A program made the position numbers and the translations under genes. Of a DNA stretch of 64,000 nt, positions 1-64,000 are shown piece by piece. Where the stretch lies: contig JAFDZP010000002.1 in NCBI GenBank assembly GCA_018266835.1, forward strand, positions 138,419 to 202,418. The letters run 5' to 3'. This stretch comes from Bacteroidota bacterium. Lineage in GTDB: Bacteria; Bacteroidota; Ignavibacteria; Tepidaquicellales; Tepidaquicellaceae. Position 1 is the first letter of the stretch. Each line of letters opens with the position of its first letter. The notes under the pieces were generated by a model. That model had not been told where the DNA came from, did no database searches, and saw only the letters and a program-made list of their open reading frames with translations.

Positions 1-370
1 GAACACAAAATGTGACAATAATGTGACTATTATTATTCGACCTGACAGGATTAAAAACCTGTCAGGTTAGCCGGAACAAAATGCGACAATAATGCGACTA
101 TTATTATTCGACCTGACAGGATTAAAAACCTGTCAGGTCAGCCGCAACAAAATGTGACAATAATGTTACTATTGTAATAATCAGTGACATCATAAAAATC
201 ATAATAATCTGTGCCTCAGAATGCGAAGCGAAGCGGAGTCCCGCTTTAGCGGGATGACAATAATGCGACTATCCGTTCCAACGCTAGAGCATTGGAACGA
301 GTGGGACAAGCCCCCCTTCATTTTCTAGGAGAGGACGAATAAAAATGTGACAATAATGTTACTCTGATGC
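1..370. repeat. Repeat island A: 24-bp TGTGAC direct-repeat motif plus palindromes
   Basis: No gene is visible in the first 574 bases. The motif AAAATGYGACAATAATGYKACTAT (two TGYGAC half-sites 11 bases apart) occurs at 7-30, 78-101, 149-172 and 342-365, with a shortened copy at 253-272. Between copies lie hairpins: ACCTGACAGG/CCTGTCAGGT at 40-67 and 111-138, and CGTTCCAA/TTGGAACG at 274-299. The first two motif-plus-hairpin units form a tandem repeat of about 71 bp. The same motifs recur in islands at 20512-21485 and 59512-60463. Function unknown; 371-574 shows nothing clear. Confidence 0.85.
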
Positions 371-574
371 TGATTGGATTTCCGTGCCCCCGCCGGAGTT
401 TATTCCTCACTTGGTGCGGGACGGGAATGACAACTTGGGTGAATAAATGTAGTTGTGAAATGTACTTTATACATTCTACTTTCTACCTATTACTAAAGAA
501 AAATTTTTAAATGGATTTTAAAACCTGACTGAGGTAATTTAAAAAAAGTAGTTTTAAGAACTAAAAAATGTGAA

Positions 575-673
575 ATGAGTTTAACGGCAATAGTGGTATC
601 TTTTATACTTTCAACGGTAATACTGTTCATATCAATGATACCGATGTTTATAAAAGAAAAAAAATCCAAATAA
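575..673 (+). CDS. Possible 32-residue single-span membrane peptide
   Basis: A short open frame starts with ATG and encodes an almost entirely hydrophobic segment (residues about 3-26) followed by a basic tail KEKKSK, the layout of a small inner-membrane protein. It ends two bases before the stop codon of the convergent histidine kinase. No strong ribosome binding site is visible, and an AT-rich spacer can yield such a frame by chance. I do not recognise it. A similar small membrane ORF occurs at 32573-32701. Confidence 0.35.
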   Translation: MSLTAIVVSFILSTVILFISMIPMFIKEKKSK

Positions 674-675
674 TT

Positions 676-3273
676 TCAGCTTACTTTTTCAGCTCTGTAT
701 TCCTGAATTTTTGTATATGCGCGCGAAAGGCTATCCGATAATTTTACTATATCGATTGGTTTAAGTATCACATCATTCATACCAACTTCAAAACACTTAT
801 TGTACTCTTCTTCCAGCGCCGATGCAGTCAATGCAACGATGTAGAGATTTCTGTTATCAAATTCATCATCGGGCAATGCACGTATGGCAAGGGTTGTTTC
901 AAGTCCGTCCATCACAGGCATCTGTACGTCCGTAATAATTAAATCGTATTTTTCTTTGTTGATTTTCTCTAATACCTGTTGACCGTTTGAAACGATCTCA
1001 GCTTTGTATCCGAAACGTTCCAGCACTTTTGCAATTAGCTTCTGATTGATAAGATTATCTTCAGCTAATAATATCTTCAGCGGATTTTTCTCGGCGAAGA
1101 CGTAATCCATTTTGTGATATCCGTTAGTCTTTACTTCTGCAGCCTGCTGAGTTTTTACATCGGTAGCTTTTGCTTTAATATTAAAATAGAATACTGAGCC
1201 TTTGCCGACAATACTTTCAACCCAGATGTTGCCTTCCATAAGCTCGCAGAGACGTTTGCAGATAACAAGTCCCAGACCTGTGCCGCCGAACTTTCTTGTA
1301 TTGGATGAATCAACCTGACTGAACGGTTTGAAGAGCTTATTAATTTTATCCGGTGGAATACCGATACCGGAATCTATCACGCAGAATTTCAACTGCCATT
1401 TTCTTTCATCAAATAAATATTCAGCATCAACTTTTATAATTACTTCGCCTCTGTTTGTAAACTTAATTGAGTTACCTACAAGGTTCATTAAAATCTGTCT
1501 TATGCGGACTTCATCGCTTAAAACTATCTCAGGTGTATTTTTACCGAAGACTCTCAGTAACTTAATTCCCTTTTCAGAGGCACGAATGCTTAATGTACTT
1601 ATTACTTCATCAACGCATCGTATTAAATTGAACGGCTTATCTTCAAGTTCAAATTTTCCTGACTCAATTTTACTGAAGTCAAGAATATCATTTATAATAT
1701 TAAGCAGATTAGTTCCGCTGATGCGAATCGTCTTCATGTAATCAGCCTGCTCTTTATCAAGCTTGCTGCCGAGCAGAAGCTCAGTGAAGCCGATGATTGC
1801 ATTCATAGGAGTACGGATTTCATGGGACATCATTGCAAGGAATTCACTCTTAGTCTTGTTTGCTTTTTCAGCGGCGACTTTAGAATCTATTAATTCCTTA
1901 TCCTGTTTTCTTCTTGTTGTAATGTCTCTTATAATTCCGCTGATGGCAATAATTTTTCCTTCGTCGTTCTTTATAAGAGAAGCCGTCATGTAAATCGGGA
2001 ATATAGAGCCGTCTTTCTTTCTTTCAAGTTTTTCACCGACCCAACCACCCTGCTCAGTAAGTGATTTGAACACTGCCTCTGATACTTCCGGTTCATCTCC
2101 GTTTAAAATAGAAATGTGCTGATTGACAAGCTCATCAATTCCGTACTGATAAAGATTTGAAGCGGTCTCATTATAATAGAGTATGTGTCCCGATATATCG
2201 CAGATGATTACTGCATCCAATGAGTTCTTAATACAGTGGGAGAACAGCTTTAAACTTTCCTGAGTCTCTTTTCTTACTTTTACTTCGTCTTCAATTTTTT
2301 TCTTCTGAATAAAGAAGCCCTCTATAAGCTTAGCAATTTCACTGAACTCAGAGTGCTGAAGCTTTATGGGCTGCAGCTGCGTTACATCTTCCGTTATAAG
2401 ACTTTTTGATACGGCGTTAAGCGGACGCGTTACCCATCCGTAAAGTGAAAGTAAAAGTATTATAATAAGTATGATGGAAAATACAACGTACAGTATGAAG
2501 TAAAATGTAGATGTCTTTAAAATTTCTTTTGCAACGGGAGAGTCAACTGTTATCTGAACTTTTGCAATCGGCTTGTTTTCAAAATCCTTAATAATTTTGT
2601 AAACTTTTATAACTCCGTTATCAAGCTTCTGAACTGTTTCAACCGTATCTTCCCCAGTAATTTCTGTAAGCGATGTCCTGTTACCTGTAAGGTCGGTGAG
2701 GCCGTTCATGTAGTCCGTATCCCAGAGTTTTCCCAAAAGAAAATATCCCTGTCCCGGAGTCTTACGCATGTTGTCACCTGTCGGATGAATTGTAGAAGCT
2801 TTCACTTCCATAAGACCCTTAGTGGTGTTTACAAAAAAGCTTGGAGTGTTTGAGTATCTGAAAATTTCTTTGAGTTTTTCTTTTGCGAGCGGAAACTCTT
2901 TGTAAGGTCCGTCAATGGAACTATTGGAATAGACTAAATCAAAATTTAAATCGTAAATGTAAGCAGCAGAGTAATTGTAATTTTTACCTAGAAGGAAATC
3001 GATATTTTCTTTTGCAAATTCTCTGTCACGGGTTTTAAGAAAATTTACCATCTCAGACCAGACGCTTAAATTAAAATCAGCGACAGTCTCCATCATCTTG
3101 CTGTTGAGAGAAACTACCTTATCGTAATACTCAGCCCCTTCTTTTGTAATATCGCCGTATATTCTATCAACCTTCTGTTTTTCAAGAATGTTCAACATGA
3201 AAAGTCCCGCAATAAAAAATGCGACGACAACGGTGAGTAGAACAACGACTCTATTTCTTATACTTCCTGACAT
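676..3273 (-). CDS. Membrane hybrid sensor histidine kinase/response regulator
   Basis: An 865-residue hybrid two-component sensor. A first membrane span at about 8-28 and a second at about 257-280 enclose an extracytoplasmic sensor domain of about 225 residues, likely a Cache-type fold. A PAS domain follows (about 340-455, ending in the usual GIIRDIT) and then HisKA with phospho-acceptor His484 in SHEIRTP. The ATPase domain has an N box near 593-606, DSGIGI at 634-639 and GGTGLGL at 663-669. A C-terminal receiver domain (about 732-855) has Asp782 and Lys838. Autophosphorylation at His484 and intramolecular transfer to Asp782 is the expected chemistry. No output domain is fused, so the phosphate probably passes to an HPt protein outside the window. 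The signal sensed is unknown. Confidence 0.93.
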   Translation of the reverse strand: MSGSIRNRVVVLLTVVVAFFIAGLFMLNILEKQKVDRIYGDITKEGAEYYDKVVSLNSKMMETVADFNLSVWSEMVNFLKTRDREFAKENIDFLLGKNYNYSAAYIYDLNFDLVYSNSSIDGPYKEFPLAKEKLKEIFRYSNTPSFFVNTTKGLMEVKASTIHPTGDNMRKTPGQGYFLLGKLWDTDYMNGLTDLTGNRTSLTEITGEDTVETVQKLDNGVIKVYKIIKDFENKPIAKVQITVDSPVAKEILKTSTFYFILYVVFSIILIIILLLSLYGWVTRPLNAVSKSLITEDVTQLQPIKLQHSEFSEIAKLIEGFFIQKKKIEDEVKVRKETQESLKLFSHCIKNSLDAVIICDISGHILYYNETASNLYQYGIDELVNQHISILNGDEPEVSEAVFKSLTEQGGWVGEKLERKKDGSIFPIYMTASLIKNDEGKIIAISGIIRDITTRRKQDKELIDSKVAAEKANKTKSEFLAMMSHEIRTPMNAIIGFTELLLGSKLDKEQADYMKTIRISGTNLLNIINDILDFSKIESGKFELEDKPFNLIRCVDEVISTLSIRASEKGIKLLRVFGKNTPEIVLSDEVRIRQILMNLVGNSIKFTNRGEVIIKVDAEYLFDERKWQLKFCVIDSGIGIPPDKINKLFKPFSQVDSSNTRKFGGTGLGLVICKRLCELMEGNIWVESIVGKGSVFYFNIKAKATDVKTQQAAEVKTNGYHKMDYVFAEKNPLKILLAEDNLINQKLIAKVLERFGYKAEIVSNGQQVLEKINKEKYDLIITDVQMPVMDGLETTLAIRALPDDEFDNRNLYIVALTASALEEEYNKCFEVGMNDVILKPIDIVKLSDSLSRAYTKIQEYRAEKVS

Positions 3274-3446
3274 TTATACCTGCTTGACAAACAAAATACG
3301 TTAAATAATAATTAAATTAAAGAAAAAAAGTAGTCGTACGACTATGTTTTTTTCCGCAAAATAAGAGAAAAATTATAAAGTAATTGTTAAATTTTCTAAA
3401 TTGAATATAAAACAAGAAAAGGGTAATTTGAATAAATTTTGATAAC

Positions 3447-4130
3447 ATGAACCGTAAGAATTTATTATTTACAGCGATATTTATTTCGTTGCTTATCATT
3501 GCAGGTTGTAATAAAAAAGAAGAGCAGCCGCAGACATTCATTCCCCCGCCGCAGGAAACTTCCTCCGATAAGGAAAAAGAGCTTAAGGAAAAAGAAGAGT
3601 TCTTAAAGCTAAAAGAAGAAGAATTAAAAAAGCAGGGCATACAGGATACCACTACAAAAAAACTTTCAAAGAAAGATTCGATTGCTGCAATAACTAAAGA
3701 CACTACTAAAACAAAAAAAGAAGTTAAAAAAGAAGAGCAGAAAAAAAAGTTTACTGAAAAAGAAAAAGAATTAAATAAAAAATTCAGCGACCCTAAATCT
3801 GCAGTGAAAGATTATCTTGAATACATCAAGCGCGGTGTGTCAGAGTCAGGAAGTTTCGACGGCAACATGAAGAAAGCAAATGAAGTGTGGGATAGCAACT
3901 CACTCGATAAATTCAAAGCAAATTATAAAAACACTAAAAAGTTTGTAGTGCTTACCGAGCCTGAGCTTGTATCACAAAAAGGATCTACTGCAGTTATAAA
4001 AGTAAAAGTTAAAAAGACTGATAAAGTTAAGAGTAAAGAAGTTGAATCGGATTTGACCGTAACATATACACTTGTTGCAGATGCAAACGGCAAATGGAAA
4101 ATTAAAAGCAACGCAGTAAAAAAGAATTAA
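3447..4130 (+). CDS. Lys/Glu-rich lipoprotein with NTF2-like/DUF4878-like C-terminus
   Basis: The N-terminus is a lipoprotein signal: a positively charged start, a hydrophobic stretch and lipobox IAGC with lipidated Cys21. Residues about 45-115 are very rich in Lys and Glu, probably a long helix or coiled coil. The last about 110 residues start with a DPKSAVKDYLEY segment and end in alternating strands with GKWKIKS, which resembles DUF4878/NTF2-like lipoprotein domains. The gene is divergent from the histidine kinase and lies 40 bases upstream of the SucD-like gene. Exact function is unknown. Confidence 0.75.
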   Translation: MNRKNLLFTAIFISLLIIAGCNKKEEQPQTFIPPPQETSSDKEKELKEKEEFLKLKEEELKKQGIQDTTTKKLSKKDSIAAITKDTTKTKKEVKKEEQKKKFTEKEKELNKKFSDPKSAVKDYLEYIKRGVSESGSFDGNMKKANEVWDSNSLDKFKANYKNTKKFVVLTEPELVSQKGSTAVIKVKVKKTDKVKSKEVESDLTVTYTLVADANGKWKIKSNAVKKN

Positions 4131-4170
4131 GAAACACACATAAAAAATTATAAAAAATCATACAATATAA

Positions 4171-5289
4171 ATGAGCGTATTAGTTAATAAAAAAACCAAA
4201 GTAGTAGTACAGGGAATTACCGGCGGTGAAGGAACATTTCACTGCTCACAAATGCTTCAATACGGAACGAATGTAGTTGCAGGTGTTACACCAGGCAAAG
4301 GCGGAACCGAATACTCAGGCAAGGGTGAAGACATGTTCACAAGACCTGTTCCTGTATTCAATACAGTAGCAGATGCAGTGAAAGCAACCGGCGCAGACGC
4401 ATCAGTAATTTTTGTACCTGCAGCATTTGCAGCGGATGCAATCATCGAAGCAGCAGATGCCGGCATTCATGTTATAGTTTGTATCACAGAAGGAATTCCT
4501 ACAAAGGATATGATTAAAGCTTATGACTTTGTACAGAAGAAAAATAATGCAGGCGGCAACGTAAGATTTATCGGGCCAAACTGTCCCGGAATAATTACTC
4601 CCGGCGAATGTAAGATCGGAATCATGCCGGGCTTCATTCACAAAAAAGGAAACGTCGGTGTTATATCAAGAAGCGGTACTCTTACCTATGAAGCAGTGTT
4701 TCAGTTAACATCACTCGGCTTAGGTCAGTCAACATGTATCGGTATCGGCGGCGACCCTGTTATCGGAACAAGATTTATAGATGCAATAAAATTATTCAAC
4801 GAAGATAAAGATACACATGCAATTATAATGATTGGTGAAATTGGCGGAAGCGCAGAAGAAGAAGCTGCTTATTATATAAAGAAGAATGTAAAGAAACCTG
4901 TTATCGGATTTATCGCAGGAAGAACAGCTCCTCCCGGAAGAAGAATGGGGCATGCAGGCGCAATTATTGCTGGCGGAAAAGGAACAGCAGAAGAGAAACT
5001 GAAAGTAATGAAGTCATGCGGAATTTTAACAGTTGAATCACCTGCTGATATGGGTATCACAGTAAAAAAAGCTCTGGATAAAAAAGCAGGTAAAGCTGCT
5101 CCTGCTAAGAAAGCTTCTGCAAAAAAACCTGCAGCGAAAAAATCAGCTCCGGTAAAAAAATCAGCTCCGAAAGCAACAAAGAAAGTTGCAGCAAAACCTG
5201 TAAAGAAAGCTGCTGCAAAGAAAACAGCGGTGAAAAAATCTGCTCCTGTTAAGAAAGCAGCAGTGAAATCAAAAGGAAAGAAGAAATAA
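4171..5289 (+). CDS. sucD: Succinyl-CoA ligase alpha subunit-like protein with Lys/Ala-rich tail
   Basis: Residues 1-300 match the alpha subunit of succinyl-CoA synthetase, which forms succinyl-CoA or succinate plus NTP in the TCA cycle. Visible features are the N-terminal CoA-binding Rossmann fold (QGITGGEG), the GPNCPG loop, the GEIGGSAEE segment and the phospho-histidine loop [10 protein letters not shown] with His261. The family normally ends near residue 290. Here about 70 more residues (303-372) are almost only Lys, Ala, Pro and Ser in [10 protein letters not shown] repeats, like histone H1 or bacterial Hc1-type DNA-binding tails. No beta subunit (sucC) lies in the window, so partner and substrate are not proven. 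Confidence 0.9.
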
Positions 5290-5292
5290 TTA

Positions 5293-5646
5293 TTGACTAC
5301 AATAAAAATAAATAACGCTAAGTTCTATGCATACCATGGAGTATTGGATTACGAAAAGCAATACGGCAACTTGTTTGAAGTGGATATAGTTATGCAATGT
5401 GATTTATCCGAGCTGCAAAATTCTGATGACCTGCATAAAACGGTGAACTATCTTGAAGTCTATAACAGAGTGAAAGAGTTATTTCACAAAGATAAATTCC
5501 ACCTGATTGAAACAATGAATCAGCATATATGCGATATGGTTCTGAAAGAATTTAAGCTTGTAAAAGAAGTTACTGTGAAGATAAGAAAACCGAATGCTCC
5601 ATTGGGAATAATTGATTCTGTAGAAATAATTAATACAAAATCCTGA
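5293..5646 (+). CDS. folB: Dihydroneopterin aldolase
   Basis: A 117-residue protein of usual FolB length. It would cleave 7,8-dihydroneopterin to 6-hydroxymethyl-dihydropterin and glycolaldehyde in folate synthesis. The N-terminal strand followed by YAYHGVLDYEKQYG contains the conserved Glu21, and the C-terminal RKPNAPLG motif contains Lys99, both family active-site residues. The start must be TTG, because the first strand TTIKINNAKFYAYHG lies before any ATG. It begins three bases after the sucD stop and is followed after five bases by folK, the next enzyme in the pathway. Confidence 0.92.
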   Translation: MTTIKINNAKFYAYHGVLDYEKQYGNLFEVDIVMQCDLSELQNSDDLHKTVNYLEVYNRVKELFHKDKFHLIETMNQHICDMVLKEFKLVKEVTVKIRKPNAPLGIIDSVEIINTKS

Positions 5647-5651
5647 GTCTG

Positions 5652-6152
5652 ATGACAAAAGTTTTTCTCGGACTGGGCTCAAATATCGGCGATAGAAAAA
5701 AGTATCTTGAAGAAGCAATCGAAGAGATAAAAAAAATTCCTCAGACGAATGTTGTTAAGCTCTCCGGAGTTTATGAAACTGAGCCTTGGGGATTTTCAGA
5801 GCAGGATGAATATTTAAACGCAGTAATTGAAATTGAAACTGGCATTAACTATCCTGAGCTTTTAAAAGAAGTAAAAGATATTGAAAAAAGATTAGGGCGT
5901 GATAAAACGGATAAGTGGAAATCACGAAAGATTGATATAGATATTTTGTTCTTTGGAGATTTGGTTTACGACGGCGAGAATCTCCAGATTCCCCACAGGC
6001 ATATCGAAGACAGAAATTTTGTATTGGTACCGTTGAATGAGATCGAACCTGATTTTGTTCATCCCGTTACTAAGAAAAAAATTTCTGAGATTTTAGAAAA
6101 TTCAAACGATAAATTGAAAGCAGGTTTTCATTCAAAATTTGAGCAGCAATAA
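5652..6152 (+). CDS. folK: 2-amino-4-hydroxy-6-hydroxymethyldihydropteridine pyrophosphokinase
   Basis: A 166-residue HPPK of standard length, which transfers pyrophosphate from ATP to 6-hydroxymethyl-dihydropterin. Motifs are LGLGSNIGDR at the N-terminus, VYETEPWG near residue 41, and the KWKSRKIDIDILFFGD segment with the metal-binding Asp pair, followed by IPHRHIEDRNFVLVPL. It sits directly after folB, so two consecutive folate steps are co-transcribed. Its last 14 bases overlap the start of the deoxynucleoside kinase gene. Confidence 0.94.
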   Translation: MTKVFLGLGSNIGDRKKYLEEAIEEIKKIPQTNVVKLSGVYETEPWGFSEQDEYLNAVIEIETGINYPELLKEVKDIEKRLGRDKTDKWKSRKIDIDILFFGDLVYDGENLQIPHRHIEDRNFVLVPLNEIEPDFVHPVTKKKISEILENSNDKLKAGFHSKFEQQ

Positions 6153-6798
6153 AGTTAAATACATAGCAATTGAAGGCGTTATCGGCGCCGGGAAAACCAC
6201 ACTTTCAAAAAGATTAAGCGAATCACTCAACGCCCAGCTTGTGCTGGAAGATTTCGATGAGAATCCTTTTCTTGAAAGATTTTACGAGAATCCGAAAGCA
6301 TATGCTTTCCATACTCAGATTTATTTTCTGCTAAGCCGCTTTAAGCAGCTACAGAAACTAAAGCAGCCGGAATTATTTCACGAATATATTGTTGCAGATT
6401 ATATATTTGAGAAGGATAAGATTTTCGCTTACTTAAATCTGCACGATGACGAACTGAAACTTTACGAGACGATAACAAGTAATATAGAGAAAGCAGTTAT
6501 AGTACCTGATATAATAGTCTATCTTCAGTCAACTACTGAGAGACTTATGAATAACATAATGTACAGGAACAGAAGCTACGAGCAAAATATGTCCGAGCAG
6601 TATATAAACGATCTGAACGAAGCGTACAATTATTTTTTCTTCAGATACAGAGCAACTAAAGTTATGATTGTAGATACAAACGAAGTAGATTTTTTAAACA
6701 ACGAACAGGATTACCAGAATCTCCTTGCAGAGATCTTAAAAAACGACCATCCTTCTTTATCATATTTTAACCCTGCATCCAAAAGGATTGCGAAATGA
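6139..6798 (+). CDS. Deoxynucleoside kinase family protein
   Basis: A 219-residue kinase of the deoxyadenosine/deoxyguanosine kinase family, expected to phosphorylate salvaged deoxynucleosides with ATP. The P-loop GVIGAGKTT is at residues 13-21. Other family marks are the EDFDENPFLERFY segment, the LSRFKQ substrate helix, the DYIFEKDKIFA motif and the LID-like region YRNRSYEQNM. The start is TTG within the end of folK, chosen because the P-loop strand lies immediately after it and no ATG is available. The short overlap suggests translational coupling. Confidence 0.88.
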   Translation: MSSNKVKYIAIEGVIGAGKTTLSKRLSESLNAQLVLEDFDENPFLERFYENPKAYAFHTQIYFLLSRFKQLQKLKQPELFHEYIVADYIFEKDKIFAYLNLHDDELKLYETITSNIEKAVIVPDIIVYLQSTTERLMNNIMYRNRSYEQNMSEQYINDLNEAYNYFFFRYRATKVMIVDTNEVDFLNNEQDYQNLLAEILKNDHPSLSYFNPASKRIAK

Positions 6799-6808
6799 GG
6801 ATTGCAAA

Positions 6809-7000
6809 ATGATAAGAGCACTTGGAATATTAATAATAGGATTTTTTATGTATTACGTTATCAAAGTTCTTGTAAGAATGTTTTTAACAAGTTTATCACG
6901 TAAGGCAAATACAAACCCGCCTTACTCCGCACCTCCAAAGCCAAAAAGCAATCTGGATAAATCCAAAGCAATAGAAGCGCAATTCGAAGAACTTAAATAG
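6809..7000 (+). CDS. Small single-span membrane protein
   Basis: A 63-residue protein with one membrane helix (about residues 4-27) followed by a basic segment and a Pro/Lys-rich cytoplasmic tail. The layout resembles DUF4834-type small membrane proteins of Bacteroidota. I prefer the ATG at 6809 to an upstream in-frame TTG at 6788, since it puts the hydrophobic helix at the N-terminus. It lies ten bases after the kinase gene and six before the glycosyltransferase gene, so it is part of the same transcription unit. Function unknown. Confidence 0.65.
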   Translation: MIRALGILIIGFFMYYVIKVLVRMFLTSLSRKANTNPPYSAPPKPKSNLDKSKAIEAQFEELK

Positions 7001-7005
7001 TTTAA

Positions 7006-8103
7006 TTGGCACTGAAATTACTTAAATCAATTTCCAAGACCAGAAATATAAGTGCCGGGAAAATTTCACCCGATAAGGTGAAAAGCATATTGATTGTGCG
7101 CCAGCATAACCAGCTTGGAGATATGCTCTGCTCACTTCCAATGTTTGCATCAATACGAAAAGAATTTTTTAATGCCGAAATAACTCTCGTTGCTTCTCCC
7201 GATAATTATGAAATTTTAAACTCCCCTTCCAATAAATATCTTGACCATATAATTTTATATAAAAAAGATTCGCCGAAAAGTTTACTGAATTTTTATTCTA
7301 AGCTTAAAAAAAGGAAATACGATATTGGTATTGTTCCCAGCACAGTTTCTTTTTCAAAGACATCGCATCTGATAAATCATTTATCAGCCGCGAAGATAAG
7401 AGTCGGTGTTTCACAGATTGTCACTAAAGACGGATTACTCATAAACGAAAGCGAATTTCTTCTCGATATAAAAAAAGAATTCAGTTGGGATAAGGATAAA
7501 ATTCATCAGTGGGATAGAACATTATCTATTGCAAAACAAATTGGCTGCGGATTAACAAAAGAAGAAATTCAGAATGTTGAACTTAATTTAAGCAAAAGCG
7601 AAATTGCATTTGCAGATAAATTTTATTCGACTTATTTTCGTGAGAACGATATTGTAATAGGTCTGCACATAGGCGCAGGCAAACCTCCTAACAGGTGGAG
7701 CGTGAAAAATTTTATAAAGCTTGCGAAGAAGTTGAGCGATAATCCAAAGGTAAAGTTTCTTTTAACAATCGGACCGATGGATGATGAAGTTGCATTTGAA
7801 TTCAAAAAGCAGGCTGTTGCAGAAAAGTTAAAAATTACTTTTCTTGAAAATGAAAAGATAAGAAACGTTGCGGCAGTTTTAAGCAAATTAAATTTATATA
7901 TTACTAATGATACAGGAACGATGCACATAGCGGGATTTGTGAAGACAAAATTAATATCACTCTTCGGTCCTACTCCCGGATGGGAATGGTCGCCGAAATT
8001 TGAAAATCAACTGTACATACAGTCGAAATCAGATAACATCAACGAAATAACTGTTGATGAAGTTTACGAAAAAGCGTTAAAATTATTAAAACCCGTAAAA
8101 TAA
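7006..8103 (+). CDS. Glycosyltransferase family 9 (heptosyltransferase-like) protein
   Basis: A 365-residue GT-B fold protein of the ADP-heptose:LPS heptosyltransferase family. The N-terminal half has KSILIVRQHNQLGDMLCSLP, typical of WaaF/WaaC-type enzymes. The C-terminal half has the acceptor/donor motifs IGLHIGAGKPPNRW, LYITNDTGTMHIAGF and SLFGPTPGWEWSP. It would add a heptose or related sugar to lipopolysaccharide core on the cytoplasmic face. The TTG start gives the full N-terminal Rossmann strand; the next Met lies inside it. Donor specificity cannot be read from the sequence. Confidence 0.86.
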   Translation: MALKLLKSISKTRNISAGKISPDKVKSILIVRQHNQLGDMLCSLPMFASIRKEFFNAEITLVASPDNYEILNSPSNKYLDHIILYKKDSPKSLLNFYSKLKKRKYDIGIVPSTVSFSKTSHLINHLSAAKIRVGVSQIVTKDGLLINESEFLLDIKKEFSWDKDKIHQWDRTLSIAKQIGCGLTKEEIQNVELNLSKSEIAFADKFYSTYFRENDIVIGLHIGAGKPPNRWSVKNFIKLAKKLSDNPKVKFLLTIGPMDDEVAFEFKKQAVAEKLKITFLENEKIRNVAAVLSKLNLYITNDTGTMHIAGFVKTKLISLFGPTPGWEWSPKFENQLYIQSKSDNINEITVDEVYEKALKLLKPVK

Positions 8104-8104
8104 C

Positions 8105-9658
8105 TTGGAAACACTCGGCGCTATAGATATAGGCACAAACTCATTTCACTTAGTTGTTGCACAGATACACAGCAACAAAAGTTTTACAGTGCTTACAAAA
8201 GATAAAGAAGTTGTGCGGCTTGGAAATGCATCTAATGATATGAAGTACATCACTGAAGAAGCAATGCAGAGAGGTATTTCCGTTCTGAAAAGATTCAAGC
8301 TCGTTTGTCAGTCATTCGAAGTTGAAAAAATCCGTGCAGTTGCAACCAGCGCAACAAGAGAAGCTATAAATAAAGACGAATTCATAAGAAGAGTAAAGCA
8401 TGATACAGGAATTGAAATAGAAGTTATATCAGGAAACGAAGAAGCGCGCTTAATTTATCTTGGAGCACTACAGGCATTACCAATTTACAATGAAAAAGTT
8501 TTAGTAATCGATATCGGCGGCGGAAGTACTGAATTTCTTATTGGTAAAAGAGGAAATATAAAATATGCTAACAGCATAAAGCTCGGCGCAGTGAGAATGA
8601 CTCAGAAGTTTTTTCCTGATGATAAAGTAAAGAAGAGTTCAATTGAAGAAGCAAGATTATTTGTAAAAGGAGTTATTACTCAGGTTGTCCGTGAGATAAA
8701 AAATGAAGAGTATGATTTAGTAGTTGGAACATCAGGTACAATTTCCAATATAGGATTTTTAATCCGCGCAGACAATAAATTTGAGTTCGAAGACAATATC
8801 AGTATGAATAAATATTCATACGATAAATCAGGGATGGAATCTGCCGTCAAGAAAATTTTAAAAGCGGAAAATCATAACGAGAGGCTGAAAATTCCCGGCA
8901 TTGACCCCAAGCGTGCCGATATTATAACTGCGGGAGCAATTATCCTTGAGCAGATTTTTGAAGAACTGAAATTCAAAAAACTTACTGTTTCCAGTTACGC
9001 TCTTAGAGAAGGAATAATCTTCGATACCATTTCAAATTTTGCAGGAGATGATTTAACCAGCCACTTATCGAACGTTAGATACAAAAGCGTAATAGGTCTC
9101 GGTGAAAAAATGAAGTTCGACGGCAAACATGCTGAACAGACACGAAGCATTGCAGTTAAAATTTTTGATTTCCTTGGAGAGAAGTATTCAATGACTGAAA
9201 ACGATGAAGAGTGCCTTGAAGCCGCATGTTTATTGCATGATGTAGGATATTACATTTCACACTCGCAGCATCACAAACATTCATATTACTTAATAAGAAA
9301 TTCCGAGCTGCTCGGCTTCAATGAAAACGAAATTGAACTCATTGCAAACGTTGCCCGCTATCACAGGAAGTCACATCCAAAGATGAAGCATGAGAATTTC
9401 AATAAACTTGATGTGGAAATGCAGGAGAAGATTAGAAAGCTTGCAGGAATTTTACGAATTGCGGACACTCTGGATAGAAGCCACAAATCACTTGTGAATA
9501 ACCTTGGAATTAAAATAGAAGACAAAACACTTGTAATCACAATCGGAACAAAAAATAATACTGAACCAACTCTTGAAATGTGGGGAGTGAATCTGCGAAA
9601 GGATTTATTCGAGCAGTCTTTCGGACTGGAACTCAAAATTGTGTTCCAGCCCGTTTAA
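8105..9658 (+). CDS. Ppx/GppA exopolyphosphatase/guanosine pentaphosphatase with HD-like C-terminus
   Basis: A 517-residue ASKHA-fold phosphatase. GAIDIGTNSFHLVV near residue 5 and VIDIGGGSTEFLIG near residue 140 are the two phosphate-binding loops of the Ppx/GppA family, which hydrolyse polyphosphate or pppGpp. After about residue 330 comes an HD-type helical domain with ACLLHDVGYYISHSQHHKHS and RYHRKSHPK, as in full-length E. coli Ppx and GppA. The TTG start is used because the first catalytic loop follows at once. It is the last gene of the plus-strand run. Ppx and GppA activity cannot be separated by sequence alone. Confidence 0.9.
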   Translation: METLGAIDIGTNSFHLVVAQIHSNKSFTVLTKDKEVVRLGNASNDMKYITEEAMQRGISVLKRFKLVCQSFEVEKIRAVATSATREAINKDEFIRRVKHDTGIEIEVISGNEEARLIYLGALQALPIYNEKVLVIDIGGGSTEFLIGKRGNIKYANSIKLGAVRMTQKFFPDDKVKKSSIEEARLFVKGVITQVVREIKNEEYDLVVGTSGTISNIGFLIRADNKFEFEDNISMNKYSYDKSGMESAVKKILKAENHNERLKIPGIDPKRADIITAGAIILEQIFEELKFKKLTVSSYALREGIIFDTISNFAGDDLTSHLSNVRYKSVIGLGEKMKFDGKHAEQTRSIAVKIFDFLGEKYSMTENDEECLEAACLLHDVGYYISHSQHHKHSYYLIRNSELLGFNENEIELIANVARYHRKSHPKMKHENFNKLDVEMQEKIRKLAGILRIADTLDRSHKSLVNNLGIKIEDKTLVITIGTKNNTEPTLEMWGVNLRKDLFEQSFGLELKIVFQPV

Positions 9659-9672
9659 TTTTTTTCTTTCTA

Positions 9673-10716
9673 TTAAGCTACTTTATAGCCGCGTAAGAAT
9701 CTTTCCATCTTTGCTTTATTCTTGGAAGCTTTCAGGAATGCAGCATTCATTTCTTTGAATGATTTCTTTCTCTTATAAATCAGCTCATCTATTATTTCAT
9801 AAGCATTATTATCGGATATAAAATTACTATAGTATGCCTGAACAAGTTCGCTGGCAAGTTTTGCCTTATTATCCATCACTTCAACTAAGCGCTCCGACGG
9901 AGAATCTTTTGTACCGTCAAAATAAATTATATTAAAATAACCTCCGACTCCCATATTAAATCTTGCAGCAGCATTCGTTGCGCGAATCAGCTGAATTATC
10001 CCTTCAACTCTGTCAATTTTATTTCTTCTCTCATCAAGAGTTTTTACTCCTGAATAAGCTGCAAAAATAATCTGCGATGCATCAGAGCCTGAGCCGACTG
10101 TTTCAAAAATACTCGGCACTAAATCACACGTCATATCTGTTTTCAAGTTAAGCTTAAAAATTTTAAACTCCCCTGTTTCATCAAATCCGCAGATAATAGC
10201 TGCATTGAGAAAAATTCCGTCCGCCTCTTCTGCATCCTTCCAGTTAATTAATCCGAAGACTTTATCCTTAACATCTTTCTGGGAAATTTCAATTTTTTTA
10301 TCTTCTTCCTTATTGTAAAATCCCTGATTGAAATCCTTGCTTTCAAAACTGAAATATCCTTTTATTATATCGTTCACGTGTCTGTGTTTCACTTTCATCA
10401 TTTCTTCAAAACCTATCTGAGCAATTTCATCAATTGTTTTTAAGTGGTCTATTCTTTCCTTCGTTTTGTTTTTCAGCTCTTCGTATTCTTTTAATAATCG
10501 TGTCTTCATCCCTTTACGGATTTCATCGCCAATTGCAGTTGTACCCGTTCCGCCGTATAATACTTCAAGCTTTACATTTTTTCTTATAGCTGTAGGAACT
10601 ATCTGCTGGATTTTATCAGAAGACATCATTCTTCTCACGTCTCCGATAGTCGTCTGCTCATCACAGCACATTGCCCCTGTGTTTTTATCGAACTTAATTG
10701 CGTTGATTACTGTCAT
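9673..10716 (-). CDS. Proteasome-like Ntn-hydrolase, predicted active subunit
   Basis: A 347-residue protein I read as a divergent member of the proteasome beta/HslV superfamily. After Met removal the N-terminus is Thr (residue 2), followed by NAIKFDKNTGAMCCDE with Asp19 and DKIQQIV with Lys35. The Asp-to-Lys spacing of 16 equals that of Asp17 and Lys33 in proteasome subunits. A GSGS at 208-211 matches the loop containing catalytic-site Ser129. About 80 extra residues (roughly 75-165) are inserted compared with a normal subunit. It starts by a 4-base ATGA overlap with its inactive-looking paralogue. Assignment rests on motif reading; an archaeal Connectase-like ligase or another proteasome homologue is the main alternative. 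Confidence 0.68.
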   Translation of the reverse strand: MTVINAIKFDKNTGAMCCDEQTTIGDVRRMMSSDKIQQIVPTAIRKNVKLEVLYGGTGTTAIGDEIRKGMKTRLLKEYEELKNKTKERIDHLKTIDEIAQIGFEEMMKVKHRHVNDIIKGYFSFESKDFNQGFYNKEEDKKIEISQKDVKDKVFGLINWKDAEEADGIFLNAAIICGFDETGEFKIFKLNLKTDMTCDLVPSIFETVGSGSDASQIIFAAYSGVKTLDERRNKIDRVEGIIQLIRATNAAARFNMGVGGYFNIIYFDGTKDSPSERLVEVMDNKAKLASELVQAYYSNFISDNNAYEIIDELIYKRKKSFKEMNAAFLKASKNKAKMERFLRGYKVA

Positions 10717-11747
10717 ATTTTGTACCCCCTGAGATAAAGACTTAAGTCTTCTTTGTTTTTGCAGCCTGCATACATTTCTTTTTCAAGATCGTCAATTTTA
10801 GGTTTCGATTTTGAAAAGAAAATTTTATCTATAAGGTTAAAACATGTTTCTTTTTTCAGGTAGCCTTTATCATAAGCTGATACAATTTCTTTAGTAATTT
10901 GAGCAGTATCTCCCGTGATTTCCGTTAATCTCTCTTTGTGATTTTTTCCTTTACCATTGAGGTAAAGAATATTATAGTAACCGCCTATCTCGTTATTTTT
11001 TTCCAGAGAATAGTTTGTACCTCTTATCAATTCAACTAATCCAAAGACTTTATCAATGCCGTCTCTGCGCTCATTTAATGCAAGTGAATTTATAAGATTG
11101 GAGAAATATAACGAAGTGGATGTTGAACCTGCGCCGAGCGCATTATACAATCCTGTTGAAAGGTAAAACTGAGTTGAGCCTCCGTAAAAATCAAACGAAG
11201 CATATCCATTGGTCATATCTGTTCCGACAACCATACCGGAGTTATCAAAAATATCTTTACATCCGGCAGCGCCGTCGTTAGTCATTATCTTCAGCGCCTT
11301 GCTTATAACTTTCTCTTCTTTAATCTCTATCTTCTTTTCATCAATCATATAAAAACCTCTAATAAGGTCTTCCCCCGTAAATCCGAAAAGACCATAGAGC
11401 TTCTTATCAACTTTATCTCTGCAGACTTCCTGAAAAGTTATGAAAGCAATCCGCGCAATTTCCTCAACGGAGTTAAATCCGTCCTTGGCATCATTCGTTC
11501 TTTTATATACTTTGTATTTTTTTTCAATTGCCTGTTTCGTCTTTACAATAACTTCATTTGTAAAAGCGATTGCACCGGTACCGCCATAGATTGCTTCAAT
11601 TCCGAATTCATTACTGATTTCATCGGAGAGAAGTGACTGAAGAGAATCGGCTATCTGCGCCCTGCGCCTGCCCAGAATATAATATTCTTCGTCAGTGATT
11701 ATTGCCCCCGAATAACCATTGAACTTTAAGGAATTGACTAATCCCAT
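10713..11747 (-). CDS. Proteasome-like Ntn-hydrolase paralogue, predicted inactive
   Basis: A 344-residue paralogue of the following gene. Shared features are NSLKFNGYSGAIITDE, YGGTG, GAGSTSTS, IDKVFGLVELIRGTN, GGYYNILYLNG and a terminal YLRGYK. Residue 2 is Gly rather than Thr, and the residue aligned with the catalytic Lys is Ser35, although Asp19 is kept. It therefore probably lacks peptidase activity and may serve as a structural or regulatory partner, as in mixed proteasome rings. It is transcribed first of the two, 15 bases after the enoyl-CoA hydratase-family gene. Partner function is inference. Confidence 0.66.
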   Translation of the reverse strand: MGLVNSLKFNGYSGAIITDEEYYILGRRRAQIADSLQSLLSDEISNEFGIEAIYGGTGAIAFTNEVIVKTKQAIEKKYKVYKRTNDAKDGFNSVEEIARIAFITFQEVCRDKVDKKLYGLFGFTGEDLIRGFYMIDEKKIEIKEEKVISKALKIMTNDGAAGCKDIFDNSGMVVGTDMTNGYASFDFYGGSTQFYLSTGLYNALGAGSTSTSLYFSNLINSLALNERRDGIDKVFGLVELIRGTNYSLEKNNEIGGYYNILYLNGKGKNHKERLTEITGDTAQITKEIVSAYDKGYLKKETCFNLIDKIFFSKSKPKIDDLEKEMYAGCKNKEDLSLYLRGYKI

Positions 11748-11762
11748 TTAAGTGTGTTTAAT

Positions 11763-12602
11763 TTATTTTGTCTTTCTAACTTTTTTGTAGTTTATTTTTC
11801 TCTTCTCGTTAAAAGCAGAAATACCTTCCTTCACTTCGGCAGAATGATTATGAATGGAGAGCCAGTCCCTAGCGTGACCGATTGTAGTATGCCATGAAAC
11901 ATCTCTCCAGTAATTGAGCTGCTGCTTTGCATAACGCAGACACTCAGGCAGTTTATTGAAAAGTTTTTCAGCCATTACATCAACTGCAGCATCAAGCTCG
12001 TCATAAGGGACAACCTGATTTACAAGTCCCCAGTCAAGCGCTTTTAATGCAGGGATTTCCTCACATAAAAATAAGATCTCGCGGGCACGTCTGTCTCCGA
12101 CAAGCAGCGGTAAAAATTGAGTAGCGCCTGCAGCAGCTACGCTTCCGCGCGCAGCGCCGACTTGTCTTATAATAATGTGGTCAGCAGCTATTGCAAGGTC
12201 GCAGCTCATGTTAAGCTCGTTCCCGCCGCCAACTACCATTCCGTTAAGTCTTGCAATGGTTGGCTTTCCTAAGTTACGCATTACTTCATGGAGCTGTATG
12301 AATTCATACATCCATTTATAGTAGTCATTCGGATTTCCTAAGAAATATTTTTGCTGCTCATCAAGGTCAGCACCTGTTGAAAAAGCGCGCTTGCCTGTTC
12401 CGGTAAGGACAACGACTGCGATGTTATCATCCCATGCTGCATCTTTAAAGCAGGCAGTGAGTTCCTGAATTGTCTGCAAATCTAAGCAATTCAGCTTCTT
12501 TTCGCGGTTAATTGTGATTGTAGCTTTGTAACTCTTCTTTGTGTAAATTAAAGTTTTTAATTTAGACTTCTTTGGTAAGTAAGATTGAAATTTTTCGGTC
12601 AT
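11763..12602 (-). CDS. Enoyl-CoA hydratase/isomerase family protein
   Basis: A 279-residue crotonase-fold protein. The oxyanion-hole segments are visible as KRAFSTGADLDEQQ (about 70-85) and ARLNGMVVGGGNELNMSCDLAIAAD (about 115-140), and the C-terminus has the SAEVKEGISAFNEKRK motif. The late part RQVGAARGSVAAAGATQFLP followed by VGDRRAREILFLCE is closer to MenB-like and ring-hydrolase branches than to simple beta-oxidation hydratases, but the substrate cannot be assigned. It lies just upstream of the Ntn-hydrolase pair and is probably in the same operon, a linkage without an obvious explanation. Confidence 0.85.
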   Translation of the reverse strand: MTEKFQSYLPKKSKLKTLIYTKKSYKATITINREKKLNCLDLQTIQELTACFKDAAWDDNIAVVVLTGTGKRAFSTGADLDEQQKYFLGNPNDYYKWMYEFIQLHEVMRNLGKPTIARLNGMVVGGGNELNMSCDLAIAADHIIIRQVGAARGSVAAAGATQFLPLLVGDRRAREILFLCEEIPALKALDWGLVNQVVPYDELDAAVDVMAEKLFNKLPECLRYAKQQLNYWRDVSWHTTIGHARDWLSIHNHSAEVKEGISAFNEKRKINYKKVRKTK

Positions 12603-12765
12603 ATTGTTGGTTAAATAATATAAGTAACAATTTACGGATAAAAAATTAAAGTTCTAAATTATTACATATCCAAAAAAATTTACCTCAGTACTAATTACTT
12701 GACTTATGCTGAGGTTTTATATAATTTATTCTTGATTCATTTAAAGCAAAATTAACAGAGGTAAA

Positions 12766-14157
12766 ATGGAAAATTTTGATGATCTCGACTACTACGACTC
12801 GAACAATAAAAACGACGACGAAAAAAAGAGAATATCCAAATTAGAAGAAGAAACACTAAGCAACTTAGACGCGGAAAATCTTGAAGAATTAGTAAACCTT
12901 TATTTCGATAAGGGCAACTTCGATAAAGCACTAAACTACGTAAACGTACTACTTGATTTATATCCATACTCTACAGATTCCTGGCATAAAAAAGCTCTTA
13001 TTTTAGACGGATTAGGCAGATATGATGAAGCTATCGAATACTTCGATAAGGCTTTAACATTGAATCCCACCGATATTGACCTTTATATCAATAAAGGAAT
13101 TGCATTGGATAATTCAGAAAATCACGAGAAGGCAATTCTGAATTTTCAGAAGGCGCTTTCATTCAATCCTGAAAATCTTGATGCAATGTTCAATCTTGGA
13201 TTAACTTACGAGAAGACAGAAAAATTTACTGAAGCATGTGAGTGCTTCGAAAAAATTATAAAGCTTTATCCTGAAAACATCGATGCTTATTATGAGCTCG
13301 GCTACTGCTATGATTTTCTTGAGAGATTAGACGAGTCTCTTGTTGCATACGATGCGCACTTGGATAAAAATCCGCTGAACTTCAACTGCTGGTATAATAA
13401 AGGCATCGTTCTTAACAGAATGGGACGTTATATGCAGGCAATTGAAAATTATGAGATGTGCTTAGCCATTAAGAGCAACTTTGCTCCTGCATGGTATAAC
13501 TGCGGAAACGCATATGCATCCGTGGGAAGATTTTATAAGGCAATTGAGTATTATAAAATTTCGCTTCAGTATAAAAAAGATAATGCATTCGCATTGCAGA
13601 ATATCGGCAACTCATATGAGGAAATCGGAGAGTATGAAGAATCGATAAAGTATTTTTCAGATGCAATTAAATATGATGTAAAAAATTACGAGTCGTTCTA
13701 CGGCCGCGGCAACTGTTACTTTAATCTGAAGGAATATGAAAAGGCAATTGAAGATTTGAAATCTGCTCTTGTGCTTTGTAAAGATTATTCGGACATCTGG
13801 TACTTAAAGGGCGATGCTGAATTTGCATTGAACAGACTTGAAGATGCGAAGAAGAGCTATGAAACAGTTTTAAATCTTGACCCTGATAACTACGATGCAT
13901 GGTTTGATTACGGATGCGTTCTTTGCGATACAAAAGAATATGATGATGCAGTTAAGGCGCTTGATGAAAGCTTAAAATTAAATCCTTCATGGGCAGACCC
14001 GCATTTTGAAAAGGCAAAGATATATTTTTCAATCGGAGATCTTGAGCAGGGAGTATTTTCTTTAGAGCATGGATTTAAATTAAGTCCCGAAGAAAGATTT
14101 GAATACGACTTCAATAAAGACTGGAAAAAAATTCTTGAGTTTTTAACTGCAAGATAA
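12766..14157 (+). CDS. Tetratricopeptide repeat protein
   Basis: A 463-residue protein built of about eleven consecutive 34-residue TPR units (about 50-440), with recurrent motifs such as AIEYFDKALTLNPTDIDLYINKG. An acidic N-terminus (about 1-35) precedes the repeats. There is no signal peptide or membrane span, so a cytoplasmic protein-protein scaffold is expected. The ATG follows an AGAGGT sequence at 12757-12762. It is monocistronic, with a hairpin terminator downstream shared with the convergent ftsE-like operon. Partner unknown. Confidence 0.9.
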   Translation: MENFDDLDYYDSNNKNDDEKKRISKLEEETLSNLDAENLEELVNLYFDKGNFDKALNYVNVLLDLYPYSTDSWHKKALILDGLGRYDEAIEYFDKALTLNPTDIDLYINKGIALDNSENHEKAILNFQKALSFNPENLDAMFNLGLTYEKTEKFTEACECFEKIIKLYPENIDAYYELGYCYDFLERLDESLVAYDAHLDKNPLNFNCWYNKGIVLNRMGRYMQAIENYEMCLAIKSNFAPAWYNCGNAYASVGRFYKAIEYYKISLQYKKDNAFALQNIGNSYEEIGEYEESIKYFSDAIKYDVKNYESFYGRGNCYFNLKEYEKAIEDLKSALVLCKDYSDIWYLKGDAEFALNRLEDAKKSYETVLNLDPDNYDAWFDYGCVLCDTKEYDDAVKALDESLKLNPSWADPHFEKAKIYFSIGDLEQGVFSLEHGFKLSPEERFEYDFNKDWKKILEFLTAR

Positions 14158-14186
14158 ATTCAAAATAAAATTAAATATAAAAAGAA

Positions 14187-14211
14187 AAGGCGCAGAGTAT
14201 GCGCCTTTTTT
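14187..14211. terminator. Bidirectional rho-independent terminator
   Basis: Stem AAGGCGCA (14187-14194), loop GAGTA, and TGCGCCTT (14200-14207) followed by further T residues; the opposite strand reads TTCTTTTT after the same stem. It lies between the convergent TPR gene and the ftsE-like gene and can serve both. Confidence 0.85.
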
Positions 14212-14267
14212 GTAACACTTAAAATTTTTTGTTGTTCTCAATACCCACTACTCAATACTCAATACTA

Positions 14268-14936
14268 TCAAGACTTCAACCTCACCTCAAACAACTTCTT
14301 TTCTTTTATCTGAATAATTCTCTTATCCTTCATCTTCCTTACGATTTCAAAGTTATGCGTTGAAAGTATTACTGCCGTTCCGAATAAATTAATTTCATTT
14401 ATAAGTTTCAAAATCTCAACTGATACAAACGGGTCAAGGTTACCTGTCGGTTCATCGGCTATTAATGCAATCGGGTCATTTATAATTGCGCGGGCTATGG
14501 CTAGTCTTTGCTGCTCTCCGCCTGATAAATCGTATGGCATATCGTTAACTTTGTCTATAAGTCCAACCTTTGAAAGAACATCGTAAACTTTCTTCTTAAT
14601 ATACTCCTTCTTCAGTCCCTCTATATATAAAGGTATTGCAGCGTTTTCAAAAACGTTCCTGTCGTGCAGGATCTTAAAATCCTGAAATACTACTCCCAGC
14701 TTTCTTCTTAAAAATGGAATCTCCTTCTTCTCAATTCGTGACGAATTATAATTATCAATCACCATATTCCCTCTAGTTGGGAAGAGCTCAAGATAAATTA
14801 ACTTGAGCAAAGTACTCTTACCGATACCGCTCTCGCCCACAAGAAATACAAATTCACCTGCGTTAATTTTTAGTTCGATGTTATCGAAGACCTGCTTATT
14901 GGGATATGAATATGATACGTTCTGGAATTCTATCAT
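14268..14936 (-). CDS. ftsE: FtsE-like ABC transporter ATP-binding protein
   Basis: A 222-residue ABC ATPase. The Walker A motif GESGIGKST is at 34-42, the Q loop lies in VVFQDFKIL, the signature is LSGGEQQR, Walker B is IALIADEPTGNLDP and the switch histidine is in STHN. The FDNIELKINAGEFVFL opening, VFQDFKILHDRNVFENAA and short length are typical of FtsE, which with FtsX regulates peptidoglycan hydrolases at the division septum. No ftsX neighbour is present in the window, so LolD-type transport remains possible. Its ATG overlaps the pdxA stop by four bases. Confidence 0.82.
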   Translation of the reverse strand: MIEFQNVSYSYPNKQVFDNIELKINAGEFVFLVGESGIGKSTLLKLIYLELFPTRGNMVIDNYNSSRIEKKEIPFLRRKLGVVFQDFKILHDRNVFENAAIPLYIEGLKKEYIKKKVYDVLSKVGLIDKVNDMPYDLSGGEQQRLAIARAIINDPIALIADEPTGNLDPFVSVEILKLINEINLFGTAVILSTHNFEIVRKMKDKRIIQIKEKKLFEVRLKS

Positions 14937-15967
14937 GAGACTACAAATGAATTGCGGTTCTTTGCGATTTTCCTTGCAAGCTTTATTGCCTTAATCGTGC
15001 TTGTTGTATTTGCAACTCCCCTGCCTGCAATATCGAATGCAGTACCGTGGTCAGGAGACGTTCTGATAAAATCTAATCCTGCAGTGAAGTTAACACCTTT
15101 CTCGAATGCAATCATCTTGAACGGAATTAACCCCTGGTCGTGGTACATAGCAAAAGTTAAATCGTATTGTTTATATTTTCCTGTTGCAAAAAATCCGTCC
15201 GATGGGAAAGGTCCCTGTATGTTAAAACCGAAATCTCTTAACTCTTTTATTGCAGGGATAATAATTTCATCATCTTCTTTTCCTATCATTCCGCCATCGC
15301 CTGCATGCGGATTTAATCCAAGCACAGCTATCTTCGGCTCTATCTTCCTGAAATCTTTTATAAGAGAATTATTGATAAGAATAATTTTTTCAATCAGCAT
15401 TTCTCTTCCTATCTTGCCTGCAACTTTCTCTAATGGAATATGAATCGTAGCCAGAGAGACAGTTATTTTCTTCGAATACAGCAGCATTGCAGATGCGAAC
15501 GAATTCGATAACGAAGTCAGCATCTCAGTGTGCCCGTTGAACGCATATCCTCCTAAGTTAAACGCTTCTTTTGATATCGGCAAAGTAACCATTGCTTCGA
15601 CTTTCTTTTCAAGGCAGAGCTTTGCAGCTGCAGCGACACAGTCACCTGAATATTTTCCTGATGATTTGTTTATCTCACCAATCTTTACTTCAAACTTTTC
15701 TTTAATGGGAATTTCACAAAATAAATCGGACGGGATTTCATTAAGATTAAATATCTGCGCATAATAATCCAGAATTTTTTTTGAGCCTGCAACTTTAAGA
15801 TTGTAACTCGTAAACAAACTTGTCTCGTTATATATCTTCAGAATGATTTCAGGACCAATGCCGTTAGCATCGCCCATGGTTAATATTATTAACGGTTCGT
15901 TTGCCCTGTGCTCTTCTAAATTGGATTTTATTACGCTTACTAATTTCATTTTTGTTGGTTCAATCAA
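14933..15967 (-). CDS. pdxA: 4-hydroxythreonine-4-phosphate dehydrogenase
   Basis: A 344-residue enzyme of vitamin B6 synthesis that oxidises 4-phosphohydroxy-L-threonine with NAD(P). The opening TMGDANGIGPEIILK has Ala where most homologues have Pro. The substrate and metal-binding histidines lie in FNGHTEML, LNPHAGDGGMIG and AMYHDQGLIPFK, and RTSPDHGTAFDIAG is near the C-terminus. Met7 is an alternative start; the first seven residues are not conserved in type. It is followed, with a 4-base overlap, by the ftsE-like gene. Confidence 0.93.
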   Translation of the reverse strand: MIEPTKMKLVSVIKSNLEEHRANEPLIILTMGDANGIGPEIILKIYNETSLFTSYNLKVAGSKKILDYYAQIFNLNEIPSDLFCEIPIKEKFEVKIGEINKSSGKYSGDCVAAAAKLCLEKKVEAMVTLPISKEAFNLGGYAFNGHTEMLTSLSNSFASAMLLYSKKITVSLATIHIPLEKVAGKIGREMLIEKIILINNSLIKDFRKIEPKIAVLGLNPHAGDGGMIGKEDDEIIIPAIKELRDFGFNIQGPFPSDGFFATGKYKQYDLTFAMYHDQGLIPFKMIAFEKGVNFTAGLDFIRTSPDHGTAFDIAGRGVANTTSTIKAIKLARKIAKNRNSFVVS

Positions 15968-15981
15968 TTAATTCATTAACA

Positions 15982-16473
15982 TTATTCTGCATCTTCATTT
16001 ACTTCTTCGTCAGCTACTTCACTCTTTTTTGATTTTCTTTTTGCTTTCACGGGCTTATCACTTGTCGTCTCATCGACTTCAGTCACATCAGCATCAGCTT
16101 TTTTACTTGTCTTCCTTACAGGCTTTGGTTCGTCTTTAACTTCGGTCACTTCGGCATCTGCCCAGAGACCTTCAAGATTATAAAACTTTCTTGACTCGGT
16201 TAAAAATATATGAACAACAACATCTACGAAGTCTAAAAGCACCCAGTTCATATTACTCATTCCCTCGTTATGCCAGGGCTTCTCATCAATTTTTTTTGTT
16301 TCTTTTGAAATATGGTCGGCAATCGCCTTCACCTGTGTATCCGATGAAGCGGAAGCAATAACGAAGTAATCCGAAATGTTTGTTAAATTTCTTATATCAA
16401 GTATCTTTACATCCTCACCTTTTTTATCAAGTATAAGCTGCGAGATTTTTTTTGCAAGTGCGGTAGATTTCAT
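15982..16473 (-). CDS. rsfS: Ribosome silencing factor with charged C-terminal tail
   Basis: Residues 1-110 are a RsfS/Iojap domain: KILDIRNLTNISDYFVIASASSDTQVKAIADHI, the PWHNEGMSNMNWVLLDFVDVVVHIF core and the terminal YNLEGLW. RsfS binds ribosomal protein uL14 and blocks subunit joining when nutrients are short. The family normally ends about there. Here about 50 further residues (112-163) are Lys, Glu, Asp, Thr and Val-rich, with KRKSKK and VTEV repeats, and probably disordered. It begins one base after the LytR_C gene stop, a common neighbour of rsfS. Confidence 0.92.
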   Translation of the reverse strand: MKSTALAKKISQLILDKKGEDVKILDIRNLTNISDYFVIASASSDTQVKAIADHISKETKKIDEKPWHNEGMSNMNWVLLDFVDVVVHIFLTESRKFYNLEGLWADAEVTEVKDEPKPVRKTSKKADADVTEVDETTSDKPVKAKRKSKKSEVADEEVNEDAE

Positions 16474-16947
16474 TTATTTTTTTTCTTTTTCTAAAAATGG
16501 TTTTAAATTCTTAAAATCTTTTCCTATCACAACTGTTGCATCAAGGTAAAGACTTTTATTTATTTGCTGTGTAATACTGTTCTCACTCACTCCCAGCGCC
16601 GAAGCAACTGCAAGCGCAATTTTCTTATCGCCTTTCCTGTCAATGATAGTCGTCTTTTCAATATCTTTGTATTTGCTGTTACCCATATCAACAACATCAA
16701 ATCCTTTTTTTCTGAGGTACTCAGTAAACTTAGATGCAACGCCCTGCTCATTCGTTCCGTTCTGCACATCAAGCTGCGCAGTAAGGTTGGGTTGATTCGT
16801 AACTTTATTTGTATCTGTTATCTGTACGCTGGATTTATCTTTGGACTTGAGCGAGTTTGTGACGAGCGAGAAGGTCAAATATCCGACGACTGCAATAAGA
16901 ATAATTATTACTGCATTAAGAATGTAGTTAAGAAAATTTTTCTTCAT
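16474..16947 (-). CDS. LytR C-terminal domain protein, membrane anchored
   Basis: A 157-residue protein with one N-terminal membrane span (about 8-30) and a periplasmic LytR_C domain from about residue 57: LDVQNGTNEQGVASKFTEYL, then KKGFDVVDMGNSKY, IDRKGD and the terminal LDATVVIGKDFKNL. This domain commonly occurs after LytR-CpsA-Psr enzymes or alone beside rsfS. It lacks the LCP catalytic domain, so it probably binds cell-wall components. It is directly adjacent to rsfS and pdxA in one operon. Confidence 0.83.
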   Translation of the reverse strand: MKKNFLNYILNAVIIILIAVVGYLTFSLVTNSLKSKDKSSVQITDTNKVTNQPNLTAQLDVQNGTNEQGVASKFTEYLRKKGFDVVDMGNSKYKDIEKTTIIDRKGDKKIALAVASALGVSENSITQQINKSLYLDATVVIGKDFKNLKPFLEKEKK

Positions 16948-17000
16948 TTAAGAAGTCTTGTGTAAAATTATTTATAAGAAGATGTATTTTTTTCTGAAAT

Positions 17001-17033
17001 AAAAAAACCGGAACAAAAACAATTTCCGGTTTT
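17001..17033 (-). terminator. Rho-independent terminator after the 17059-17538 gene
   Basis: Inverted repeat AAAACCGGAA (17004-17013) and TTCCGGTTTT (17024-17033) with A/T runs on both sides. It separates the secreted hypothetical gene from the LytR_C operon on the minus strand. Confidence 0.75.
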
Positions 17034-17058
17034 AAACTTTGATGATATTTAATAATTT

Positions 17059-17538
17059 TTATCTTCCGTAAAAACCATTGTATCCATAAGGATTGTAATA
17101 ACCGTACGGGTCATTCTGCATATTTCTGTATTCAAACTTTATTGAGGAGTTCTCTGATAATTTGTAATCTATCGAAGCTCTTGATAATGAAATTCCTGAA
17201 AAATCTTTCTGCAATTGATTTGAATATCCCGTTCCATAAACTGAGCTTGCAAACGGAGAGTACTGCATCGATACATCTGCGCTTACAGTTAACTTATCGT
17301 TAAATCTGTATGCCATTGAGTTCGTATAAGTTGCAAGTGATAAACTTCCTGTTTGAGTGCTGAGCATTGAAACATTAAACGAATGTGACATTGAGAAATT
17401 TTTCGGATTAAAAATTCCGAGAATTAAATTTCCCGTTGACTGAGTGTACGGATTTTTTTTGGTTTCTATTGGTTTAAATTGAGAGTAGCCGGAGTTAATG
17501 ATGACAAGGGATATTAAGACAATCAGAAGATGCTTCAT
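17059..17538 (-). CDS. Secreted hypothetical protein
   Basis: A 159-residue protein with a Sec signal peptide ending near SGYSQ. The mature part is Ser/Thr/Tyr-rich with alternating hydrophobic residues (NFSMSHSFNVSML, LSLATYTNSMAYRF), suggesting a small beta-strand outer-membrane or periplasmic protein. The C-terminus is rich in Gly, Tyr, Asn and Pro with near repeats of YGYYNPYG. It has its own terminator and appears monocistronic. I do not recognise a characterised family. Confidence 0.7.
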   Translation of the reverse strand: MKHLLIVLISLVIINSGYSQFKPIETKKNPYTQSTGNLILGIFNPKNFSMSHSFNVSMLSTQTGSLSLATYTNSMAYRFNDKLTVSADVSMQYSPFASSVYGTGYSNQLQKDFSGISLSRASIDYKLSENSSIKFEYRNMQNDPYGYYNPYGYNGFYGR

Positions 17539-17710
17539 TTTATAATTTATTTAATGTAAAATTCATAGATTATAACAGAAATGTCAATGTAAAAATTCAA
17601 TTAAAATCGTTTAATCTCATCTTAATTTTTCCTATTTTACAATGCCTCACAATCATTTAATTCACTTAAAAAAAATTAGTTCCAAAGGACTTATAAGGAT
17701 TTAGCAAAAA

Positions 17711-19954
17711 ATGCCATTAGACTTAAGCATTCTCAACGAAGAACAGAGAAAGGCTGTTGAAGAAATTGAAGGACCAAGCATAATTATTGCCGGCGCTGGA
17801 AGCGGCAAAACCCGTGTTTTAACATACAAAATAGCACATTTAATTGAATCAGGCGTAAGCCCCTATGAAATTTTAGCGCTCACCTTTACCAATAAAGCTG
17901 CCTCAGAAATGAAGGAGCGTATCGGCAAGCTTGTTGAAATCAATGCCGATAAGATATGGATGGGCACGTTCCACAGCATCTTTGCGCGCATACTCAGATT
18001 CGACGGAGATAAAATTGGTTTTGACCGGAACTTCACTATTTATGACTCAGATGACTCTGCAAACGTTGTTAAGCAGATAATGCTGAACAGAAACCTTTCT
18101 ATTGAGAACCCGACTCCGAAGAGTATTCACTCGGAAATCAGCAAACAGAAGAATAAACTCATAACTCCGGCAGTATATGCATCGATAGCAAAGTCCCCTT
18201 TTGAAAGAAGAGTTGAAGAAATTTATCCTCTTTATCAGGAGACGCTGCAAAAAAATAATGCAATGGATTTTGATGACTTGCTGATGAAGCCTATAGAATT
18301 ATTTATGCAGAATCCCGATGTGCTTGAAAAATATCAGGAGCGGTTCAAATTTATTTTAGTGGATGAGTATCAGGATACGAACCGCGCGCAGTACATGATC
18401 GTGAAAATGCTTGCGCAGAAATATAAGAATGTTACTATAGTTGGTGATGATGCGCAGTCAATTTATAAATGGCGCGGAGCTGAGATACAGAATATTTTTG
18501 ACTTCGAAGAAGATTTTGATGACAGCAACGTTTTCAAGCTTGAACAGAACTACCGCTCAACCAAAAAAATTCTTGCGCTTGCAGATGATGTAATCAAAAG
18601 AAATAAAAAACAGTTCAAGAAAGATATATGGACAGATAATTTTGACGGCGAGCATATCACTCTGCTTGAAACAATGTCAGATAAAGATGAAGCATATAAA
18701 ATTACGCGATATATCACCGAAGAAATTTATAAACAGAAATATAATTTTAAGGACTTTGTAATTTTATACAGGACAAATGCGCAATCAAGAATTATTGAAG
18801 ATAGTTTAAGACAAAACGGCATTCCCTATTTAATCGTTGGCGGTATCCGTTTTTATCAGAGAAAAGAAATTAAAGATATAATTGCAAATTTAAGGATTGT
18901 TGTAAATCCAAATGATAATGAATCGCTTCTTCGTGTTCTCAATATCAAAGAAGGTATCGGCAAAACTACAATTGATAAGCTTACCAGAATTGCTGAAATC
19001 GAAGGCAAGCAGTTAATGGATGTGTTGAAAAATGTTGAAGATTATCCTGAATTCGGCGGCAAAACAAAAAATTTACTTGTTGAAGTTGCAAAGTTCTCCG
19101 CTAAGTATAAATATCTCAGCGAAGAAATGTCACTTACGGAATTATCAAAAAGTATAATTGATGAAACCGGATTGATGTATAAGCTGAGATTAGAAAATAC
19201 ACTGGAATCTGATGAACGGTTGAGCAACCTGCAGGAATTAATTTCAGCAATCGCTCAGTACGATGATAACAATGAAGGTGCAACACTGGAAGGATTTTTA
19301 CAGGAAGTTTCGCTCGTTGCCGATATAGATACCCTCGATGACAGGAAGAATGCTGTAACTCTCATGACTATTCACGCAGCAAAGGGACTTGAGTATCCCG
19401 TTGTATTTATCACGGGACTTGAAGAAGGACTTTTCCCTTCGATGAATTCAATTTCAAATCTTGAAGATCTTGAAGAAGAGCGAAGATTATTTTACGTAGC
19501 AGTCACACGAGCAAAGACGAAGCTCTATCTTTCATTTGCAAATATGCGGTACCGCTTCGGCACTCCGCAGTACCAGATGAAGTCAAAATTCATAAAAGAA
19601 ATTTCTGAAGATATTTACAATGAGCATATAAAGTATGAGGGAGTTAAAATTCCACATGCAAAAAAAAGTTCTTCATCCACTTCTTCCGGCTATCAGAGGC
19701 AAAGCATTGCAGTTAAGTTCGATGCGCAGAAAGCAGGATATAAAAAGGAAGAGTATTTTGCGCAGACTACTGATGATGCCTTTTCCGATATTAAAAAAGG
19801 CGTTGTTGTAAGTCACAGCACGTTCGGCAAAGGCACTGTGCTTGAAGTCGTTGGCAAAGGCGTAGATAAAAAGGCGGAAATATATTTTGATGATATCGGA
19901 TTAAAAAAGATTGTACTGAAGTATGCTAAGATGACGGTTTACAATAATGAATAA
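17711..19954 (+). CDS. UvrD/PcrA/Rep-type 3'-5' DNA helicase
   Basis: A 747-residue superfamily 1A helicase. Motif I AGAGSGKT is at 27-34, motif Ia is ALTFTNKAASEM, motif II is LVDEYQDT, motif III is GDDAQSIYKWRGA, motif IV is EQNYRST, motif V is TIHAAKGLEYPVVF and motif VI is ERRLFYVAVTRAK. The last about 60 residues (GVVVSHSTFGKGTVLEV) form the PcrA/UvrD C-terminal Tudor-like domain that contacts RNA polymerase. It would act in nucleotide-excision and mismatch repair or fork restart. PcrA and UvrD naming is interchangeable here. Confidence 0.94.
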   Translation: MPLDLSILNEEQRKAVEEIEGPSIIIAGAGSGKTRVLTYKIAHLIESGVSPYEILALTFTNKAASEMKERIGKLVEINADKIWMGTFHSIFARILRFDGDKIGFDRNFTIYDSDDSANVVKQIMLNRNLSIENPTPKSIHSEISKQKNKLITPAVYASIAKSPFERRVEEIYPLYQETLQKNNAMDFDDLLMKPIELFMQNPDVLEKYQERFKFILVDEYQDTNRAQYMIVKMLAQKYKNVTIVGDDAQSIYKWRGAEIQNIFDFEEDFDDSNVFKLEQNYRSTKKILALADDVIKRNKKQFKKDIWTDNFDGEHITLLETMSDKDEAYKITRYITEEIYKQKYNFKDFVILYRTNAQSRIIEDSLRQNGIPYLIVGGIRFYQRKEIKDIIANLRIVVNPNDNESLLRVLNIKEGIGKTTIDKLTRIAEIEGKQLMDVLKNVEDYPEFGGKTKNLLVEVAKFSAKYKYLSEEMSLTELSKSIIDETGLMYKLRLENTLESDERLSNLQELISAIAQYDDNNEGATLEGFLQEVSLVADIDTLDDRKNAVTLMTIHAAKGLEYPVVFITGLEEGLFPSMNSISNLEDLEEERRLFYVAVTRAKTKLYLSFANMRYRFGTPQYQMKSKFIKEISEDIYNEHIKYEGVKIPHAKKSSSSTSSGYQRQSIAVKFDAQKAGYKKEEYFAQTTDDAFSDIKKGVVVSHSTFGKGTVLEVVGKGVDKKAEIYFDDIGLKKIVLKYAKMTVYNNE

Positions 19955-20105
19955 TTAATAATGAATAATTAATAATTAATAATGAATAATTAATAATTAA
20001 TAATGAATAATTAATAATTCATTGCTCATGTAAAATCTTGATGTTCGTTCATTAAAATAAAAATTTTCGTTATTCATTATTAATTACTAATTATTAATTA
20101 TACAA
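19943..20105. repeat. AT-rich 21-bp tandem repeat and inverted copy
   Basis: About three tandem copies of a 21-base unit built from AATGAATAATTAATAATTAAT run from 19943 to about 20020 and include the end of the helicase gene (its last codons are Asn-Asn-Glu-stop). Around 20069-20101 the complementary sense (ATTCATTATTAATTACTAAT...) appears, so the transcript could form a long AU hairpin between the helicase and EVE genes. A related stretch is at 37563-37592. Confidence 0.7.
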
Positions 20106-20106
20106 A

Positions 20107-20511
20107 ATGAATTGGTTACTCAAAAGTGAGCCCGACGTTTACAGTTGGGACGACCTTGTAAAAGATAAAAAAGCTGTCTGGGACGGCATCAATAACAACG
20201 CTGCACTTAAACACATGCGCGATATGAAAAAAGGTGAGCTTTGTTTAATATATCATACAGGAGATGAACGCCAGGCAGTCGGTATTGCAGAAATAACTAA
20301 AACCGTTTATCCAGACCCTAAGCTTGATGATCCGAAGAGATTAGTATTCGATATTAAACCTAAGAGCAAACTTAAAAATCCCATAGGCATTGCCGATATA
20401 AAAGCAGATTCATTTTTCAAGGACTGGCTGTTCGTAAGAATAGGAAGACTCTCCGTCGTTCCCGTTACAGATGAGCAATGGGAGAGATTGATGAAGATGG
20501 CAGGAATGTAG
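20107..20511 (+). CDS. EVE domain-containing protein
   Basis: A 134-residue single-domain EVE (PUA-like) protein. The opening MNWLLKSEPDVYSWDDL, then WDGINNNAALKHMRDMKKGELCLIYHTGDERQAVGIAEI, is diagnostic for the family of thymocyte nuclear protein 1. EVE domains bind modified bases in DNA or RNA and often accompany restriction or RNA-modification systems, but no such partner is next to it here. The AT-rich repeat lies just upstream. Confidence 0.92.
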   Translation: MNWLLKSEPDVYSWDDLVKDKKAVWDGINNNAALKHMRDMKKGELCLIYHTGDERQAVGIAEITKTVYPDPKLDDPKRLVFDIKPKSKLKNPIGIADIKADSFFKDWLFVRIGRLSVVPVTDEQWERLMKMAGM

Positions 20512-21485
20512 CAAGTAGAAAGTAGTAGGTAGAAAGTATTTAGACTTATAAAATAACCTGACTCGTGCGAAGTCCGCCTTGGCGGATCAGGTCAAAAGAA
20601 AATCACACCCACAGCCGTTGTTGGTCTCCTGACCAACAACCACAATTCTTGTAGAGACGCATTACATGCGTCTCAAAACATATCTAATGCAAGACACATG
20701 TAAGGTGTCTTACAAAAACCAAGAACAATTAACAAACAACCAAACTCAATTCCTGTCAAGTAAAATTTAAATATTTCTAACTATTAGTAGTAATAGGTAT
20801 CATCTGATTTCATTCCAAAAAAATTCTGATTAAATTTATATACACTCGGCTTCCTCTTCATTAAAATAATGGTGCAAGAGAAGGTCTTAGAAAATGTGAC
20901 AATAATATTACTTTCAGTACATTGACCTGACAGGATTAAAAACCTTTCAGGTCAAAAGTAAAATGTTATTCGCCTAGGCGAATTACTCTGTAACAAAATT
21001 TGAAATCCTTATTCGCCGAAGGCGAATCCGTCAAAAATCCGTCAAAATCAGAAAATAAAATTTTCCGGTATTGTAAAAACAATATCAACAGGTATTGAAT
21101 GATGAAAAGATGGATTAATTAAAAACAAAATGTGACAATAATGCGACTATAACACACGGCTTCCCCCTCCTTACGAAGGAGGGGGACTGAGGGGGCGGTC
21201 AGAAGAAAATGTAACAATTATGCGACTTTTCAATTAACAATTAGTAATTAACAGTTAACAGAAAAAAGTGACAATAATGTTACAATGCAACATTCCCAAC
21301 GAGGACGTTGGGAATGAGAAGAAAAAATGTGATAATAATGTACAATAATGCAACTATCTGTGACATCATACGAATCATAAACATCTGTGATCCAAAATGC
21401 GACAATAATGTGACTATAAAACAAAAAACCTGACTCCGCTTTCGCAAAATCAGGTTTAAAAATTTCTACCCACTAACAGGTAAAA
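20512..21485. repeat. Repeat island B: palindromes and TGTGAC direct-repeat motifs
   Basis: No credible gene in 974 bases. Hairpins: GTTGTTGGTC/GACCAACAAC at 20617-20640, GAGACGCAT/ATGCGTCTC at 20654-20674, AAGACAC/GTGTCTT at 20691-20711, the ACCTGACAGG family at 20925-20952, the perfect palindrome ATTCGCCTAGGCGAAT at 20968-20983, ATTCGCC/GGCGAAT at 21011-21027, a CCCCCTCC/GGAGGGGG arm pair at 21162-21186, and CATTCCCAAC/GTTGGGAATG at 21291-21316. Copies of the 24-bp motif lie at 20891-20914, 21127-21150, 21207-21230 and 21394-21417, with degenerate ones near 21263 and 21323. It shares these elements with islands at 1-370 and 59512-60463. Confidence 0.85.
21426..21457 (-). terminator. Probable rho-independent terminator of the activase gene
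   Basis: AAACCTGA (21426-21433) pairs with TCAGGTTT (21450-21457). On the minus strand the stem is followed by a TTTTTTGTTTT run, placed 29 bases after the activase stop. Confidence 0.65.
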
Positions 21486-24400
21486 TTATTCTACTTCAGA
21501 TAGTTCTTTCTTCTTGAACCTCTCAGGAATATTAATCTCAATTTCCCTGTGAGGCTTTGGAAACATAGAACCGTTGCCGTTTTCATCAGCCAGCTTTGAT
21601 AGCTTTTTGCCAAGCTCAAGCTGTCTGCGGATTTTCATTTCGTATTCTTTCAGCTTCTCCTCTATAGTCATAACTTTGTTCTTATTCGTTACCATATCTT
21701 CGCGGTAGCGTTTTAAGAAGTAGCTGATAGTTTCAATTCTGATTTTTATAGCTCCCGTCGGCTTATTCTCATCGATATCTTTGAATGAGAAGTAAGGCGT
21801 ACCGGATGACTCGACGATTTCCTGAACAACTGTATAGATAGGAGCGTCGTGTCCGCACTTGAAAGACGAAAGCTCAAGCGCAACTAAGTTCGGATGGCGT
21901 GCAGTGTACTTTGCAGCCCAGACTTTACGCGATGTATTTTCAGAGTAAGAATTTTTCCATACGTCATCAATATCCATAGGAGAGCGGAGCAATCCCGAGC
22001 GTACATCATCGCCGAAAAGCTTATCGAGTGTTTCATCATCAGTCGGCAATGCATCCTGGAAAAATACAGGATAGCCGAGCTTCTGAAACTCTTCAAGGAT
22101 TTCGTGGTTGATACCCGGGTCATTATGATAAGGTCTTCCAAGCAGAACTATACCAATGCGGTCTTCGTTCTCTAACTGTGTAAGAACTTCTTTGGATTTT
22201 GTTTTTAAGTCTTCATAGAATTTATAGAATGCCTTGAAGCCTTCTTTAACTGCTCTGCGATTTTCTTCCTCGGATAATCCGAGACGGTCTTTGAATTCAT
22301 TGAACAACTGCCTTGCAGTAAGCTGCTCGCTGTTCAATTGAATAAAAGGACAAAGGTATTCAAGTCCTGATTCTTTAAATAAGTCACCTTCTTTAGTGAA
22401 GGCAGCTTTAGCCGCTTCGATAGTTGCAGTGATAGTCGGGCATGCAGTGTGCGCCTGTGCATATTCTAAATCCGACGGCATTGTATCAACTATCGGAGCA
22501 AATATAAAATCTAATTTTTTCTTTTTATTCTGAACGTAAACTAAATTATGAATATGCGGAATCGCAACCTTCGAAGGAAAACATGGGTCAATGCTTCCGC
22601 GCTTGGCTCCGGCTTTATACATTTCTTCGGAAGTGTATTCGCTGAATACAAAATTGCCTGGTTTTATTCCCAGCGCTTCAAAGTAAGCAGTGAAGAAAGG
22701 AGTATGCGAGTACATGTTCAGTAAACGCGGAATACCAATAACAATTTTTTCTCTCTTTGCAATTTGCTCTAAACGTTTTGATATTTCTTCCTCTGAAGAT
22801 TTATTCTTTAATAGTTTTTTTAACGGAGATTTATAAACCTGATTTCTTACATCTTCATCTGTGTCTTTTACAATCGGAGGTTTAAAGGTCATCCATACTT
22901 TCGTAGCAGCTTCATCAACTATATTCGGATTTGCTTTCTTGATTGTATCGAGTCCCGATTTAATTCCCTTCATATCGGCGATATCTTCTACAGTTCCTTT
23001 TTCGCAAGTCGCAATGATAAGCCGCTGAATTCCATCTTCCATAGGGACTTTGGATTTCGGGTTAACAATTTTTTCCGGCTGAATGATATTAAGCTCAACA
23101 AATTTTCTTTTTTCTTCTTCGAAAACTTCAGGAGCAATGTTATCTGTCTTAACATCAATAAAAGTCCTGAGACATTTATTCTTGCAGAAGTAACAGCGTG
23201 TATCTTCTGAGCGTGTTGTCTTATATAAAATCTGAGAAACTTTTTCTAAACCAATGAACTCTGTTCTATGACCATTATGATACAATCGGGCCGCTTCAAT
23301 ACCACACCCAATTGCGCCCGCTTCACCGGTGTGCCGGTGAACATAAATGTTAGGGGTAATGCCGGAGCCTTTGAAGCGCTCCTCTATAAAATCTACTTGG
23401 GATTTTACTGCAGCAAGATTATGCTGTGTTCCGCCCTGCAATACAAATGTAGAGCCGAGCTTTGCAAGATTCGGAATCTGCGATACATAGAGCCAGATAT
23501 TTTTCGGAAGAACGTTTGCAAGTCCTGCCATAATCTCTTCTGCTTTCCATCCCTGGCGTTGGAAGTCAACAATATCGGACTGCATAAATACTGCGCAGCC
23601 GTAACCGAAAGTCGGGAATGTTGTAGCAGAGAAAGCAACGTTAGCAAATTCTTCTACTTCATATCCAAAGCCCTGAGCAGTGGACTGAAGAAAATATCCG
23701 TTACCGGCAGAGCACTGTGTATTCAGTTTAAAATCAACTACACGTCCCTGATTCAAAATTATAATTTTAATATCCTGTCCGCCAACGTCACAGATGACAT
23801 CGGTCTCAGGATAGAAATGCAATCCTGCCTGAGTATGGGCAACTGTTTCTACCAATGCAACATCGGCGTGAAGAACTTCTTTAAGAATATCTTTGGCGTA
23901 ACCCGTTGTTCCTACTCCAAGAATTTCAAGAGTAGCGCCTTGCGCTTCAACTTGTTTCTGAAGCGAGCCAAGTATATCTATACAATCTTCGATTGGATTT
24001 CCCTTGGAAAGCTGGTAAGCTTTTACCATCACCTGTTTATCAAGCGAGACCAAAGCAGCTTTTGTAGAAGTAGAGCCGCCGTCAATTCCTATGAAACCAC
24101 GTACAACTTCACCGGGCTTGAACTGATGCGGAGTGAATTTTGGAACTTTATATTTTTCTTTGAATGCAACAAGTTCTTCGGGAGATTTGGAAAGTCCTGT
24201 AGTATTTCCAACTGTGTTCAGTTTCTTTTCAGCTTCACGGCCGAATTGAATATAGTGTTCAAGACCTTTATAACCTTTATAAATTCCAATGTTATCTTCT
24301 TCATCTTTACCGAATTCAACTGCGCCAATACAGGCAAAGTATTGAGCGTTATCAGGTACTCGAATAAGCTCTTCAATAGGTTTATCTGGTACAACAATTT

Positions 24401-25148
24401 TTCGCTCTTCCCAGATTTTTGGAATATTCGAGCGCCAGCAGTCAATCATTCCTTTTATGAATGTATTGGGTCCGCCGAGCAGAAGCACTTCAGGCTTAAG
24501 TGTATGTCCGCGTGTAAGCACGGAAATATTTTGCTGTATGATGGATTCAAAAAGAGATGCCATAAGCTCATCGGCAGGTACACCGGATTTTTGCAGACCG
24601 TTAATATCGGTCTCTGCAAATACTCCGCACTTCCCTGCAACGGGATGAAGGCGAAGACCTTCGTAGCCCATGTTACAAAGTTCTGCAGTCGGGATTTTCA
24701 GCTTGGCATTAATTTTATCTATAACCGCGCCTGTACCCCCTGCGCATTTGTCATTCATCGAAGGGATTTTTTTCTTCTTCCCTGTTTCAGCATCTTCTTT
24801 AAAGATGATAATTTTAGCATCCTGTCCGCCAAGCTCAATGACGGATAATGTATTTGGATATAATTTTTCAACGGCAAGCGAAACTGCATTCACTTCCTGT
24901 ACAAACTTTGCTCCTATGTGTTTACCGATGTTAGAGCCGCCGGAACCAGTTATGAAAATACGGACATCGGAAGGATTGGAAATTTTACAATCCTCTTCCA
25001 TTTTTTTAAGAAGCTCAAGTGATTTTTCCGGCTGTTTAGTATCGTGCCTTTGATAATCAGACCAGATAATTTTATCTGTTACAGCATCAATAACAATTCC
25101 TTTTACAGTAGTAGAACCAACGTCAAAACCGATATAAAATTTAGGCAT
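21486..25148 (-). CDS. Double-ASKHA 2-hydroxyacyl-CoA dehydratase activase-like protein
   Basis: A 1220-residue protein of the BcrAD/BadFG/HgdC activase superfamily with a C-terminal extension. A first ASKHA ATPase (about 4-280) has FDVGSTTVKG, ELGGQDAK and Cys135/Cys174 in KCAGGTG and GKCGVF. A second (about 351-620) has IDGGSTSTKA, DVGGQD and Cys479/Cys518. These cysteine pairs are where activases bind a [4Fe-4S] cluster. Then come CYFCKNKC (Cys652, 655, 659) and an HgdB-like/DUF2229 region from about 820. Such proteins use ATP to drive one electron to a partner dehydratase or reductase, probably the 25601-27379 product. The actual substrate is unknown. The HicBA pair separates the two genes. 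Confidence 0.88.
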   Translation of the reverse strand: MPKFYIGFDVGSTTVKGIVIDAVTDKIIWSDYQRHDTKQPEKSLELLKKMEEDCKISNPSDVRIFITGSGGSNIGKHIGAKFVQEVNAVSLAVEKLYPNTLSVIELGGQDAKIIIFKEDAETGKKKKIPSMNDKCAGGTGAVIDKINAKLKIPTAELCNMGYEGLRLHPVAGKCGVFAETDINGLQKSGVPADELMASLFESIIQQNISVLTRGHTLKPEVLLLGGPNTFIKGMIDCWRSNIPKIWEERKIVVPDKPIEELIRVPDNAQYFACIGAVEFGKDEEDNIGIYKGYKGLEHYIQFGREAEKKLNTVGNTTGLSKSPEELVAFKEKYKVPKFTPHQFKPGEVVRGFIGIDGGSTSTKAALVSLDKQVMVKAYQLSKGNPIEDCIDILGSLQKQVEAQGATLEILGVGTTGYAKDILKEVLHADVALVETVAHTQAGLHFYPETDVICDVGGQDIKIIILNQGRVVDFKLNTQCSAGNGYFLQSTAQGFGYEVEEFANVAFSATTFPTFGYGCAVFMQSDIVDFQRQGWKAEEIMAGLANVLPKNIWLYVSQIPNLAKLGSTFVLQGGTQHNLAAVKSQVDFIEERFKGSGITPNIYVHRHTGEAGAIGCGIEAARLYHNGHRTEFIGLEKVSQILYKTTRSEDTRCYFCKNKCLRTFIDVKTDNIAPEVFEEEKRKFVELNIIQPEKIVNPKSKVPMEDGIQRLIIATCEKGTVEDIADMKGIKSGLDTIKKANPNIVDEAATKVWMTFKPPIVKDTDEDVRNQVYKSPLKKLLKNKSSEEEISKRLEQIAKREKIVIGIPRLLNMYSHTPFFTAYFEALGIKPGNFVFSEYTSEEMYKAGAKRGSIDPCFPSKVAIPHIHNLVYVQNKKKKLDFIFAPIVDTMPSDLEYAQAHTACPTITATIEAAKAAFTKEGDLFKESGLEYLCPFIQLNSEQLTARQLFNEFKDRLGLSEEENRRAVKEGFKAFYKFYEDLKTKSKEVLTQLENEDRIGIVLLGRPYHNDPGINHEILEEFQKLGYPVFFQDALPTDDETLDKLFGDDVRSGLLRSPMDIDDVWKNSYSENTSRKVWAAKYTARHPNLVALELSSFKCGHDAPIYTVVQEIVESSGTPYFSFKDIDENKPTGAIKIRIETISYFLKRYREDMVTNKNKVMTIEEKLKEYEMKIRRQLELGKKLSKLADENGNGSMFPKPHREIEINIPERFKKKELSEVE

Positions 25149-25164
25149 GTTTGTAATAAAATTT

Positions 25165-25362
25165 TTAATCAGAATCTATCGCATCAAAAACTTGTTTAAC
25201 AATTTTAGGATGCAATATTTTTCCAGAGTGAAATGGTACTACAACTCTGATTCCATTTTTAAAATAAATTCTGTGACTTCCTTTTGTTCTTTGAAGTTCA
25301 AATCCTACTTTAAGCAAAAGATCTTCTGCATCCTTTGCTGTTAACCTTGGAAGCTTAGCCAA
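25165..25362 (-). CDS. hicA: HicA family toxin
   Basis: A 65-residue HicA-type mRNA interferase of usual length. KDAEDLLLKVGFELQRTKGSHRIYFK carries the conserved catalytic His30 in the GSH motif, followed by VVVPFHSGK and ILHPKIVKQVF. The fold is a small dsRNA-binding-like domain that cleaves mRNA. Its start overlaps the end of hicB by eight bases. The pair lies between two genes expected to work together. Confidence 0.93.
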   Translation of the reverse strand: MAKLPRLTAKDAEDLLLKVGFELQRTKGSHRIYFKNGIRVVVPFHSGKILHPKIVKQVFDAIDSD

Positions 25363-25579
25363 CTTTAGCCTCGTAATAACCAGTTAGAATTTCTTTGCTT
25401 GATAATTCGCTAAGTTCTTCAGGTGTTAAAGTTTCCAGGTATAAATCTATGGCTTCTTTAATATTAGCATAAACTTCATCCAGTGTTTCACCCTGTGTCT
25501 GACATCCTTTTAACTCAGGGCAATAAGCATAATAACCATGCTGATCTTTTTCTATAACTGTACTAAATTTTACACTCAT
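25355..25579 (-). CDS. hicB: HicB family antitoxin
   Basis: A 74-residue HicB antitoxin. The partial RNase H-like fold is seen in FSTVIEKDQHGYYAYCPELKGCQTQGETLDEVYANIKEAIDLYLE. It neutralises HicA. No clear C-terminal ribbon-helix-helix or HTH DNA-binding domain is visible, so autoregulation may need another factor. hicB is transcribed before hicA, the less common order. It begins 21 bases after the dehydratase-like gene stop, so it may be read from that operon. Confidence 0.92.
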   Translation of the reverse strand: MSVKFSTVIEKDQHGYYAYCPELKGCQTQGETLDEVYANIKEAIDLYLETLTPEELSELSSKEILTGYYEAKVG

Positions 25580-25600
25580 AGTTTTTATTTATTAATAATT

Positions 25601-27379
25601 TTAACCTTCAACTAATGTTTCTTTTACCGTAGTCTTTATTCCTTCAGCTTTCATAATTTCAGCAACATCAAGAATGAAGTTTGCGCCGATTCCTGCAATA
25701 CCGTGTCTGTGTGAAACTTTAAAGAAAGGCTTTTGCAGGTCCTCTCTTGTTTCAACAAATGCTTTTATTTCTTCTATTGAGTATCTTGTTTTAGCAAGGC
25801 ATTCGTTATATTCAATTTTTGCTTTTGCTTTAGCTTCACCGAGAGCCATTTGGACTCTTGAGTGTGCGTTAACATCTCCTTCACCTGAAGTTTCTATAGG
25901 AAGGAATATCATATCTTTGTAAACAGATGTAACAACTGACTGAACTCCGTCAGATTGTGTCGAAGGCATACAGCCAAACGGCTTCAATGAAAGCACCATA
26001 TGGCAAAGATGATTTATTGTATAATAAATACTTTTCCCGACTTCAAGATGGCCTTCGCCGCCTTCTACTCTTGTATTATAAAATTTATGAGCAAGGTCTT
26101 TCAGCACTTGCTGGTCAACGATTTCATGGGGCATATTATCAAAAGCTTTACGAACTCTGTTATATTCTCTGGTAAATATTTTTTCAGCTAATCCAAGGAT
26201 GAACATATTCTGCTTGAACTTCTTTTTCAATAAGAACTTTTCTTTCATTGATAAGTTTTCGTTGAGGTCTTTTGCAAGGTCTAAACCTTTTTCATCTTTG
26301 TTAACTTCTTTTGCCTGGTGCAGCATGTATAAAATCCAAGTGGCAATCGGCTCAACTAAAAGCTGTGCGCCTTCCCTTTCCAGGAAAGGAAACATATTAA
26401 AATTACCGTCGCCTTCAGTTGTCTGCGCCCAGAATTCACCTGTGATTTTCACAATCGGTTTCATTCTGGTCCTGTCAACTTTTATAGCATTAAATTTTTC
26501 TTTTATTTCATAGACTGTCTCTAAATAATAATCACCGAGTATCTGGTCAATAAATTTAGAAACATAGTCTGAAGATGGAATGAACGAAAGAAGTTTTCCT
26601 AACTTCGTATTGAAATTGAAATACTGTTTTGATTTGAATTTATGATAAAGCATGTCAATCGATTCTTCCATGACTTTATCTGTTTCACCTTTATTAACTT
26701 CGTATGGTCTTATCTGGTAAGCTATATCGTTTATTAAATCTCCGATCATCATTGCATTGAGAAGACCAAGAAAGAAATCAAGATTCATTTCAAGTCCTGC
26801 TTCAGCTTCTTCCTGTGAGAGTCCGCCTGTTTGCTGGAAGATAATAACTCTGAATCCATCAAAGCCGGAATTTCTTAAAGCTAAACGATACTCAGCTTCG
26901 TACATTCCGAAGCGGCAGGGACCGCAGGCGCCGGCAGTGAAGAATACATAATTTTGTTTAATATCATCTTTGGAAAGACCTTTGTTTTCTAGTCCCTGCA
27001 AGTGCTGAACAAGATTTCCTACTGTGAAATACGTAGGATTGCACTGGCCGTTATTGCCGTATTCTTTGCCAAGCTGAAATGCTTTTTTATCGGGAGTAGC
27101 AACGTACTCGGTTTTGTATCCGAGTCCTTCAAGAGCGCCTTGAATAAGTTTTTCGTGTTTCCATGTTAAGCCGCCGAAAAGTATAGTTGTATTTTCTCTG
27201 TCGCTTTTTTTGAAAGCGTGTTCGAAAGGACGTTTGAAGTGATCTATTTTTTTTGCTTCGACTCCATATTCTTTTTCAAGTCTCTGCTTTTCTTTTATTA
27301 AAAGTTCTTGTACTAAATCTTCAGTGTTTAATTCTTTTTCGTGGAACTTGATCTCTGATGAAGGAATGACAGTTGGCAT
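25601..27379 (-). CDS. 2-hydroxyacyl-CoA dehydratase-like (HgdB/COG3581-type) protein
   Basis: A 592-residue protein related to the D-component subunits of 2-hydroxyacyl-CoA dehydratases and to activase-linked proteins. Visible features are TTILFGGLTWKHEKLIQGALE, the cysteine positions NNGQCNPTYF and TAGACGPCRFGMYEAEYR, NEC near the C-terminus and CHMVLSLKPFGCMPST, where an Fe-S cluster could bind. It is the expected electron acceptor of the activase encoded downstream. Its own reaction is not known; double-cubane cluster proteins are a related case. It is first in the operon that then holds hicBA and the activase. Confidence 0.82.
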   Translation of the reverse strand: MPTVIPSSEIKFHEKELNTEDLVQELLIKEKQRLEKEYGVEAKKIDHFKRPFEHAFKKSDRENTTILFGGLTWKHEKLIQGALEGLGYKTEYVATPDKKAFQLGKEYGNNGQCNPTYFTVGNLVQHLQGLENKGLSKDDIKQNYVFFTAGACGPCRFGMYEAEYRLALRNSGFDGFRVIIFQQTGGLSQEEAEAGLEMNLDFFLGLLNAMMIGDLINDIAYQIRPYEVNKGETDKVMEESIDMLYHKFKSKQYFNFNTKLGKLLSFIPSSDYVSKFIDQILGDYYLETVYEIKEKFNAIKVDRTRMKPIVKITGEFWAQTTEGDGNFNMFPFLEREGAQLLVEPIATWILYMLHQAKEVNKDEKGLDLAKDLNENLSMKEKFLLKKKFKQNMFILGLAEKIFTREYNRVRKAFDNMPHEIVDQQVLKDLAHKFYNTRVEGGEGHLEVGKSIYYTINHLCHMVLSLKPFGCMPSTQSDGVQSVVTSVYKDMIFLPIETSGEGDVNAHSRVQMALGEAKAKAKIEYNECLAKTRYSIEEIKAFVETREDLQKPFFKVSHRHGIAGIGANFILDVAEIMKAEGIKTTVKETLVEG

Positions 27380-27401
27380 AATTTTAGAATTAAAGTTTAC
27401 A

Positions 27402-28712
27402 CTAAAAAAAAGTTGAAATAATTTTGGAGCTTTTTATTGCGCTCTCTATTGTGGCAGGAAGACCTGTATTGGTCCAGTCCCCCGCTATAAAAAAATTTTG
27501 TATTGCTGTTTTTTGATTAGGTCTTTCGTTAATACTGTCGTTATCCGGAATAAATGTTGCGCGTTTCTCTTTTATAATTTTATAATCTTTAACTTTTAAT
27601 TCATCGAATCCTTTTAAGCACTTAAATAATTCAGACAAACAATTTTTGTAAATCGTTTCATTTGATTCATCGGTTAATTCGTCTAAGAAATCCGATGCGC
27701 TTATAACTAAAGATAGATGTTTGGGGTTTCTTTTGAAAATCCACTGAACTTTCGTTCCGATAAGACCTGTCATCCCGAACGAATTATTTTTCAATAAATC
27801 GGAAGGGACTTCATTTTCAAAGAACAAATGAAGGGAAATTATAGATGATGAATGTAAATTGCCCCTGCCCTTAAAATATTGATTATAATCGTTAATTTCA
27901 AATAATTCTTTAAATCTGAAAAACGGAACTGCAGAAATATAATAATCAGATTTTACTTTATTTCCTGACTCTGTAAGTGCAAAATCTATTTCGTTATCTT
28001 TAAATACTAGCTTTGATATCTTTTCCTTTTCAAAAATTTTAATATTGTTCTTTTCAAAGTAGGTTAATGCATCATCAATAAAAAGCTCATTTAAGTTTAC
28101 CTTAGGTATGACAAGATTTGAGAATGACTTTTTCGAAAATCCGTTCTTTAAAATTTCAAGAAAGGTTTTACAATTAATATTTTCAGGCTTTGCATTAAAC
28201 ACTGCAAGTATAAACGGCTCCCAGAAATATTTTATAAGAGTCGAAGTTTGTTTTACAACCTTCAACAGTTCTGCTACATTATCTAGTTTCTCTAAACTTT
28301 TATCAGTAAATATTTTGTAAATTTTTAATACGGAAAGTTTATCTGAAAATGAGAGTGCTTTAAAATTTAATAAGCCAAATAAAAGATTAAACGGAGCAGG
28401 GAGATTATACGTTTTTAAGTTGTAAGAATTTTTATTGTTATCATAAAAATTAACTTCGAGGTTGGATTGAAAATCAAGCTTATCATAGGAGCCGATTGCT
28501 TTTAGATACTCAAAAGTATTTTCATACCATCCGGCTAAAATATGCTGACCGTTATCGAAGTAGAGATTTTTTTCTCTGTCATAAAAACTGTATGCGCGGC
28601 CGCCGAGCTTGGGTGATGATTCAAATAACTGAACATTGTAACCTTTCTTATTAAGGAAAACTGCCGATGAAAGTCCTGCCAAACCGCCGCCTATTACAGT
28701 TACAAGTTTCAA
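27402..28712 (-). CDS. hpnE: Hydroxysqualene dehydroxylase
   Basis: A 436-residue FAD-dependent amine-oxidase-type enzyme. The dinucleotide-binding motif VIGGGLAGLSSAVFLNKKGYNVQLFE is at residues 5-30, FDNGQHIL follows, and the C-terminal FAD contact is FFIAGDWTNTGLPATIESAI. Because it follows hpnC and hpnD it is assigned as HpnE, which reduces hydroxysqualene to squalene, rather than a carotenoid desaturase. The next upstream gene is hpnD. No squalene-hopene cyclase lies in the window. Confidence 0.88.
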   Translation of the reverse strand: MKLVTVIGGGLAGLSSAVFLNKKGYNVQLFESSPKLGGRAYSFYDREKNLYFDNGQHILAGWYENTFEYLKAIGSYDKLDFQSNLEVNFYDNNKNSYNLKTYNLPAPFNLLFGLLNFKALSFSDKLSVLKIYKIFTDKSLEKLDNVAELLKVVKQTSTLIKYFWEPFILAVFNAKPENINCKTFLEILKNGFSKKSFSNLVIPKVNLNELFIDDALTYFEKNNIKIFEKEKISKLVFKDNEIDFALTESGNKVKSDYYISAVPFFRFKELFEINDYNQYFKGRGNLHSSSIISLHLFFENEVPSDLLKNNSFGMTGLIGTKVQWIFKRNPKHLSLVISASDFLDELTDESNETIYKNCLSELFKCLKGFDELKVKDYKIIKEKRATFIPDNDSINERPNQKTAIQNFFIAGDWTNTGLPATIESAIKSSKIISTFF

Positions 28713-28777
28713 ATTTCGAGTTACAAGTTAAGTAATGTTTGGTATTAAAATAGTTAATTAGAGGATAGGATTACATT

Positions 28778-28833
28778 CTAATTTGCCGTTGCTAATTTGC
28801 CGTTGCTAATTTGCCGTTGCTAATTTGCCGTTG
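28778..28833. repeat. Four tandem copies of a 14-bp unit across the hpnD stop
   Basis: CTAATTTGCCGTTG is repeated four times without change (28778-28791, 28792-28805, 28806-28819, 28820-28833). The rightmost copy encodes the last residues of HpnD (Thr-Ala-Asn-stop) on the minus strand, and the other three lie in the hpnD-hpnE spacer. This looks like a recent slippage expansion. Confidence 0.95.
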
Positions 28834-29695
28834 CCAGTTTACGGTTATCTTTAGAGTTGTAAAGAAGTTTATACTTGAAGAGTACTCCAAAAGTAATATA
28901 TAATTTTTTTGCCTTGGAAATTTTTGCTTTCTTTTGGAAAACATTGTAGTTCATCTTTTCAATTTTTTCTAGGATGCGGAAGTAAATATGCTCCATAATT
29001 CTTGCAGCAAACATAAGTCCCTTATCATCTTTTGATAATGACTTATTCGCTTTCTCATAATATTCGTGAGCGCGTTTGCATTCATATTCCATTAGAGCAA
29101 TGAATGAATCATTATACTTATTTGCCATTAAGTCCTCTTCGGTGTATCCGAATTTTTCCATGTCTTCCTTAGGAAGATAAATTCTGCCATTCTCTGCATC
29201 GATTTTTATATCGCGGAGAATATTTGTAAGCTGAAGAGCTACTCCTAAGTTAATTGCAAACTCACGTGTGCTTTTATTTTTGTATCCGAAAATTTCTATG
29301 CACATTAATCCGACCGTTGCGGCAGCGCAATAGCAATACTGATAAAGCTCATCGAAGGTTTTATATCGCTGGTTTTGTAAGTCCATTTCCATTCCTTTGA
29401 TTAGTTCAAAGAAAGGTTCAACGGGGATATTATACTTTCGGATAATATTATTGAGATGATTTAATAAAGCGTATTTTGATTTGCCGTGCTCTGCAAGTTC
29501 AAATTCGTTTTTCCACTCACGGATTTTTTTATACTTAACTTCAACTGAGTCTGAATTTTCATCAACTATGTCATCGGTCTTTCTGCAAAAAGCATATACG
29601 GTATTAATAGCGTCGTTCTTCTCTTTTGATAAAAAAGAGAACGACGATAAAAAATTCGATTTGCTTTCCGCTGCTATTTGCTTTTGTTCGCTCAA
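28820..29695 (-). CDS. hpnD: Presqualene diphosphate synthase
   Basis: A 291-residue trans-isoprenyl diphosphate synthase (head-to-head) enzyme. First Asp-rich motif: YAFCRKTDDIVDE (about 37-49). Second: LTNILRDIKIDAENGRIYLP. In the HpnCDE route it condenses two farnesyl diphosphates to presqualene diphosphate. SNFLSSFSFLSKEKNDAI at the N-terminus is typical of HpnD. It starts directly after the hpnC stop. Phytoene synthase is the alternative for a lone gene, but the trio supports squalene. The final residues are encoded by a 14-bp tandem repeat. Confidence 0.9.
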   Translation of the reverse strand: MSEQKQIAAESKSNFLSSFSFLSKEKNDAINTVYAFCRKTDDIVDENSDSVEVKYKKIREWKNEFELAEHGKSKYALLNHLNNIIRKYNIPVEPFFELIKGMEMDLQNQRYKTFDELYQYCYCAAATVGLMCIEIFGYKNKSTREFAINLGVALQLTNILRDIKIDAENGRIYLPKEDMEKFGYTEEDLMANKYNDSFIALMEYECKRAHEYYEKANKSLSKDDKGLMFAARIMEHIYFRILEKIEKMNYNVFQKKAKISKAKKLYITFGVLFKYKLLYNSKDNRKLATAN

Positions 29696-30568
29696 TTAAA
29701 ATATTGTCTTTATTAAGATCTTAAATTTATCAGAACCGGAAACCACGGGTCTTGTGGTCAAAGTTCTGTAATTTAGCATTTCTATTTTATTTATAATAGT
29801 CATTCCCCCGTAATAAGTTGCTTTTAATTCGTACTTTAATCGGCCGCTTACTAAATTCGGCAGCTCTTCGCCTTTTTTATAGAATTCTTTTGTTTTGGCT
29901 ATAAGCTCTTTTATTATATTAATATAATTTTCATTCTCTACTTTATTATTAAGAAGCTCGTAATTGTAATTATGCTTTTGCAAAATTTCATTTGGAATAT
30001 AAACACGATTGATTTCTAAATCCCGTGCTACATCCTGCCAGAAATTAATAAGCTGTAGTCCTGTGCAGATATAATCTGATAGTGCAAACAATTTTTTGTC
30101 TGTATATCCAAAGATATAAAGCACTAAATGTCCTACAGGATTAGCTGAATACTTTGAATACTCAAGCAGCTCTTCGAATGTATCATACTTATCTTTTACA
30201 GAGTCCTGTTTAAATGCTGTTAACAAATTTTTAAGTTCAATTGAAGGTATATTTAAATCAAGCAATGTTTTATAAAGAGCAATAAAAATGTATTTTGTCT
30301 CTTCTTGCAAATTTTCAAGTTGATTATTTAATACGCAGTCAAGCTCATCTTCCAATAGATTTAATCTTGCAAGCTTTTCTTCTGAAGTTAAAATAGCAGA
30401 GTCAGCTATATCATCTGCGTATCTTGCAAACGAATAAACTGCATATACATATTTTCTTTTATCTTTGGGGATTAAAAAAGAAGCAACAGGAAAGTTTTCG
30501 TAATGATTTTTAGTAATTTTTTCACAGTGGGTAAATGCTTCATCAAAATTAATATTGTTCATTAACAA
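29696..30568 (-). CDS. hpnC: Hydroxysqualene synthase
   Basis: A 290-residue paralogue of HpnD. The HYENFPVASFLIPKDKRKYVYAVYSFARYADDIADS segment, with its Asp-rich motif, is the HpnC signature; the second motif is NFWQDVARDLEINRVYIP. It converts presqualene diphosphate to hydroxysqualene. It begins two bases after the stop of a TPR histidine kinase and abuts hpnD, so kinase, hpnC, hpnD and hpnE are probably co-transcribed. The first two codons (Met-Leu, Met at 3) leave a small choice of start. Confidence 0.9.
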   Translation of the reverse strand: MLMNNINFDEAFTHCEKITKNHYENFPVASFLIPKDKRKYVYAVYSFARYADDIADSAILTSEEKLARLNLLEDELDCVLNNQLENLQEETKYIFIALYKTLLDLNIPSIELKNLLTAFKQDSVKDKYDTFEELLEYSKYSANPVGHLVLYIFGYTDKKLFALSDYICTGLQLINFWQDVARDLEINRVYIPNEILQKHNYNYELLNNKVENENYINIIKELIAKTKEFYKKGEELPNLVSGRLKYELKATYYGGMTIINKIEMLNYRTLTTRPVVSGSDKFKILIKTIF

Positions 30569-30570
30569 AT

Positions 30571-32361
30571 TTAATCGGAAATCAATTTGAATTTCACTCT
30601 AAAATTACTGCCTTCACCGTACACGCTTTCACACCAGACTTCGCCGTCCATGGATTCAATTAACTTCTTAACAATTGATAGACCTAATCCGGTTGAATTT
30701 TCTCCCGCTGTTGGTTTTGTACTGAGCTTTGAAAATTTCTTAAATAGCTTTGGCATTTCTTCCTGCTTAATCCCTACACCTTCATCTATGAATGAAATAA
30801 TAACAAACTGCTGAGAAATATCTTTTTCACATTTAACTGTTACTTCGGATTTCAGAGGAGAATATTTAATTGAATTGGAAAACAAATTTTCGAAAACTTC
30901 ATTCAACCCCATATAGTCTCCGAGAATGATTAATTTGGCACAGTCGCAAATCATATTTATCTTAATACCTTTTCGTTCAGTTAAAACATTGTTATCGTTA
31001 ATAACTTTTTCAAGCACTTCCAGTACATTGATTTCTTTTTTTGCTAAATTAATTCTTCCGCTTTCGATTGCATTTATATCAAGAAAATTTTTAATTATAT
31101 CCTGCATCCGCATCGAAGTAAGCTCGATTTGTTCAAGTTTTCTGTCAATCTGCTCAGGAGTATATTTATCTTTCAGCTTTCTTAAGGCAGATACCGATAA
31201 GGAAATTGCGCTTAGGGGATTTTTCAAGTCATGCGCTGCCATACCTAGAAATTCATTCTTTTCATTATTAAGCTCGAGTAGTTTTTCATTGGCAGTTTTT
31301 AATTCTTCGTTAACTGTCCTATGGAATTCAGCTTCCTGCTGGACGAGTTCAACTCTGTGCATTACATTCAGATATTCTATTTTTGATTTCGATGATTCCT
31401 GATAAGATTCCAGGAAAAGTTGATACTTCTGACTGTAACAATTGTAAGCTTTCTCAAAATCTTTTGTGTCGTGATATACAAGCGCAAGAACATCGTTCAT
31501 ATTTGAAATAATCTGCTTGTAATTATTTTTGAAGGCAATTTCTCCGCATAGATTTAAATACTCAATTGCCTTTTCATAATTCTTAGCATTATAATTATTG
31601 GAGCCTAATAAGAAATAAATTTCAGCAGTATAGTAATCGTAATTATGTTCCTTACTTATTTTCAGCGACTCTGTATAATACTCTAAAGATTTATCCTGGT
31701 CCTTATAATAATCTGCCGCAATGTTGCCGAGATTATTATAACAAATTAAAATTCCCTGATAATCTTCAAGTTTCTTTTTTATTTCAAGTGCTTCATTATA
31801 GTATTTTTCGGCAGGTTCATAATCTTCTTTCCCAAAATAAACATTGCCGAGATTTATAAGAATCATTGCTCTGCCTTTTTCATCGAAGAGTTCATCTTTT
31901 ATCTTCAATGCAAGATTCAAATAATCCAATGCATTATCGAACTCCTTCATCTGAAGGTAGCAGTTCCCTATTGTATTACAACAGGTAGATTCAAGTAATC
32001 TGTTCTTGGTTTTTCTGGTAAGTTTTAATGACTCAAATGCACTCTTAAGACTTTCTGCATAGTCACCATATTTATACTGGCAAACAGCTATAAGATTTCT
32101 GCAATCAGCTTCTTCATTAATCAACCCGAGTGAGCTGAACATCGGCAGAGCTTCCAGTGTTTTTTCGAGTGACTTATCGTAGATTGTACTGCGGTAATAA
32201 ATTCTTCCGGAGAGCAAGAGGCTTTTAGAAAGCAAGGCTTCGTTATCCTTTTCGCGGGCAATTGCTTCAATTTTTAAAGCTTCTTCAAGAGCTTTATCTC
32301 TGTCAGAATCAATTTTTTTCTGATATTCTTCTAATACGGCGTTGAGGATTTTTTCGTCCAT
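30571..32361 (-). CDS. Cytoplasmic TPR-containing sensor histidine kinase
   Basis: A 596-residue kinase without membrane spans. Residues about 40-320 form seven or so tetratricopeptide repeats. A coiled-coil linker (330-370) leads to HisKA with His377 in MAAHDLKNPLSAI. The ATPase domain has Asn496 in ENLFSNSIKYS, DEGVGI at 526-531 and TGLGLSIVKKL from 557. No receiver domain is fused and no response regulator is adjacent. It lies just upstream of hpnC, suggesting linkage of signalling to squalene or membrane lipid synthesis, or merely shared transcription. Confidence 0.9.
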   Translation of the reverse strand: MDEKILNAVLEEYQKKIDSDRDKALEEALKIEAIAREKDNEALLSKSLLLSGRIYYRSTIYDKSLEKTLEALPMFSSLGLINEEADCRNLIAVCQYKYGDYAESLKSAFESLKLTRKTKNRLLESTCCNTIGNCYLQMKEFDNALDYLNLALKIKDELFDEKGRAMILINLGNVYFGKEDYEPAEKYYNEALEIKKKLEDYQGILICYNNLGNIAADYYKDQDKSLEYYTESLKISKEHNYDYYTAEIYFLLGSNNYNAKNYEKAIEYLNLCGEIAFKNNYKQIISNMNDVLALVYHDTKDFEKAYNCYSQKYQLFLESYQESSKSKIEYLNVMHRVELVQQEAEFHRTVNEELKTANEKLLELNNEKNEFLGMAAHDLKNPLSAISLSVSALRKLKDKYTPEQIDRKLEQIELTSMRMQDIIKNFLDINAIESGRINLAKKEINVLEVLEKVINDNNVLTERKGIKINMICDCAKLIILGDYMGLNEVFENLFSNSIKYSPLKSEVTVKCEKDISQQFVIISFIDEGVGIKQEEMPKLFKKFSKLSTKPTAGENSTGLGLSIVKKLIESMDGEVWCESVYGEGSNFRVKFKLISD

Positions 32362-32572
32362 TAAGATGGATAAATTTGCTGCTTATCAAATTTCCCGAAA
32401 GGATGTATTTCAGAATATAGCAAAGAATTGAAGAAAAAAAAGCAGAAATAAAGAAGATTTCATTTATATAAATGGAGTTTTTGCTCAAATAATTTCAATG
32501 GTATTGAATAATATAAAATTATATATTGCATTTCCTGGGCTGGGAAAAATTTCAAAATAATAATCAAATATT

Positions 32573-32701
32573 ATGGAAGAAAAAAAAACAAAAACAGGAA
32601 GCATTATGGTGAAGGGAATAATCGGAATTGTAATACTTACAACTCTTCTCATGATTTATCTAACAATTGTTTTGTTGTATGAAGGTAATACTTTCAGATA
32701 A
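32573..32701 (+). CDS. Small single-span membrane protein, 42 residues
   Basis: ATG at 32573 opens a 42-codon frame: a charged N-terminus MEEKKTKTG, one hydrophobic span IIGIVILTTLLMIYLTIVLL (about 16-35) and a short hydrophilic end. It lies in the spacer between two minus-strand operons. A plain small membrane protein with the N-terminus inside is likely. I do not recognise a family. Spacer length and membrane-protein layout support it, but there is no clear ribosome binding site. Confidence 0.5.
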   Translation: MEEKKTKTGSIMVKGIIGIVILTTLLMIYLTIVLLYEGNTFR

Positions 32702-32730
32702 ATAAATTTGTTTGAAATTTCATCTGCAAT

Positions 32731-33099
32731 TTAACCTCTTTCCTGAAAAATACTGAAAATATTTCCTGCCGGGTCACTGAACTTTGCAGTTATCTCCGGT
32801 GTATGCGCTCCAATTCCATGGGTAATTTTGCCGCCTTCTTTTACAATTTTTTGCATTATTTCTTCAGCATCATCTACCATGATATAAATATTTAATCCGG
32901 AATCACCATGAGGTTTTCGGTTCAGAACCCAAGTTCCGCTTACCTGACCAACTCCGTCATCGAATGCAGTACTCCCATCGTCACGTGTACGGACTTGCCA
33001 TCCAAAAACATTTTTATAAAATGTTGAGGAAGCTTTTATGTCATTTGCCGGGATTTCAACGTAACAAATTTTCCCGTTACCTAATGTTGGTTCACTCAT
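32731..33099 (-). CDS. VOC family (glyoxalase-like) protein
   Basis: A 122-residue vicinal-oxygen-chelate domain: YVEIPANDIKASSTFYKNVFGWQV at the start, then GLNIYIMVDDAEEIMQKI and SDPAGNIFSIFQ at the end. Glu119 near the C-terminus and the N-terminal Glu are candidate metal ligands. Such proteins include lyases, dioxygenases and antibiotic-binding proteins; the substrate cannot be predicted. It is the last gene of the 18-gene minus-strand cluster, 20 bases after the 2H-phosphoesterase-like gene. Confidence 0.88.
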   Translation of the reverse strand: MSEPTLGNGKICYVEIPANDIKASSTFYKNVFGWQVRTRDDGSTAFDDGVGQVSGTWVLNRKPHGDSGLNIYIMVDDAEEIMQKIVKEGGKITHGIGAHTPEITAKFSDPAGNIFSIFQERG

Positions 33100-33119
33100 A
33101 ACATTCTTTAAACTTATTA

Positions 33120-33632
33120 TTATAATTTTATTTTTTCCAGAGTTGTGGCACCTTCATAATTTACTATATCAATTGAAGATATTGTTCCGGATATTTCGAA
33201 ATCGTGTGAGTTCCAGTCGTCCACCATTTTTTTACACGCTATTACATTTGTAGAATTACCAATTGTAATATGGGGAATAAAATCTATATCCAATTGATGA
33301 TAAGGAGCTAATTTGCCACTGTAAAGTTTATCATGCATTTTCCTGATTTTACTCTGGCCTTCATCGGGGACAAGAAATGCATAATAATTATCTATAAAAG
33401 CATCTTTGTTTATTGTAGCGCTCCGTAATGTAAATGAAAAAGGTTCAATTCCCTGCAACTGCTTTTTAATTTCTTCAGTAAATATTTTTTCGGTAAAATC
33501 TTTAACAGGAAAAACTATAGTGAAATGAGTTCTGATTATTGAATACAATGAATCATGCTGCCTTCGGTAATTTTCGATAAGCTTAAAGTCCTTCTCGCTT
33601 AGTTCGGGATATGCTACTGCTAAGAGTTTCAT
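33120..33632 (-). CDS. 2'-5' RNA ligase/2H phosphoesterase family protein
   Basis: A 170-residue protein with the two HxT/S motifs of 2H phosphoesterases: THFTIVFP near residue 36 and PHITIGNS near residue 126, with the usual FTLRSATI strand between. The family hydrolyses cyclic phosphodiesters such as 2',3'-cyclic ends of RNA or ADP-ribose products. It is the only RNA-type enzyme of the 18-gene cluster. Substrate unknown. Confidence 0.85.
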   Translation of the reverse strand: MKLLAVAYPELSEKDFKLIENYRRQHDSLYSIIRTHFTIVFPVKDFTEKIFTEEIKKQLQGIEPFSFTLRSATINKDAFIDNYYAFLVPDEGQSKIRKMHDKLYSGKLAPYHQLDIDFIPHITIGNSTNVIACKKMVDDWNSHDFEISGTISSIDIVNYEGATTLEKIKL

Positions 33633-33722
33633 GTATTCAATGATAACTCTTTTACAAAAAAACTTACACTTATAAATTTCGGACTTTGAGAATTACCCAA
33701 AGTCCGACTTAGTATTCAAATA

Positions 33723-34154
33723 TTAATTGTTACGCGGAGCATCGTAGCTTATCATCCAGGATATACCGAATTTATCCACGCACATACCGAAGTAAGAGCC
33801 CCAGAATGCATCTGCCATTGGCATTATTGTGTTCCCGCCGGCTGTGAGTCCACCGAAAAATTTATCAGCATCTTCTTTGCTATCTGTGCTGACTGAAATA
33901 TTATATCCCCCGCTGCCATATGTTACTGACATTAATGGAGGGCAGTCACTTGCCATAAGCACACTATTTCCAATAGGAAAAGATATGTGCATAATTTTGT
34001 TTCCATCAACTTCACCATGATTCATTGGAACATCACTTGGTACATCTTTATAACGCATTATCATTGCGAACTCACCGCCAAATACTGATTTATAATAATT
34101 CATTGCTTCTTCGCAGTTGCCGTTGAAATTTAAGTAAGGATTTAATGCTGACAT
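33723..34154 (-). CDS. PhnB/YjdN-like VOC protein
   Basis: A 143-residue PhnB-type glyoxalase-fold protein: LNPYLNFNGNCEEAMNYYKSVFGGEF, then GNKIMHISFPIGNSVLMASD, TDSKEDADKFFGGLTAGG and the closing WGSYFGMCVDKFGISWMISY. PhnB homologues are widespread and of unknown reaction. It is transcribed within the AraC-linked cluster, 115 bases after the SnoaL-like gene at 34270. Confidence 0.9.
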   Translation of the reverse strand: MSALNPYLNFNGNCEEAMNYYKSVFGGEFAMIMRYKDVPSDVPMNHGEVDGNKIMHISFPIGNSVLMASDCPPLMSVTYGSGGYNISVSTDSKEDADKFFGGLTAGGNTIMPMADAFWGSYFGMCVDKFGISWMISYDAPRNN

Positions 34155-34269
34155 TTTCTTTTTATTAAAATTATGAAATATTTTTTACTTGAGAGATTTT
34201 TGGGGTTATAAAATATTTAATTATTATTGAGAATCTTTAAATACTTCTCTGAGCTCACCTGTTAACTTT

Positions 34270-34665
34270 TCAGCTAACTCCAAATGCAGCAGGCGTATTT
34301 TGGAATATTTCAACAAGCCACTTACTGTCATGTTTTGCAGCAACTAAAGTTTGAACGGCATTTACTTGCGGAATGATATCCGTTCCTTCAGGATTTACCA
34401 TACTTACAACTGAACGCAGAATGGCAGAATCAGAATTTAGAAATCTTACTTCACGTACTTTATATACATACGGATTCACTTTATGCTCAGTGAAAATCTG
34501 CTGCATCTGTTTTTCTATATTTTCTTTTCCGTCATGCTGACTTCCGTCAAAGCCTATAAAGTTTGCTCTATCTGTGCAAAGTTCTGACATACCTTTAGCA
34601 TCATTTTCATTCCATGCTTGTAATAAATTGTGATATAGTTTTCGAATATCATTTTCGTCCGACAT
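34270..34665 (-). CDS. SnoaL/DUF4440-like NTF2-fold protein
   Basis: A 131-residue NTF2-like protein: IRKLYHNLLQAWNENDAKGMSELCTDRANFIGFDG at the start, then strand-rich segments ending in KWLVEIFQNTPAAF. The SgcJ/EcaC-type (DUF4440) fold is likely, a small cone-shaped pocket with isomerase or binding roles. I chose the ATG at 34665, four bases after the DoxX stop; a start 39 bases earlier would overlap that gene and add an unlike segment. One of three NTF2-like members of the cluster. Confidence 0.8.
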   Translation of the reverse strand: MSDENDIRKLYHNLLQAWNENDAKGMSELCTDRANFIGFDGSQHDGKENIEKQMQQIFTEHKVNPYVYKVREVRFLNSDSAILRSVVSMVNPEGTDIIPQVNAVQTLVAAKHDSKWLVEIFQNTPAAFGVS

Positions 34666-34669
34666 ATTT

Positions 34670-35095
34670 TTATGCTTTATTTTTCTTAAAGAACAAATAA
34701 TCAAGGCTGTACTTCCCTGCTCCTAAGAATATCAGACAGATAAATACTGCAAGCATCTCAACCGGCTGAATAACGTTGTACCACTGGTCCTGCATTTTTA
34801 AATGAGTACTTGTTGCAACTATCATCGTAAAAGCCATAAATGCAGCTGCTGGTCTGACAAATAAACCAAGTACAAGTAGAATACCACCGCCAAACTCACT
34901 CATTGTAGCCATGAATCCCCAGAAAGTTGGCGCAAAAGAAATTCCGAAATTTCCCATTGATTGACCAATCATAGTCCACATTTCCGGTCCCATTTTTATT
35001 TTCATCATTCCATAAATAAGAGCAAAAGCGCAGCCAACCCCAAGTCGCAAAGCTAAAATTCCAAGGTCTTTATTATTTTCAAGAAAATTTTTCAT
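34670..35095 (-). CDS. DoxX family membrane protein
   Basis: A 141-residue protein with four hydrophobic spans and the family marks ALRLGVGCAFALIYGMMKI at the start and ATMSEFGGGILLVLGLFVRPAAAFMAFTMIVAT in the middle. DoxX/DoxD-type proteins sit in the inner membrane and have been linked to thiosulfate, redox-stress and quinone chemistry. Here it is the only integral-membrane member together with the DoxX-like gene at 39782-40159. Confidence 0.88.
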   Translation of the reverse strand: MKNFLENNKDLGILALRLGVGCAFALIYGMMKIKMGPEMWTMIGQSMGNFGISFAPTFWGFMATMSEFGGGILLVLGLFVRPAAAFMAFTMIVATSTHLKMQDQWYNVIQPVEMLAVFICLIFLGAGKYSLDYLFFKKNKA

Positions 35096-35119
35096 GATTA
35101 TTTTTTAAATTCTTTTGAT

Positions 35120-35659
35120 TTACTTTTTCTCGTAATGATTTACAATTACACCAGAAGGTGAAGCTTTCGATTTGACAAGTTTAAGCACTTTCATATCAAT
35201 ACCTTTGAATAAATGTAGTCCATTGCCGAGTATAACAGGAACAGTCATAAGGTAATATTCATCTATAAGTCCTGCCTTTGCAAATGATGTAACAAGTCCG
35301 CATCCGCCGTAAAGAATTAAATTCTTTCCATCCTTCGCTTTTTGTTTTTTTATTTCTTCTTCTATATTAGCGGATACCGTAACATCGGGATATTCCATTG
35401 AAGTAAGAGTTTTAGAAAAAACTATTTTAGGAAGGGCATTTATCTTCTCTGCAAATTCAGAAGTGTCGTTTGGCCAGTAATCTAAAAATCCTTTTGCCAT
35501 TCCTCTTCCGAGAAGAATTAAATCGGACGAGTCTAAAAGCTCTGCTGCAGGACTTCCGGATTCAGTTCCTACATTAGCAAACATCCAGTCAAGCTCACCG
35601 TTTGGTCCGGCAACATAACCGTCGATGGAAGTGTACATTTGCAATATTACTTTTCTCAT
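35120..35659 (-). CDS. RibD C-terminal/DHFR-like reductase 1
   Basis: A 179-residue dihydrofolate reductase-like (RibD C-terminal) protein: MRKVILQMYTSIDGYVAGPNGELDW opening, LLGRGMAKGFLDYWP, KIVFSKTL, and the nucleotide-binding LILYGGCGLVTSFAKAGLIDEYYLMTVPVILG. These proteins probably use NAD(P)H to reduce unknown substrates; some give antibiotic or antifolate tolerance. It is very similar to the next gene (35670-36218), an evident tandem duplicate, and it is the third of four such genes in the cluster in transcription order reversed. Confidence 0.9.
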   Translation of the reverse strand: MRKVILQMYTSIDGYVAGPNGELDWMFANVGTESGSPAAELLDSSDLILLGRGMAKGFLDYWPNDTSEFAEKINALPKIVFSKTLTSMEYPDVTVSANIEEEIKKQKAKDGKNLILYGGCGLVTSFAKAGLIDEYYLMTVPVILGNGLHLFKGIDMKVLKLVKSKASPSGVIVNHYEKK

Positions 35660-35669
35660 ATTAGTAAAA

Positions 35670-36218
35670 TTATTTTTTAGGTTCGTAATGATTTATTATT
35701 TCTCCTGAAGGAGTAGGGGTTGATTCTATAAGCTTTAGAACTTTCATATCCATTCCATCAAATAAATGCTTACCCTTTCCGAGAATTACCGGAACAGTGG
35801 AAAGGTAATAGTCATCAACAATACCCAGCTTTGCAAATGATGTTGCCAGTCCGCAGCCGCCGTATAAAATTATATTTTTACCCGGCTTGGCTTTCTCTTC
35901 TTTAATTTTTTCCGCAATATCTTTTGATATAGTAACATTGTCCCAGACTATATCTGATTCCTTCATAGTCCGTGAAAAAATTACTTTGGGAAGTGAGTTT
36001 ATTCTTTTTGCAAAGTTTGATGTTTCTTTTGGCCAGTAATCGAGAAATTCTTTTGACATTCCCCGTCCTAAAAGAATCAGGTCAGATTCCTCTAATAATT
36101 TTTCTGCCATTTTAAAGCCTTCTTCACCGCTGTTTTCAAGCATCCAGTCCAGTTCACCATTAGGTCCTGCCACATATCCGTCCATCGATGTATTCATTTG
36201 CAAAATTACTTTTCTCAT
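35670..36218 (-). CDS. RibD C-terminal/DHFR-like reductase 2
   Basis: A 182-residue paralogue of the neighbouring reductase, with the same GYVAGPNGELDWML, LLGRGMSKEFLDYWP, and LYGGCGLATSFAKLGIVDDYYLSTVPVILG motifs. Differences cluster near residue 90 and at the C-terminus. Its ATG overlaps the stop of the 36215-36784 gene by four bases, so the two are translationally coupled. Substrate unknown. Confidence 0.9.
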   Translation of the reverse strand: MRKVILQMNTSMDGYVAGPNGELDWMLENSGEEGFKMAEKLLEESDLILLGRGMSKEFLDYWPKETSNFAKRINSLPKVIFSRTMKESDIVWDNVTISKDIAEKIKEEKAKPGKNIILYGGCGLATSFAKLGIVDDYYLSTVPVILGKGKHLFDGMDMKVLKLIESTPTPSGEIINHYEPKK

Positions 36219-36784
36219 GATAATTTTATTTTAATTTTTTCAGGCTGATAATAGAGAACTATCACACCTGAATTTAATTTTCTTGTTTTAAAAAGATTTA
36301 ACTTTATTTTACCGTCAATATTTTTGAACATAGGACTTCCTTTTCCTAAAATAACGGGATTCAAAATAATTCTGTATTCATCTATTAATCCGAGATTTGA
36401 AAGATAAGAAACAATTTCACCGCTACCGAATATCACGATATCTTTGCCGGGAAGTTTTTTCAATTCGTGAATTTCTTCAGGAATATTTTCTTTAATTATT
36501 CTCGAATTATTCCAATCGGCTTTTGAAAGTGTTTTTGAAAGAACTATTTTAGGAAGCTTATTCATCATATGTGTTATCGTGGCATCATTATCAGTCGCAT
36601 TAGGCCAGTAAGCTGCCATATGCTCATAAGTTTTTCTACCATACAATATGGTATCGACTGTTTTGAACATTTCTTTTACGTAATCAAAAAACTCTCCTTC
36701 GACAACAAACCAATCCAATTCTCCTTTGAGCCCTTCAAAGAATCCGTCGAGCGTTACAAGATTTGATACAATTACTTTTCTCAT
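36215..36784 (-). CDS. RibD C-terminal/DHFR-like reductase 3
   Basis: A 189-residue member of the same family but more divergent: MRKVIVSNLVTLDGFFEGLKGELDWFV, LYGRKTYEHMAAYWP, KIVLSKTL and IVIFGSGEIVSYLSNLGLIDEYRIILNPVILGKG. The GSGE loop replaces GGCG of the tandem pair, so the cofactor pocket or substrate probably differs. Fifteen bases separate it from the 68-residue protein upstream. Confidence 0.9.
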   Translation of the reverse strand: MRKVIVSNLVTLDGFFEGLKGELDWFVVEGEFFDYVKEMFKTVDTILYGRKTYEHMAAYWPNATDNDATITHMMNKLPKIVLSKTLSKADWNNSRIIKENIPEEIHELKKLPGKDIVIFGSGEIVSYLSNLGLIDEYRIILNPVILGKGSPMFKNIDGKIKLNLFKTRKLNSGVIVLYYQPEKIKIKLS

Positions 36785-36799
36785 CTAAAAAAAATTTAT

Positions 36800-37006
36800 T
36801 TACTCTAATACTTCACAAATAAAACCTTTACAAATTAAAACTTCAGAAATTTTCTCCGGTATAACTTCATCGCTTTCAACCCGAAGGATTTTATCGCAGT
36901 CATCGAGGTCATAATTTATATCACCGCCAAACATGGATTGCAGCTCGGCGGTAATTTTATCTGCGATTATTTTATCTTCAACATTTGTTTTAAAAACTTC
37001 CACCAT
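36800..37006 (-). CDS. Small acidic hypothetical protein, 68 residues
   Basis: A 68-residue acidic protein beginning VEVFKTNVEDKIIADKITAELQ and ending IPEKISEVLICKGFICEVLE, with the middle DLDDCDKILRVESDEV. The beta-alpha-beta order and spacing suggest a ferredoxin-like or small signalling fold. I have seen similar short proteins described only as hypothetical in Bacteroidota, and no function can be given. It lies in the AraC-linked cluster with 14- and 15-base gaps on its sides, which supports real translation. Confidence 0.65.
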   Translation of the reverse strand: MVEVFKTNVEDKIIADKITAELQSMFGGDINYDLDDCDKILRVESDEVIPEKISEVLICKGFICEVLE

Positions 37007-37020
37007 TGTCCCGATAAAAT

Positions 37021-37506
37021 TTATTTTCCTTCAGCTGCATCTTCAAGCTTTTGAATATCAATCTTCTTCATCTGGTATAAAGCATGCAGCACCCTTTTAG
37101 TGGTATCACCGCCTTTTGATATAAGCTCGAATAAACGCTTTGGAGTGATCTGCCATGAAAGGCCGAATTTATCCTTAAGCCAACCGCATTGTGACTCCTG
37201 CCCGCCATCTGCAGTAAGCGCATTCCAGTACTTATCTACTTCTTCCTGTGATTCACAGTTGATGACAAATGAAATTGACTCATTGAATTTGAACATAGGC
37301 CCGGCGTTCATTGCTCCGTATTTAACTCCGTCAAGCTCAAATGAAAGCGTAAATACTGACCCTTCGTCCTTACCGGTCATTTGGGCGCTCTCTTTATCAA
37401 GATATCGGACTTCAGTTATTTTTGAATTGGGGATTAAAGATGTATAAAGCTTTGCAGCTTCTTCTGCCTGTGAATCGTACCACAGGTATGGCATCACTTT
37501 GCTCAT
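37021..37506 (-). CDS. PhnB-like VOC family protein (3-demethylubiquinone methyltransferase-type fold)
   Basis: A 161-residue protein opening KVMPYLWYDSQAEEAAKLYTSLIPNS and containing VFTLSFELDGVKYGAMNAGPMFKFNESISFVINCES plus KDKFGLSWQITPKRL. This is the PhnB-like branch that was once named 3-demethylubiquinone-9 methyltransferase, although it has a glyoxalase fold and no SAM site. Substrate unknown. It is one of four VOC/PhnB members in the cluster. Confidence 0.9.
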   Translation of the reverse strand: MSKVMPYLWYDSQAEEAAKLYTSLIPNSKITEVRYLDKESAQMTGKDEGSVFTLSFELDGVKYGAMNAGPMFKFNESISFVINCESQEEVDKYWNALTADGGQESQCGWLKDKFGLSWQITPKRLFELISKGGDTTKRVLHALYQMKKIDIQKLEDAAEGK

Positions 37507-37586
37507 AATGTTTTTAATTTTATATTTTTAAATTTTTTTTTGAGAAGTTAAATTAAACTGAATTATTAATTACTCCTTATTAATTA

Positions 37587-37997
37587 TTAATTAGAAGCCG
37601 GCATTTTGCTCATATCCATATATACATATTCCCAATAATGTCCGTCTAAATCCATGAAACCGCGACTATACATAAAATCAGGGTCCTGACTTTGAGGAGA
37701 TTTGTCCGCTCCTGCATCAACAGCCTTCTTTATTATATCGTCTATTTCTTCCCTGCTTTCTGCAGAGAGACATATAATAGCTTCGTTACACTTTGATGTA
37801 TCTGCTATTTCTTTTTTAGTGAAGCCTTTAAAGAACGGCTCAACTAAAAGCATTACAAAGATATTTTCGCTGACTATCATGCATGTTGCATTTTCATCAG
37901 TGAACTGAGGGTTGAATGTATAACCAAGTTTGGTAAAAAACTCGACAGTCTTTTTAAGATCTTTTACAGGTAAGTTTACGAAAATTTGTTTTGACAT
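37587..37997 (-). CDS. VOC family glyoxalase/bleomycin resistance-like protein
   Basis: A 136-residue VOC protein: IFVNLPVKDLKKTVEFFTKLGYTFNPQFTDENATCMIVSENIFVMLL, then GFMDLDGHYWEYVYMDMSKMP, which is the typical YaiA/YkcA-like end. Metal-ligand residues are possible at the His of GHYWEY. The gap to the upstream PhnB-like gene is 80 bases and holds an AT-rich stretch related to the 19943 repeat. Confidence 0.88.
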   Translation of the reverse strand: MSKQIFVNLPVKDLKKTVEFFTKLGYTFNPQFTDENATCMIVSENIFVMLLVEPFFKGFTKKEIADTSKCNEAIICLSAESREEIDDIIKKAVDAGADKSPQSQDPDFMYSRGFMDLDGHYWEYVYMDMSKMPASN

Positions 37998-38021
37998 TTT
38001 TTTATGTAATTGTTTTAGTTT

Positions 38022-38462
38022 TTAATTTTGTTCTGCTAGTTCTTTAAATTTTGCAAAAGCCTTTTCCCAGAGACCTGACATCATGTCGTACATTTCTTCA
38101 TTCATATCACCTTCCAGTTCTAAAGTCGTAACACCTTCTTTTTCATTCATAATATAAGTTTCTCTTCCTCCTGCAAAATCTTTTGCCATATCACTTTCGT
38201 AATCTTCTTTGCCGTTGACAAGCATACCCGTATATTCCATTGAAAGAATTTCCGTCGGATCATTTTTTATAATTTTAGCAACGATTCCGTTACCGCTATT
38301 GTCCTGAAAATATGCCGTGCTGCCGACTTTCCAGTCAGTAACTGCATGTGATTCCGGATGAAACTCTGCATACCATATTCTTGTATATCTGTCTTCAGTT
38401 AACACTTGCCAGACTTTTTCTTTTGAAGCATTTATCTCAATTGTTTTTCTGATTTTCTTCAT
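38022..38462 (-). CDS. SRPBCC/AHSA1-type protein
   Basis: A 146-residue START-like domain: MKKIRKTIEINASKEKVWQVLTEDRYTRIWYAEFHPESHAVTDWKVGS and GETYIMNEKEGVTTLELEGD. AHSA1 relatives bind hydrophobic ligands or regulate Hsp90-like chaperones; most bacterial ones have no known ligand. It is in the cluster between the VOC gene and an NTF2-like gene. A second AHSA1-like gene lies at 59095-59511. Confidence 0.88.
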   Translation of the reverse strand: MKKIRKTIEINASKEKVWQVLTEDRYTRIWYAEFHPESHAVTDWKVGSTAYFQDNSGNGIVAKIIKNDPTEILSMEYTGMLVNGKEDYESDMAKDFAGGRETYIMNEKEGVTTLELEGDMNEEMYDMMSGLWEKAFAKFKELAEQN

Positions 38463-38498
38463 TGTATAATTTTAAATTATTAAAAAGTTTGTTTTTGT

Positions 38499-38855
38499 TT
38501 ATGTTTCCCTGCCGAAGTAAACGTCTACAGATTTTATTTTTCCGTTTTCTGCAGTAAAAAATTCGGTGTTACGAAAAGATTTACCGTCTTTCATTATACA
38601 TTCATATCTGGCAAATGCTTCGCTGCCCTCTGCAAAAATTTTTTCAACAGTAATTTTTTTCATATCAGCGCTGTGCGGCCAGCATCTTTTGAAATATTCT
38701 TCCCTGTTTATAAAATCATCGTACGGACTTGAGAAAACGAAATCATCACTTAAAATTTCTTCTATTACTTCCCGTGTTTTGTCTTCATAAGCCTGGAAAC
38801 ATTTTCTTATTAGTCCGGCAATATTTGAGTTAATATTTGAGTTATCGTTTTCCAT
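38499..38855 (-). CDS. SnoaL-like NTF2-fold protein A
   Basis: A 118-residue NTF2-like protein: IAGLIRKCFQAYEDKTREVIEEILSDDFVFSSPYDDFINREEYFKRCWP and RYECIMKDGKSFRNTEFFTAENGKIKSVDVYFGRET. The FRNTEFF and IKSVDVYFG pattern is typical of SnoaL-like proteins. It is closely related to the next gene, 38888-39226, a tandem duplicate. Reaction unknown. Confidence 0.88.
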   Translation of the reverse strand: MENDNSNINSNIAGLIRKCFQAYEDKTREVIEEILSDDFVFSSPYDDFINREEYFKRCWPHSADMKKITVEKIFAEGSEAFARYECIMKDGKSFRNTEFFTAENGKIKSVDVYFGRET

Positions 38856-38887
38856 ATTTAATTGTTAGAAAGTTTTTAAATTGTAAA

Positions 38888-39226
38888 TTACCTTCCGAAG
38901 TAAACATCTATCGATTTTATTTTCCCGTTATCCATAACAAAAAATTCCGTATTGCGAAAAGAATTTCCGCCGTTCATTTCTGCTTTATATCTTACAAATG
39001 CCTCGCTTCCCTCATCAAAAATTTTTTCTACACCTATTGATTTAAATTTTGAGCTGTGGAACATGCAGCTTTTTAAGTGTTCTTCTTTATTAATATAGTC
39101 ATCCTTAGGACTTGAGAAGACGAAATCATCACTTAAAAGCTCTCCAAAAGTATCCCAGTCTTTTTCCATATATACCTCAAAGTATTTACGTATTACTTCT
39201 GCAATATCTGATTTATTATTTTCCAT
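38888..39226 (-). CDS. SnoaL-like NTF2-fold protein B
   Basis: A 112-residue paralogue of the neighbouring protein, with IAEVIRKYFEVYMEKDWDTFGELLSDDFVFSSPKDDYINKEEHLKSCMFH and RYKAEMNGGNSFRNTEFFVMDNGKIKSIDVYFGR. Same fold and length, changed pocket residues. The tandem pair suggests expansion within the cluster, as with the reductases. No function can be assigned. Confidence 0.88.
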   Translation of the reverse strand: MENNKSDIAEVIRKYFEVYMEKDWDTFGELLSDDFVFSSPKDDYINKEEHLKSCMFHSSKFKSIGVEKIFDEGSEAFVRYKAEMNGGNSFRNTEFFVMDNGKIKSIDVYFGR

Positions 39227-39242
39227 ATCTTCTATTAAAAAA

Positions 39243-39752
39243 TTAATCGTCGTATTTAATTCCTTCGTAGCCTAAAAGTCTGCGCCATAAAATAATTTGT
39301 CCTATAAGATTCGCCTCCCTGTAAGTCATAAATGCAATCAAATCAAAGTAAGGCATTTTCATATCAGGCATTTCCGGCATTTCAAAAGTGCTGTCAAGTT
39401 TTTCATCGGTTATATTCATCAAAACTTCTCTTAAAGCGGGAGCAGCTATATCGGCATCTTTTTTAAAATCCGCCATTGAAGGATACTTAGCATCATCCTT
39501 GATTCCCTGATGATTTTTAAATAATTCATCTGCATTCTGTTTCAGCTCACTGCCGCTCAGCATGTTTGCCAGCTGCATTCTTTCCTGAATAAAACTTCCA
39601 GCAAGCCATGCAGCATGGTTAGCTTTAGTGTTAAGACGGTTTTGTGCATCCTGTTCAGATATACCCTCAATTGCTTTATTAAAAAATTTTGTATGCATAT
39701 CGTACAGAACTACTAGGGGGTACATTCTGTCACTAACCGGCTTTGTTTTCAT
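39243..39752 (-). CDS. DinB-family protein
   Basis: A 169-residue four-helix-bundle DinB/YfiT-like protein: MYPLVVLYDMHTKFFNKAIEGISEQDAQNRLNTKANHAAWLAGSFIQERMQLANML, with His45 in the NHAAWLAGS motif and a later LIAFMTYREANLIGQIILWRRLLG. A classical DinB has three metal-binding His; the first His is seen at MHTKFF, the second in NHAAW, but the third position reads YREAN where HxxxH-like motifs are usual. The loss suggests no metal or a different ligand. Role unknown; some relatives are thiol transferases. Confidence 0.8.
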   Translation of the reverse strand: MKTKPVSDRMYPLVVLYDMHTKFFNKAIEGISEQDAQNRLNTKANHAAWLAGSFIQERMQLANMLSGSELKQNADELFKNHQGIKDDAKYPSMADFKKDADIAAPALREVLMNITDEKLDSTFEMPEMPDMKMPYFDLIAFMTYREANLIGQIILWRRLLGYEGIKYDD

Positions 39753-39781
39753 TTTAAAATTATTTTAATTATTCAAAAAAT

Positions 39782-40159
39782 TTAATTAACTGTTTGAGGT
39801 TTTTCCAGTTTCTTCCATAGGAAATAGGATACTAACATCAAAGCGAGAAGGATAAAAGGGAATATTACAAGAAATAACCCGTCACTGGCGTATGCCCTAG
39901 AAGCTGAAGCACCCAGAAAATGAAAAGTGCATCCGGCATAAGCCCACTCTTTAAGAGTTTTGAATTTATTTTGAAAAATTCCGATGCCTCCGAGGATTTT
40001 AAACGTTCCCAAAATTGTCATTATATAAACCGGATAACCGAGATGCCTCATAATTTCCTGCCCTTCCTCCACTCTCATTACTCCGCTGACTCCATCCATT
40101 ATCATGAACAGACAAAAAATGGTTGTTACAATCCAGTATGTAATTTTTATTTTTTTCAT
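39782..40159 (-). CDS. DoxX-like membrane protein
   Basis: A 125-residue protein with four hydrophobic helices: KITYWIVTTIFCLFMIMDGVSGVMRVEEGQEIMRHLGYPVYIMTILGTFKILGGIGIFQ. This is the DoxX_2 (DUF417/DoxX-like) branch often encoded with AraC or ECF regulators. It is a second DoxX-type protein beside that at 34670-35095. Function unknown, inner membrane. Confidence 0.85.
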   Translation of the reverse strand: MKKIKITYWIVTTIFCLFMIMDGVSGVMRVEEGQEIMRHLGYPVYIMTILGTFKILGGIGIFQNKFKTLKEWAYAGCTFHFLGASASRAYASDGLFLVIFPFILLALMLVSYFLWKKLEKPQTVN

Positions 40160-40170
40160 TTTATTAGATG

Positions 40171-40746
40171 TTATCTTTTAACTTCATAAATAAGTTTAAC
40201 AATACCGGATTTATAAACATGAGAGTCCTTTAGAACAAGTTTAGTTATATCCACATCTTTGAACATTGGAATTCCTTTGCCGATTACAATTGGATTTAAA
40301 AAAATTCTTAACTCATCCAGTAAATCCAGCCTCATAAATTCCTGTACAATGCTCGGGCTGCCGAATATCATCATACTTTTTCCTTCTTCATTTTTCATCT
40401 TTGTCACTTCTTCTTTTATATTATCTTTTATCTGAACTGTGTTATTCCACAACTCTTCTTTATTTGAATCAATTGTTTTTGAGAAAACCACCTTACGAAC
40501 ATCTTCAACCCACTTTGCGTGATTCAGACTTGTCTCATCGACATTTTCCTTGTTCAGCAATGTCGGCCAGTAGTTTTTCATCATGTAATAAACCACTCTG
40601 CCATAGATAGCAGTATCTATATTCTTCATATGTTCCATTATTTCTTTGTACATATCCGGGTCAAGATTTATCCAGTTCATCTCTCCGTTTGGTCCTGCAA
40701 CGAAGCCGTCAAGCGACATGTGCATTAACGAAATTACTTTTCTCAT
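40171..40746 (-). CDS. RibD C-terminal/DHFR-like reductase 4
   Basis: A 191-residue member of the reductase family: MRKVISLMHMSLDGFVAGPNGEMNWINLD, TAIYGRVVYYMMKNYWP, KVVFSKTI, and MMIFGSPSIVQEFMRLDLLDELRIFLNPIVIGKG. It lies near the promoter end of the cluster, second after the DUF1428-like gene. The GSPS loop differs again from the other three, supporting functional differences among the four. Substrate unknown. Confidence 0.9.
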   Translation of the reverse strand: MRKVISLMHMSLDGFVAGPNGEMNWINLDPDMYKEIMEHMKNIDTAIYGRVVYYMMKNYWPTLLNKENVDETSLNHAKWVEDVRKVVFSKTIDSNKEELWNNTVQIKDNIKEEVTKMKNEEGKSMMIFGSPSIVQEFMRLDLLDELRIFLNPIVIGKGIPMFKDVDITKLVLKDSHVYKSGIVKLIYEVKR

Positions 40747-40763
40747 TTTATTATTTTAATTAA

Positions 40764-41150
40764 TTATAATTCAACAAATGCTTTAAAGCCTCCGTACATC
40801 ATTTTTTTCATATCGAAGAGCGGCATCATGTTCATCATCTTTTTCATTCTTTCATCAGCCATAACTTTTTTATTAACCTTATTTCGGTTGGCTTTAGAAA
40901 CGAAGCTGACCATAGAAGTTACAATTACTTCATTTTTTGTTGCCTTCAACAATGCGGGATATTTATCTGCAGGAAGATCATCTCCGATAAACTCACGGCA
41001 CTCAAGCGCGCCGTACTCTACAACAATTTTTGCATACTGTACTGCAATTTTTTTGTAAGCTGGGAAATTCTTTTTAGAAATTACCATCAGATAAGCATCA
41101 ACGTACCCTTTAGCACTTTTATTTGTTTTTGCTTTTACCATCTCTTTCAT
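40764..41150 (-). CDS. DUF1428-like protein, first gene of the AraC-linked cluster
   Basis: A 128-residue protein with SAKGYVDAYLMVISKKNFPAYKKIAVQYAKIVVEYGALECREFIGDD, which is the DUF1428 core (dimeric alpha-beta barrel fold), and DERMKKMMNMMPLFDMKKMMYGGFKAFVEL at the end. The family has no established reaction. It lies first on the minus strand, 132 bases from the AraC start, so it probably carries the leader of the transcript. Confidence 0.85.
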   Translation of the reverse strand: MKEMVKAKTNKSAKGYVDAYLMVISKKNFPAYKKIAVQYAKIVVEYGALECREFIGDDLPADKYPALLKATKNEVIVTSMVSFVSKANRNKVNKKVMADERMKKMMNMMPLFDMKKMMYGGFKAFVEL

Positions 41151-41282
41151 TTTCCTTTGGTTAATTATTAAAGTTGTACAAATATACAGGCATTGGTTCT
41201 CTCATCAAAGAGGTAAATACGGCAATCTAAGGGGTTGAATACGACAACCATATTTTATATTTTTATTTATACTAATATTGAT
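41151..41282. promoter_or_regulatory. Divergent promoter region with candidate AraC operator
   Basis: The spacer between the 18-gene cluster and the AraC gene has two direct repeats, ATACGGCAA at 41217-41225 and ATACGACAA at 41239-41247. Their starts are 22 bases apart, about two helix turns, the form expected for an AraC-family dimer. Apart from this the region is AT-rich. The assignment is inference from spacing and location. Confidence 0.5.
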
Positions 41283-42266
41283 ATGAAAAAGCACATTTCA
41301 ATCCTGATTCCCCACGGTCACACAAGCGTTTCGAATATTGAAGGAACGCATCAGATATTTTCTGAGGTCAATTCCCTGCTTGCATCAATGGGCAAAAAAC
41401 CCGTTTTTGATATACAATTAGTAGGAATTTCAAAAGAAACACCGCAAAGAAACGGATTATTCAAAATTACTCCGGACATACTTACTAAAGATTTAAACAA
41501 AACGGATTTAATTATAATACCCGCTATTCACGGAGACCCCGAGAAGGTAATGGAAATGAATAAGGAATTTGTTCCGTGGATAATGAAGCAATACAGAGGC
41601 GGAGCGGAAATTGTCAGCTTTTGCATAGCCACCTTCTTTCTTGCTAACATGGGATTGCTGAAAGGAAAACAATGCGCAACTCACTGGAGATTTGCAAATG
41701 AATTCAGAAAAATGTTTCCGGATGCTAATCTTGTTGACGATAAAATAATGACTGAAGATGACGGTATTTATACAAGCGGTGGAGCGTATTCATTTTTAAA
41801 TCTTAATTTATACTTAATAGAAAAATTTGCGGGACGTGATGTTGCTATTGTAATTGCAAAAGCGTTTATGATTGATATTGATAAAATCAGCCAGTCTCCT
41901 TTTATTATTTTCCAGGGACAGAAATCACACGAAGATGATATAATAAAAAAAGCGCAGGATTATATAGAAGGAAATTTCAGAGAAAAAATCACAATAGATG
42001 AACTTGCGCATGAAGTTGCGCTTAGCAGAAGAAGTCTTGAAAGAAGATTTAAACATGCAACATCAAACACCGTTACAGAATATATTCAGAGAGTAAAAAT
42101 AGAAGCCGCAAAGAAAAGTCTGGAATCAACAAACGAGAATGTAAATGAAGTAATGTACAATGTAGGATATGCCGACCCGAAGGCATTCAGAAGTATATTT
42201 AAAAGAATTACAGGACTTTCACCTGTAGCTTACAGAAATAAATACAACCCCGCAGTAGCAGCGTAG
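41283..42266 (+). CDS. GlxA-type AraC family transcriptional regulator
   Basis: A 327-residue regulator. Residues about 1-190 form a DJ-1/PfpI-like (GATase1) domain with IPHGHTSVSNIEGTHQIFSEVN, IPAIHGDP and FCIATFFLANMGLLKGKQCATHW, where Cys may form the nucleophile-elbow position. The C-terminal two helix-turn-helix units (about 230-322) include ITIDELAHEVALSRRSLERRFKHATSNTVTEYIQR and GYADPKAFRSIFKRITGLSPVAYR. I use the ATG at 41283; a TTG 48 bases earlier is possible but would cross the second candidate operator. It is divergent from the cluster and is its likely regulator. Confidence 0.9.
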   Translation: MKKHISILIPHGHTSVSNIEGTHQIFSEVNSLLASMGKKPVFDIQLVGISKETPQRNGLFKITPDILTKDLNKTDLIIIPAIHGDPEKVMEMNKEFVPWIMKQYRGGAEIVSFCIATFFLANMGLLKGKQCATHWRFANEFRKMFPDANLVDDKIMTEDDGIYTSGGAYSFLNLNLYLIEKFAGRDVAIVIAKAFMIDIDKISQSPFIIFQGQKSHEDDIIKKAQDYIEGNFREKITIDELAHEVALSRRSLERRFKHATSNTVTEYIQRVKIEAAKKSLESTNENVNEVMYNVGYADPKAFRSIFKRITGLSPVAYRNKYNPAVAA

Positions 42267-42272
42267 ATAATT

Positions 42273-43976
42273 TTATTTCCATACAGGAATTTTTATATAG
42301 CTGTCATTGAACCATTTTATTTGTAACGGTTCTCCTGCATCGTTCATTGTTTCATCATTAACGTCTTTGCCGCTTCCGTAATTTATGACATCATAAGGAT
42401 GTTTGTTCACGTTAAGAATAATCAACAACCTGCTTCCAATATTTATCTGCTTGCAAACCAATCTTGTATTATCGAAATCAATTACCTCTTTTTTACCGGG
42501 CTGAAGCAAATTCCTTTTACCCGCATCTTTTGTATAGCTTGCCCGTCCTAAATATCTTGTAAGATAAAAATACTTAAAGTCCGGAGTTACCTCATAAAAT
42601 GCAATAGATACATCCATATCTTTCTTATTTATAATTGTTTTCAAAGAGCCAAAAAAGGAACCGGTAATATTGAATGTTTTTTGAAAAGGTTCAGTTTCGA
42701 AGACCAATCCGTTACTTGCGTCTAAAGAATCATTAATAATAAACGGAGTGAAATAATTATTCTGAGTTGTTCTGTCTTTGAAATTAACTGTTTGCTCAAG
42801 AAATGAATTCTTCTTAGAATTTTCAGTCGACAATAAATAATTACTTCCTATTTTGGAATCGCTTAAATAAAAAGTCAGAGTATCATTATTCATTTTTTCT
42901 AATGAAGGAACATGTTTCCATTCATTAGCACCCATGATTTCGAAATTAATTTTATCTTTTAAAATTTCAGGCTTCTCTGCTCCTTTAAAAATATAATCAA
43001 GCCATTGATATGCCAGTTTCCTCATACTTATATTTGCAGCAGAATCAATTTTATACCCCATTAAATCAGCAGATGCTTTTCCCTGTCCGCCCCAATGGTC
43101 ATATGGTCCGATTACAAGATAATGATTTGCATTATTATTATATTGATAATGAAGTTTAAAATATTTCAAAGCTCCGATTTGTGAGCCGTCATAATATCCC
43201 GTTGTAGTTAGCAGAGGAATATTTATCTTTGCAAATTCATTTTCATTGGGAATCATGTTTTTCCAGTAGCTGTCATAATCTGGATGACTCAGCCATTTCT
43301 GAAAAATCGAATTAGGTTGTCCGGCAAGTGTATCCATAGAGCGGAATGAAGTCCCCTTCTCATACCAAGTGTCATTCAGATTTTCAGGCAGCCGTTTATA
43401 TTTGTAAATATTGTCATTGCTCCAGCTAAGTACTGCAGGATAAGGAATATTATTTTCCATTGGTGAATCATATCCGGGCATTACTGCAACCTGTGGAACA
43501 ATTGTTTTTAATGCGGGATGTAAATTTTTAGCCGCAGCCCATTGAACAAATCCTGTGTAGCTGCCGCCGAACATACCGACTTCACCGTTACTCCATGTCT
43601 GTTTTGTAATCCAGTCAATTACATCATAAACATCATCGCCGTCATGTTCGTATGGAGCGTAGTCATTTAAATCAGTTCTTATACCTCTTGAGTATGCAAC
43701 TATTCCTACGTAATCCCTATCCGCTGATTGTTTGCCGAATATTGCATCACCGGGTCCCTGGTAATAAGTTGTATAAAATAAAATAACGGGAAGACGTTTA
43801 TTGTTATCTTTTTTCTGAACGATTGTCGCACAGATTTCAAATCCGTCCCTCGTTTTTATCAGAACAGAATCCTGAATACTATAAACACTGTCTGAAAGAT
43901 TTTGTGTGGATTGCTGTGCTGATGTGATATTAGAACATATCACAGCTATAAATAAAACGATGAGGAGTTTTTTCAA
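42273..43976 (-). CDS. CocE/NonD-type secreted hydrolase (X-Pro dipeptidyl peptidase S15 family)
   Basis: A 567-residue alpha/beta hydrolase with a signal peptide ending in ITSAQ. The nucleophile Ser139 is in GGSYTGF, oxyanion and Asp regions follow (TTTGYYDGS), and the catalytic His is in GPYDHWGGQG. The late part (about 390-565) is a jelly-roll domain, as in cocaine esterase and glutaryl-7-ACA acylase. It would cleave acyl or proline-type bonds in the periplasm. It ends seven bases after the convergent AraC gene. Confidence 0.9.
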   Translation of the reverse strand: MKKLLIVLFIAVICSNITSAQQSTQNLSDSVYSIQDSVLIKTRDGFEICATIVQKKDNNKRLPVILFYTTYYQGPGDAIFGKQSADRDYVGIVAYSRGIRTDLNDYAPYEHDGDDVYDVIDWITKQTWSNGEVGMFGGSYTGFVQWAAAKNLHPALKTIVPQVAVMPGYDSPMENNIPYPAVLSWSNDNIYKYKRLPENLNDTWYEKGTSFRSMDTLAGQPNSIFQKWLSHPDYDSYWKNMIPNENEFAKINIPLLTTTGYYDGSQIGALKYFKLHYQYNNNANHYLVIGPYDHWGGQGKASADLMGYKIDSAANISMRKLAYQWLDYIFKGAEKPEILKDKINFEIMGANEWKHVPSLEKMNNDTLTFYLSDSKIGSNYLLSTENSKKNSFLEQTVNFKDRTTQNNYFTPFIINDSLDASNGLVFETEPFQKTFNITGSFFGSLKTIINKKDMDVSIAFYEVTPDFKYFYLTRYLGRASYTKDAGKRNLLQPGKKEVIDFDNTRLVCKQINIGSRLLIILNVNKHPYDVINYGSGKDVNDETMNDAGEPLQIKWFNDSYIKIPVWK

Positions 43977-44081
43977 TATTAGAATGCCTCTGTATTTAAG
44001 CGAATAAAATTCAACAAAGATACATTTATTAAAAATGAAAATTAATTCTTTTGGGAAGTCTGAGTCAGATATGTTTTATAA

Positions 44082-44489
44082 CTATGCCAATGCAAAATTA
44101 TATTGCTTTCTCTTAAGAATGTATAATTCTAAAGTTGCTGCTACGTGCACCCCTATGTAGTAGGCAAGCAAATCGCTCCATAAAAATCCCGAGCCCAATA
44201 CAAGTCCGCCAAGCGTAGTAGCCCTTATTGTATCAATCCACGGAGCATGATACAGCTGGCTTATTTCAATAAGAAAGCAAAACGACAATGAGATTATTGC
44301 TATGTATCGAGTATCTTTATTGAAGAATATAAATCTGAAGATAAGGAATATCATAGATGCCCATATAGCATCACCGAGATAATCATTTATAATATCAGGT
44401 AAGTATGGGTAAGCAATTTTTCGTGAGAACAATCCTAAGGCAATTGTAAGCACAATAAGCACTCCGTAAAATAATCTGTTTCTTTTCAT
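44082..44489 (-). CDS. DUF2809 family membrane protein
   Basis: A 135-residue protein with four hydrophobic segments. The GLFSRKIAYPYLPDIINDYLGDAIWASMIFLIFRFI start and FLIEISQLYHAPWIDTIRATTLGGLVLGSGFLWSDLLAYYIGV end are the DUF2809 pattern (small VanZ-like group). An inner-membrane protein of unknown function. It stands alone between the hydrolase and the tRNA. Confidence 0.87.
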   Translation of the reverse strand: MKRNRLFYGVLIVLTIALGLFSRKIAYPYLPDIINDYLGDAIWASMIFLIFRFIFFNKDTRYIAIISLSFCFLIEISQLYHAPWIDTIRATTLGGLVLGSGFLWSDLLAYYIGVHVAATLELYILKRKQYNFALA

Positions 44490-44590
44490 AAAACTTCTTT
44501 CACTAATATAACTTAACAGCCAAACACCTACGTATTATTACATACTAAATATGTATAAAACGCTAATAAGGAACAATCTATATAAAAATA

Positions 44591-44621
44591 AAAAAAGCCA
44601 CTAAGTTTCCTTAATGGCTTT
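44591..44621 (-). terminator. Terminator of the tRNA-Ser transcript
   Basis: On the minus strand AAAGCCA (44621-44615), an inner TAAG/CTTA pairing, and TGGCTTT (44600-44594) followed by T residues form a strong hairpin directly after the tRNA. Confidence 0.8.
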
Positions 44622-44622
44622 G

Positions 44623-44712
44623 CGGAAGAGGAGAGATTCGAACTCTCGTTAAGGATTTACTCCCTAAGACGGTTTAGCAAACCGTTGGTTTCAGCCACTC
44701 ACCCACCCTTCC
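44623..44712 (-). tRNA. tRNA-Ser(GCT)
   Basis: A 90-nt class II tRNA. The acceptor arm GGAAGGG pairs with CTCTTCC with one G-U wobble and discriminator G. The D arm is GGT/ACC, the anticodon stem ACGGT/ACCGT with loop containing anticodon GCT (44676-44678), the variable arm is long as in serine tRNAs, and the T arm is GAGAG/CTCTC around TTCGAAT. CCA is not encoded. It would read AGC and AGU codons. Confidence 0.93.
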
Positions 44713-44755
44713 GGGTAATATAATAAGCTGAATTTCTTACTTCAAAAATCTTCTC

Positions 44756-44808
44756 ACGGTTTAGTTCGCCGCGGCGAATTGGTTTCAGCCACTCACCCAC
44801 CCTTCCGG
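44756..44808 (-). pseudogene. Truncated copy of the tRNA-Ser 5' half with inserted palindrome
   Basis: 44779-44808 repeats exactly the tRNA 5' end and D arm (44685-44714), and 44756-44764 repeats the anticodon-stem segment at 44669-44677. Between them, seven bases of the original (44678-44684) are replaced by the perfect 14-base palindrome TTCGCCGCGGCGAA (44765-44778). The flank after the 5' end is also similar to that of the intact tRNA, so the duplicated unit is about 95 bp. No variable or T arm remains. The palindrome resembles those at 20968 and 21011. Confidence 0.85.
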
Positions 44809-44923
44809 ATAATTATTAGCTGAAAGTATCTAATAAAATTATTGAGTTAAAATTCCGAAAAATTATATCTATTTTCAATGACAATCGAAAACAATTTCAC
44901 TTAATTTAAATAAATTTTACAAA

Positions 44924-45244
44924 ATGCCTCATAAACATATAGACAGCCACTCTTTTAAAGAGAAAATGCAGAATGAAGAGTACGTTATCTTAGATGTACG
45001 CACTGCTGAAGAGCATAATGACAAGAAAATTGCTCATTCCATGCAGTTGGACTTCTACGCCCCTGATTTCCAGGCCCAGCTTGAAAAACTTGATAAAGAT
45101 AAAGTTTATCTCGTTTATTGCCGCTCAGGGAACAGAAGCGGACAGACAATGGATATGATGAAAAATATGGGATTCGATGAAGTTTATAATCTTGATAACG
45201 GAATTATTGGCTGGGAAGCAAATAATTTAGAATTCATTAAATAG
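44924..45244 (+). CDS. Single-domain rhodanese-like protein
   Basis: A 106-residue rhodanese: VILDVRTAEEHNDKKIAHSMQLDF and active-site loop VYCRSGNRSGQ with persulfide-forming Cys66. It transfers sulfane sulfur in the cytoplasm. Sixty-six bases downstream begins the MBL-rhodanese gene, suggesting joint sulfide or persulfide metabolism. Confidence 0.92.
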   Translation: MPHKHIDSHSFKEKMQNEEYVILDVRTAEEHNDKKIAHSMQLDFYAPDFQAQLEKLDKDKVYLVYCRSGNRSGQTMDMMKNMGFDEVYNLDNGIIGWEANNLEFIK

Positions 45245-45310
45245 TATTAGGTAGAAAGTAGTAAGTATAAAGAAAAAACTTTTAACCCCAAATTTTTCAA
45301 TAAACCTCCA

Positions 45311-46639
45311 ATGAAAATTGAACAATTCTACGATGAGAATCTTGCTCATGCATCGTATGCAATATTAAGTGAAAACGAAATTGCGCTTATTGACCCTGCG
45401 CGTGACCCGCATCCGTATTTTCAATATGCAGAAAAAAATAATGCAACAATAAAAGCTGTTATAGAAACACATCCTCATGCTGACTTTGTAAGCTCGCATG
45501 TAGAAATCAGCAAAAAGACCGGCGCCGATATTTACGTAAGCAGCCTGCTGAATCCGCTGTATGATTTCTGTCCCTTCGATGAGGGTGATACAATTTCTAT
45601 CGGCAAAATAAAGTTAAGAGCAATAAATACTCCGGGACACTCACCCGATAGCATCAGCGTAATTATTACCGATGAAGAAGGAAAAGATTATGCGCTTGCC
45701 TCCGGCGATACGTTGTTCATAGGTGATGTAGGAAGACCTGACCTTCGTGAAAGCGCAGGGGCTATCCAAAAAGCACGTCAGGATCTCGCTCGAATGATGT
45801 ATGAAAGCATTTACGAAAAATTATTGAAACTCTCCGATGATATTCTGGTATATCCCGCTCATGGTGCAGGTTCACTTTGCGGAAAGGCATTAAGTCAGGA
45901 ACGTGTGAGTACAATAGGTAAACAGAAGAAAGAAAATTATGCGCTGCAGCCGATGAGTGAAGAAGAATTTGTGGAAACACTTTTGCAGGACCAGCCTATG
46001 ATTCCGAAATACTTCGGCAATTCAGTTGAGCTTAACAGAAAAGGCGCTCCCGATTTTGAAGCAAGTATTGCAGCTGTTCCTATGTTAGATAAAAATTCAA
46101 AACTGGATGAAAGTATTTTAGTTGTTGATTCGCGTTCAAAGGAAAATTTTGGCAAAGGACATTTAAAGGGTTCAATTAATATTCCTGACACAAAGAGCTT
46201 TGAAACATGGCTTGGCGCAATCGTTGCTCCCGATGAAAATTTTTATCTTATTTGCGAGAGCGAAGAGAAGTGTAATGAGCTTATAAGAAGAATTGCAAAA
46301 ATCGGTTACGAAGGATTGATTAAAGGGGCTTTAACAAATCCCGATAATGCAAATGAAAAATCAGCAGAGTTCAATTACGATTCGTTCAAAGAAAATTCTT
46401 CATTCTTTAATATTCTTGATGTAAGAAACTTTGGTGAGAGAAGAGACAGAGTAATTTTCGATAAAAGTGAATTCATTCCGCTTCATCAGTTAAGAGAAAG
46501 ACTTGATGAAATAAAAACTGATAAGCCTTTGGTTATTCACTGCGCCGGCGGCATGCGCTCTGCAATTGCACAAAGCATTGTACAAAGTAAAAAGGATACT
46601 CAGGTTTTTGATTTAGGTGAAAAGGTGAGGGAGTATTAA
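45311..46639 (+). CDS. MBL-fold persulfide dioxygenase-like protein with rhodanese domains
   Basis: A 442-residue fusion. The N-terminal metallo-beta-lactamase domain (about 1-240) has the ETHPHADFVSSH motif with His54, His56, Asp58, NTPGHSPDSIS and GDTLFIGDVGRPDL, as in ETHE1-type persulfide dioxygenases. Two rhodanese units follow. The first (about 270-350) ends in LICESEEK where the Cys is not in a canonical loop, so it may be inactive; the second has HCAGGMRSA with a proper active Cys. It would oxidise glutathione or protein persulfide to sulfite. BigR-type paralogues exist in many bacteria. Confidence 0.88.
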   Translation: MKIEQFYDENLAHASYAILSENEIALIDPARDPHPYFQYAEKNNATIKAVIETHPHADFVSSHVEISKKTGADIYVSSLLNPLYDFCPFDEGDTISIGKIKLRAINTPGHSPDSISVIITDEEGKDYALASGDTLFIGDVGRPDLRESAGAIQKARQDLARMMYESIYEKLLKLSDDILVYPAHGAGSLCGKALSQERVSTIGKQKKENYALQPMSEEEFVETLLQDQPMIPKYFGNSVELNRKGAPDFEASIAAVPMLDKNSKLDESILVVDSRSKENFGKGHLKGSINIPDTKSFETWLGAIVAPDENFYLICESEEKCNELIRRIAKIGYEGLIKGALTNPDNANEKSAEFNYDSFKENSSFFNILDVRNFGERRDRVIFDKSEFIPLHQLRERLDEIKTDKPLVIHCAGGMRSAIAQSIVQSKKDTQVFDLGEKVREY

Positions 46640-46643
46640 CGAA

Positions 46644-46802
46644 TTATTTAATAGCTTTTCTCTTAGAAGTATTTGTACTCGTTTGAGATTTTTTGTTCTT
46701 AAGTTTTTTCATTAAGAGTCTAAAATCCTTTAAATCCCGTTCAGACCATTCTTTTGATTTTATGTTTAAATCAATATTTTTAGGTTCTTTTATTAAAGCC
46801 AT
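46644..46802 (-). CDS. Small basic hypothetical protein, 52 residues
   Basis: A 52-codon frame MALIKEPKNIDLNIKSKEWSERDLKDF... ends with a Lys/Arg-rich tail. It starts two bases after the stop of the 46805-47314 gene and is therefore almost certainly cotranscribed and perhaps cotranslated. The MALIKEP start with a W-SERDLKDFR helix recalls short proteins that sit beside GNAT-like toxins in Bacteroidota. Antitoxin role is inference. Confidence 0.55.
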   Translation of the reverse strand: MALIKEPKNIDLNIKSKEWSERDLKDFRLLMKKLKNKKSQTSTNTSKRKAIK

Positions 46803-46804
46803 AA

Positions 46805-47314
46805 TTATTTTTTAAAGTATAATGAAACTAAATGTTTTGCTGCATTAGTTTCAATGAACATTCTTTGCCCTCTAAAATGTGTAGCTCCTAATATCTTTTT
46901 ATAATGTTTTATTAAATTTGTTTTTGCATCAAAAGCCACAAATCCTTCATATCCTTTTTCAAAAGAAACCTTACAAGCATAAGCCACAAGATTACCCGGT
47001 ACACCCAGATAAACTTTATTTTTTCCAAGATTAAATTTGGAGCTTTCAATTAATCTCATAAAAATATGATCGTTCTTATCTTCAATACTTAATAGACCCT
47101 GAATTATATTTTGATTACTGACCGTATTAAGCTTGTAAACTTCACAGTTAATATTTTGAATTTCAGTTTTCCAATCAAAATTCCAATCAGTTTTGTCAAT
47201 AGTCTTAATATCTTTTTCTAATAATCGGATAATCTCTGTATCAAAAGTCTCTCCAGTTAAAGAATTTTCTATTGAATTGGTAAGCTTATCTATATAGATG
47301 GAAAAGGATTTCAT
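46805..47314 (-). CDS. GNAT-like hypothetical protein, possible toxin of a two-gene module
   Basis: A 169-residue protein starting at an internal ATG (47314); an upstream in-frame Met would add a hydrophobic run unlike the family. The core KNKVYLGVPGNLVAYACKVSFEKGYEGFVAFDAKTNLIKHYKKILGATHFRGQRMFIETNAAKHLVSLYF has the acetyl-CoA-loop and strand pattern of GNAT N-acetyltransferases. The N-terminal half is helical and unassigned. With the 52-residue gene downstream it has the form of a GNAT toxin module such as the tRNA-acylating kind, but no antitoxin family is certain. Confidence 0.55.
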   Translation of the reverse strand: MKSFSIYIDKLTNSIENSLTGETFDTEIIRLLEKDIKTIDKTDWNFDWKTEIQNINCEVYKLNTVSNQNIIQGLLSIEDKNDHIFMRLIESSKFNLGKNKVYLGVPGNLVAYACKVSFEKGYEGFVAFDAKTNLIKHYKKILGATHFRGQRMFIETNAAKHLVSLYFKK

Positions 47315-47764
47315 AAGATACGTTAAGAGTATCAAGTTATATATTAAAAATAAATTTTTCAGTAGTAATAATAAAAATAATTCCCGCAATTTTTTTACTC
47401 TTCAATTTGTTAAACAAATCATATGCAGAAACGTAAAAGTTCTGTCAAGCTATAAAATTTTATTTTTACTTATTAGCAGTAATAGGTTTCCATAAATCGA
47501 CTATGTAAATTATTATGACTAAATTTATAAGCCTTAATTTCTCTCTCATCAAAATTAGGCATAATGAATTTTGGGAAAATTTCGTTATTGATAAAACATG
47601 ATTTAAGTGGAAACTTACGAGGGGGCGTAAGTTCCGATATATGAAAAATCAATATTTAGCAGGCAGAAAAAAGGAAACTACAATTTTCAAATTATCTTTC
47701 AATAAACATTCAAAAACGTTATATTTAAGGTTCACGTTTATTTTATATTAATTAAAACCAAAGC
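47315..47764. other. Intergenic region with inverted repeat
   Basis: About 450 bases without a convincing gene. AACTTACG (47612-47619) and CGTAAGTT (47626-47633) form an eight-base hairpin around a G-rich loop, upstream of the E1 gene. AT-rich blocks near 47330-47500 look like degraded sequence. No other structure is seen. Confidence 0.55.
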
Positions 47765-49876
47765 ATGAGCGATACGCAAATGGCGGATATTCTTGTGAAT
47801 TCCGATAGCAAAAAAAACGGCACTAAAAAACCAAAATCCTCTTCAAAAGAAACAAAAGACAAAGATAAATTCCACGGGCTCTCAGAAGTTCAACTGAAAG
47901 AAGCATACATGATTATGCTCCGCTCACGTCTGAACGATGACAGAGTTGATACATTAATAAAACAAGGCAAGGCAACTTTCCTCATTTCAGGTTCAGGACA
48001 TGAAGGCATTCAGGTCGCAATGGGAATGGCAATGCAGCCCGGCAAAGACTGGCTCTATACATATTACCGCGATAATGCAATCTGTATGACAATGGGTGTA
48101 ACAGTTGAACAGATGATGCAGCACTCAATGGGTAAAGGCACTGATACATTTTCAGGCGGAAGACAGATGCCTATGACTATCGGCAGCCAGCAGTTCAGAA
48201 TTCCTACAGCATCACTTACAACAGGTTCACAATATCTTGAAGCAGCAGGCGCAGCATTAGCAGAAGTTTATAAAGGAACAGATGCAGTTGCTTACGCAGG
48301 CGGCGGTGAAGGTTCTACTTCGGAAGGTGAATTCTGGGAAGCAGTTAACTGGGCTTCACGCGATAAGCTCCCCGTAGTTTTTGTTATCCAGAATAATAAG
48401 TTTGCAATATCAGTTCCTGTATCTCAGCAGACTGCAGGCGGTTCGGTTTATAAAGCAACTGAAGGTTTTGTTGGTTTAAACAGAGTTGACCTGGACGGAA
48501 CAGATTTTCTTGCAAGCTATGCTGCATGTAAAGAAGCAGTTGAGCATGCAAGAGCAGGTAACGGACCTACATTGATTCATGCTAACGTAGTACGTTTGCG
48601 TTCACACTCAGCATCTGATGCACAGGAAAAATACAGAAGCAAAGAAGACCTTGAAGAAGATACAAAAAAAGACCCGCTATTAAAATTAGAGAACATTCTT
48701 ATAGAGAATAATATAATTACAAAAGAAGACGCTGAAAGAATAAGAAAAGAAGTTTTTGATGAAGTAATGAAAATTGCAGATGATGTATGGCAGCAGCCTG
48801 CTCCTGATGCATCGACAGTTGAAGATTATGTATTCTGTCCTGCCGACCAGCAGACTCCGATTGAATATGAAAAGACCGTTCCTTCAGGCGAGCCTGTTGT
48901 GATGGTTGACGCAATCAATCACGCGCTGCATGAAGAGATGGAAAAAAATCCTAACATGATCGTTTACGGTGAAGATGTTCAGGATAATAAAGGCGGTGTA
49001 TTCACTGCTACAAAAGGACTTACAAATAAATTCGGAATAAAAAGATGTTTCAACTCACAGCTTGCTGAGGCAACTATAGTTGGTACTGCTATCGGTGCTG
49101 CAATTGCGGGATTGAAACCTGTTGTTGAAATTCAGTTTGCAGATTACATCTGGCCTGCAATGATGCAGATAAGAGATGAGCTTGCAATGTACAGATACCG
49201 CTCGAACAATACTTTCCCTGCTCCTGTTACAATCAGAACAGCTTGCGGCGGATATATTAACGGCGGACCATATCACTCACAAAACATCGAAGGGATTTTT
49301 GCAAAATGCGCAGGTATTTATATTGCGTATCCTTCAAATGCTGCTGATGCAAAAGGTTTATTGAAGACTGCATGTCAGTTGAACGACCCGGTTTTATTTT
49401 TAGAGCATAAATTTTTATACAGACAGGGATTTGCAAAATCACCTGAACCGGATGCAGATTATTATTTACCGTTCGGCAAAGCTGCAGTAAAAACTGAAGG
49501 CGATGATATTACAATCGTAACATACGGCGCAATGGTAGATAAGGCAATGAGAGCTGCAAAAGAAATGGCTAAGCAAGGCGTTGGCGTAGAAGTAATTGAT
49601 ATAAGAACAATCGTTCCGCTTGATATGGAAACAATTTTAGCTTCTGTAAAGAAAACAGGCAAGGTGATTGTATTCCATGAGGATTCAAAGTTCATGGGAT
49701 TCGGCGCTGAGATAGCCGCTGAAATTTCTGAAAGAGCTTTCACATATCTTGACGCTCCTGTAAAAAGAATTGCAGGGTTACATGTTCACGTTCCTTATCA
49801 TTCTAATCTTGAGAAAGCTGCCTTGCCGCAGAACGACTGGATTTTGAAAGCATGCGAGGAACTTGCTGCATTTTAA
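47765..49876 (+). CDS. Fused alpha/beta 2-oxoacid dehydrogenase E1 component
   Basis: A 703-residue single-chain E1 combining what are usually two subunits. Residues about 40-350 are the alpha part, with the thiamine diphosphate motif GGGEGSTSEGEFWEAVNWASRDKLPVVFVIQNNKFAISVP. Residues about 370-703 are the beta part, with YGEDVQDNKGGVFTATKGLTNKFGIKRCFNSQLAEATIVGTAIGAA and HSQNIEGIFA. It is a decarboxylating E1 of pyruvate or branched-chain 2-oxoacid dehydrogenase type, needing E2 and E3 partners that are not in the window. The substrate is uncertain, though the branched-chain kind is likely from the alpha sequence. An own terminator follows. Confidence 0.9.
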   Translation: MSDTQMADILVNSDSKKNGTKKPKSSSKETKDKDKFHGLSEVQLKEAYMIMLRSRLNDDRVDTLIKQGKATFLISGSGHEGIQVAMGMAMQPGKDWLYTYYRDNAICMTMGVTVEQMMQHSMGKGTDTFSGGRQMPMTIGSQQFRIPTASLTTGSQYLEAAGAALAEVYKGTDAVAYAGGGEGSTSEGEFWEAVNWASRDKLPVVFVIQNNKFAISVPVSQQTAGGSVYKATEGFVGLNRVDLDGTDFLASYAACKEAVEHARAGNGPTLIHANVVRLRSHSASDAQEKYRSKEDLEEDTKKDPLLKLENILIENNIITKEDAERIRKEVFDEVMKIADDVWQQPAPDASTVEDYVFCPADQQTPIEYEKTVPSGEPVVMVDAINHALHEEMEKNPNMIVYGEDVQDNKGGVFTATKGLTNKFGIKRCFNSQLAEATIVGTAIGAAIAGLKPVVEIQFADYIWPAMMQIRDELAMYRYRSNNTFPAPVTIRTACGGYINGGPYHSQNIEGIFAKCAGIYIAYPSNAADAKGLLKTACQLNDPVLFLEHKFLYRQGFAKSPEPDADYYLPFGKAAVKTEGDDITIVTYGAMVDKAMRAAKEMAKQGVGVEVIDIRTIVPLDMETILASVKKTGKVIVFHEDSKFMGFGAEIAAEISERAFTYLDAPVKRIAGLHVHVPYHSNLEKAALPQNDWILKACEELAAF

Positions 49877-49907
49877 TTAGTATAATTTTAAAAATTCTTT
49901 AATTATA

Positions 49908-49939
49908 AAAACCCGGGGAATTTTTTCCCGGGTTTTTTT
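49908..49939. terminator. Rho-independent terminator after the E1 gene
   Basis: AAAACCCGGG (49908-49917) pairs with CCCGGGTTTT (49927-49936) followed by T residues, 32 bases after the stop. The stem is nearly symmetric. Confidence 0.85.
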
Positions 49940-49960
49940 ATATCTGATACTAATAAACAT

Positions 49961-51571
49961 ATGATAAAAAAACTGATTCCAATTCTCCTTCTCTTTGTCT
50001 CTTCCCTGCTCGCGCAGGATAAAAATATTGATGTGCTTAATTATTCAATAGATGTAGACTTCACCAATAATTTTAAGCCGCAACGCAGTTATGTATTCAC
50101 AGGCAATGTGAAAATAAAAGTAAAAGCACTGGAAGATATTAATTCTTTAGTTCTCAATGCCAACAATGCATCTTTAAAAATTGAAAACGTTTCAACTGCG
50201 GCCACATCATTTACGCATGAAAAGAACGAAGTGAAAATAAGTCTGGACAGGACTTATCAGAAGGATGAAGAATTTGAGATAGGAATCGGCTACTCACATA
50301 CAAATTATTTTGATACTGCATTTTATGTAGGCAAAGGAATTGTTTATACTGACTGCGAACCGGAAGGCGCAAGATGCTGGTATCCCTGCAAAGATTTTCC
50401 TGATGATAAAGCATTGTTTGAAATAAAAGGTAAAGTTCCAGCCGGTGTTTTGCTGGGATCAAACGGTTTGCTAATCGATTCCACTTCTGACGGCAAGACA
50501 ACCACTTACACTTGGAAAGAATCTTATCTTATGCCGACATATCTGGCAGTAGTTGCTGCGAGCGAAAATTACTCAATGAGGGTTATTGAATGGAAGGATA
50601 AGAACTCCGATAAGACAGTACCAATCAGATTTTATTATCAAAAAACAGATGAGAAGAGTAAACTTGATTTAATGATGCAGCGTGTTCCTGAAATGATGGA
50701 TTTTTATTCGGAAATGTTCGGGACATATCCTTTCGATAAGCTTGCATTTGCTACTGTAGATAATCAGTTCCCATGGGGCGGAATGGAAAACCAGACTTTT
50801 ATTACCCTCTGCGGAAACTGCTACAATGATGACTTGCTTGCTCATGAACTTGCCCACCATTGGTTTGGCGATATGATTTCTCCTACACGGTGGTCAGACA
50901 TCTGGCTTAACGAAGGATTTGCAACTTACTGCGAAACCATCTGGGCTGAAAGAATGGAAGGTAAAACTCAATACAGAAGGCTGAATAAAATAAATGCAGA
51001 TGAATATTTAGTTACAAATCCGGGAAGACCAATTTACAACCGTTCATGGGATTCAATCGTGCCTAATAATAATATTCTTTTCAATGTAGCTATGACTTAC
51101 AATAAAAGCGGAGCAATACTTTATATGCTGCGATACGTCCTTGGTGATACATTATTTTTTTCAAGCATTAAAAAATATACTACCAATTCTGACTTAATGT
51201 ATAAGAATATCAACACGAATGAATTTGTGAAACTGATGAGTGAATATTCCGGTAGAGATCTAAGCTGGTTCTTCGATGAATGGCTCTATAGACCTAACCA
51301 TCCCGTTTATGATAACCGATATGAAATAAAGAAGGAGGGAGACGAGTGGAAAGTTACATTTAATATAAAGCAGACTCAGAAAGAAGAATTTTTTAAGATG
51401 CCTGTTGAGATACAGGTTTTATTCCAGAAGGAAACAAAGATTGTCAGACTGGAAAACGACCGCAACGACCAGACATTTGAGTTAAAATTTTCGGACAAAC
51501 CTGTTCAGATTGTTTTTGACCCGAACAATGAAATTATTTTAAAGCGAGCAAGAACCGTTCAGGGATTTTAG
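49961..51571 (+). CDS. Secreted M1-family aminopeptidase
   Basis: A 536-residue gluzincin with a signal peptide ending in SSLLAQ. The zinc site is HELAHHWFGD with His295, Glu296, His299 and Glu318 in NEGFATY; the GGMEN exopeptidase motif lies at 273-277. The N-terminal domain is beta-rich, as usual. It is shorter than classical M1 enzymes (about 870), lacking the C-terminal helical domain, like some Bacteroidota members. It would trim peptides in the periplasm or outside. Its end overlaps the convergent gene at 51534 by 38 bases. Confidence 0.9.
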   Translation: MIKKLIPILLLFVSSLLAQDKNIDVLNYSIDVDFTNNFKPQRSYVFTGNVKIKVKALEDINSLVLNANNASLKIENVSTAATSFTHEKNEVKISLDRTYQKDEEFEIGIGYSHTNYFDTAFYVGKGIVYTDCEPEGARCWYPCKDFPDDKALFEIKGKVPAGVLLGSNGLLIDSTSDGKTTTYTWKESYLMPTYLAVVAASENYSMRVIEWKDKNSDKTVPIRFYYQKTDEKSKLDLMMQRVPEMMDFYSEMFGTYPFDKLAFATVDNQFPWGGMENQTFITLCGNCYNDDLLAHELAHHWFGDMISPTRWSDIWLNEGFATYCETIWAERMEGKTQYRRLNKINADEYLVTNPGRPIYNRSWDSIVPNNNILFNVAMTYNKSGAILYMLRYVLGDTLFFSSIKKYTTNSDLMYKNINTNEFVKLMSEYSGRDLSWFFDEWLYRPNHPVYDNRYEIKKEGDEWKVTFNIKQTQKEEFFKMPVEIQVLFQKETKIVRLENDRNDQTFELKFSDKPVQIVFDPNNEIILKRARTVQGF

Positions 51572-52205
51572 AAAGCTCCAGTTCATTTGGAAGCTGGAAG
51601 TTTAGTTTTATTACGTTTACTTCAAAATCATTTTTGATCTTAAAATGTGTGCCTGATTCTTTTATCTCGCTTACATTTTTTTTATCTGTATAGTATAAGG
51701 AAGAATTAAAACCTATCATCGCTCCTGCTGTGGGGAAAGTTCCGGCAAATATGTATCCTCCAAGTGAGTTGGCATTTCCATTTGCAACATAAAGAACTGA
51801 TGCCGTGCTTCCTGCCAATCCGCCTAAAATTGTCAATCCGATATTGCCGGATACGTGGCTTGTTGAAATTCCCTGTGTTACTCCCAAAATACTTCCTGCA
51901 CTATGACCTACAATAAAACCGATTACAAATCCGCCAAATCCTGCCATCTCTCCATGTGAGCCGCCCGATTTTTCAATCCCTGTACCAATTGCTCCGATGC
52001 AAAATCCTCCAAGACCTCCGAGCAAATTCCCTAAGGCAAATTCACCTGCCAGGTCTCCGACATCTATTTTAGGTGATTCTTTTAAATTTAATTTTTTAAG
52101 TGTATCGGTTTTGCCTGCAGTTTTATCGAGTAATTTCAAACTTGTTTGTGATTGTGCAGAAGAAAAGATAAATAGAATTGAAACAGCCAGAATTATTGTT
52201 TTCAT
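51534..52205 (-). CDS. Secreted Gly-rich hypothetical protein
   Basis: A 223-residue protein with a signal peptide ending SSAQSQ. The middle (about 45-165) is rich in Gly, Ala and Ile with hydrophobic stretches, such as GGLGGFCIGAIGTGIE and GGFVIGFIVGHSAGSILGVTQG, suggesting pseudo-membrane helices or a glycine-zipper region. The C-terminus is hydrophilic. It follows the acyl-CoA synthetase gene by one base. No family recognised. Confidence 0.75.
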   Translation of the reverse strand: MKTIILAVSILFIFSSAQSQTSLKLLDKTAGKTDTLKKLNLKESPKIDVGDLAGEFALGNLLGGLGGFCIGAIGTGIEKSGGSHGEMAGFGGFVIGFIVGHSAGSILGVTQGISTSHVSGNIGLTILGGLAGSTASVLYVANGNANSLGGYIFAGTFPTAGAMIGFNSSLYYTDKKNVSEIKESGTHFKIKNDFEVNVIKLNFQLPNELELSKIPERFLLALK

Positions 52206-52206
52206 T

Positions 52207-53859
52207 TTATTTGAACTGAGTCTCTTTATATTTTTGGAATAAGTGCTTTACTTTATTCCTCTGATATTTTCCTGTTGATGTTACAGGAATTGTGTCCGTG
52301 AAAATCACAACTTTCGGCGCTTTGTAAGCAGGCAGCTTGCTCTTAAAAAATTCAAGAATTTTTTCCTTAAGTTCTTCGCTTTCCTTAACGCCTTCGTTTA
52401 ACTGGATAAGTGCCCCGACTTCCTCGCCATACCAGTCGTTTTCAAAGCCGACACATATTCCTGCCTGCGCAAACTCGCAGCCTGAAATAACTTCATCAAC
52501 TTCCAGAGTTGATATATTAACTCCGCCTCTTATAATAAGTTCCTTAAGTCTTCCCGTTATAAAAAAATATTTATTTTTATGCCTGTCATATCTGAAAAAT
52601 CCTTCATCACCACTTCTGAACCATCCAAATTCAAACGTCTTTGCATTTGCCTCGTCATTTTTAAAATAATATTTCATGACGTTATGCCCTCGGATAACAA
52701 TCTCCCCTTTTACATTTTCATCCTGCGATTCTCCGTGCTCATTATGTATTTCCATTTCATTCCAGTATATCGGAATGCCGATTGCAGGATATCCGAATCC
52801 GTTCTGCCACTGAAAATGCTCTGCAATTGATAAGTCAATCGGAATAAAACAGGAGTAGCACGTTGTTTCAGAAAGTCCGTAACCGTGAACAATCCTTAGC
52901 TCAAATTTCTCTTCAAAATTTTTGGCAACTTCACATGTTAAAGGTCCGGCACCGCAGATTATATGTGAGAAATTTTCAAGATTATATTTGGAAACATCTT
53001 CACTGGAATGATTCATAAACTGCAGAAGTGTTGGCACCACACTCACAATTTTTACACTTTCATCCTGAAGGCGTTTAAGAAATTTATCGGTCTGGAATTT
53101 CTGATTGAGGACTAACTTCCCCCCGTAATACATTGTTGTCATAATTGTTACTACTGTTCCGTTCACGTGATGAATCGGAAGCACACACATCATTGTATCA
53201 TCTTTATAAAGCTTATGCCAGATTGCAATTCCATCTGCATCAATCATTAAATTATATTGCGTAAGCACAACTCCTTTTGGATTTCCTGTTGTCCCTGAAG
53301 TATAAACTATCATTGCCTCTGTTTCCCTGTCGACAAGCTGCCTTTGCATTACCCGGTCTTTCTCCTGACTGTAATCTAGAGTGTCGAACAGCACAAGTTC
53401 TCCGGGCAAATCATGAACTGCCTCTTTCAATTTTTCTTCATACATCTTCAGAGTAAAAACCATTCTTGTATCGGAGTCTTTGAAAATATAATTCACTCTT
53501 TGCGGCTCTTCGTTCACATTAACAGGAACTACAGTTGCTCCGATTGACCAGCATGCAAAATATAAAATCACAGTATCGTAATGGTTGTGAAGGAACGTTC
53601 CGACCCTTGCCTCTTTTCTAATTCCGTTTTCAAGAAGATAATTTGCAAGCTTAAATGCTTTCTTTATAAATTCTTCATATCCGAAGCGGGTAACTTCTCC
53701 GCTCTCACTATAATAGACTAAATATTCCTTATCAAAATTTACGTTTAATCTTTTTTGTAAAAGTTTATAAATATTATCGTAAGCTACAAAATATTCATCG
53801 GGTTTATTATTTGTCAGCGAATGCGCCTTCTTAATATTATCTATTATATTTTTATTCAT
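52207..53859 (-). CDS. AMP-binding acyl-CoA synthetase family protein
   Basis: A 550-residue ANL-superfamily enzyme with YTSGTTGNPKGVVLT (about 188), GYGLSETTCYS, FRSGDEGFFRYD, GRLKELIIRGGVNIS and the C-terminal lysine motif TSTGKYQR. It activates a carboxylic acid as acyl-AMP and then CoA thioester (or other acceptor). The substrate is unknown; a fatty or aromatic acid is possible. The Gly-rich secreted gene lies one base behind, which is odd for an acid-activating enzyme. Confidence 0.9.
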   Translation of the reverse strand: MNKNIIDNIKKAHSLTNNKPDEYFVAYDNIYKLLQKRLNVNFDKEYLVYYSESGEVTRFGYEEFIKKAFKLANYLLENGIRKEARVGTFLHNHYDTVILYFACWSIGATVVPVNVNEEPQRVNYIFKDSDTRMVFTLKMYEEKLKEAVHDLPGELVLFDTLDYSQEKDRVMQRQLVDRETEAMIVYTSGTTGNPKGVVLTQYNLMIDADGIAIWHKLYKDDTMMCVLPIHHVNGTVVTIMTTMYYGGKLVLNQKFQTDKFLKRLQDESVKIVSVVPTLLQFMNHSSEDVSKYNLENFSHIICGAGPLTCEVAKNFEEKFELRIVHGYGLSETTCYSCFIPIDLSIAEHFQWQNGFGYPAIGIPIYWNEMEIHNEHGESQDENVKGEIVIRGHNVMKYYFKNDEANAKTFEFGWFRSGDEGFFRYDRHKNKYFFITGRLKELIIRGGVNISTLEVDEVISGCEFAQAGICVGFENDWYGEEVGALIQLNEGVKESEELKEKILEFFKSKLPAYKAPKVVIFTDTIPVTSTGKYQRNKVKHLFQKYKETQFK

Positions 53860-53937
53860 ATTATTTTGTCATGTTGGATTTAATTTCAGACTGTGATTGA
53901 CTATTTTCCAATATCTAAAATTCTACCTTAGCATAAA

Positions 53938-54522
53938 ATGAAAAAATCCCTAAGTTTTTTCTGCCGTTCTGTTTTATTCGTTATGGTTTGTATCAACTGT
54001 AATGCGCAATCATTGAAGTCTTCTTCCAATGATGTGCTGTCTTTAAATCATTTACCTTCTCTGAGCAAAATGAACAAATCTGAAGCAGGATTGGGAGTTG
54101 AAATTATTTCGGTGATCTTTCCCATCAATCCGATTATTGCAGTTGAAGACGGCAAAACATACTTTGGACTTACAAAAGAAATCGGAATAGGAATGGTTAA
54201 TGCCGGACACATCTCTGCTGAGTATTCCCATCTTTTCAGAAGTGAAAACAGCAATCACTTAAGGTTTTCATATAACTATGATTTTTATCCTAAGCCGGGG
54301 GACTTTGCCGCGTTTATGATATCAGTAGGCGGAGGATATTTTACAGATTTCAATAAGAAAGGATTTTTTCCGCAGGCATCACTTGGAATGCTGTTAGCCT
54401 TCACAGACGGAGTTGGAATTATCCCTTATATAAAATTACGAAACACGTTTATGACAGATAAAACTCAGGCTGATATTTTTGATTTTTCACTGGGACTCAA
54501 AACAATTTTTTATATCAGATAA
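53938..54522 (+). CDS. Secreted outer-membrane-like hypothetical protein
   Basis: A 194-residue protein with signal peptide ending NCNAQ. The mature part has alternating amphipathic strands (YFGLTKEIGIGMVNAGHISAEYSHLF, NHLRFSYNYDFYP, FAAFMISVGGGYFTDF) and ends near SLGLKTIFYIR, typical of a small beta-barrel or periplasmic beta protein with terminal aromatic residue. Family not recognised. It is followed by the solute-binding lipoprotein. Confidence 0.78.
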   Translation: MKKSLSFFCRSVLFVMVCINCNAQSLKSSSNDVLSLNHLPSLSKMNKSEAGLGVEIISVIFPINPIIAVEDGKTYFGLTKEIGIGMVNAGHISAEYSHLFRSENSNHLRFSYNYDFYPKPGDFAAFMISVGGGYFTDFNKKGFFPQASLGMLLAFTDGVGIIPYIKLRNTFMTDKTQADIFDFSLGLKTIFYIR

Positions 54523-54541
54523 CAATTTAATAATTAATCAA

Positions 54542-56212
54542 ATGCGATTTTTGAAGTTTTCTATTTTACTTCCCTTAATAGCCGGCATATTTCTTTTCAA
54601 TTCCTGCGGACCAAAAAACTCTTCCGATAAAAAGATATTCAATCTCAATATAAAAGAAGGAATTGAAACACTTGAACCTGTTATGTCAAATTCCGCTTTC
54701 AGCATCTGGGGAGTTCAGCAGATTATGGAAGGACTTGTTCAATTCGATAAAGATAAAAACATCGTTCCCTGCATTGCAAAAAGCTGGACTATTTCTCCCG
54801 ACGGAATTATTTACACTTTCAATCTCAGAAGCGATATTAAATTTCAGGACGATGAATGTTTTCCATCCGGCAAAGGAAGAAATGTAACTGCAACTGATTT
54901 CAAATATTGTTTGGAACGAGTCAATAATCCTAAATCAAAAACCCGCGGCATGTGGGTTTTCAGAGATAAAATCAAAGGCGCAAAAGAATATTCCGAGGGA
55001 AAAGTAAATGACATTACAGGTATAAAAACAGTTAACGACTCAACTCTTACAATTGAACTATATAATGCATTCTCTCCTTTCCTCTCGCTTCTTACAATGA
55101 CGTACGGATTTGTTTATCCAAAAGAAGCTGTAGAAAAGTACGGAGAGTCATTCGGTTTTCATCCTGTAGGCTCGGGACCTTTCAAGTTTAATCACTGGAG
55201 TATCGATAAAGAACTTGTATTGGATAAAAATCCAAACTACTGGGATAAAGATTCAAAAGGAACGACTCTCCCCTATCTTGACGGAGTGAAGATAACTTTC
55301 ACCCAATCGTCTGAAACAGAGTTTCTTGATTTCCAAAACGGCAAGTATGATTTTCATCAGCCGTCATCGGAAACATTCGATGTTATCACGGATGAATCCG
55401 GAAAGCTAAAAGATGCAGATATAAAAAATTTCTTATTGGTAAAACAGCCCTGGCTGCAAACCGTTTTCCTCGGTATGATGCAGTCACCTGATTTACCCGG
55501 AGGAAAGTCAGGACCATTTGCCGGCAACAAAAAATTACGAGAAGCTCTTAACTATGCGATTGATAAAGACAAGATTGTAAAATTTGTTTTAAAAAACAGA
55601 GGCAAGCCGGCTGTTAACGGACCAATTCCTCCCGGAATGCCGGGTTTTAATCCTGAAATAAAAGGATATACATTTGATAAAAACAAAGCAAAGGATTTGC
55701 TTAAAGAAGCCGGATATCCCGAAGGAAAAAATTTAAAGCTCAGCTTGGTTTGCGGAAACGAAGAAATACAGCGCTCAGTTGCAATTGCTATTCAGGAGCA
55801 GTTAAAGTCAGTCGGAGTTGAGATGCAGATTGAGCAGCTCCTCCAGGCAACACTTGTTTCAAAACAGGAGAACGGTGAGTTTCCGTTCTGGCGCGCAAGC
55901 TGGGGAGCAGATTATTTTGACCCCGAAAATTTCATGGCATTGTTTTACAGTAAGAACATAACGCCAAAAGGACCGAACAGAGTCGGTTACTCAAATCCTA
56001 AAATAGATGAGCTTTATGAAAAATCTTTAAAGGTAACTGATAACAATGAACGAATGAAAATCTATGATGAGATGCAGAAAATCGTTATTGAAGATGCTGC
56101 ATGGCTGCCGTTATATTATAATGAACAGATTTATTTACTCAACAAAAATATAGAAGGCTTTTATATAGACGGATTGAATATTATAAATCTCAAGTATACA
56201 TTGAAAAAATAA
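54542..56212 (+). CDS. Peptide/nickel ABC transporter substrate-binding lipoprotein (family 5)
   Basis: A 556-residue SBP_bac_5 protein. I use the ATG at 54542, which gives a lipoprotein signal with lipobox FNSC and Cys22; an earlier Met adds 21 unlike residues. The fold marks are LEPVMSNSAFSIWGVQQIMEGLVQFDKD, TYGFVYPKEAVEKYG, VGSGPFKFNHWSIDKELVLDKNPNYWDKD and the C-terminal WGADYFDPENFMALFYS. It would bind peptides for an ABC importer whose permease and ATPase genes are not in the window. A following small secreted gene lies eight bases away. Confidence 0.9.
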   Translation: MRFLKFSILLPLIAGIFLFNSCGPKNSSDKKIFNLNIKEGIETLEPVMSNSAFSIWGVQQIMEGLVQFDKDKNIVPCIAKSWTISPDGIIYTFNLRSDIKFQDDECFPSGKGRNVTATDFKYCLERVNNPKSKTRGMWVFRDKIKGAKEYSEGKVNDITGIKTVNDSTLTIELYNAFSPFLSLLTMTYGFVYPKEAVEKYGESFGFHPVGSGPFKFNHWSIDKELVLDKNPNYWDKDSKGTTLPYLDGVKITFTQSSETEFLDFQNGKYDFHQPSSETFDVITDESGKLKDADIKNFLLVKQPWLQTVFLGMMQSPDLPGGKSGPFAGNKKLREALNYAIDKDKIVKFVLKNRGKPAVNGPIPPGMPGFNPEIKGYTFDKNKAKDLLKEAGYPEGKNLKLSLVCGNEEIQRSVAIAIQEQLKSVGVEMQIEQLLQATLVSKQENGEFPFWRASWGADYFDPENFMALFYSKNITPKGPNRVGYSNPKIDELYEKSLKVTDNNERMKIYDEMQKIVIEDAAWLPLYYNEQIYLLNKNIEGFYIDGLNIINLKYTLKK

Positions 56213-56220
56213 ACCATATT

Positions 56221-56832
56221 ATGAGAAAAATATTTTTAATAGTCTTTCTTTTAATTTACAACATTTTATTAGCACAAACAAATTTCTTTTGTTTTAAATC
56301 AATAAACATAAAAGATGCTTTTGTCATTGAAAAAAAACTAAATTCAGAATTATATAAAGATACTGCAAGAGTCTATATATCTCAGGATTATATACCTAAT
56401 GCAGGAGAAATTATGCATGACTTAGTTTTCCCTTATGTTTTTTTCAGAGTGGATACTTCTTTTGTACGACCACCATTTGTGGAATATTTTTTTTCAAAAA
56501 AAGATTCAACTGTGAAGTTGATTGAATATACTTGGGATAAAGTTCAATGGAAAATGTATAAGCATGATACTAACAGTGATAAAGTAACTGAAATCGAGAA
56601 AATTATTTATTATAATAAATTCGATAGTTTAGCTGTTCAACTCATAAATATACTAGGTAATTCCACTGGTAACAACGGGAATGAACAATTTAAAGGCGAT
56701 GGTTTCGATAAATACGCAACACGTGAATTAATTTGGCAAAAGAACAAATTATATGTTAGATTATGGATGATTTGGACTGGTCGATCATCCTCTAATACAA
56801 ATAGAATCAGAGTAACTGTTACCTGGCTCTAA
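56221..56832 (+). CDS. Secreted hypothetical protein, 203 residues
   Basis: A protein with signal peptide ending ILLAQ and a mature domain with Tyr, Lys and Asp-rich strands. GNNGNEQFKGDGFDKYATRELIWQKNKLYVRLWMIWTGRSSSNTNRIRVTVTWL forms the conserved-looking end with several aromatic strands. It begins eight bases after the substrate-binding protein and is probably co-transcribed. I do not recognise a family. Confidence 0.7.
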   Translation: MRKIFLIVFLLIYNILLAQTNFFCFKSINIKDAFVIEKKLNSELYKDTARVYISQDYIPNAGEIMHDLVFPYVFFRVDTSFVRPPFVEYFFSKKDSTVKLIEYTWDKVQWKMYKHDTNSDKVTEIEKIIYYNKFDSLAVQLINILGNSTGNNGNEQFKGDGFDKYATRELIWQKNKLYVRLWMIWTGRSSSNTNRIRVTVTWL

Positions 56833-56862
56833 ATATATAATAAAAAAATAGTCTGTTTGTTA

Positions 56863-57054
56863 TTATGCTTGCAGCAAACCAATAACAGAGCTTGATGCAT
56901 TATTAATTTGTACGTTCATGTTTTCTGTTTCAGAACTAATAAAAGAATTTTGCATAACTTTATTGAATTCTTCTCTTTGATTTTGTTCTATTGTTCTGAT
57001 TCTGATTTTCTTTAAAAGATTAGGGTTTGTGTAATAGCTTTTTGTAGTAAGCAT
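56863..57054 (-). CDS. Small hypothetical protein, 63 residues
   Basis: A 63-residue hydrophilic protein with MLTTKSYYTNPNLLKKIRIRTIEQNQREEFNKVMQ at the start. A GAGGAT ribosome binding site lies seven to twelve bases before the ATG, which supports translation. The Asn/Gln-rich end is likely disordered. It is isolated between two operons. Function unknown; it could also be a fortuitous frame. Confidence 0.5.
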   Translation of the reverse strand: MLTTKSYYTNPNLLKKIRIRTIEQNQREEFNKVMQNSFISSETENMNVQINNASSSVIGLLQA

Positions 57055-57206
57055 TATTTTATCCTCGTTTTAAAATTCTAAACTAGGAAATACAATTAAC
57101 ATACCTTTCAAAATTGCGAATAAGTTTCATTTTCAAATACTTGTATTTTTCATTACTGACACATCAATTAATATGATGTCAAATTTGTCATTCAATTTTA
57201 CTTTTT

Positions 57207-57452
57207 ATGGAAGAAAACAAAACATGCAGTAAGTGCAATTCCAAGCTGGAAGCAGGTTTTTTTTATGTAACAAACAGCGAGCACCCTATCAATTTCAATT
57301 ACACTGTCTGGGTAAAAGGTGAAAGGGACGAAATTACAAAATTCATGGGTACCAATGCAAGCGCTCCGCAGCATCCTGTAAGAATTTACAAATGCGAGGC
57401 ATGCGGGCATCTTGATTTCTACGCAGAAGAACCTCATCGCTGGAGACATTAA
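57207..57452 (+). CDS. Small zinc-ribbon protein
   Basis: An 81-residue protein with CSKCNSKLEAGFFYV (Cys7, Cys10) and YKCEACGHLDFY (Cys63, Cys66), two CxxC knuckles that form a rubredoxin-type zinc ribbon. The part between is a strand-rich insert with WVKGERDEI. It lies 16 bases before the VOC gene and probably is co-transcribed. Role in nucleic-acid or protein binding is likely but unproven. Confidence 0.82.
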   Translation: MEENKTCSKCNSKLEAGFFYVTNSEHPINFNYTVWVKGERDEITKFMGTNASAPQHPVRIYKCEACGHLDFYAEEPHRWRH

Positions 57453-57468
57453 TCATTAAAACTTTACT

Positions 57469-57840
57469 ATGAACTATTCAGTCAGATCTATTACTCCGAT
57501 GCTTGAAACAAAAAGCATGAAGGATACACTCCAATTTTACACCCAAATACTCGGCTTCGAGAACGACGGTTACTCCGAAGAATGGGGATGGATGTCACTT
57601 AAAAAGAACGGGTTATCAATAATGTTTATAACCCCAAACGATCACAGAAATTTTCCTGAACCGATTATGAGCGGTTCATTATACATCAATACAAATGAAG
57701 TAGATGATGTATGGAATGAACTGAAAGATAAATGCAAGGTCTGCTACCCGATTGAAGATTTCTCCTATGGAATGCGGGAGTTTGCAATTTATGATAACAA
57801 CGGATATCTTCTACAGTTCGGGAAAGAAACCCGAAAGTAA
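57469..57840 (+). CDS. VOC family glyoxalase/bleomycin resistance-like protein
   Basis: A 123-residue VOC domain: VRSITPMLETKSMKDTLQFYTQILGFENDGYSEEWGWMSLKKNGLSIMFITPN, with MREFAIYDNNGYLLQFGKE at the end. One Glu at the end of each half-module is the usual metal-ligand position. It belongs to a small set of unlinked-function genes at 57207-59511. Substrate unknown. Confidence 0.88.
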   Translation: MNYSVRSITPMLETKSMKDTLQFYTQILGFENDGYSEEWGWMSLKKNGLSIMFITPNDHRNFPEPIMSGSLYINTNEVDDVWNELKDKCKVCYPIEDFSYGMREFAIYDNNGYLLQFGKETRK

Positions 57841-58044
57841 TTCATCGGTCACTTTTATAATTATCTCTTGTAATTATTTCTTGCCCTTTAAAAAGATATT
57901 CCGTAATTTTACCAATCACACCGCACAGATAAAAAGTTAAGTCATTTTGACCGCGTCAGAATAAATTATTTGGCTCCGCACAATTTTTCCGGATCTCATA
58001 TAAATTTTGTATTTCTCATATTATAAAATTTATTTCTTACTCAT

Positions 58045-58476
58045 ATGGCTTTTCTTTCAATGATATTAGACCATATAAACATTCTTGCCGTTATCGTATC
58101 GGGTGTTGCATATTGGCTTCTCGGAGCTGTCTGGTTTTCACTTATTTTCGGGAAAACCTGGGGCAGTGAGCTTGAAAAGCACGGTGTCAAAGTCAGTATG
58201 CCTGAAAAAGGCGGAATGGCAGCAAAATTCATTGGTACATTCGTAATGGAAACCCTTGTTGCATTCGGATGCGCATTCTTAGTCTGGTACATGAAAATTG
58301 TTACTGTTACACAGGCAATCAAGCTTGGTTTGGTAGTCGGTATTATCTTCGCCGCTCTTCCTATGATGATTGCTTACTCATGGGAGAGCAGGCCAATGAA
58401 ACTTGTATTAATTGATATCGGCTATCCTGTAATCGGCATTACCATTTGTATGATAATTTTAACAATCTGGAAGTAA
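58045..58476 (+). CDS. DUF1761 family membrane protein
   Basis: A 143-residue protein with four membrane segments: ILAVIVSGVAYWLLGAVWFSLIFGKTWGSELEKHG, KGGMAAKFIGTFVMETLVAFGCAFLVWYM and the two near the end. The YWLLGAVWFSxLFGKxW motif is diagnostic for DUF1761. Inner-membrane, function unknown. It shares a neighbourhood with VOC and AHSA1 genes. Confidence 0.88.
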   Translation: MAFLSMILDHINILAVIVSGVAYWLLGAVWFSLIFGKTWGSELEKHGVKVSMPEKGGMAAKFIGTFVMETLVAFGCAFLVWYMKIVTVTQAIKLGLVVGIIFAALPMMIAYSWESRPMKLVLIDIGYPVIGITICMIILTIWK

Positions 58477-58630
58477 CAAACTATAATTTTCGCTTTATGT
58501 AAGAATAAGCGAGGTTATTATTAAAACGGGACTTGGGCACTTTTTATAAGAAATAAATAATTTCGGCTTCACCGGACAGATTTTTGGTATAACTTATTTC
58601 ATCCATAGGTTAAGCGAGGTGAAACCGCAT

Positions 58631-58671
58631 GAACGGCTTCTTTCCGGACTTAGGTTTGGGGGAAGCCGTTC
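58631..58671. repeat. Inverted repeat in the spacer after the DUF1761 gene
   Basis: GAACGGCTTC (58631-58640) pairs with GAAGCCGTTC (58662-58671) around a 21-base loop. It is not followed by a clear U-run, so it may be a regulatory structure rather than a terminator. 58477-58630 otherwise shows nothing. Confidence 0.7.
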
Positions 58672-58698
58672 TAATTTTCCGGCTTCCAAATTGAAAGA

Positions 58699-58881
58699 TT
58701 AAGAAATCTGCCAGCCTATTAAGTTCTGGATATTTTTTATCTCGGAATCTGATACTGAAAGTTTAGTATTGGATTTTTTCTGAACGGACAGTTTTTGATT
58801 TTTATTGCCTGCACCTTCAGAACTTAACTGCGATGATTTTTTTGAGGGATTGTCATTCATTTGTTTCTTATTAATCCACAT
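58699..58881 (-). CDS. Possible small hypothetical protein, 60 residues
   Basis: A 60-residue Lys, Ser and Asn-rich frame ending KLSVSDSEIKNIQNLIGWQIS. The terminal segment could be a short helix of a peptide precursor, but no maturation enzyme is nearby. A GGAAG is 12-16 bases before the ATG. Low-complexity composition makes a chance frame possible. Confidence 0.4.
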   Translation of the reverse strand: MWINKKQMNDNPSKKSSQLSSEGAGNKNQKLSVQKKSNTKLSVSDSEIKNIQNLIGWQIS

Positions 58882-59094
58882 TGGAGTAGGTCTTCCTGTT
58901 TATGTTTTCTTAATAATGTTTGTATATTTTACCTCAAAAATAGTACCGAAACACATTGCTAATTTTGCTCAGATTCTCAATTAATTTATTAAGATTAATG
59001 TCACTTTATAAAAAGAATGTCATGTTTGTCTAATAAGGTATAATTTGAATTCATTTATAAGTTTGAAATTTGTATTTTTAACCATTATCCCCCT

Positions 59095-59511
59095 ATGGCG
59101 CAGCATAATTTAAAAGTAAACGATTCAATAGAAATCAACGCATCACCCGATCTTGTTTTCTCATATTTCACCAATGCAGAAAAGATAGCAAAGTGGTGGT
59201 CAAAATCCGCACGCTGTGATGCCCGGCAAAACGGAACGCTCGTTTTTAACTGGGAAAACGGCACATCGCTCGAAACGCAGTTTAAAGTGTTCCGTCTTAA
59301 TGACAGGCTATACTTCCCTTTCGGTCCCGAGTTTGTTGAAGTCATCTTTAAGGCAAACAAGAGTAAAACTATTCTTTCCGTCTGTCATTCAAATATTATA
59401 ATTGAAGATAACGACTTTTCACTGCTTATTCATATCACTCAGAGCTGGAGTTTCCTGCTTATAAATCTCAAAATGTTCATTGAGCATAATATCGATTTAA
59501 GGATCTCTTGA
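59095..59511 (+). CDS. AHSA1/SRPBCC-type protein
   Basis: A 138-residue START-like protein: LKVNDSIEINASPDLVFSYFTNAEKIAKWWSKSARCDARQNGTLVFNWENGTSLETQFKVFRLNDRLYFPFG. The ending with SLLIHITQSWSFLLINLKMFIEHNIDLR is the helix that closes the hydrophobic pocket. Function unknown. It is the last gene before repeat island C, whose 24-bp motif starts 13 bases after the stop. Confidence 0.85.
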   Translation: MAQHNLKVNDSIEINASPDLVFSYFTNAEKIAKWWSKSARCDARQNGTLVFNWENGTSLETQFKVFRLNDRLYFPFGPEFVEVIFKANKSKTILSVCHSNIIIEDNDFSLLIHITQSWSFLLINLKMFIEHNIDLRIS

Positions 59512-60463
59512 AACCTGTTATCAAAGTAACATTATTGTCACATTTTTTATTGTATGAAGTCAAAAGTAGAAGGTATAAAGTAATTTTGCTCGCTATATCT
59601 CCTCTAACTATTTCAATATTTGAAAAAAGTCGGAAAATAGTCTGGTTTTCATTTAGTATTTAGTAACAAGTAGTTAGTATCAAGTAAAACCCCTAATTTT
59701 TTTTTGAAAAAAGTCGGGTTTTGGTCGGATTTTTATTATTCATTATACTTTATTAATTATTCATTAAATAAATTTGTCGGGAAATAGTCGGGTTTTTTCT
59801 GTTAATTGATAAATTGTTAATTGCATAGTCGCATTATTGTCACATTTTAAACCACCCCCTTAATCCCCCTCCTTCTAAAGGAGGGGGAAACTTGTTTAAG
59901 ATCAATTTCAACAACCCTCGTTACGAACGTCCTCGTTCGTAACGTATGCATTCTCAACGAGGACATTGGTGAATGAGTATAAAAAAGTAACATTATTGTC
60001 ACATTTTGTTCTCCGAATATTGATTTAACAATCCCGCCGATTTTTATTCTTCAATTGACGGGTTTTTGACGGATTTTGTTTACATCCGACAAGGCGGATT
60101 CTGCAAAATAAGGTTACTCTCAATTACGAAGTATTCCCTCAAATACTTCACTCTAAAATATAAAATTTATTTTTCGGAACAAAGCTTTTCTTCCCTATTA
60201 GTAGGTATGGGGAGATAAATATTATAACCACCCCTCGTTCCAATGCTGGAGCATTGGAACGAGGGGTCTTGTTTAAATATACAATCTCCTTGCATAGATA
60301 CAGAGATTAAGATATTCATAATTCTACATTCTAAATTCAGAATCTCCATCCCCCCTCACAAACTGAAATCTTTTTCCCTTCTGATACGTTCATATATAGT
60401 GAAATAATCCTTTAATATCGTTAATTTCAATTTCTGAAAAACTAAACCGGAATAAATCCAGCA
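59512..60463. repeat. Repeat island C: inverted copies of the TGTGAC motif and palindromes
   Basis: About 950 bases without a credible gene. The 24-bp motif of islands A and B occurs here in the reverse orientation at 59524-59547, 59825-59848 and 59985-60007. Hairpins are CCCCCTCCTT/AGGAGGGGG at 59865-59887, CGTTACGAACG/CGTTCGTAACG at 59919-59944, and a degenerate CATTCTCAACG pair at 59949-59976. The 59550-59820 part has degraded AT-rich segments with repeated AGTCGGG words. 60040-60090 shares phrases with 21011-21050 (ccgtcaaaaa in inverse sense). Confidence 0.85.
60231..60266. repeat. Perfect 16-bp inverted repeat around a 4-base loop
   Basis: CCCCTCGTTCCAATGC (60231-60246) pairs fully with GCATTGGAACGAGGGG (60251-60266). 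It is the longest palindrome of the island family whose shorter version sits at 274-299 in the first island. Confidence 0.95.
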
Positions 60464-62974
60464 ATGAGAAAACCCTTTCTGTACCTTTTTGCAGTTCTAT
60501 CCCTGATTCTTTCAAACAACTTTGTTCTTGCCCAGGCAGATGACGAGGAAAACGAAGAAACTTCTGAAACCATCTTCCAGCGCGAGCAATATATCTACGA
60601 AAGAAGAGCCGGCGGACCCGGTAAGATAATCTCCCCCGACGCTTATCATAATGCCATCGTTCAGATGCAGCAAATGAAAAGAACTTCCGAAATTCCTGAT
60701 GCGCCTTACGGCACAGCTACATGGCAGAGCGTTACTCCAACGGGTATGTTCTATCAGGTAACTAACGCAAACTATGTTTCAGGAAGAACTAACTCAATTG
60801 CCTTCCATCCTACTAATGCCAATATAATGTACATTGCAACAGCAGGCGGAGGAGTATGGAAAACAACAAACGGCGGAGTGAACTGGACTGTAATGACGGA
60901 CGGGCTTTCAAACATCGCAGGCGGTGATATTGCAATCGACCCGAATAATCCTAACGTACTTTATTTCGGTACAGGTGAGCTTAACTATTCGCTCGATAGC
61001 CATTACGGAGACGGAATTTTTAAATCTACCGATGCTGGTTTAACATGGGCACAGGTAGCGCCTTACAGTCTTAATTCGAATTACTCAAAAATAATTGTAA
61101 CACCATCAAATTCTAATATAGTTTACGCTGCAGGCAAGAACGGAGTTTTTCGTTCTATAAATGCCGGAGCTAACTGGTCTCAATTATCATCTGCGGGAAA
61201 TGTAAACTCGCTGATTATGGATTATACAAATAATCAGATAATGTATTTTACAAACTCAGCTAATACAGGTGCAGGCGCAGTAAGAAAATCAACTGACGGC
61301 GGAACTACATGGGTAAACCTGACTAACGGACTACCCACAGGTGGACTTGGAAGGTCACCAATGGTAATGTCAACGACAGACCATTTAACTTTGTATTTAG
61401 GTTTTGCCTCAAGCAGCAGCGGAAGTCTGCTCGGTGTTTATAAAACAACTGACGGCGGAAGCAATTGGACACTTCAGAACAACTCAACAAATTATATGGG
61501 TACACAGGGATGGTATGATAATGCAATGGCAATAAAACCGGGCACAACGGATTTTATTGTTACAGGAGGACTTGACTTATATAATTCAACAAACTCAGGT
61601 ACAACACTTACAAAAAGAACAAACTGGTCAACAGGCACAACTTCAAATTTTTGCCACGCAGATATTCACTATTTAACATACAACCCGCTTAACAATTATC
61701 TTTATTGCTGCTCAGACGGAGGAATTTATCAGTCAACAAATGACGGCGCAAGCTGGACAGATCTGAACACAACAATTTCCACGCTTCAATATCAAAGCGC
61801 AGATTACGATCCTGTAAATCCTTCATTGATGCAAGGGGGATGTCAGGATAACAATAAACAGACTTCAACAAATAACGGACTTGTATGGGTACAAAGAACG
61901 ACAGGAGACGGCGGATACACAGTTATCGATGCTGAAAACTCACAATATGTTTACGGTCAGTATGTTAACGGTTCAATACAGCGCTCTGCAAACTCAGGCG
62001 CAAGCTTTAGTGATATAACTCCAACCGGTTCAGCAGGCGGCTTATTTTATAATCCTTATGAAATGGCTTCAGGCAACAGTCAGTTCATTGTATTCGGAAG
62101 AGCAGACGTATGGGTAACTTCAAATGCAAGAACAGCAAGCTCTGGCAGCGGATGGACTCAGATTGCAACAACAACAACTGTCAGCGGAAGCGTATCAGGA
62201 ATTGGAATCGGGAACGGAACGAATCCAACTAAAATTTACATCGGAACATCGAACGGAAGAATTTTATCAACATCAAACGGAGGAACAAACTGGACTACTT
62301 ATACAGGACTTCCATATATAAGTGACTTCGCAGTTGATAAAACTAACGATGATATTTGTTATGTATCATGCGCCGGCACTTCACAAAGCCAGAAAGTATT
62401 TAAAACAACAAACGGCGGAGTGACATGGGTTAACATTTCAGGCAATTTGCCGAACGCAGCAGTAAACACAATTATACTCCGCAATGCTGCGCCAAGAGCA
62501 ATATTTGTGGGGACAGACTTAGGTGTGTACATGTCTTACAACGATGGAGCAACATGGTCACTCCATAATACAGGAATGCCGACTGTAGAAATTTTTGATT
62601 TAAAATACAGAGAAGGAAATAAAATTTTGTTAGCTGCAACTCATGGAAGAGGATGCTTCAAGCTTGACCTTACAACCTTCACAGGAATATCCAATAACAA
62701 TATTACTGCTGAAAGTTTTGGATTATCACAAAACTATCCTAATCCGTTTAATCCTACTACAAAGATAAGATACTCTATACCATCATCTGCCTTTGTAACA
62801 TTGAAAGTATACGATATACTTGGTCATGAAGTTGAAACAATCGTAAGCCAGAACCAGGGCAGAGGAGTTTATGATGTTCAGTGGGATGCAAGCAAATACT
62901 CAAGCGGTGTTTACATATATAAAATTAATGCAGGCAGCTTTAATGAAAGCAAATCAATGCTGCTTGTGAAGTAA
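60464..62974 (+). CDS. Secreted Asp-box (BNR/sortilin-like) beta-propeller with type IX C-terminal domain
   Basis: An 836-residue secreted protein. Signal peptide to about residue 24 (FVLAQ). Residues about 80-740 contain many Asp-box repeats such as STDGGTTWVNL, TTNGGVNWTVM, TTDGGSNWTLQ and STNDGASWTDL, which form one or two seven- or ten-bladed propellers like VPS10/sortilin or xyloglucanase families. The last about 88 residues are a type A sorting domain with NYPNPFNPTTKIRYSIP, ILGHEVETIVSQNQ and SSGVYIYKINAG. The type IX pathway would export it to the surface. Ligand or glycan specificity is unknown. Confidence 0.9.
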   Translation: MRKPFLYLFAVLSLILSNNFVLAQADDEENEETSETIFQREQYIYERRAGGPGKIISPDAYHNAIVQMQQMKRTSEIPDAPYGTATWQSVTPTGMFYQVTNANYVSGRTNSIAFHPTNANIMYIATAGGGVWKTTNGGVNWTVMTDGLSNIAGGDIAIDPNNPNVLYFGTGELNYSLDSHYGDGIFKSTDAGLTWAQVAPYSLNSNYSKIIVTPSNSNIVYAAGKNGVFRSINAGANWSQLSSAGNVNSLIMDYTNNQIMYFTNSANTGAGAVRKSTDGGTTWVNLTNGLPTGGLGRSPMVMSTTDHLTLYLGFASSSSGSLLGVYKTTDGGSNWTLQNNSTNYMGTQGWYDNAMAIKPGTTDFIVTGGLDLYNSTNSGTTLTKRTNWSTGTTSNFCHADIHYLTYNPLNNYLYCCSDGGIYQSTNDGASWTDLNTTISTLQYQSADYDPVNPSLMQGGCQDNNKQTSTNNGLVWVQRTTGDGGYTVIDAENSQYVYGQYVNGSIQRSANSGASFSDITPTGSAGGLFYNPYEMASGNSQFIVFGRADVWVTSNARTASSGSGWTQIATTTTVSGSVSGIGIGNGTNPTKIYIGTSNGRILSTSNGGTNWTTYTGLPYISDFAVDKTNDDICYVSCAGTSQSQKVFKTTNGGVTWVNISGNLPNAAVNTIILRNAAPRAIFVGTDLGVYMSYNDGATWSLHNTGMPTVEIFDLKYREGNKILLAATHGRGCFKLDLTTFTGISNNNITAESFGLSQNYPNPFNPTTKIRYSIPSSAFVTLKVYDILGHEVETIVSQNQGRGVYDVQWDASKYSSGVYIYKINAGSFNESKSMLLVK

Positions 62975-63000
62975 ATATTTTATAAAAAATTATTTAATTA

Positions 63001-63036
63001 AAAGGGACGTGATTTTTTTATTGCGTCCCTTTTTTA
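63001..63036 (+). terminator. Rho-independent terminator after the Asp-box protein gene
   Basis: AAAGGGACG (63001-63009) pairs with CGTCCCTTT (63024-63032) and is followed by a T tract. Confidence 0.85.
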
Positions 63037-63196
63037 TTTATCACAAATCTTCGTTTTCATAGGTATATATACTGATTAATTTTATTGGAAAATTAATTAA
63101 TATTTAATATTTTGAATAATATCCCGCTATTAAATCTCATCTGAAAAATCTGCATCAGCAGAATGTTCGGTATTTTTTAACCCTAATCATCCAGGC

Positions 63197-64000
63197 ATGA
63201 AAAACATTTATTTTTCTTGTATTCTATTGCTTGTGTTTTTTGTAAGCAATAAATCTTATTCACAAAAATTGTACGACGATATTAATCCCCTAGCTGAAAC
63301 AAAAGGAAGAAGGTTAACTGTCGGAAGCTCTACAAATCCCATGTTCCCGGGAGATTTACTTTCCCTTGAATATCAGGACACTGCAAATTTTAATTATAAA
63401 TTAAATTTATATGCTGATTACAGGCAGTGGAAATTTACAAAAAATCTTCTGCTTGGCGGATATGTACGCGCAACGGTAGAATATCAGAAAGCAAAATTCA
63501 ATGCGGGAATTATCCCTGTATCAAATACATCTGAATCCAAAAATTTTAATACACAGCTTTACGGAGCAGCCAGTTATTATTTAATGCCGAATAAAGTTTA
63601 TGTAACGGGAGCTTTAGGTTTAAGCCTTCAGCATACTAAACAGGTTTATACATCAGACCCGGGTCCAACACCCCCAACAGTTGATTCAACAATTGCACCC
63701 GCTTTTTTCTGGGGAGCATTGGGTTACGGAAGAATTAATAACAGGCAGGTTGTTGAAGTCGCTTACGACTTTGACGAGAGCCTTATGAAGAAAGGAATTA
63801 CAGACAGAAAGCTTGATGACAATACTTTACGCAAAATTTCTGAAATGCTTTATCGCCAGGCAGACGGAGAGTATCAGGATAAATATGAAGACGATCAATA
63901 CTCAAAACTCTTTAAAGATATTGAAGCAGAGCTTTTAACTGCAGGTTATATCGACGGAAAATTAGGAGCAGAGCAGGCAATTACCATGTATGAAATTTTA
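63197..64000 (+). CDS. Secreted outer-membrane-type protein, truncated by window end
   Basis: ATG at 63197 opens a frame of at least 268 codons without a stop to the end of the window. The signal peptide ends near SYSQ. The mature part has beta-strand segments such as YNYKLNLYADYRQW, LLLGGYVRATVEYQKA, LYGAASYYLMPNKVYVTGALGLSL and FFWGALGYGRINNRQVVEVAYDFD, an outer-membrane beta-barrel style; then a charged helical part with YRQADGEYQDKYEDDQYSKLF. The C-terminus is not in the window. Family not recognised. Confidence 0.75.
   Translation, partial: MKNIYFSCILLLVFFVSNKSYSQKLYDDINPLAETKGRRLTVGSSTNPMFPGDLLSLEYQDTANFNYKLNLYADYRQWKFTKNLLLGGYVRATVEYQKAKFNAGIIPVSNTSESKNFNTQLYGAASYYLMPNKVYVTGALGLSLQHTKQVYTSDPGPTPPTVDSTIAPAFFWGALGYGRINNRQVVEVAYDFDESLMKKGITDRKLDDNTLRKISEMLYRQADGEYQDKYEDDQYSKLFKDIEAELLTAGYIDGKLGAEQAITMYEIL

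Follow-up and report, generated by a model that had tools for sequence, protein, structure and literature searches.

The 64,000-nucleotide stretch of DNA analysed here (the window) contains 18 small genes on the minus strand (32731-41150), facing a divergent GlxA-type AraC regulator on the plus strand (41283-42266). ORF and Pfam profile searches recovered all 18 ORFs with the families that the first-pass annotation had assigned: VOC/PhnB (four), RibD_C (four), NTF2/SnoaL (three), DoxX (two), and single AHSA1/Polyketide_cyc2, DinB_2, 2'-5' RNA ligase-like 2H and DUF1428 proteins, together with one protein of 68 residues. The array starts next to the regulator with gene 18 (DUF1428; 40764-41150; PF07237, 1e-23), followed by gene 17 (RibD_C/YyaP-like reductase domain; 40171-40746; PF01872), gene 16 (DoxX_2; 39782-40159; PF13564, 4e-19) and gene 15 (DinB-like; 39243-39752; PF12867, 1e-4, slightly below cut-off). 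Two NTF2/SnoaL-like genes, 14 (38888-39226; PF14534/PF12680) and 13 (38499-38855; PF12680), precede gene 12 (AHSA1/SRPBCC; 38022-38462; PF08327, PF10604), gene 11 (VOC; 37587-37997; PF22677, PF00903), gene 10 (PhnB/3-dmu-9_3-mt-like VOC; 37021-37506; PF06983, 2e-44) and gene 9 (68 residues; 36800-37006). Genes 8, 7 and 6 (36215-36784, 35670-36218 and 35120-35659) encode RibD_C domains (PF01872). The remainder consists of gene 5 (DoxX; 34670-35095; PF07681, 1.5e-13), gene 4 (SgcJ/EcaC-type NTF2, DUF4440; 34270-34665; PF14534, with TIGR02246 over its cut-off), gene 3 (PhnB/YjdN-like VOC; 33723-34154; PF06983), gene 2 (2H phosphoesterase; 33120-33632; PF13563) and gene 1 (VOC; 32731-33099; PF00903).

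The array had been described as having gaps of mostly 4-40 bases and one ATGA overlap. The overlap was found at the junction of RibD7 and RibD8 (36215-36218), and the spacing is -4 to 36 bp, but with three exceptions of 80, 90 and 115 bp. The start of gene 4 is most likely ATG 34665 rather than TTG 34704, and with this correction a 35-bp overlap disappears. The regulator starts at ATG 41283. On the minus strand, the 90-bp gap that separates gene 3 from gene 2 contains a hairpin with a 12-bp stem (33679-33707), a possible terminator with no U-run immediately past the stem; the gap has a folding energy of -23 kcal/mol (z -4.2; 0 of 200 shuffles equally stable). This hairpin and the long gaps could divide the transcript. 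The hairpin leaves a clean run of 16 genes, with gene 3 as the probable end of the main transcript, and makes the last two genes less certain; lying beyond it, the 2H and VOC1 genes may be outside the operon. Homologs of gene 2 were found in 0 of 98 regulator loci. Gene 1 has weak homologs in 17 arrays, at 24-30% identity in the relatives' loci compared for synteny, including that of a same-genus genome.

Several of the array proteins (the cargo) have no known activity. Gene 9 had no Pfam or NCBIfam match. Its AF2 model (pLDDT 94) has a predicted beta-alpha-beta-beta-alpha-beta HMA fold, with domains of Ccc2a, Atox1 and ATP7B as best Foldseek matches (TM up to 0.85). Unlike these HMA domains, the gene 9 family lacks the MxCxxC metal-binding motif (alignment of 22 sequences) and carries a near-invariant D-L-x-D-C-D stretch in place of CxxC. 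The family is not regulon-specific, as weaker paralogs occur elsewhere, two of them adjoining ECF sigma factors. Among solved structures, RibD6 and RibD17 are closest to YyaP (PDB 2gd9, 'dihydrofolate reductase family'), whose own function is listed as hypothetical. For DinB15 no relative was found in the PDB, and by eye the usual three-His metal positions appear to be replaced.

The regulator and its conserved Cys/His pair

The regulator (327 residues) combines an N-terminal DJ-1/GATase1-like domain (DJ-1_PfpI, PF01965) with a C-terminal AraC helix-turn-helix (HTH_18, PF12833/PF00165), both over cut-off, placing it among the GATase1-AraC regulators (GATRs). Its scores fall far below the NCBIfam equivalog cut-offs for FtrA (164 of 425 bits) and GbdR (103 of 480), and CdhR was not among the 25 families listed. 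Foldseek gave 3er6, DJ-1 and isocyanide hydratase as fold neighbors. Residues C114, T133, H134, W135 and G166 are unchanged in 99 of 99 sequences. The spacing of Cys114 and His134, 20 residues, is that of the Cys106/His126 pair of DJ-1, and Cys114 is a candidate sensor.

With a DJ-1 fold and an invariant Cys/His pair, Cys114 might be oxidised directly, and the array would then belong to the response to oxidative or thiol stress instead of answering a xenobiotic ligand. SiwR of Mycobacterium smegmatis, which is induced by H2O2, offers a parallel (PMC10693628). However, the residue at the position of the DJ-1 glutamate varies (best candidate column: E in 66 of 99 sequences), and thioredoxin, peroxidase and catalase are absent from the identified cargo families. 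A redox regulon seems rather unlikely, though it deserves some weight.

The two-domain build is shared with the Pseudomonas GATRs CdhR, GbdR, SouR and ArgR, and CdhR is likewise divergent from its target operon (PMC5806209). These Pseudomonas regulators control amino acid and quaternary amine catabolic operons, whereas the predicted targets here are swappable small enzymes.

Predicted operator and array promoter

The first-pass annotation had proposed that the array is regulated, and this is strongly supported by a conserved, genome-unique predicted operator between the regulator and the array. This 38-bp element on the minus strand (41210-41247; TTGTCGTATTCAACCCCTTAGATTGCCGTATTTACCTC) has half-sites TGTCGT and TGCCGT with a 22-bp period. 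It is conserved in 74 of the 98 loci and across several phyla. The consensus is tTGTCGCAATCAACCCcttAgATTGtCGTATTTaCACc (half-sites TGTCGC-N16-TGTCGT), a 22-bp direct repeat whose end lies 23 bp ahead of a TAnnTTTG -7 box. The half-sites resemble those of the GATase1-AraC activators CdhR, GbdR, SouR and ArgR (GGTCGC, 15-bp spacer; PMC5806209). CdhR has two GGTCGC-form half-sites with a 21-bp period, compared with TGTCGC/TGTCGT and a 22-bp period here; both fit a pattern of two [G/T]GTCGC-like half-sites spaced by ~21 bp and located upstream of the target.

Presence of the operator was associated with presence of an array (Fisher p=2e-7, a value that overstates independence because the loci share ancestry). 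Leave-one-out scoring placed 67 loci at 6 bits or more, as against 1.1% of 1,365 control upstream regions. An operator accompanied by fewer than two cargo genes was seen at 12 loci, and an array without an operator at the regulator at 6 loci. The window's own 4.0-Mb genome contains exactly one site. Across the phylum, 36 of 395 genomes have the operator, with a single site in all but one, whereas a reversed-pattern control gave 2. When loci were searched for by the operator only, the regulator was adjacent in 26 of 28 outside the window's own genome.

On the array strand a single strict -33/-7 promoter was found, next to the operator at 41179-41209. It consists of a TTTG -33 element (41206-41209) 19 bp ahead of the -7 box (41179-41186), both on the minus strand (TTTG-N19-TATATTTG). 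A scan for promoters of the sigma-70 type, the wrong type for this group, scored hardly above shuffles. Of 67 loci, 49 have TAnnTTTG 23 bp past the operator and 58 have it at 21-25 bp. The -33 TTTG is usually absent from the matching spot in other loci. A fixed spacing of the -7 box with a rarely kept -33 element is expected of an activator that takes over the -33 contact, and an operator adjoining or overlapping the -33 region at a fixed distance from the -7 box corresponds to class II promoter placement. Regulation of the array by the divergent regulator is well supported as a prediction from the sequence.

Recurrent and changing cargo

Orthologs of the regulator, 47-83% identical, occur in Ignavibacteria, Bacteroidota and Balneolota, with arrays that are likewise divergent from the regulator and are drawn from the same small families but differ in content. 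VOC/PhnB, RibD_C/YyaP, AHSA1/SRPBCC, DinB, DoxX, DUF1801 and the HMA-like family of 69 residues recur; AlkD-type DNA_alkylation, YdeI/OmdA and one MFS gene are additional members elsewhere. Across the 98 loci, the eight gene positions upstream of the regulator hold 710 genes, 319 of them from cargo families, compared with 23 of 660 downstream, an enrichment indicating that the array did not arise by chance. Placement is both upstream and divergent for RibD (43/43), PhnB3-like (44/46), AHSA12 (25/25) and 68-residue (31/33) family members. Array homologs are found in 40 loci for gene 3, 31 for gene 9, and 26 each for genes 11 and 12. The operator together with the recurrent cargo rules out the view of the array as lone genes, which we reject.

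Scattering of the genes in sister genomes, which would have counted against a coherent island, was mostly not seen. Most genomes with DinB15 relatives carry them next to the regulator; some cargo also occurs in other settings, ECF- or ArsR-type regulators among them. In the window's own genome four of five RibD_C copies are in the array, the fifth lying in a 356-residue frame as expected of a true RibD; a restriction of RibD_C to the regulon would fit this genome but is contradicted by the relatives.

Expansion by duplication and capture, as had been suggested, is borne out for tandem duplication: RibD6 and RibD7 are 66% identical and sisters at 100/100 support, and NTF13 and NTF14 are 62% identical. 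RibD17 (array-RibD clade, 99/99) and RibD8 cluster with array genes of other genomes, not with RibD6/7. In the same-genus genome, five of the array genes stand in unchanged order and with the same flanks, the copy of gene 10 being 91% identical. The difference from the window fits either gain here or loss there.

The SnoaL/NTF2, SRPBCC, RibD_C and DoxX proteins might be tailoring steps of one substrate-induced biosynthetic or catabolic route. SnoaL-like and Polyketide_cyc2 domains are known in tailoring enzymes, an SgcJ/EcaC-type NTF2 is present, and the related CdhR and GbdR run catabolic operons (PMC5806209). However, a core synthase, ligase or dehydrogenase set is missing from the array, contents change between neighboring species while regulator and operator stay constant, and the parallel presence of four RibD_C and four VOC proteins is unlike a single linear route. 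We consider a pathway operon distinctly unlikely.

Alternatively, horizontally transferred small genes may have accumulated passively at a permissive site, only the first few being regulated. This would be in line with the exceptional length of the array (the longest seen, the next having 11 cargo genes), the 80-115 bp internal gaps and hairpin, the 2H gene without counterpart in other loci, and a tRNA-Ser gene 2.4 kb past the regulator. Yet the same cargo families recur upstream of the regulator across several phyla, the five genes keep their order in the same-genus genome, and the array strand has a single strict promoter, making this reading improbable as well. An integron-like array of cassettes captured at attC sites comes to mind because the genes are small, numerous, on one strand, of mixed families and subject to high turnover. 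It is ruled out for practical purposes by mostly 4-36 bp gaps and an overlap, too short for attC, by repeats that mostly reflect paralog coding similarity, and by tyrosine recombinase genes well over 100 kb distant.

Proposed mechanism and significance

On balance, the array is probably a single-target AraC-type regulon that switches on interchangeable small-molecule defence proteins. A dimer of the GATase1/DJ-1-AraC regulator would bind the 22-bp direct repeat (41210-41247). Activation by a small molecule, either reactive or xenobiotic, would let it recruit RNA polymerase to the -7 box, the regulator acting as an activator rather than a repressor. Because the ligands of related GATase1-AraC regulators are metabolites (carnitine, glycine betaine), a nutritional inducer is also possible. 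Transcription is predicted to start near 41174, with a leader of ~24 nt, and to yield one long mRNA encoding ~16, perhaps 18, small proteins (the 16 running from DUF1428 to PhnB3). The RibD_C/YyaP, VOC, SRPBCC, NTF2, DinB and DoxX proteins would work in parallel, not in one pathway, to bind, reduce or conjugate toxic small molecules, or to repair damage after them. Regulator and operator would stay fixed while cargo is gained, lost and duplicated.

A role in detoxification or modification is plausible by analogy, given the families and the parallel with SiwR, a local activator that switches on adjacent DinB-family genes upon genotoxic stress and has glyoxalase-like genes alongside in some relatives (PMC10693628). 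SiwR differs from the window system in being an actinobacterial WYL regulator of two genes. The ECF41 sigma factors with their COE genes likewise combine a conserved regulator and promoter motif with exchanged adjacent cargo; the adjacent gene, swapped among unrelated enzyme types, was the only target detected in the two species tested (PMC3426412). There a sigma factor usually controls one cargo gene, whereas here an AraC-type regulator faces up to 16-18, and no sigma factor gene was found among the genes at 30571-43976.

Searches of open-access papers under several family names returned no description of this regulon. VOC, RibD_C/YyaP, DinB, AHSA1/SRPBCC, DUF1801, DUF1428 and DoxX are common bacterial families with orphan substrates. 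Their gathering under a conserved operator and sensor provides a direct handle, as one inducer could lead to many substrates, and the defined 38-bp operator can be used to locate the regulon in any genome. The uncharacterised HMA-like family emerges as a recurrent array member. More tentatively, the system may be a multi-phylum 'chassis and cargo', in which a reactive-Cys GATase1-AraC sensor and a deeply conserved operator form a fixed inducible site that gains and loses small-molecule defence genes time and again with no dedicated recombinase. If so, each species would answer a shared class of toxic molecules with its own set of enzymes.

Array and operator

Eighteen small ORFs lie on the minus strand at 32731-41150, with gene 18 (DUF1428) nearest the GlxA-type AraC regulator, which is encoded on the plus strand at 41283-42266. 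The families assigned to the 18 genes in the first-pass annotation were borne out by Pfam matches. Gene 9, a 68-residue HMA-like protein, had no match in Pfam or NCBIfam. The start of gene 4 was revised to position 34665 as the best placement. Most gaps are indeed short (-4 to 36 bp), with three exceptions of 80, 90 and 115 bp. All 18 ORFs are present, but secure array membership is 16 genes: a strong hairpin (z -4.2) lies between PhnB3 and the 2H gene, and no 2H homologs were found among 98 related, regulator-bearing loci.

Within the 132-bp intergenic region, TTTG-N19-TATATTTG comes after a direct repeat. Alignment of the regions upstream of all regulators defined a 38-bp operator consensus, tTGTCGCAATCAACCCcttAgATTGtCGTATTTaCACc, located in the window at 41210..41247 (-). 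The full matrix detected it in 74 of the 98 loci; with a leave-one-out matrix (closely related loci kept in), 67 loci scored ≥6 bits, compared to 1.1% of 1,365 other upstream regions. Of the 68 loci holding at least two cargo genes (small array families), 62 have the operator, which was associated with array presence (Fisher p 2e-7). Exactly one site at ≤3 mismatches occurs in the 4.0-Mb own genome. Among 395 genomes of the phylum, 36 carried the operator, as a single site in all but one, while the backwards-pattern control gave 2 matches. When loci were retrieved by the operator alone, 26 of 28 non-own ones encoded the regulator within ~1.5 kb, which ties operator and regulator together on near-independent evidence. 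The sole scanned genome with three sites (G334:C11:421160-427910) has them all within 7 kb, and this region may be a split regulon.

Promoter layout and regulator

The GATase1-AraC regulators CdhR, GbdR, SouR and ArgR recognize GGTCGC half-sites with a 15-bp spacer (PMC5806209), closely resembling the TGTCGC-N16-TGTCGT arrangement here. A -7 box (consensus TAnnTTTG, placed at -12 to -5; PMC9723704) begins 23 bp past the operator in 49/67 loci and at 21-25 bp in 58/67, whereas few loci have TTTG at the -33 position. The window operator would span about -73 to -36. This layout is the one expected of an AraC-type activator, which would substitute for the -33 contact. Because the operator is only ~22 bp from the regulator start codon in many loci, self-repression is also likely.

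Five regulator residues, Cys114, Thr133, His134, Trp135 and Gly166, show no variation across 99 sequences. The 20-residue Cys114-His134 spacing equals that of Cys106/His126 in DJ-1, and a fold search returned DJ-1 and isocyanide hydratase among its matches. These features make it plausible that the regulator is a reactive-cysteine sensor or binds a covalent ligand.

The regulator was present in 21 of 59 relatives (E 1e-30) and, at ~60-72% identity, in 80 named loci, mainly of Bacteroidota, plus Balneolota, Ignavibacteriota and one KSB1 record; several with close regulators are from Ignavibacteriaceae or Melioribacter. Genomes from the window's own class and order also share the locus, and the source organism is probably one of the Ignavibacteria.

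Cargo composition and turnover

Clustering of ORFs from the 98 loci placed cargo upstream and divergent of the regulator: RibD (43/43), PhnB3-like (44/46), AHSA12 (25/25) and the 68-residue family (31/33). Among the eight genes upstream of the regulator, 319/710 were cargo versus 23/660 downstream, a descriptive figure only, because the cargo list was partly drawn from the same loci. The longest cargo run outside the window was 11. Other loci carry families that the window lacks: DUF1801, SRPBCC, AlkD-type DNA alkylation repair and a ~146-residue family (34 genes in 25 loci, every one divergent from the regulator; e.g. L034:8313-8723 and L071:9450-9887). The latter gave no Pfam match and by eye resembles GyrI-like effector-binding proteins.

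Comparison of synteny with the same-genus genome G001 (L029) showed an array of only DUF1428, RibD17, VOC11, PhnB10 and PhnB3, in the window's gene order. The flanks are also kept, with a histidine kinase and an SQS-like pair on one side and a DUF2809-like gene on the other. The window's remaining array genes, absent there, form blocks of five, six and two genes between and after the five common ones. An Mrr-type restriction endonuclease gene lies just past the short array (L029:8469-9644), near the place of the window's 2H and VOC1 genes. In the window, two tandem squalene/phytoene-synthase-like genes (25.7% mutual identity) adjoin the TPR histidine kinase (28820-32361; SQS_PSY and TPR/HisKA matches).

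Expansion by duplication and capture had been proposed. Tandem duplication did occur, as RibD6 and RibD7 are sisters (support 100/100) and NTF13 and NTF14 are 62% identical. The extra genes may have been gained here or lost in G001, as arrays in the order's other families carry relatives of them. Array RibDs of several phyla form a clade that includes RibD17 (99/99); RibD8 clusters with an array gene from Bacteroidetes (95/86).

The structure nearest to the RibD_C proteins is B. subtilis YyaP (2gd9), and that nearest to PhnB10 is 1u69. Gene 9 is confidently predicted (pLDDT 94) as an HMA-like domain; no CxxC was found in its family alignment. SiwR activates adjacent DinB-family genes during genotoxic stress, and its deletion is without viability phenotype (PMC10693628). 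From this parallel, the family mix, and AlkD and YdeI/OmdA in sister arrays, we infer a detoxification role for the cargo.

Cargo under other controllers

The window locus is real and conserved, a GATase1-AraC regulon of known kind with a swappable cargo array, and its regulation is more interesting than the array length. We found no published description of such a combination among the open-access papers covered by the searches; the closest parallel in design is ECF41 with its exchangeable COE genes (PMC3426412).

In G049, similar cargo (DoxX, RibD_C, YCII, PhnB and DUF1801 genes; L159:5865-14215) lies downstream of an ECF sigma factor. A second array in G037 (L166:6679-11467), lacking the operator, ends with an ArsR-type HTH gene and contains the 68-residue family, DoxX5, VOC, AHSA1 copies, DinB15 and DUF1428. 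Paralogs of the 68-residue family are also neighbours of genes for ECF sigma factors, both in the own genome (L169:6979-7224; G000:C2:549999-550220) and in G019 (L167:10549-10842). The presence of similar cargo under the ECF and ArsR-type controllers of G049 and G037 indicates a common cargo pool, for which the regulator-operator pair is one of several platforms.
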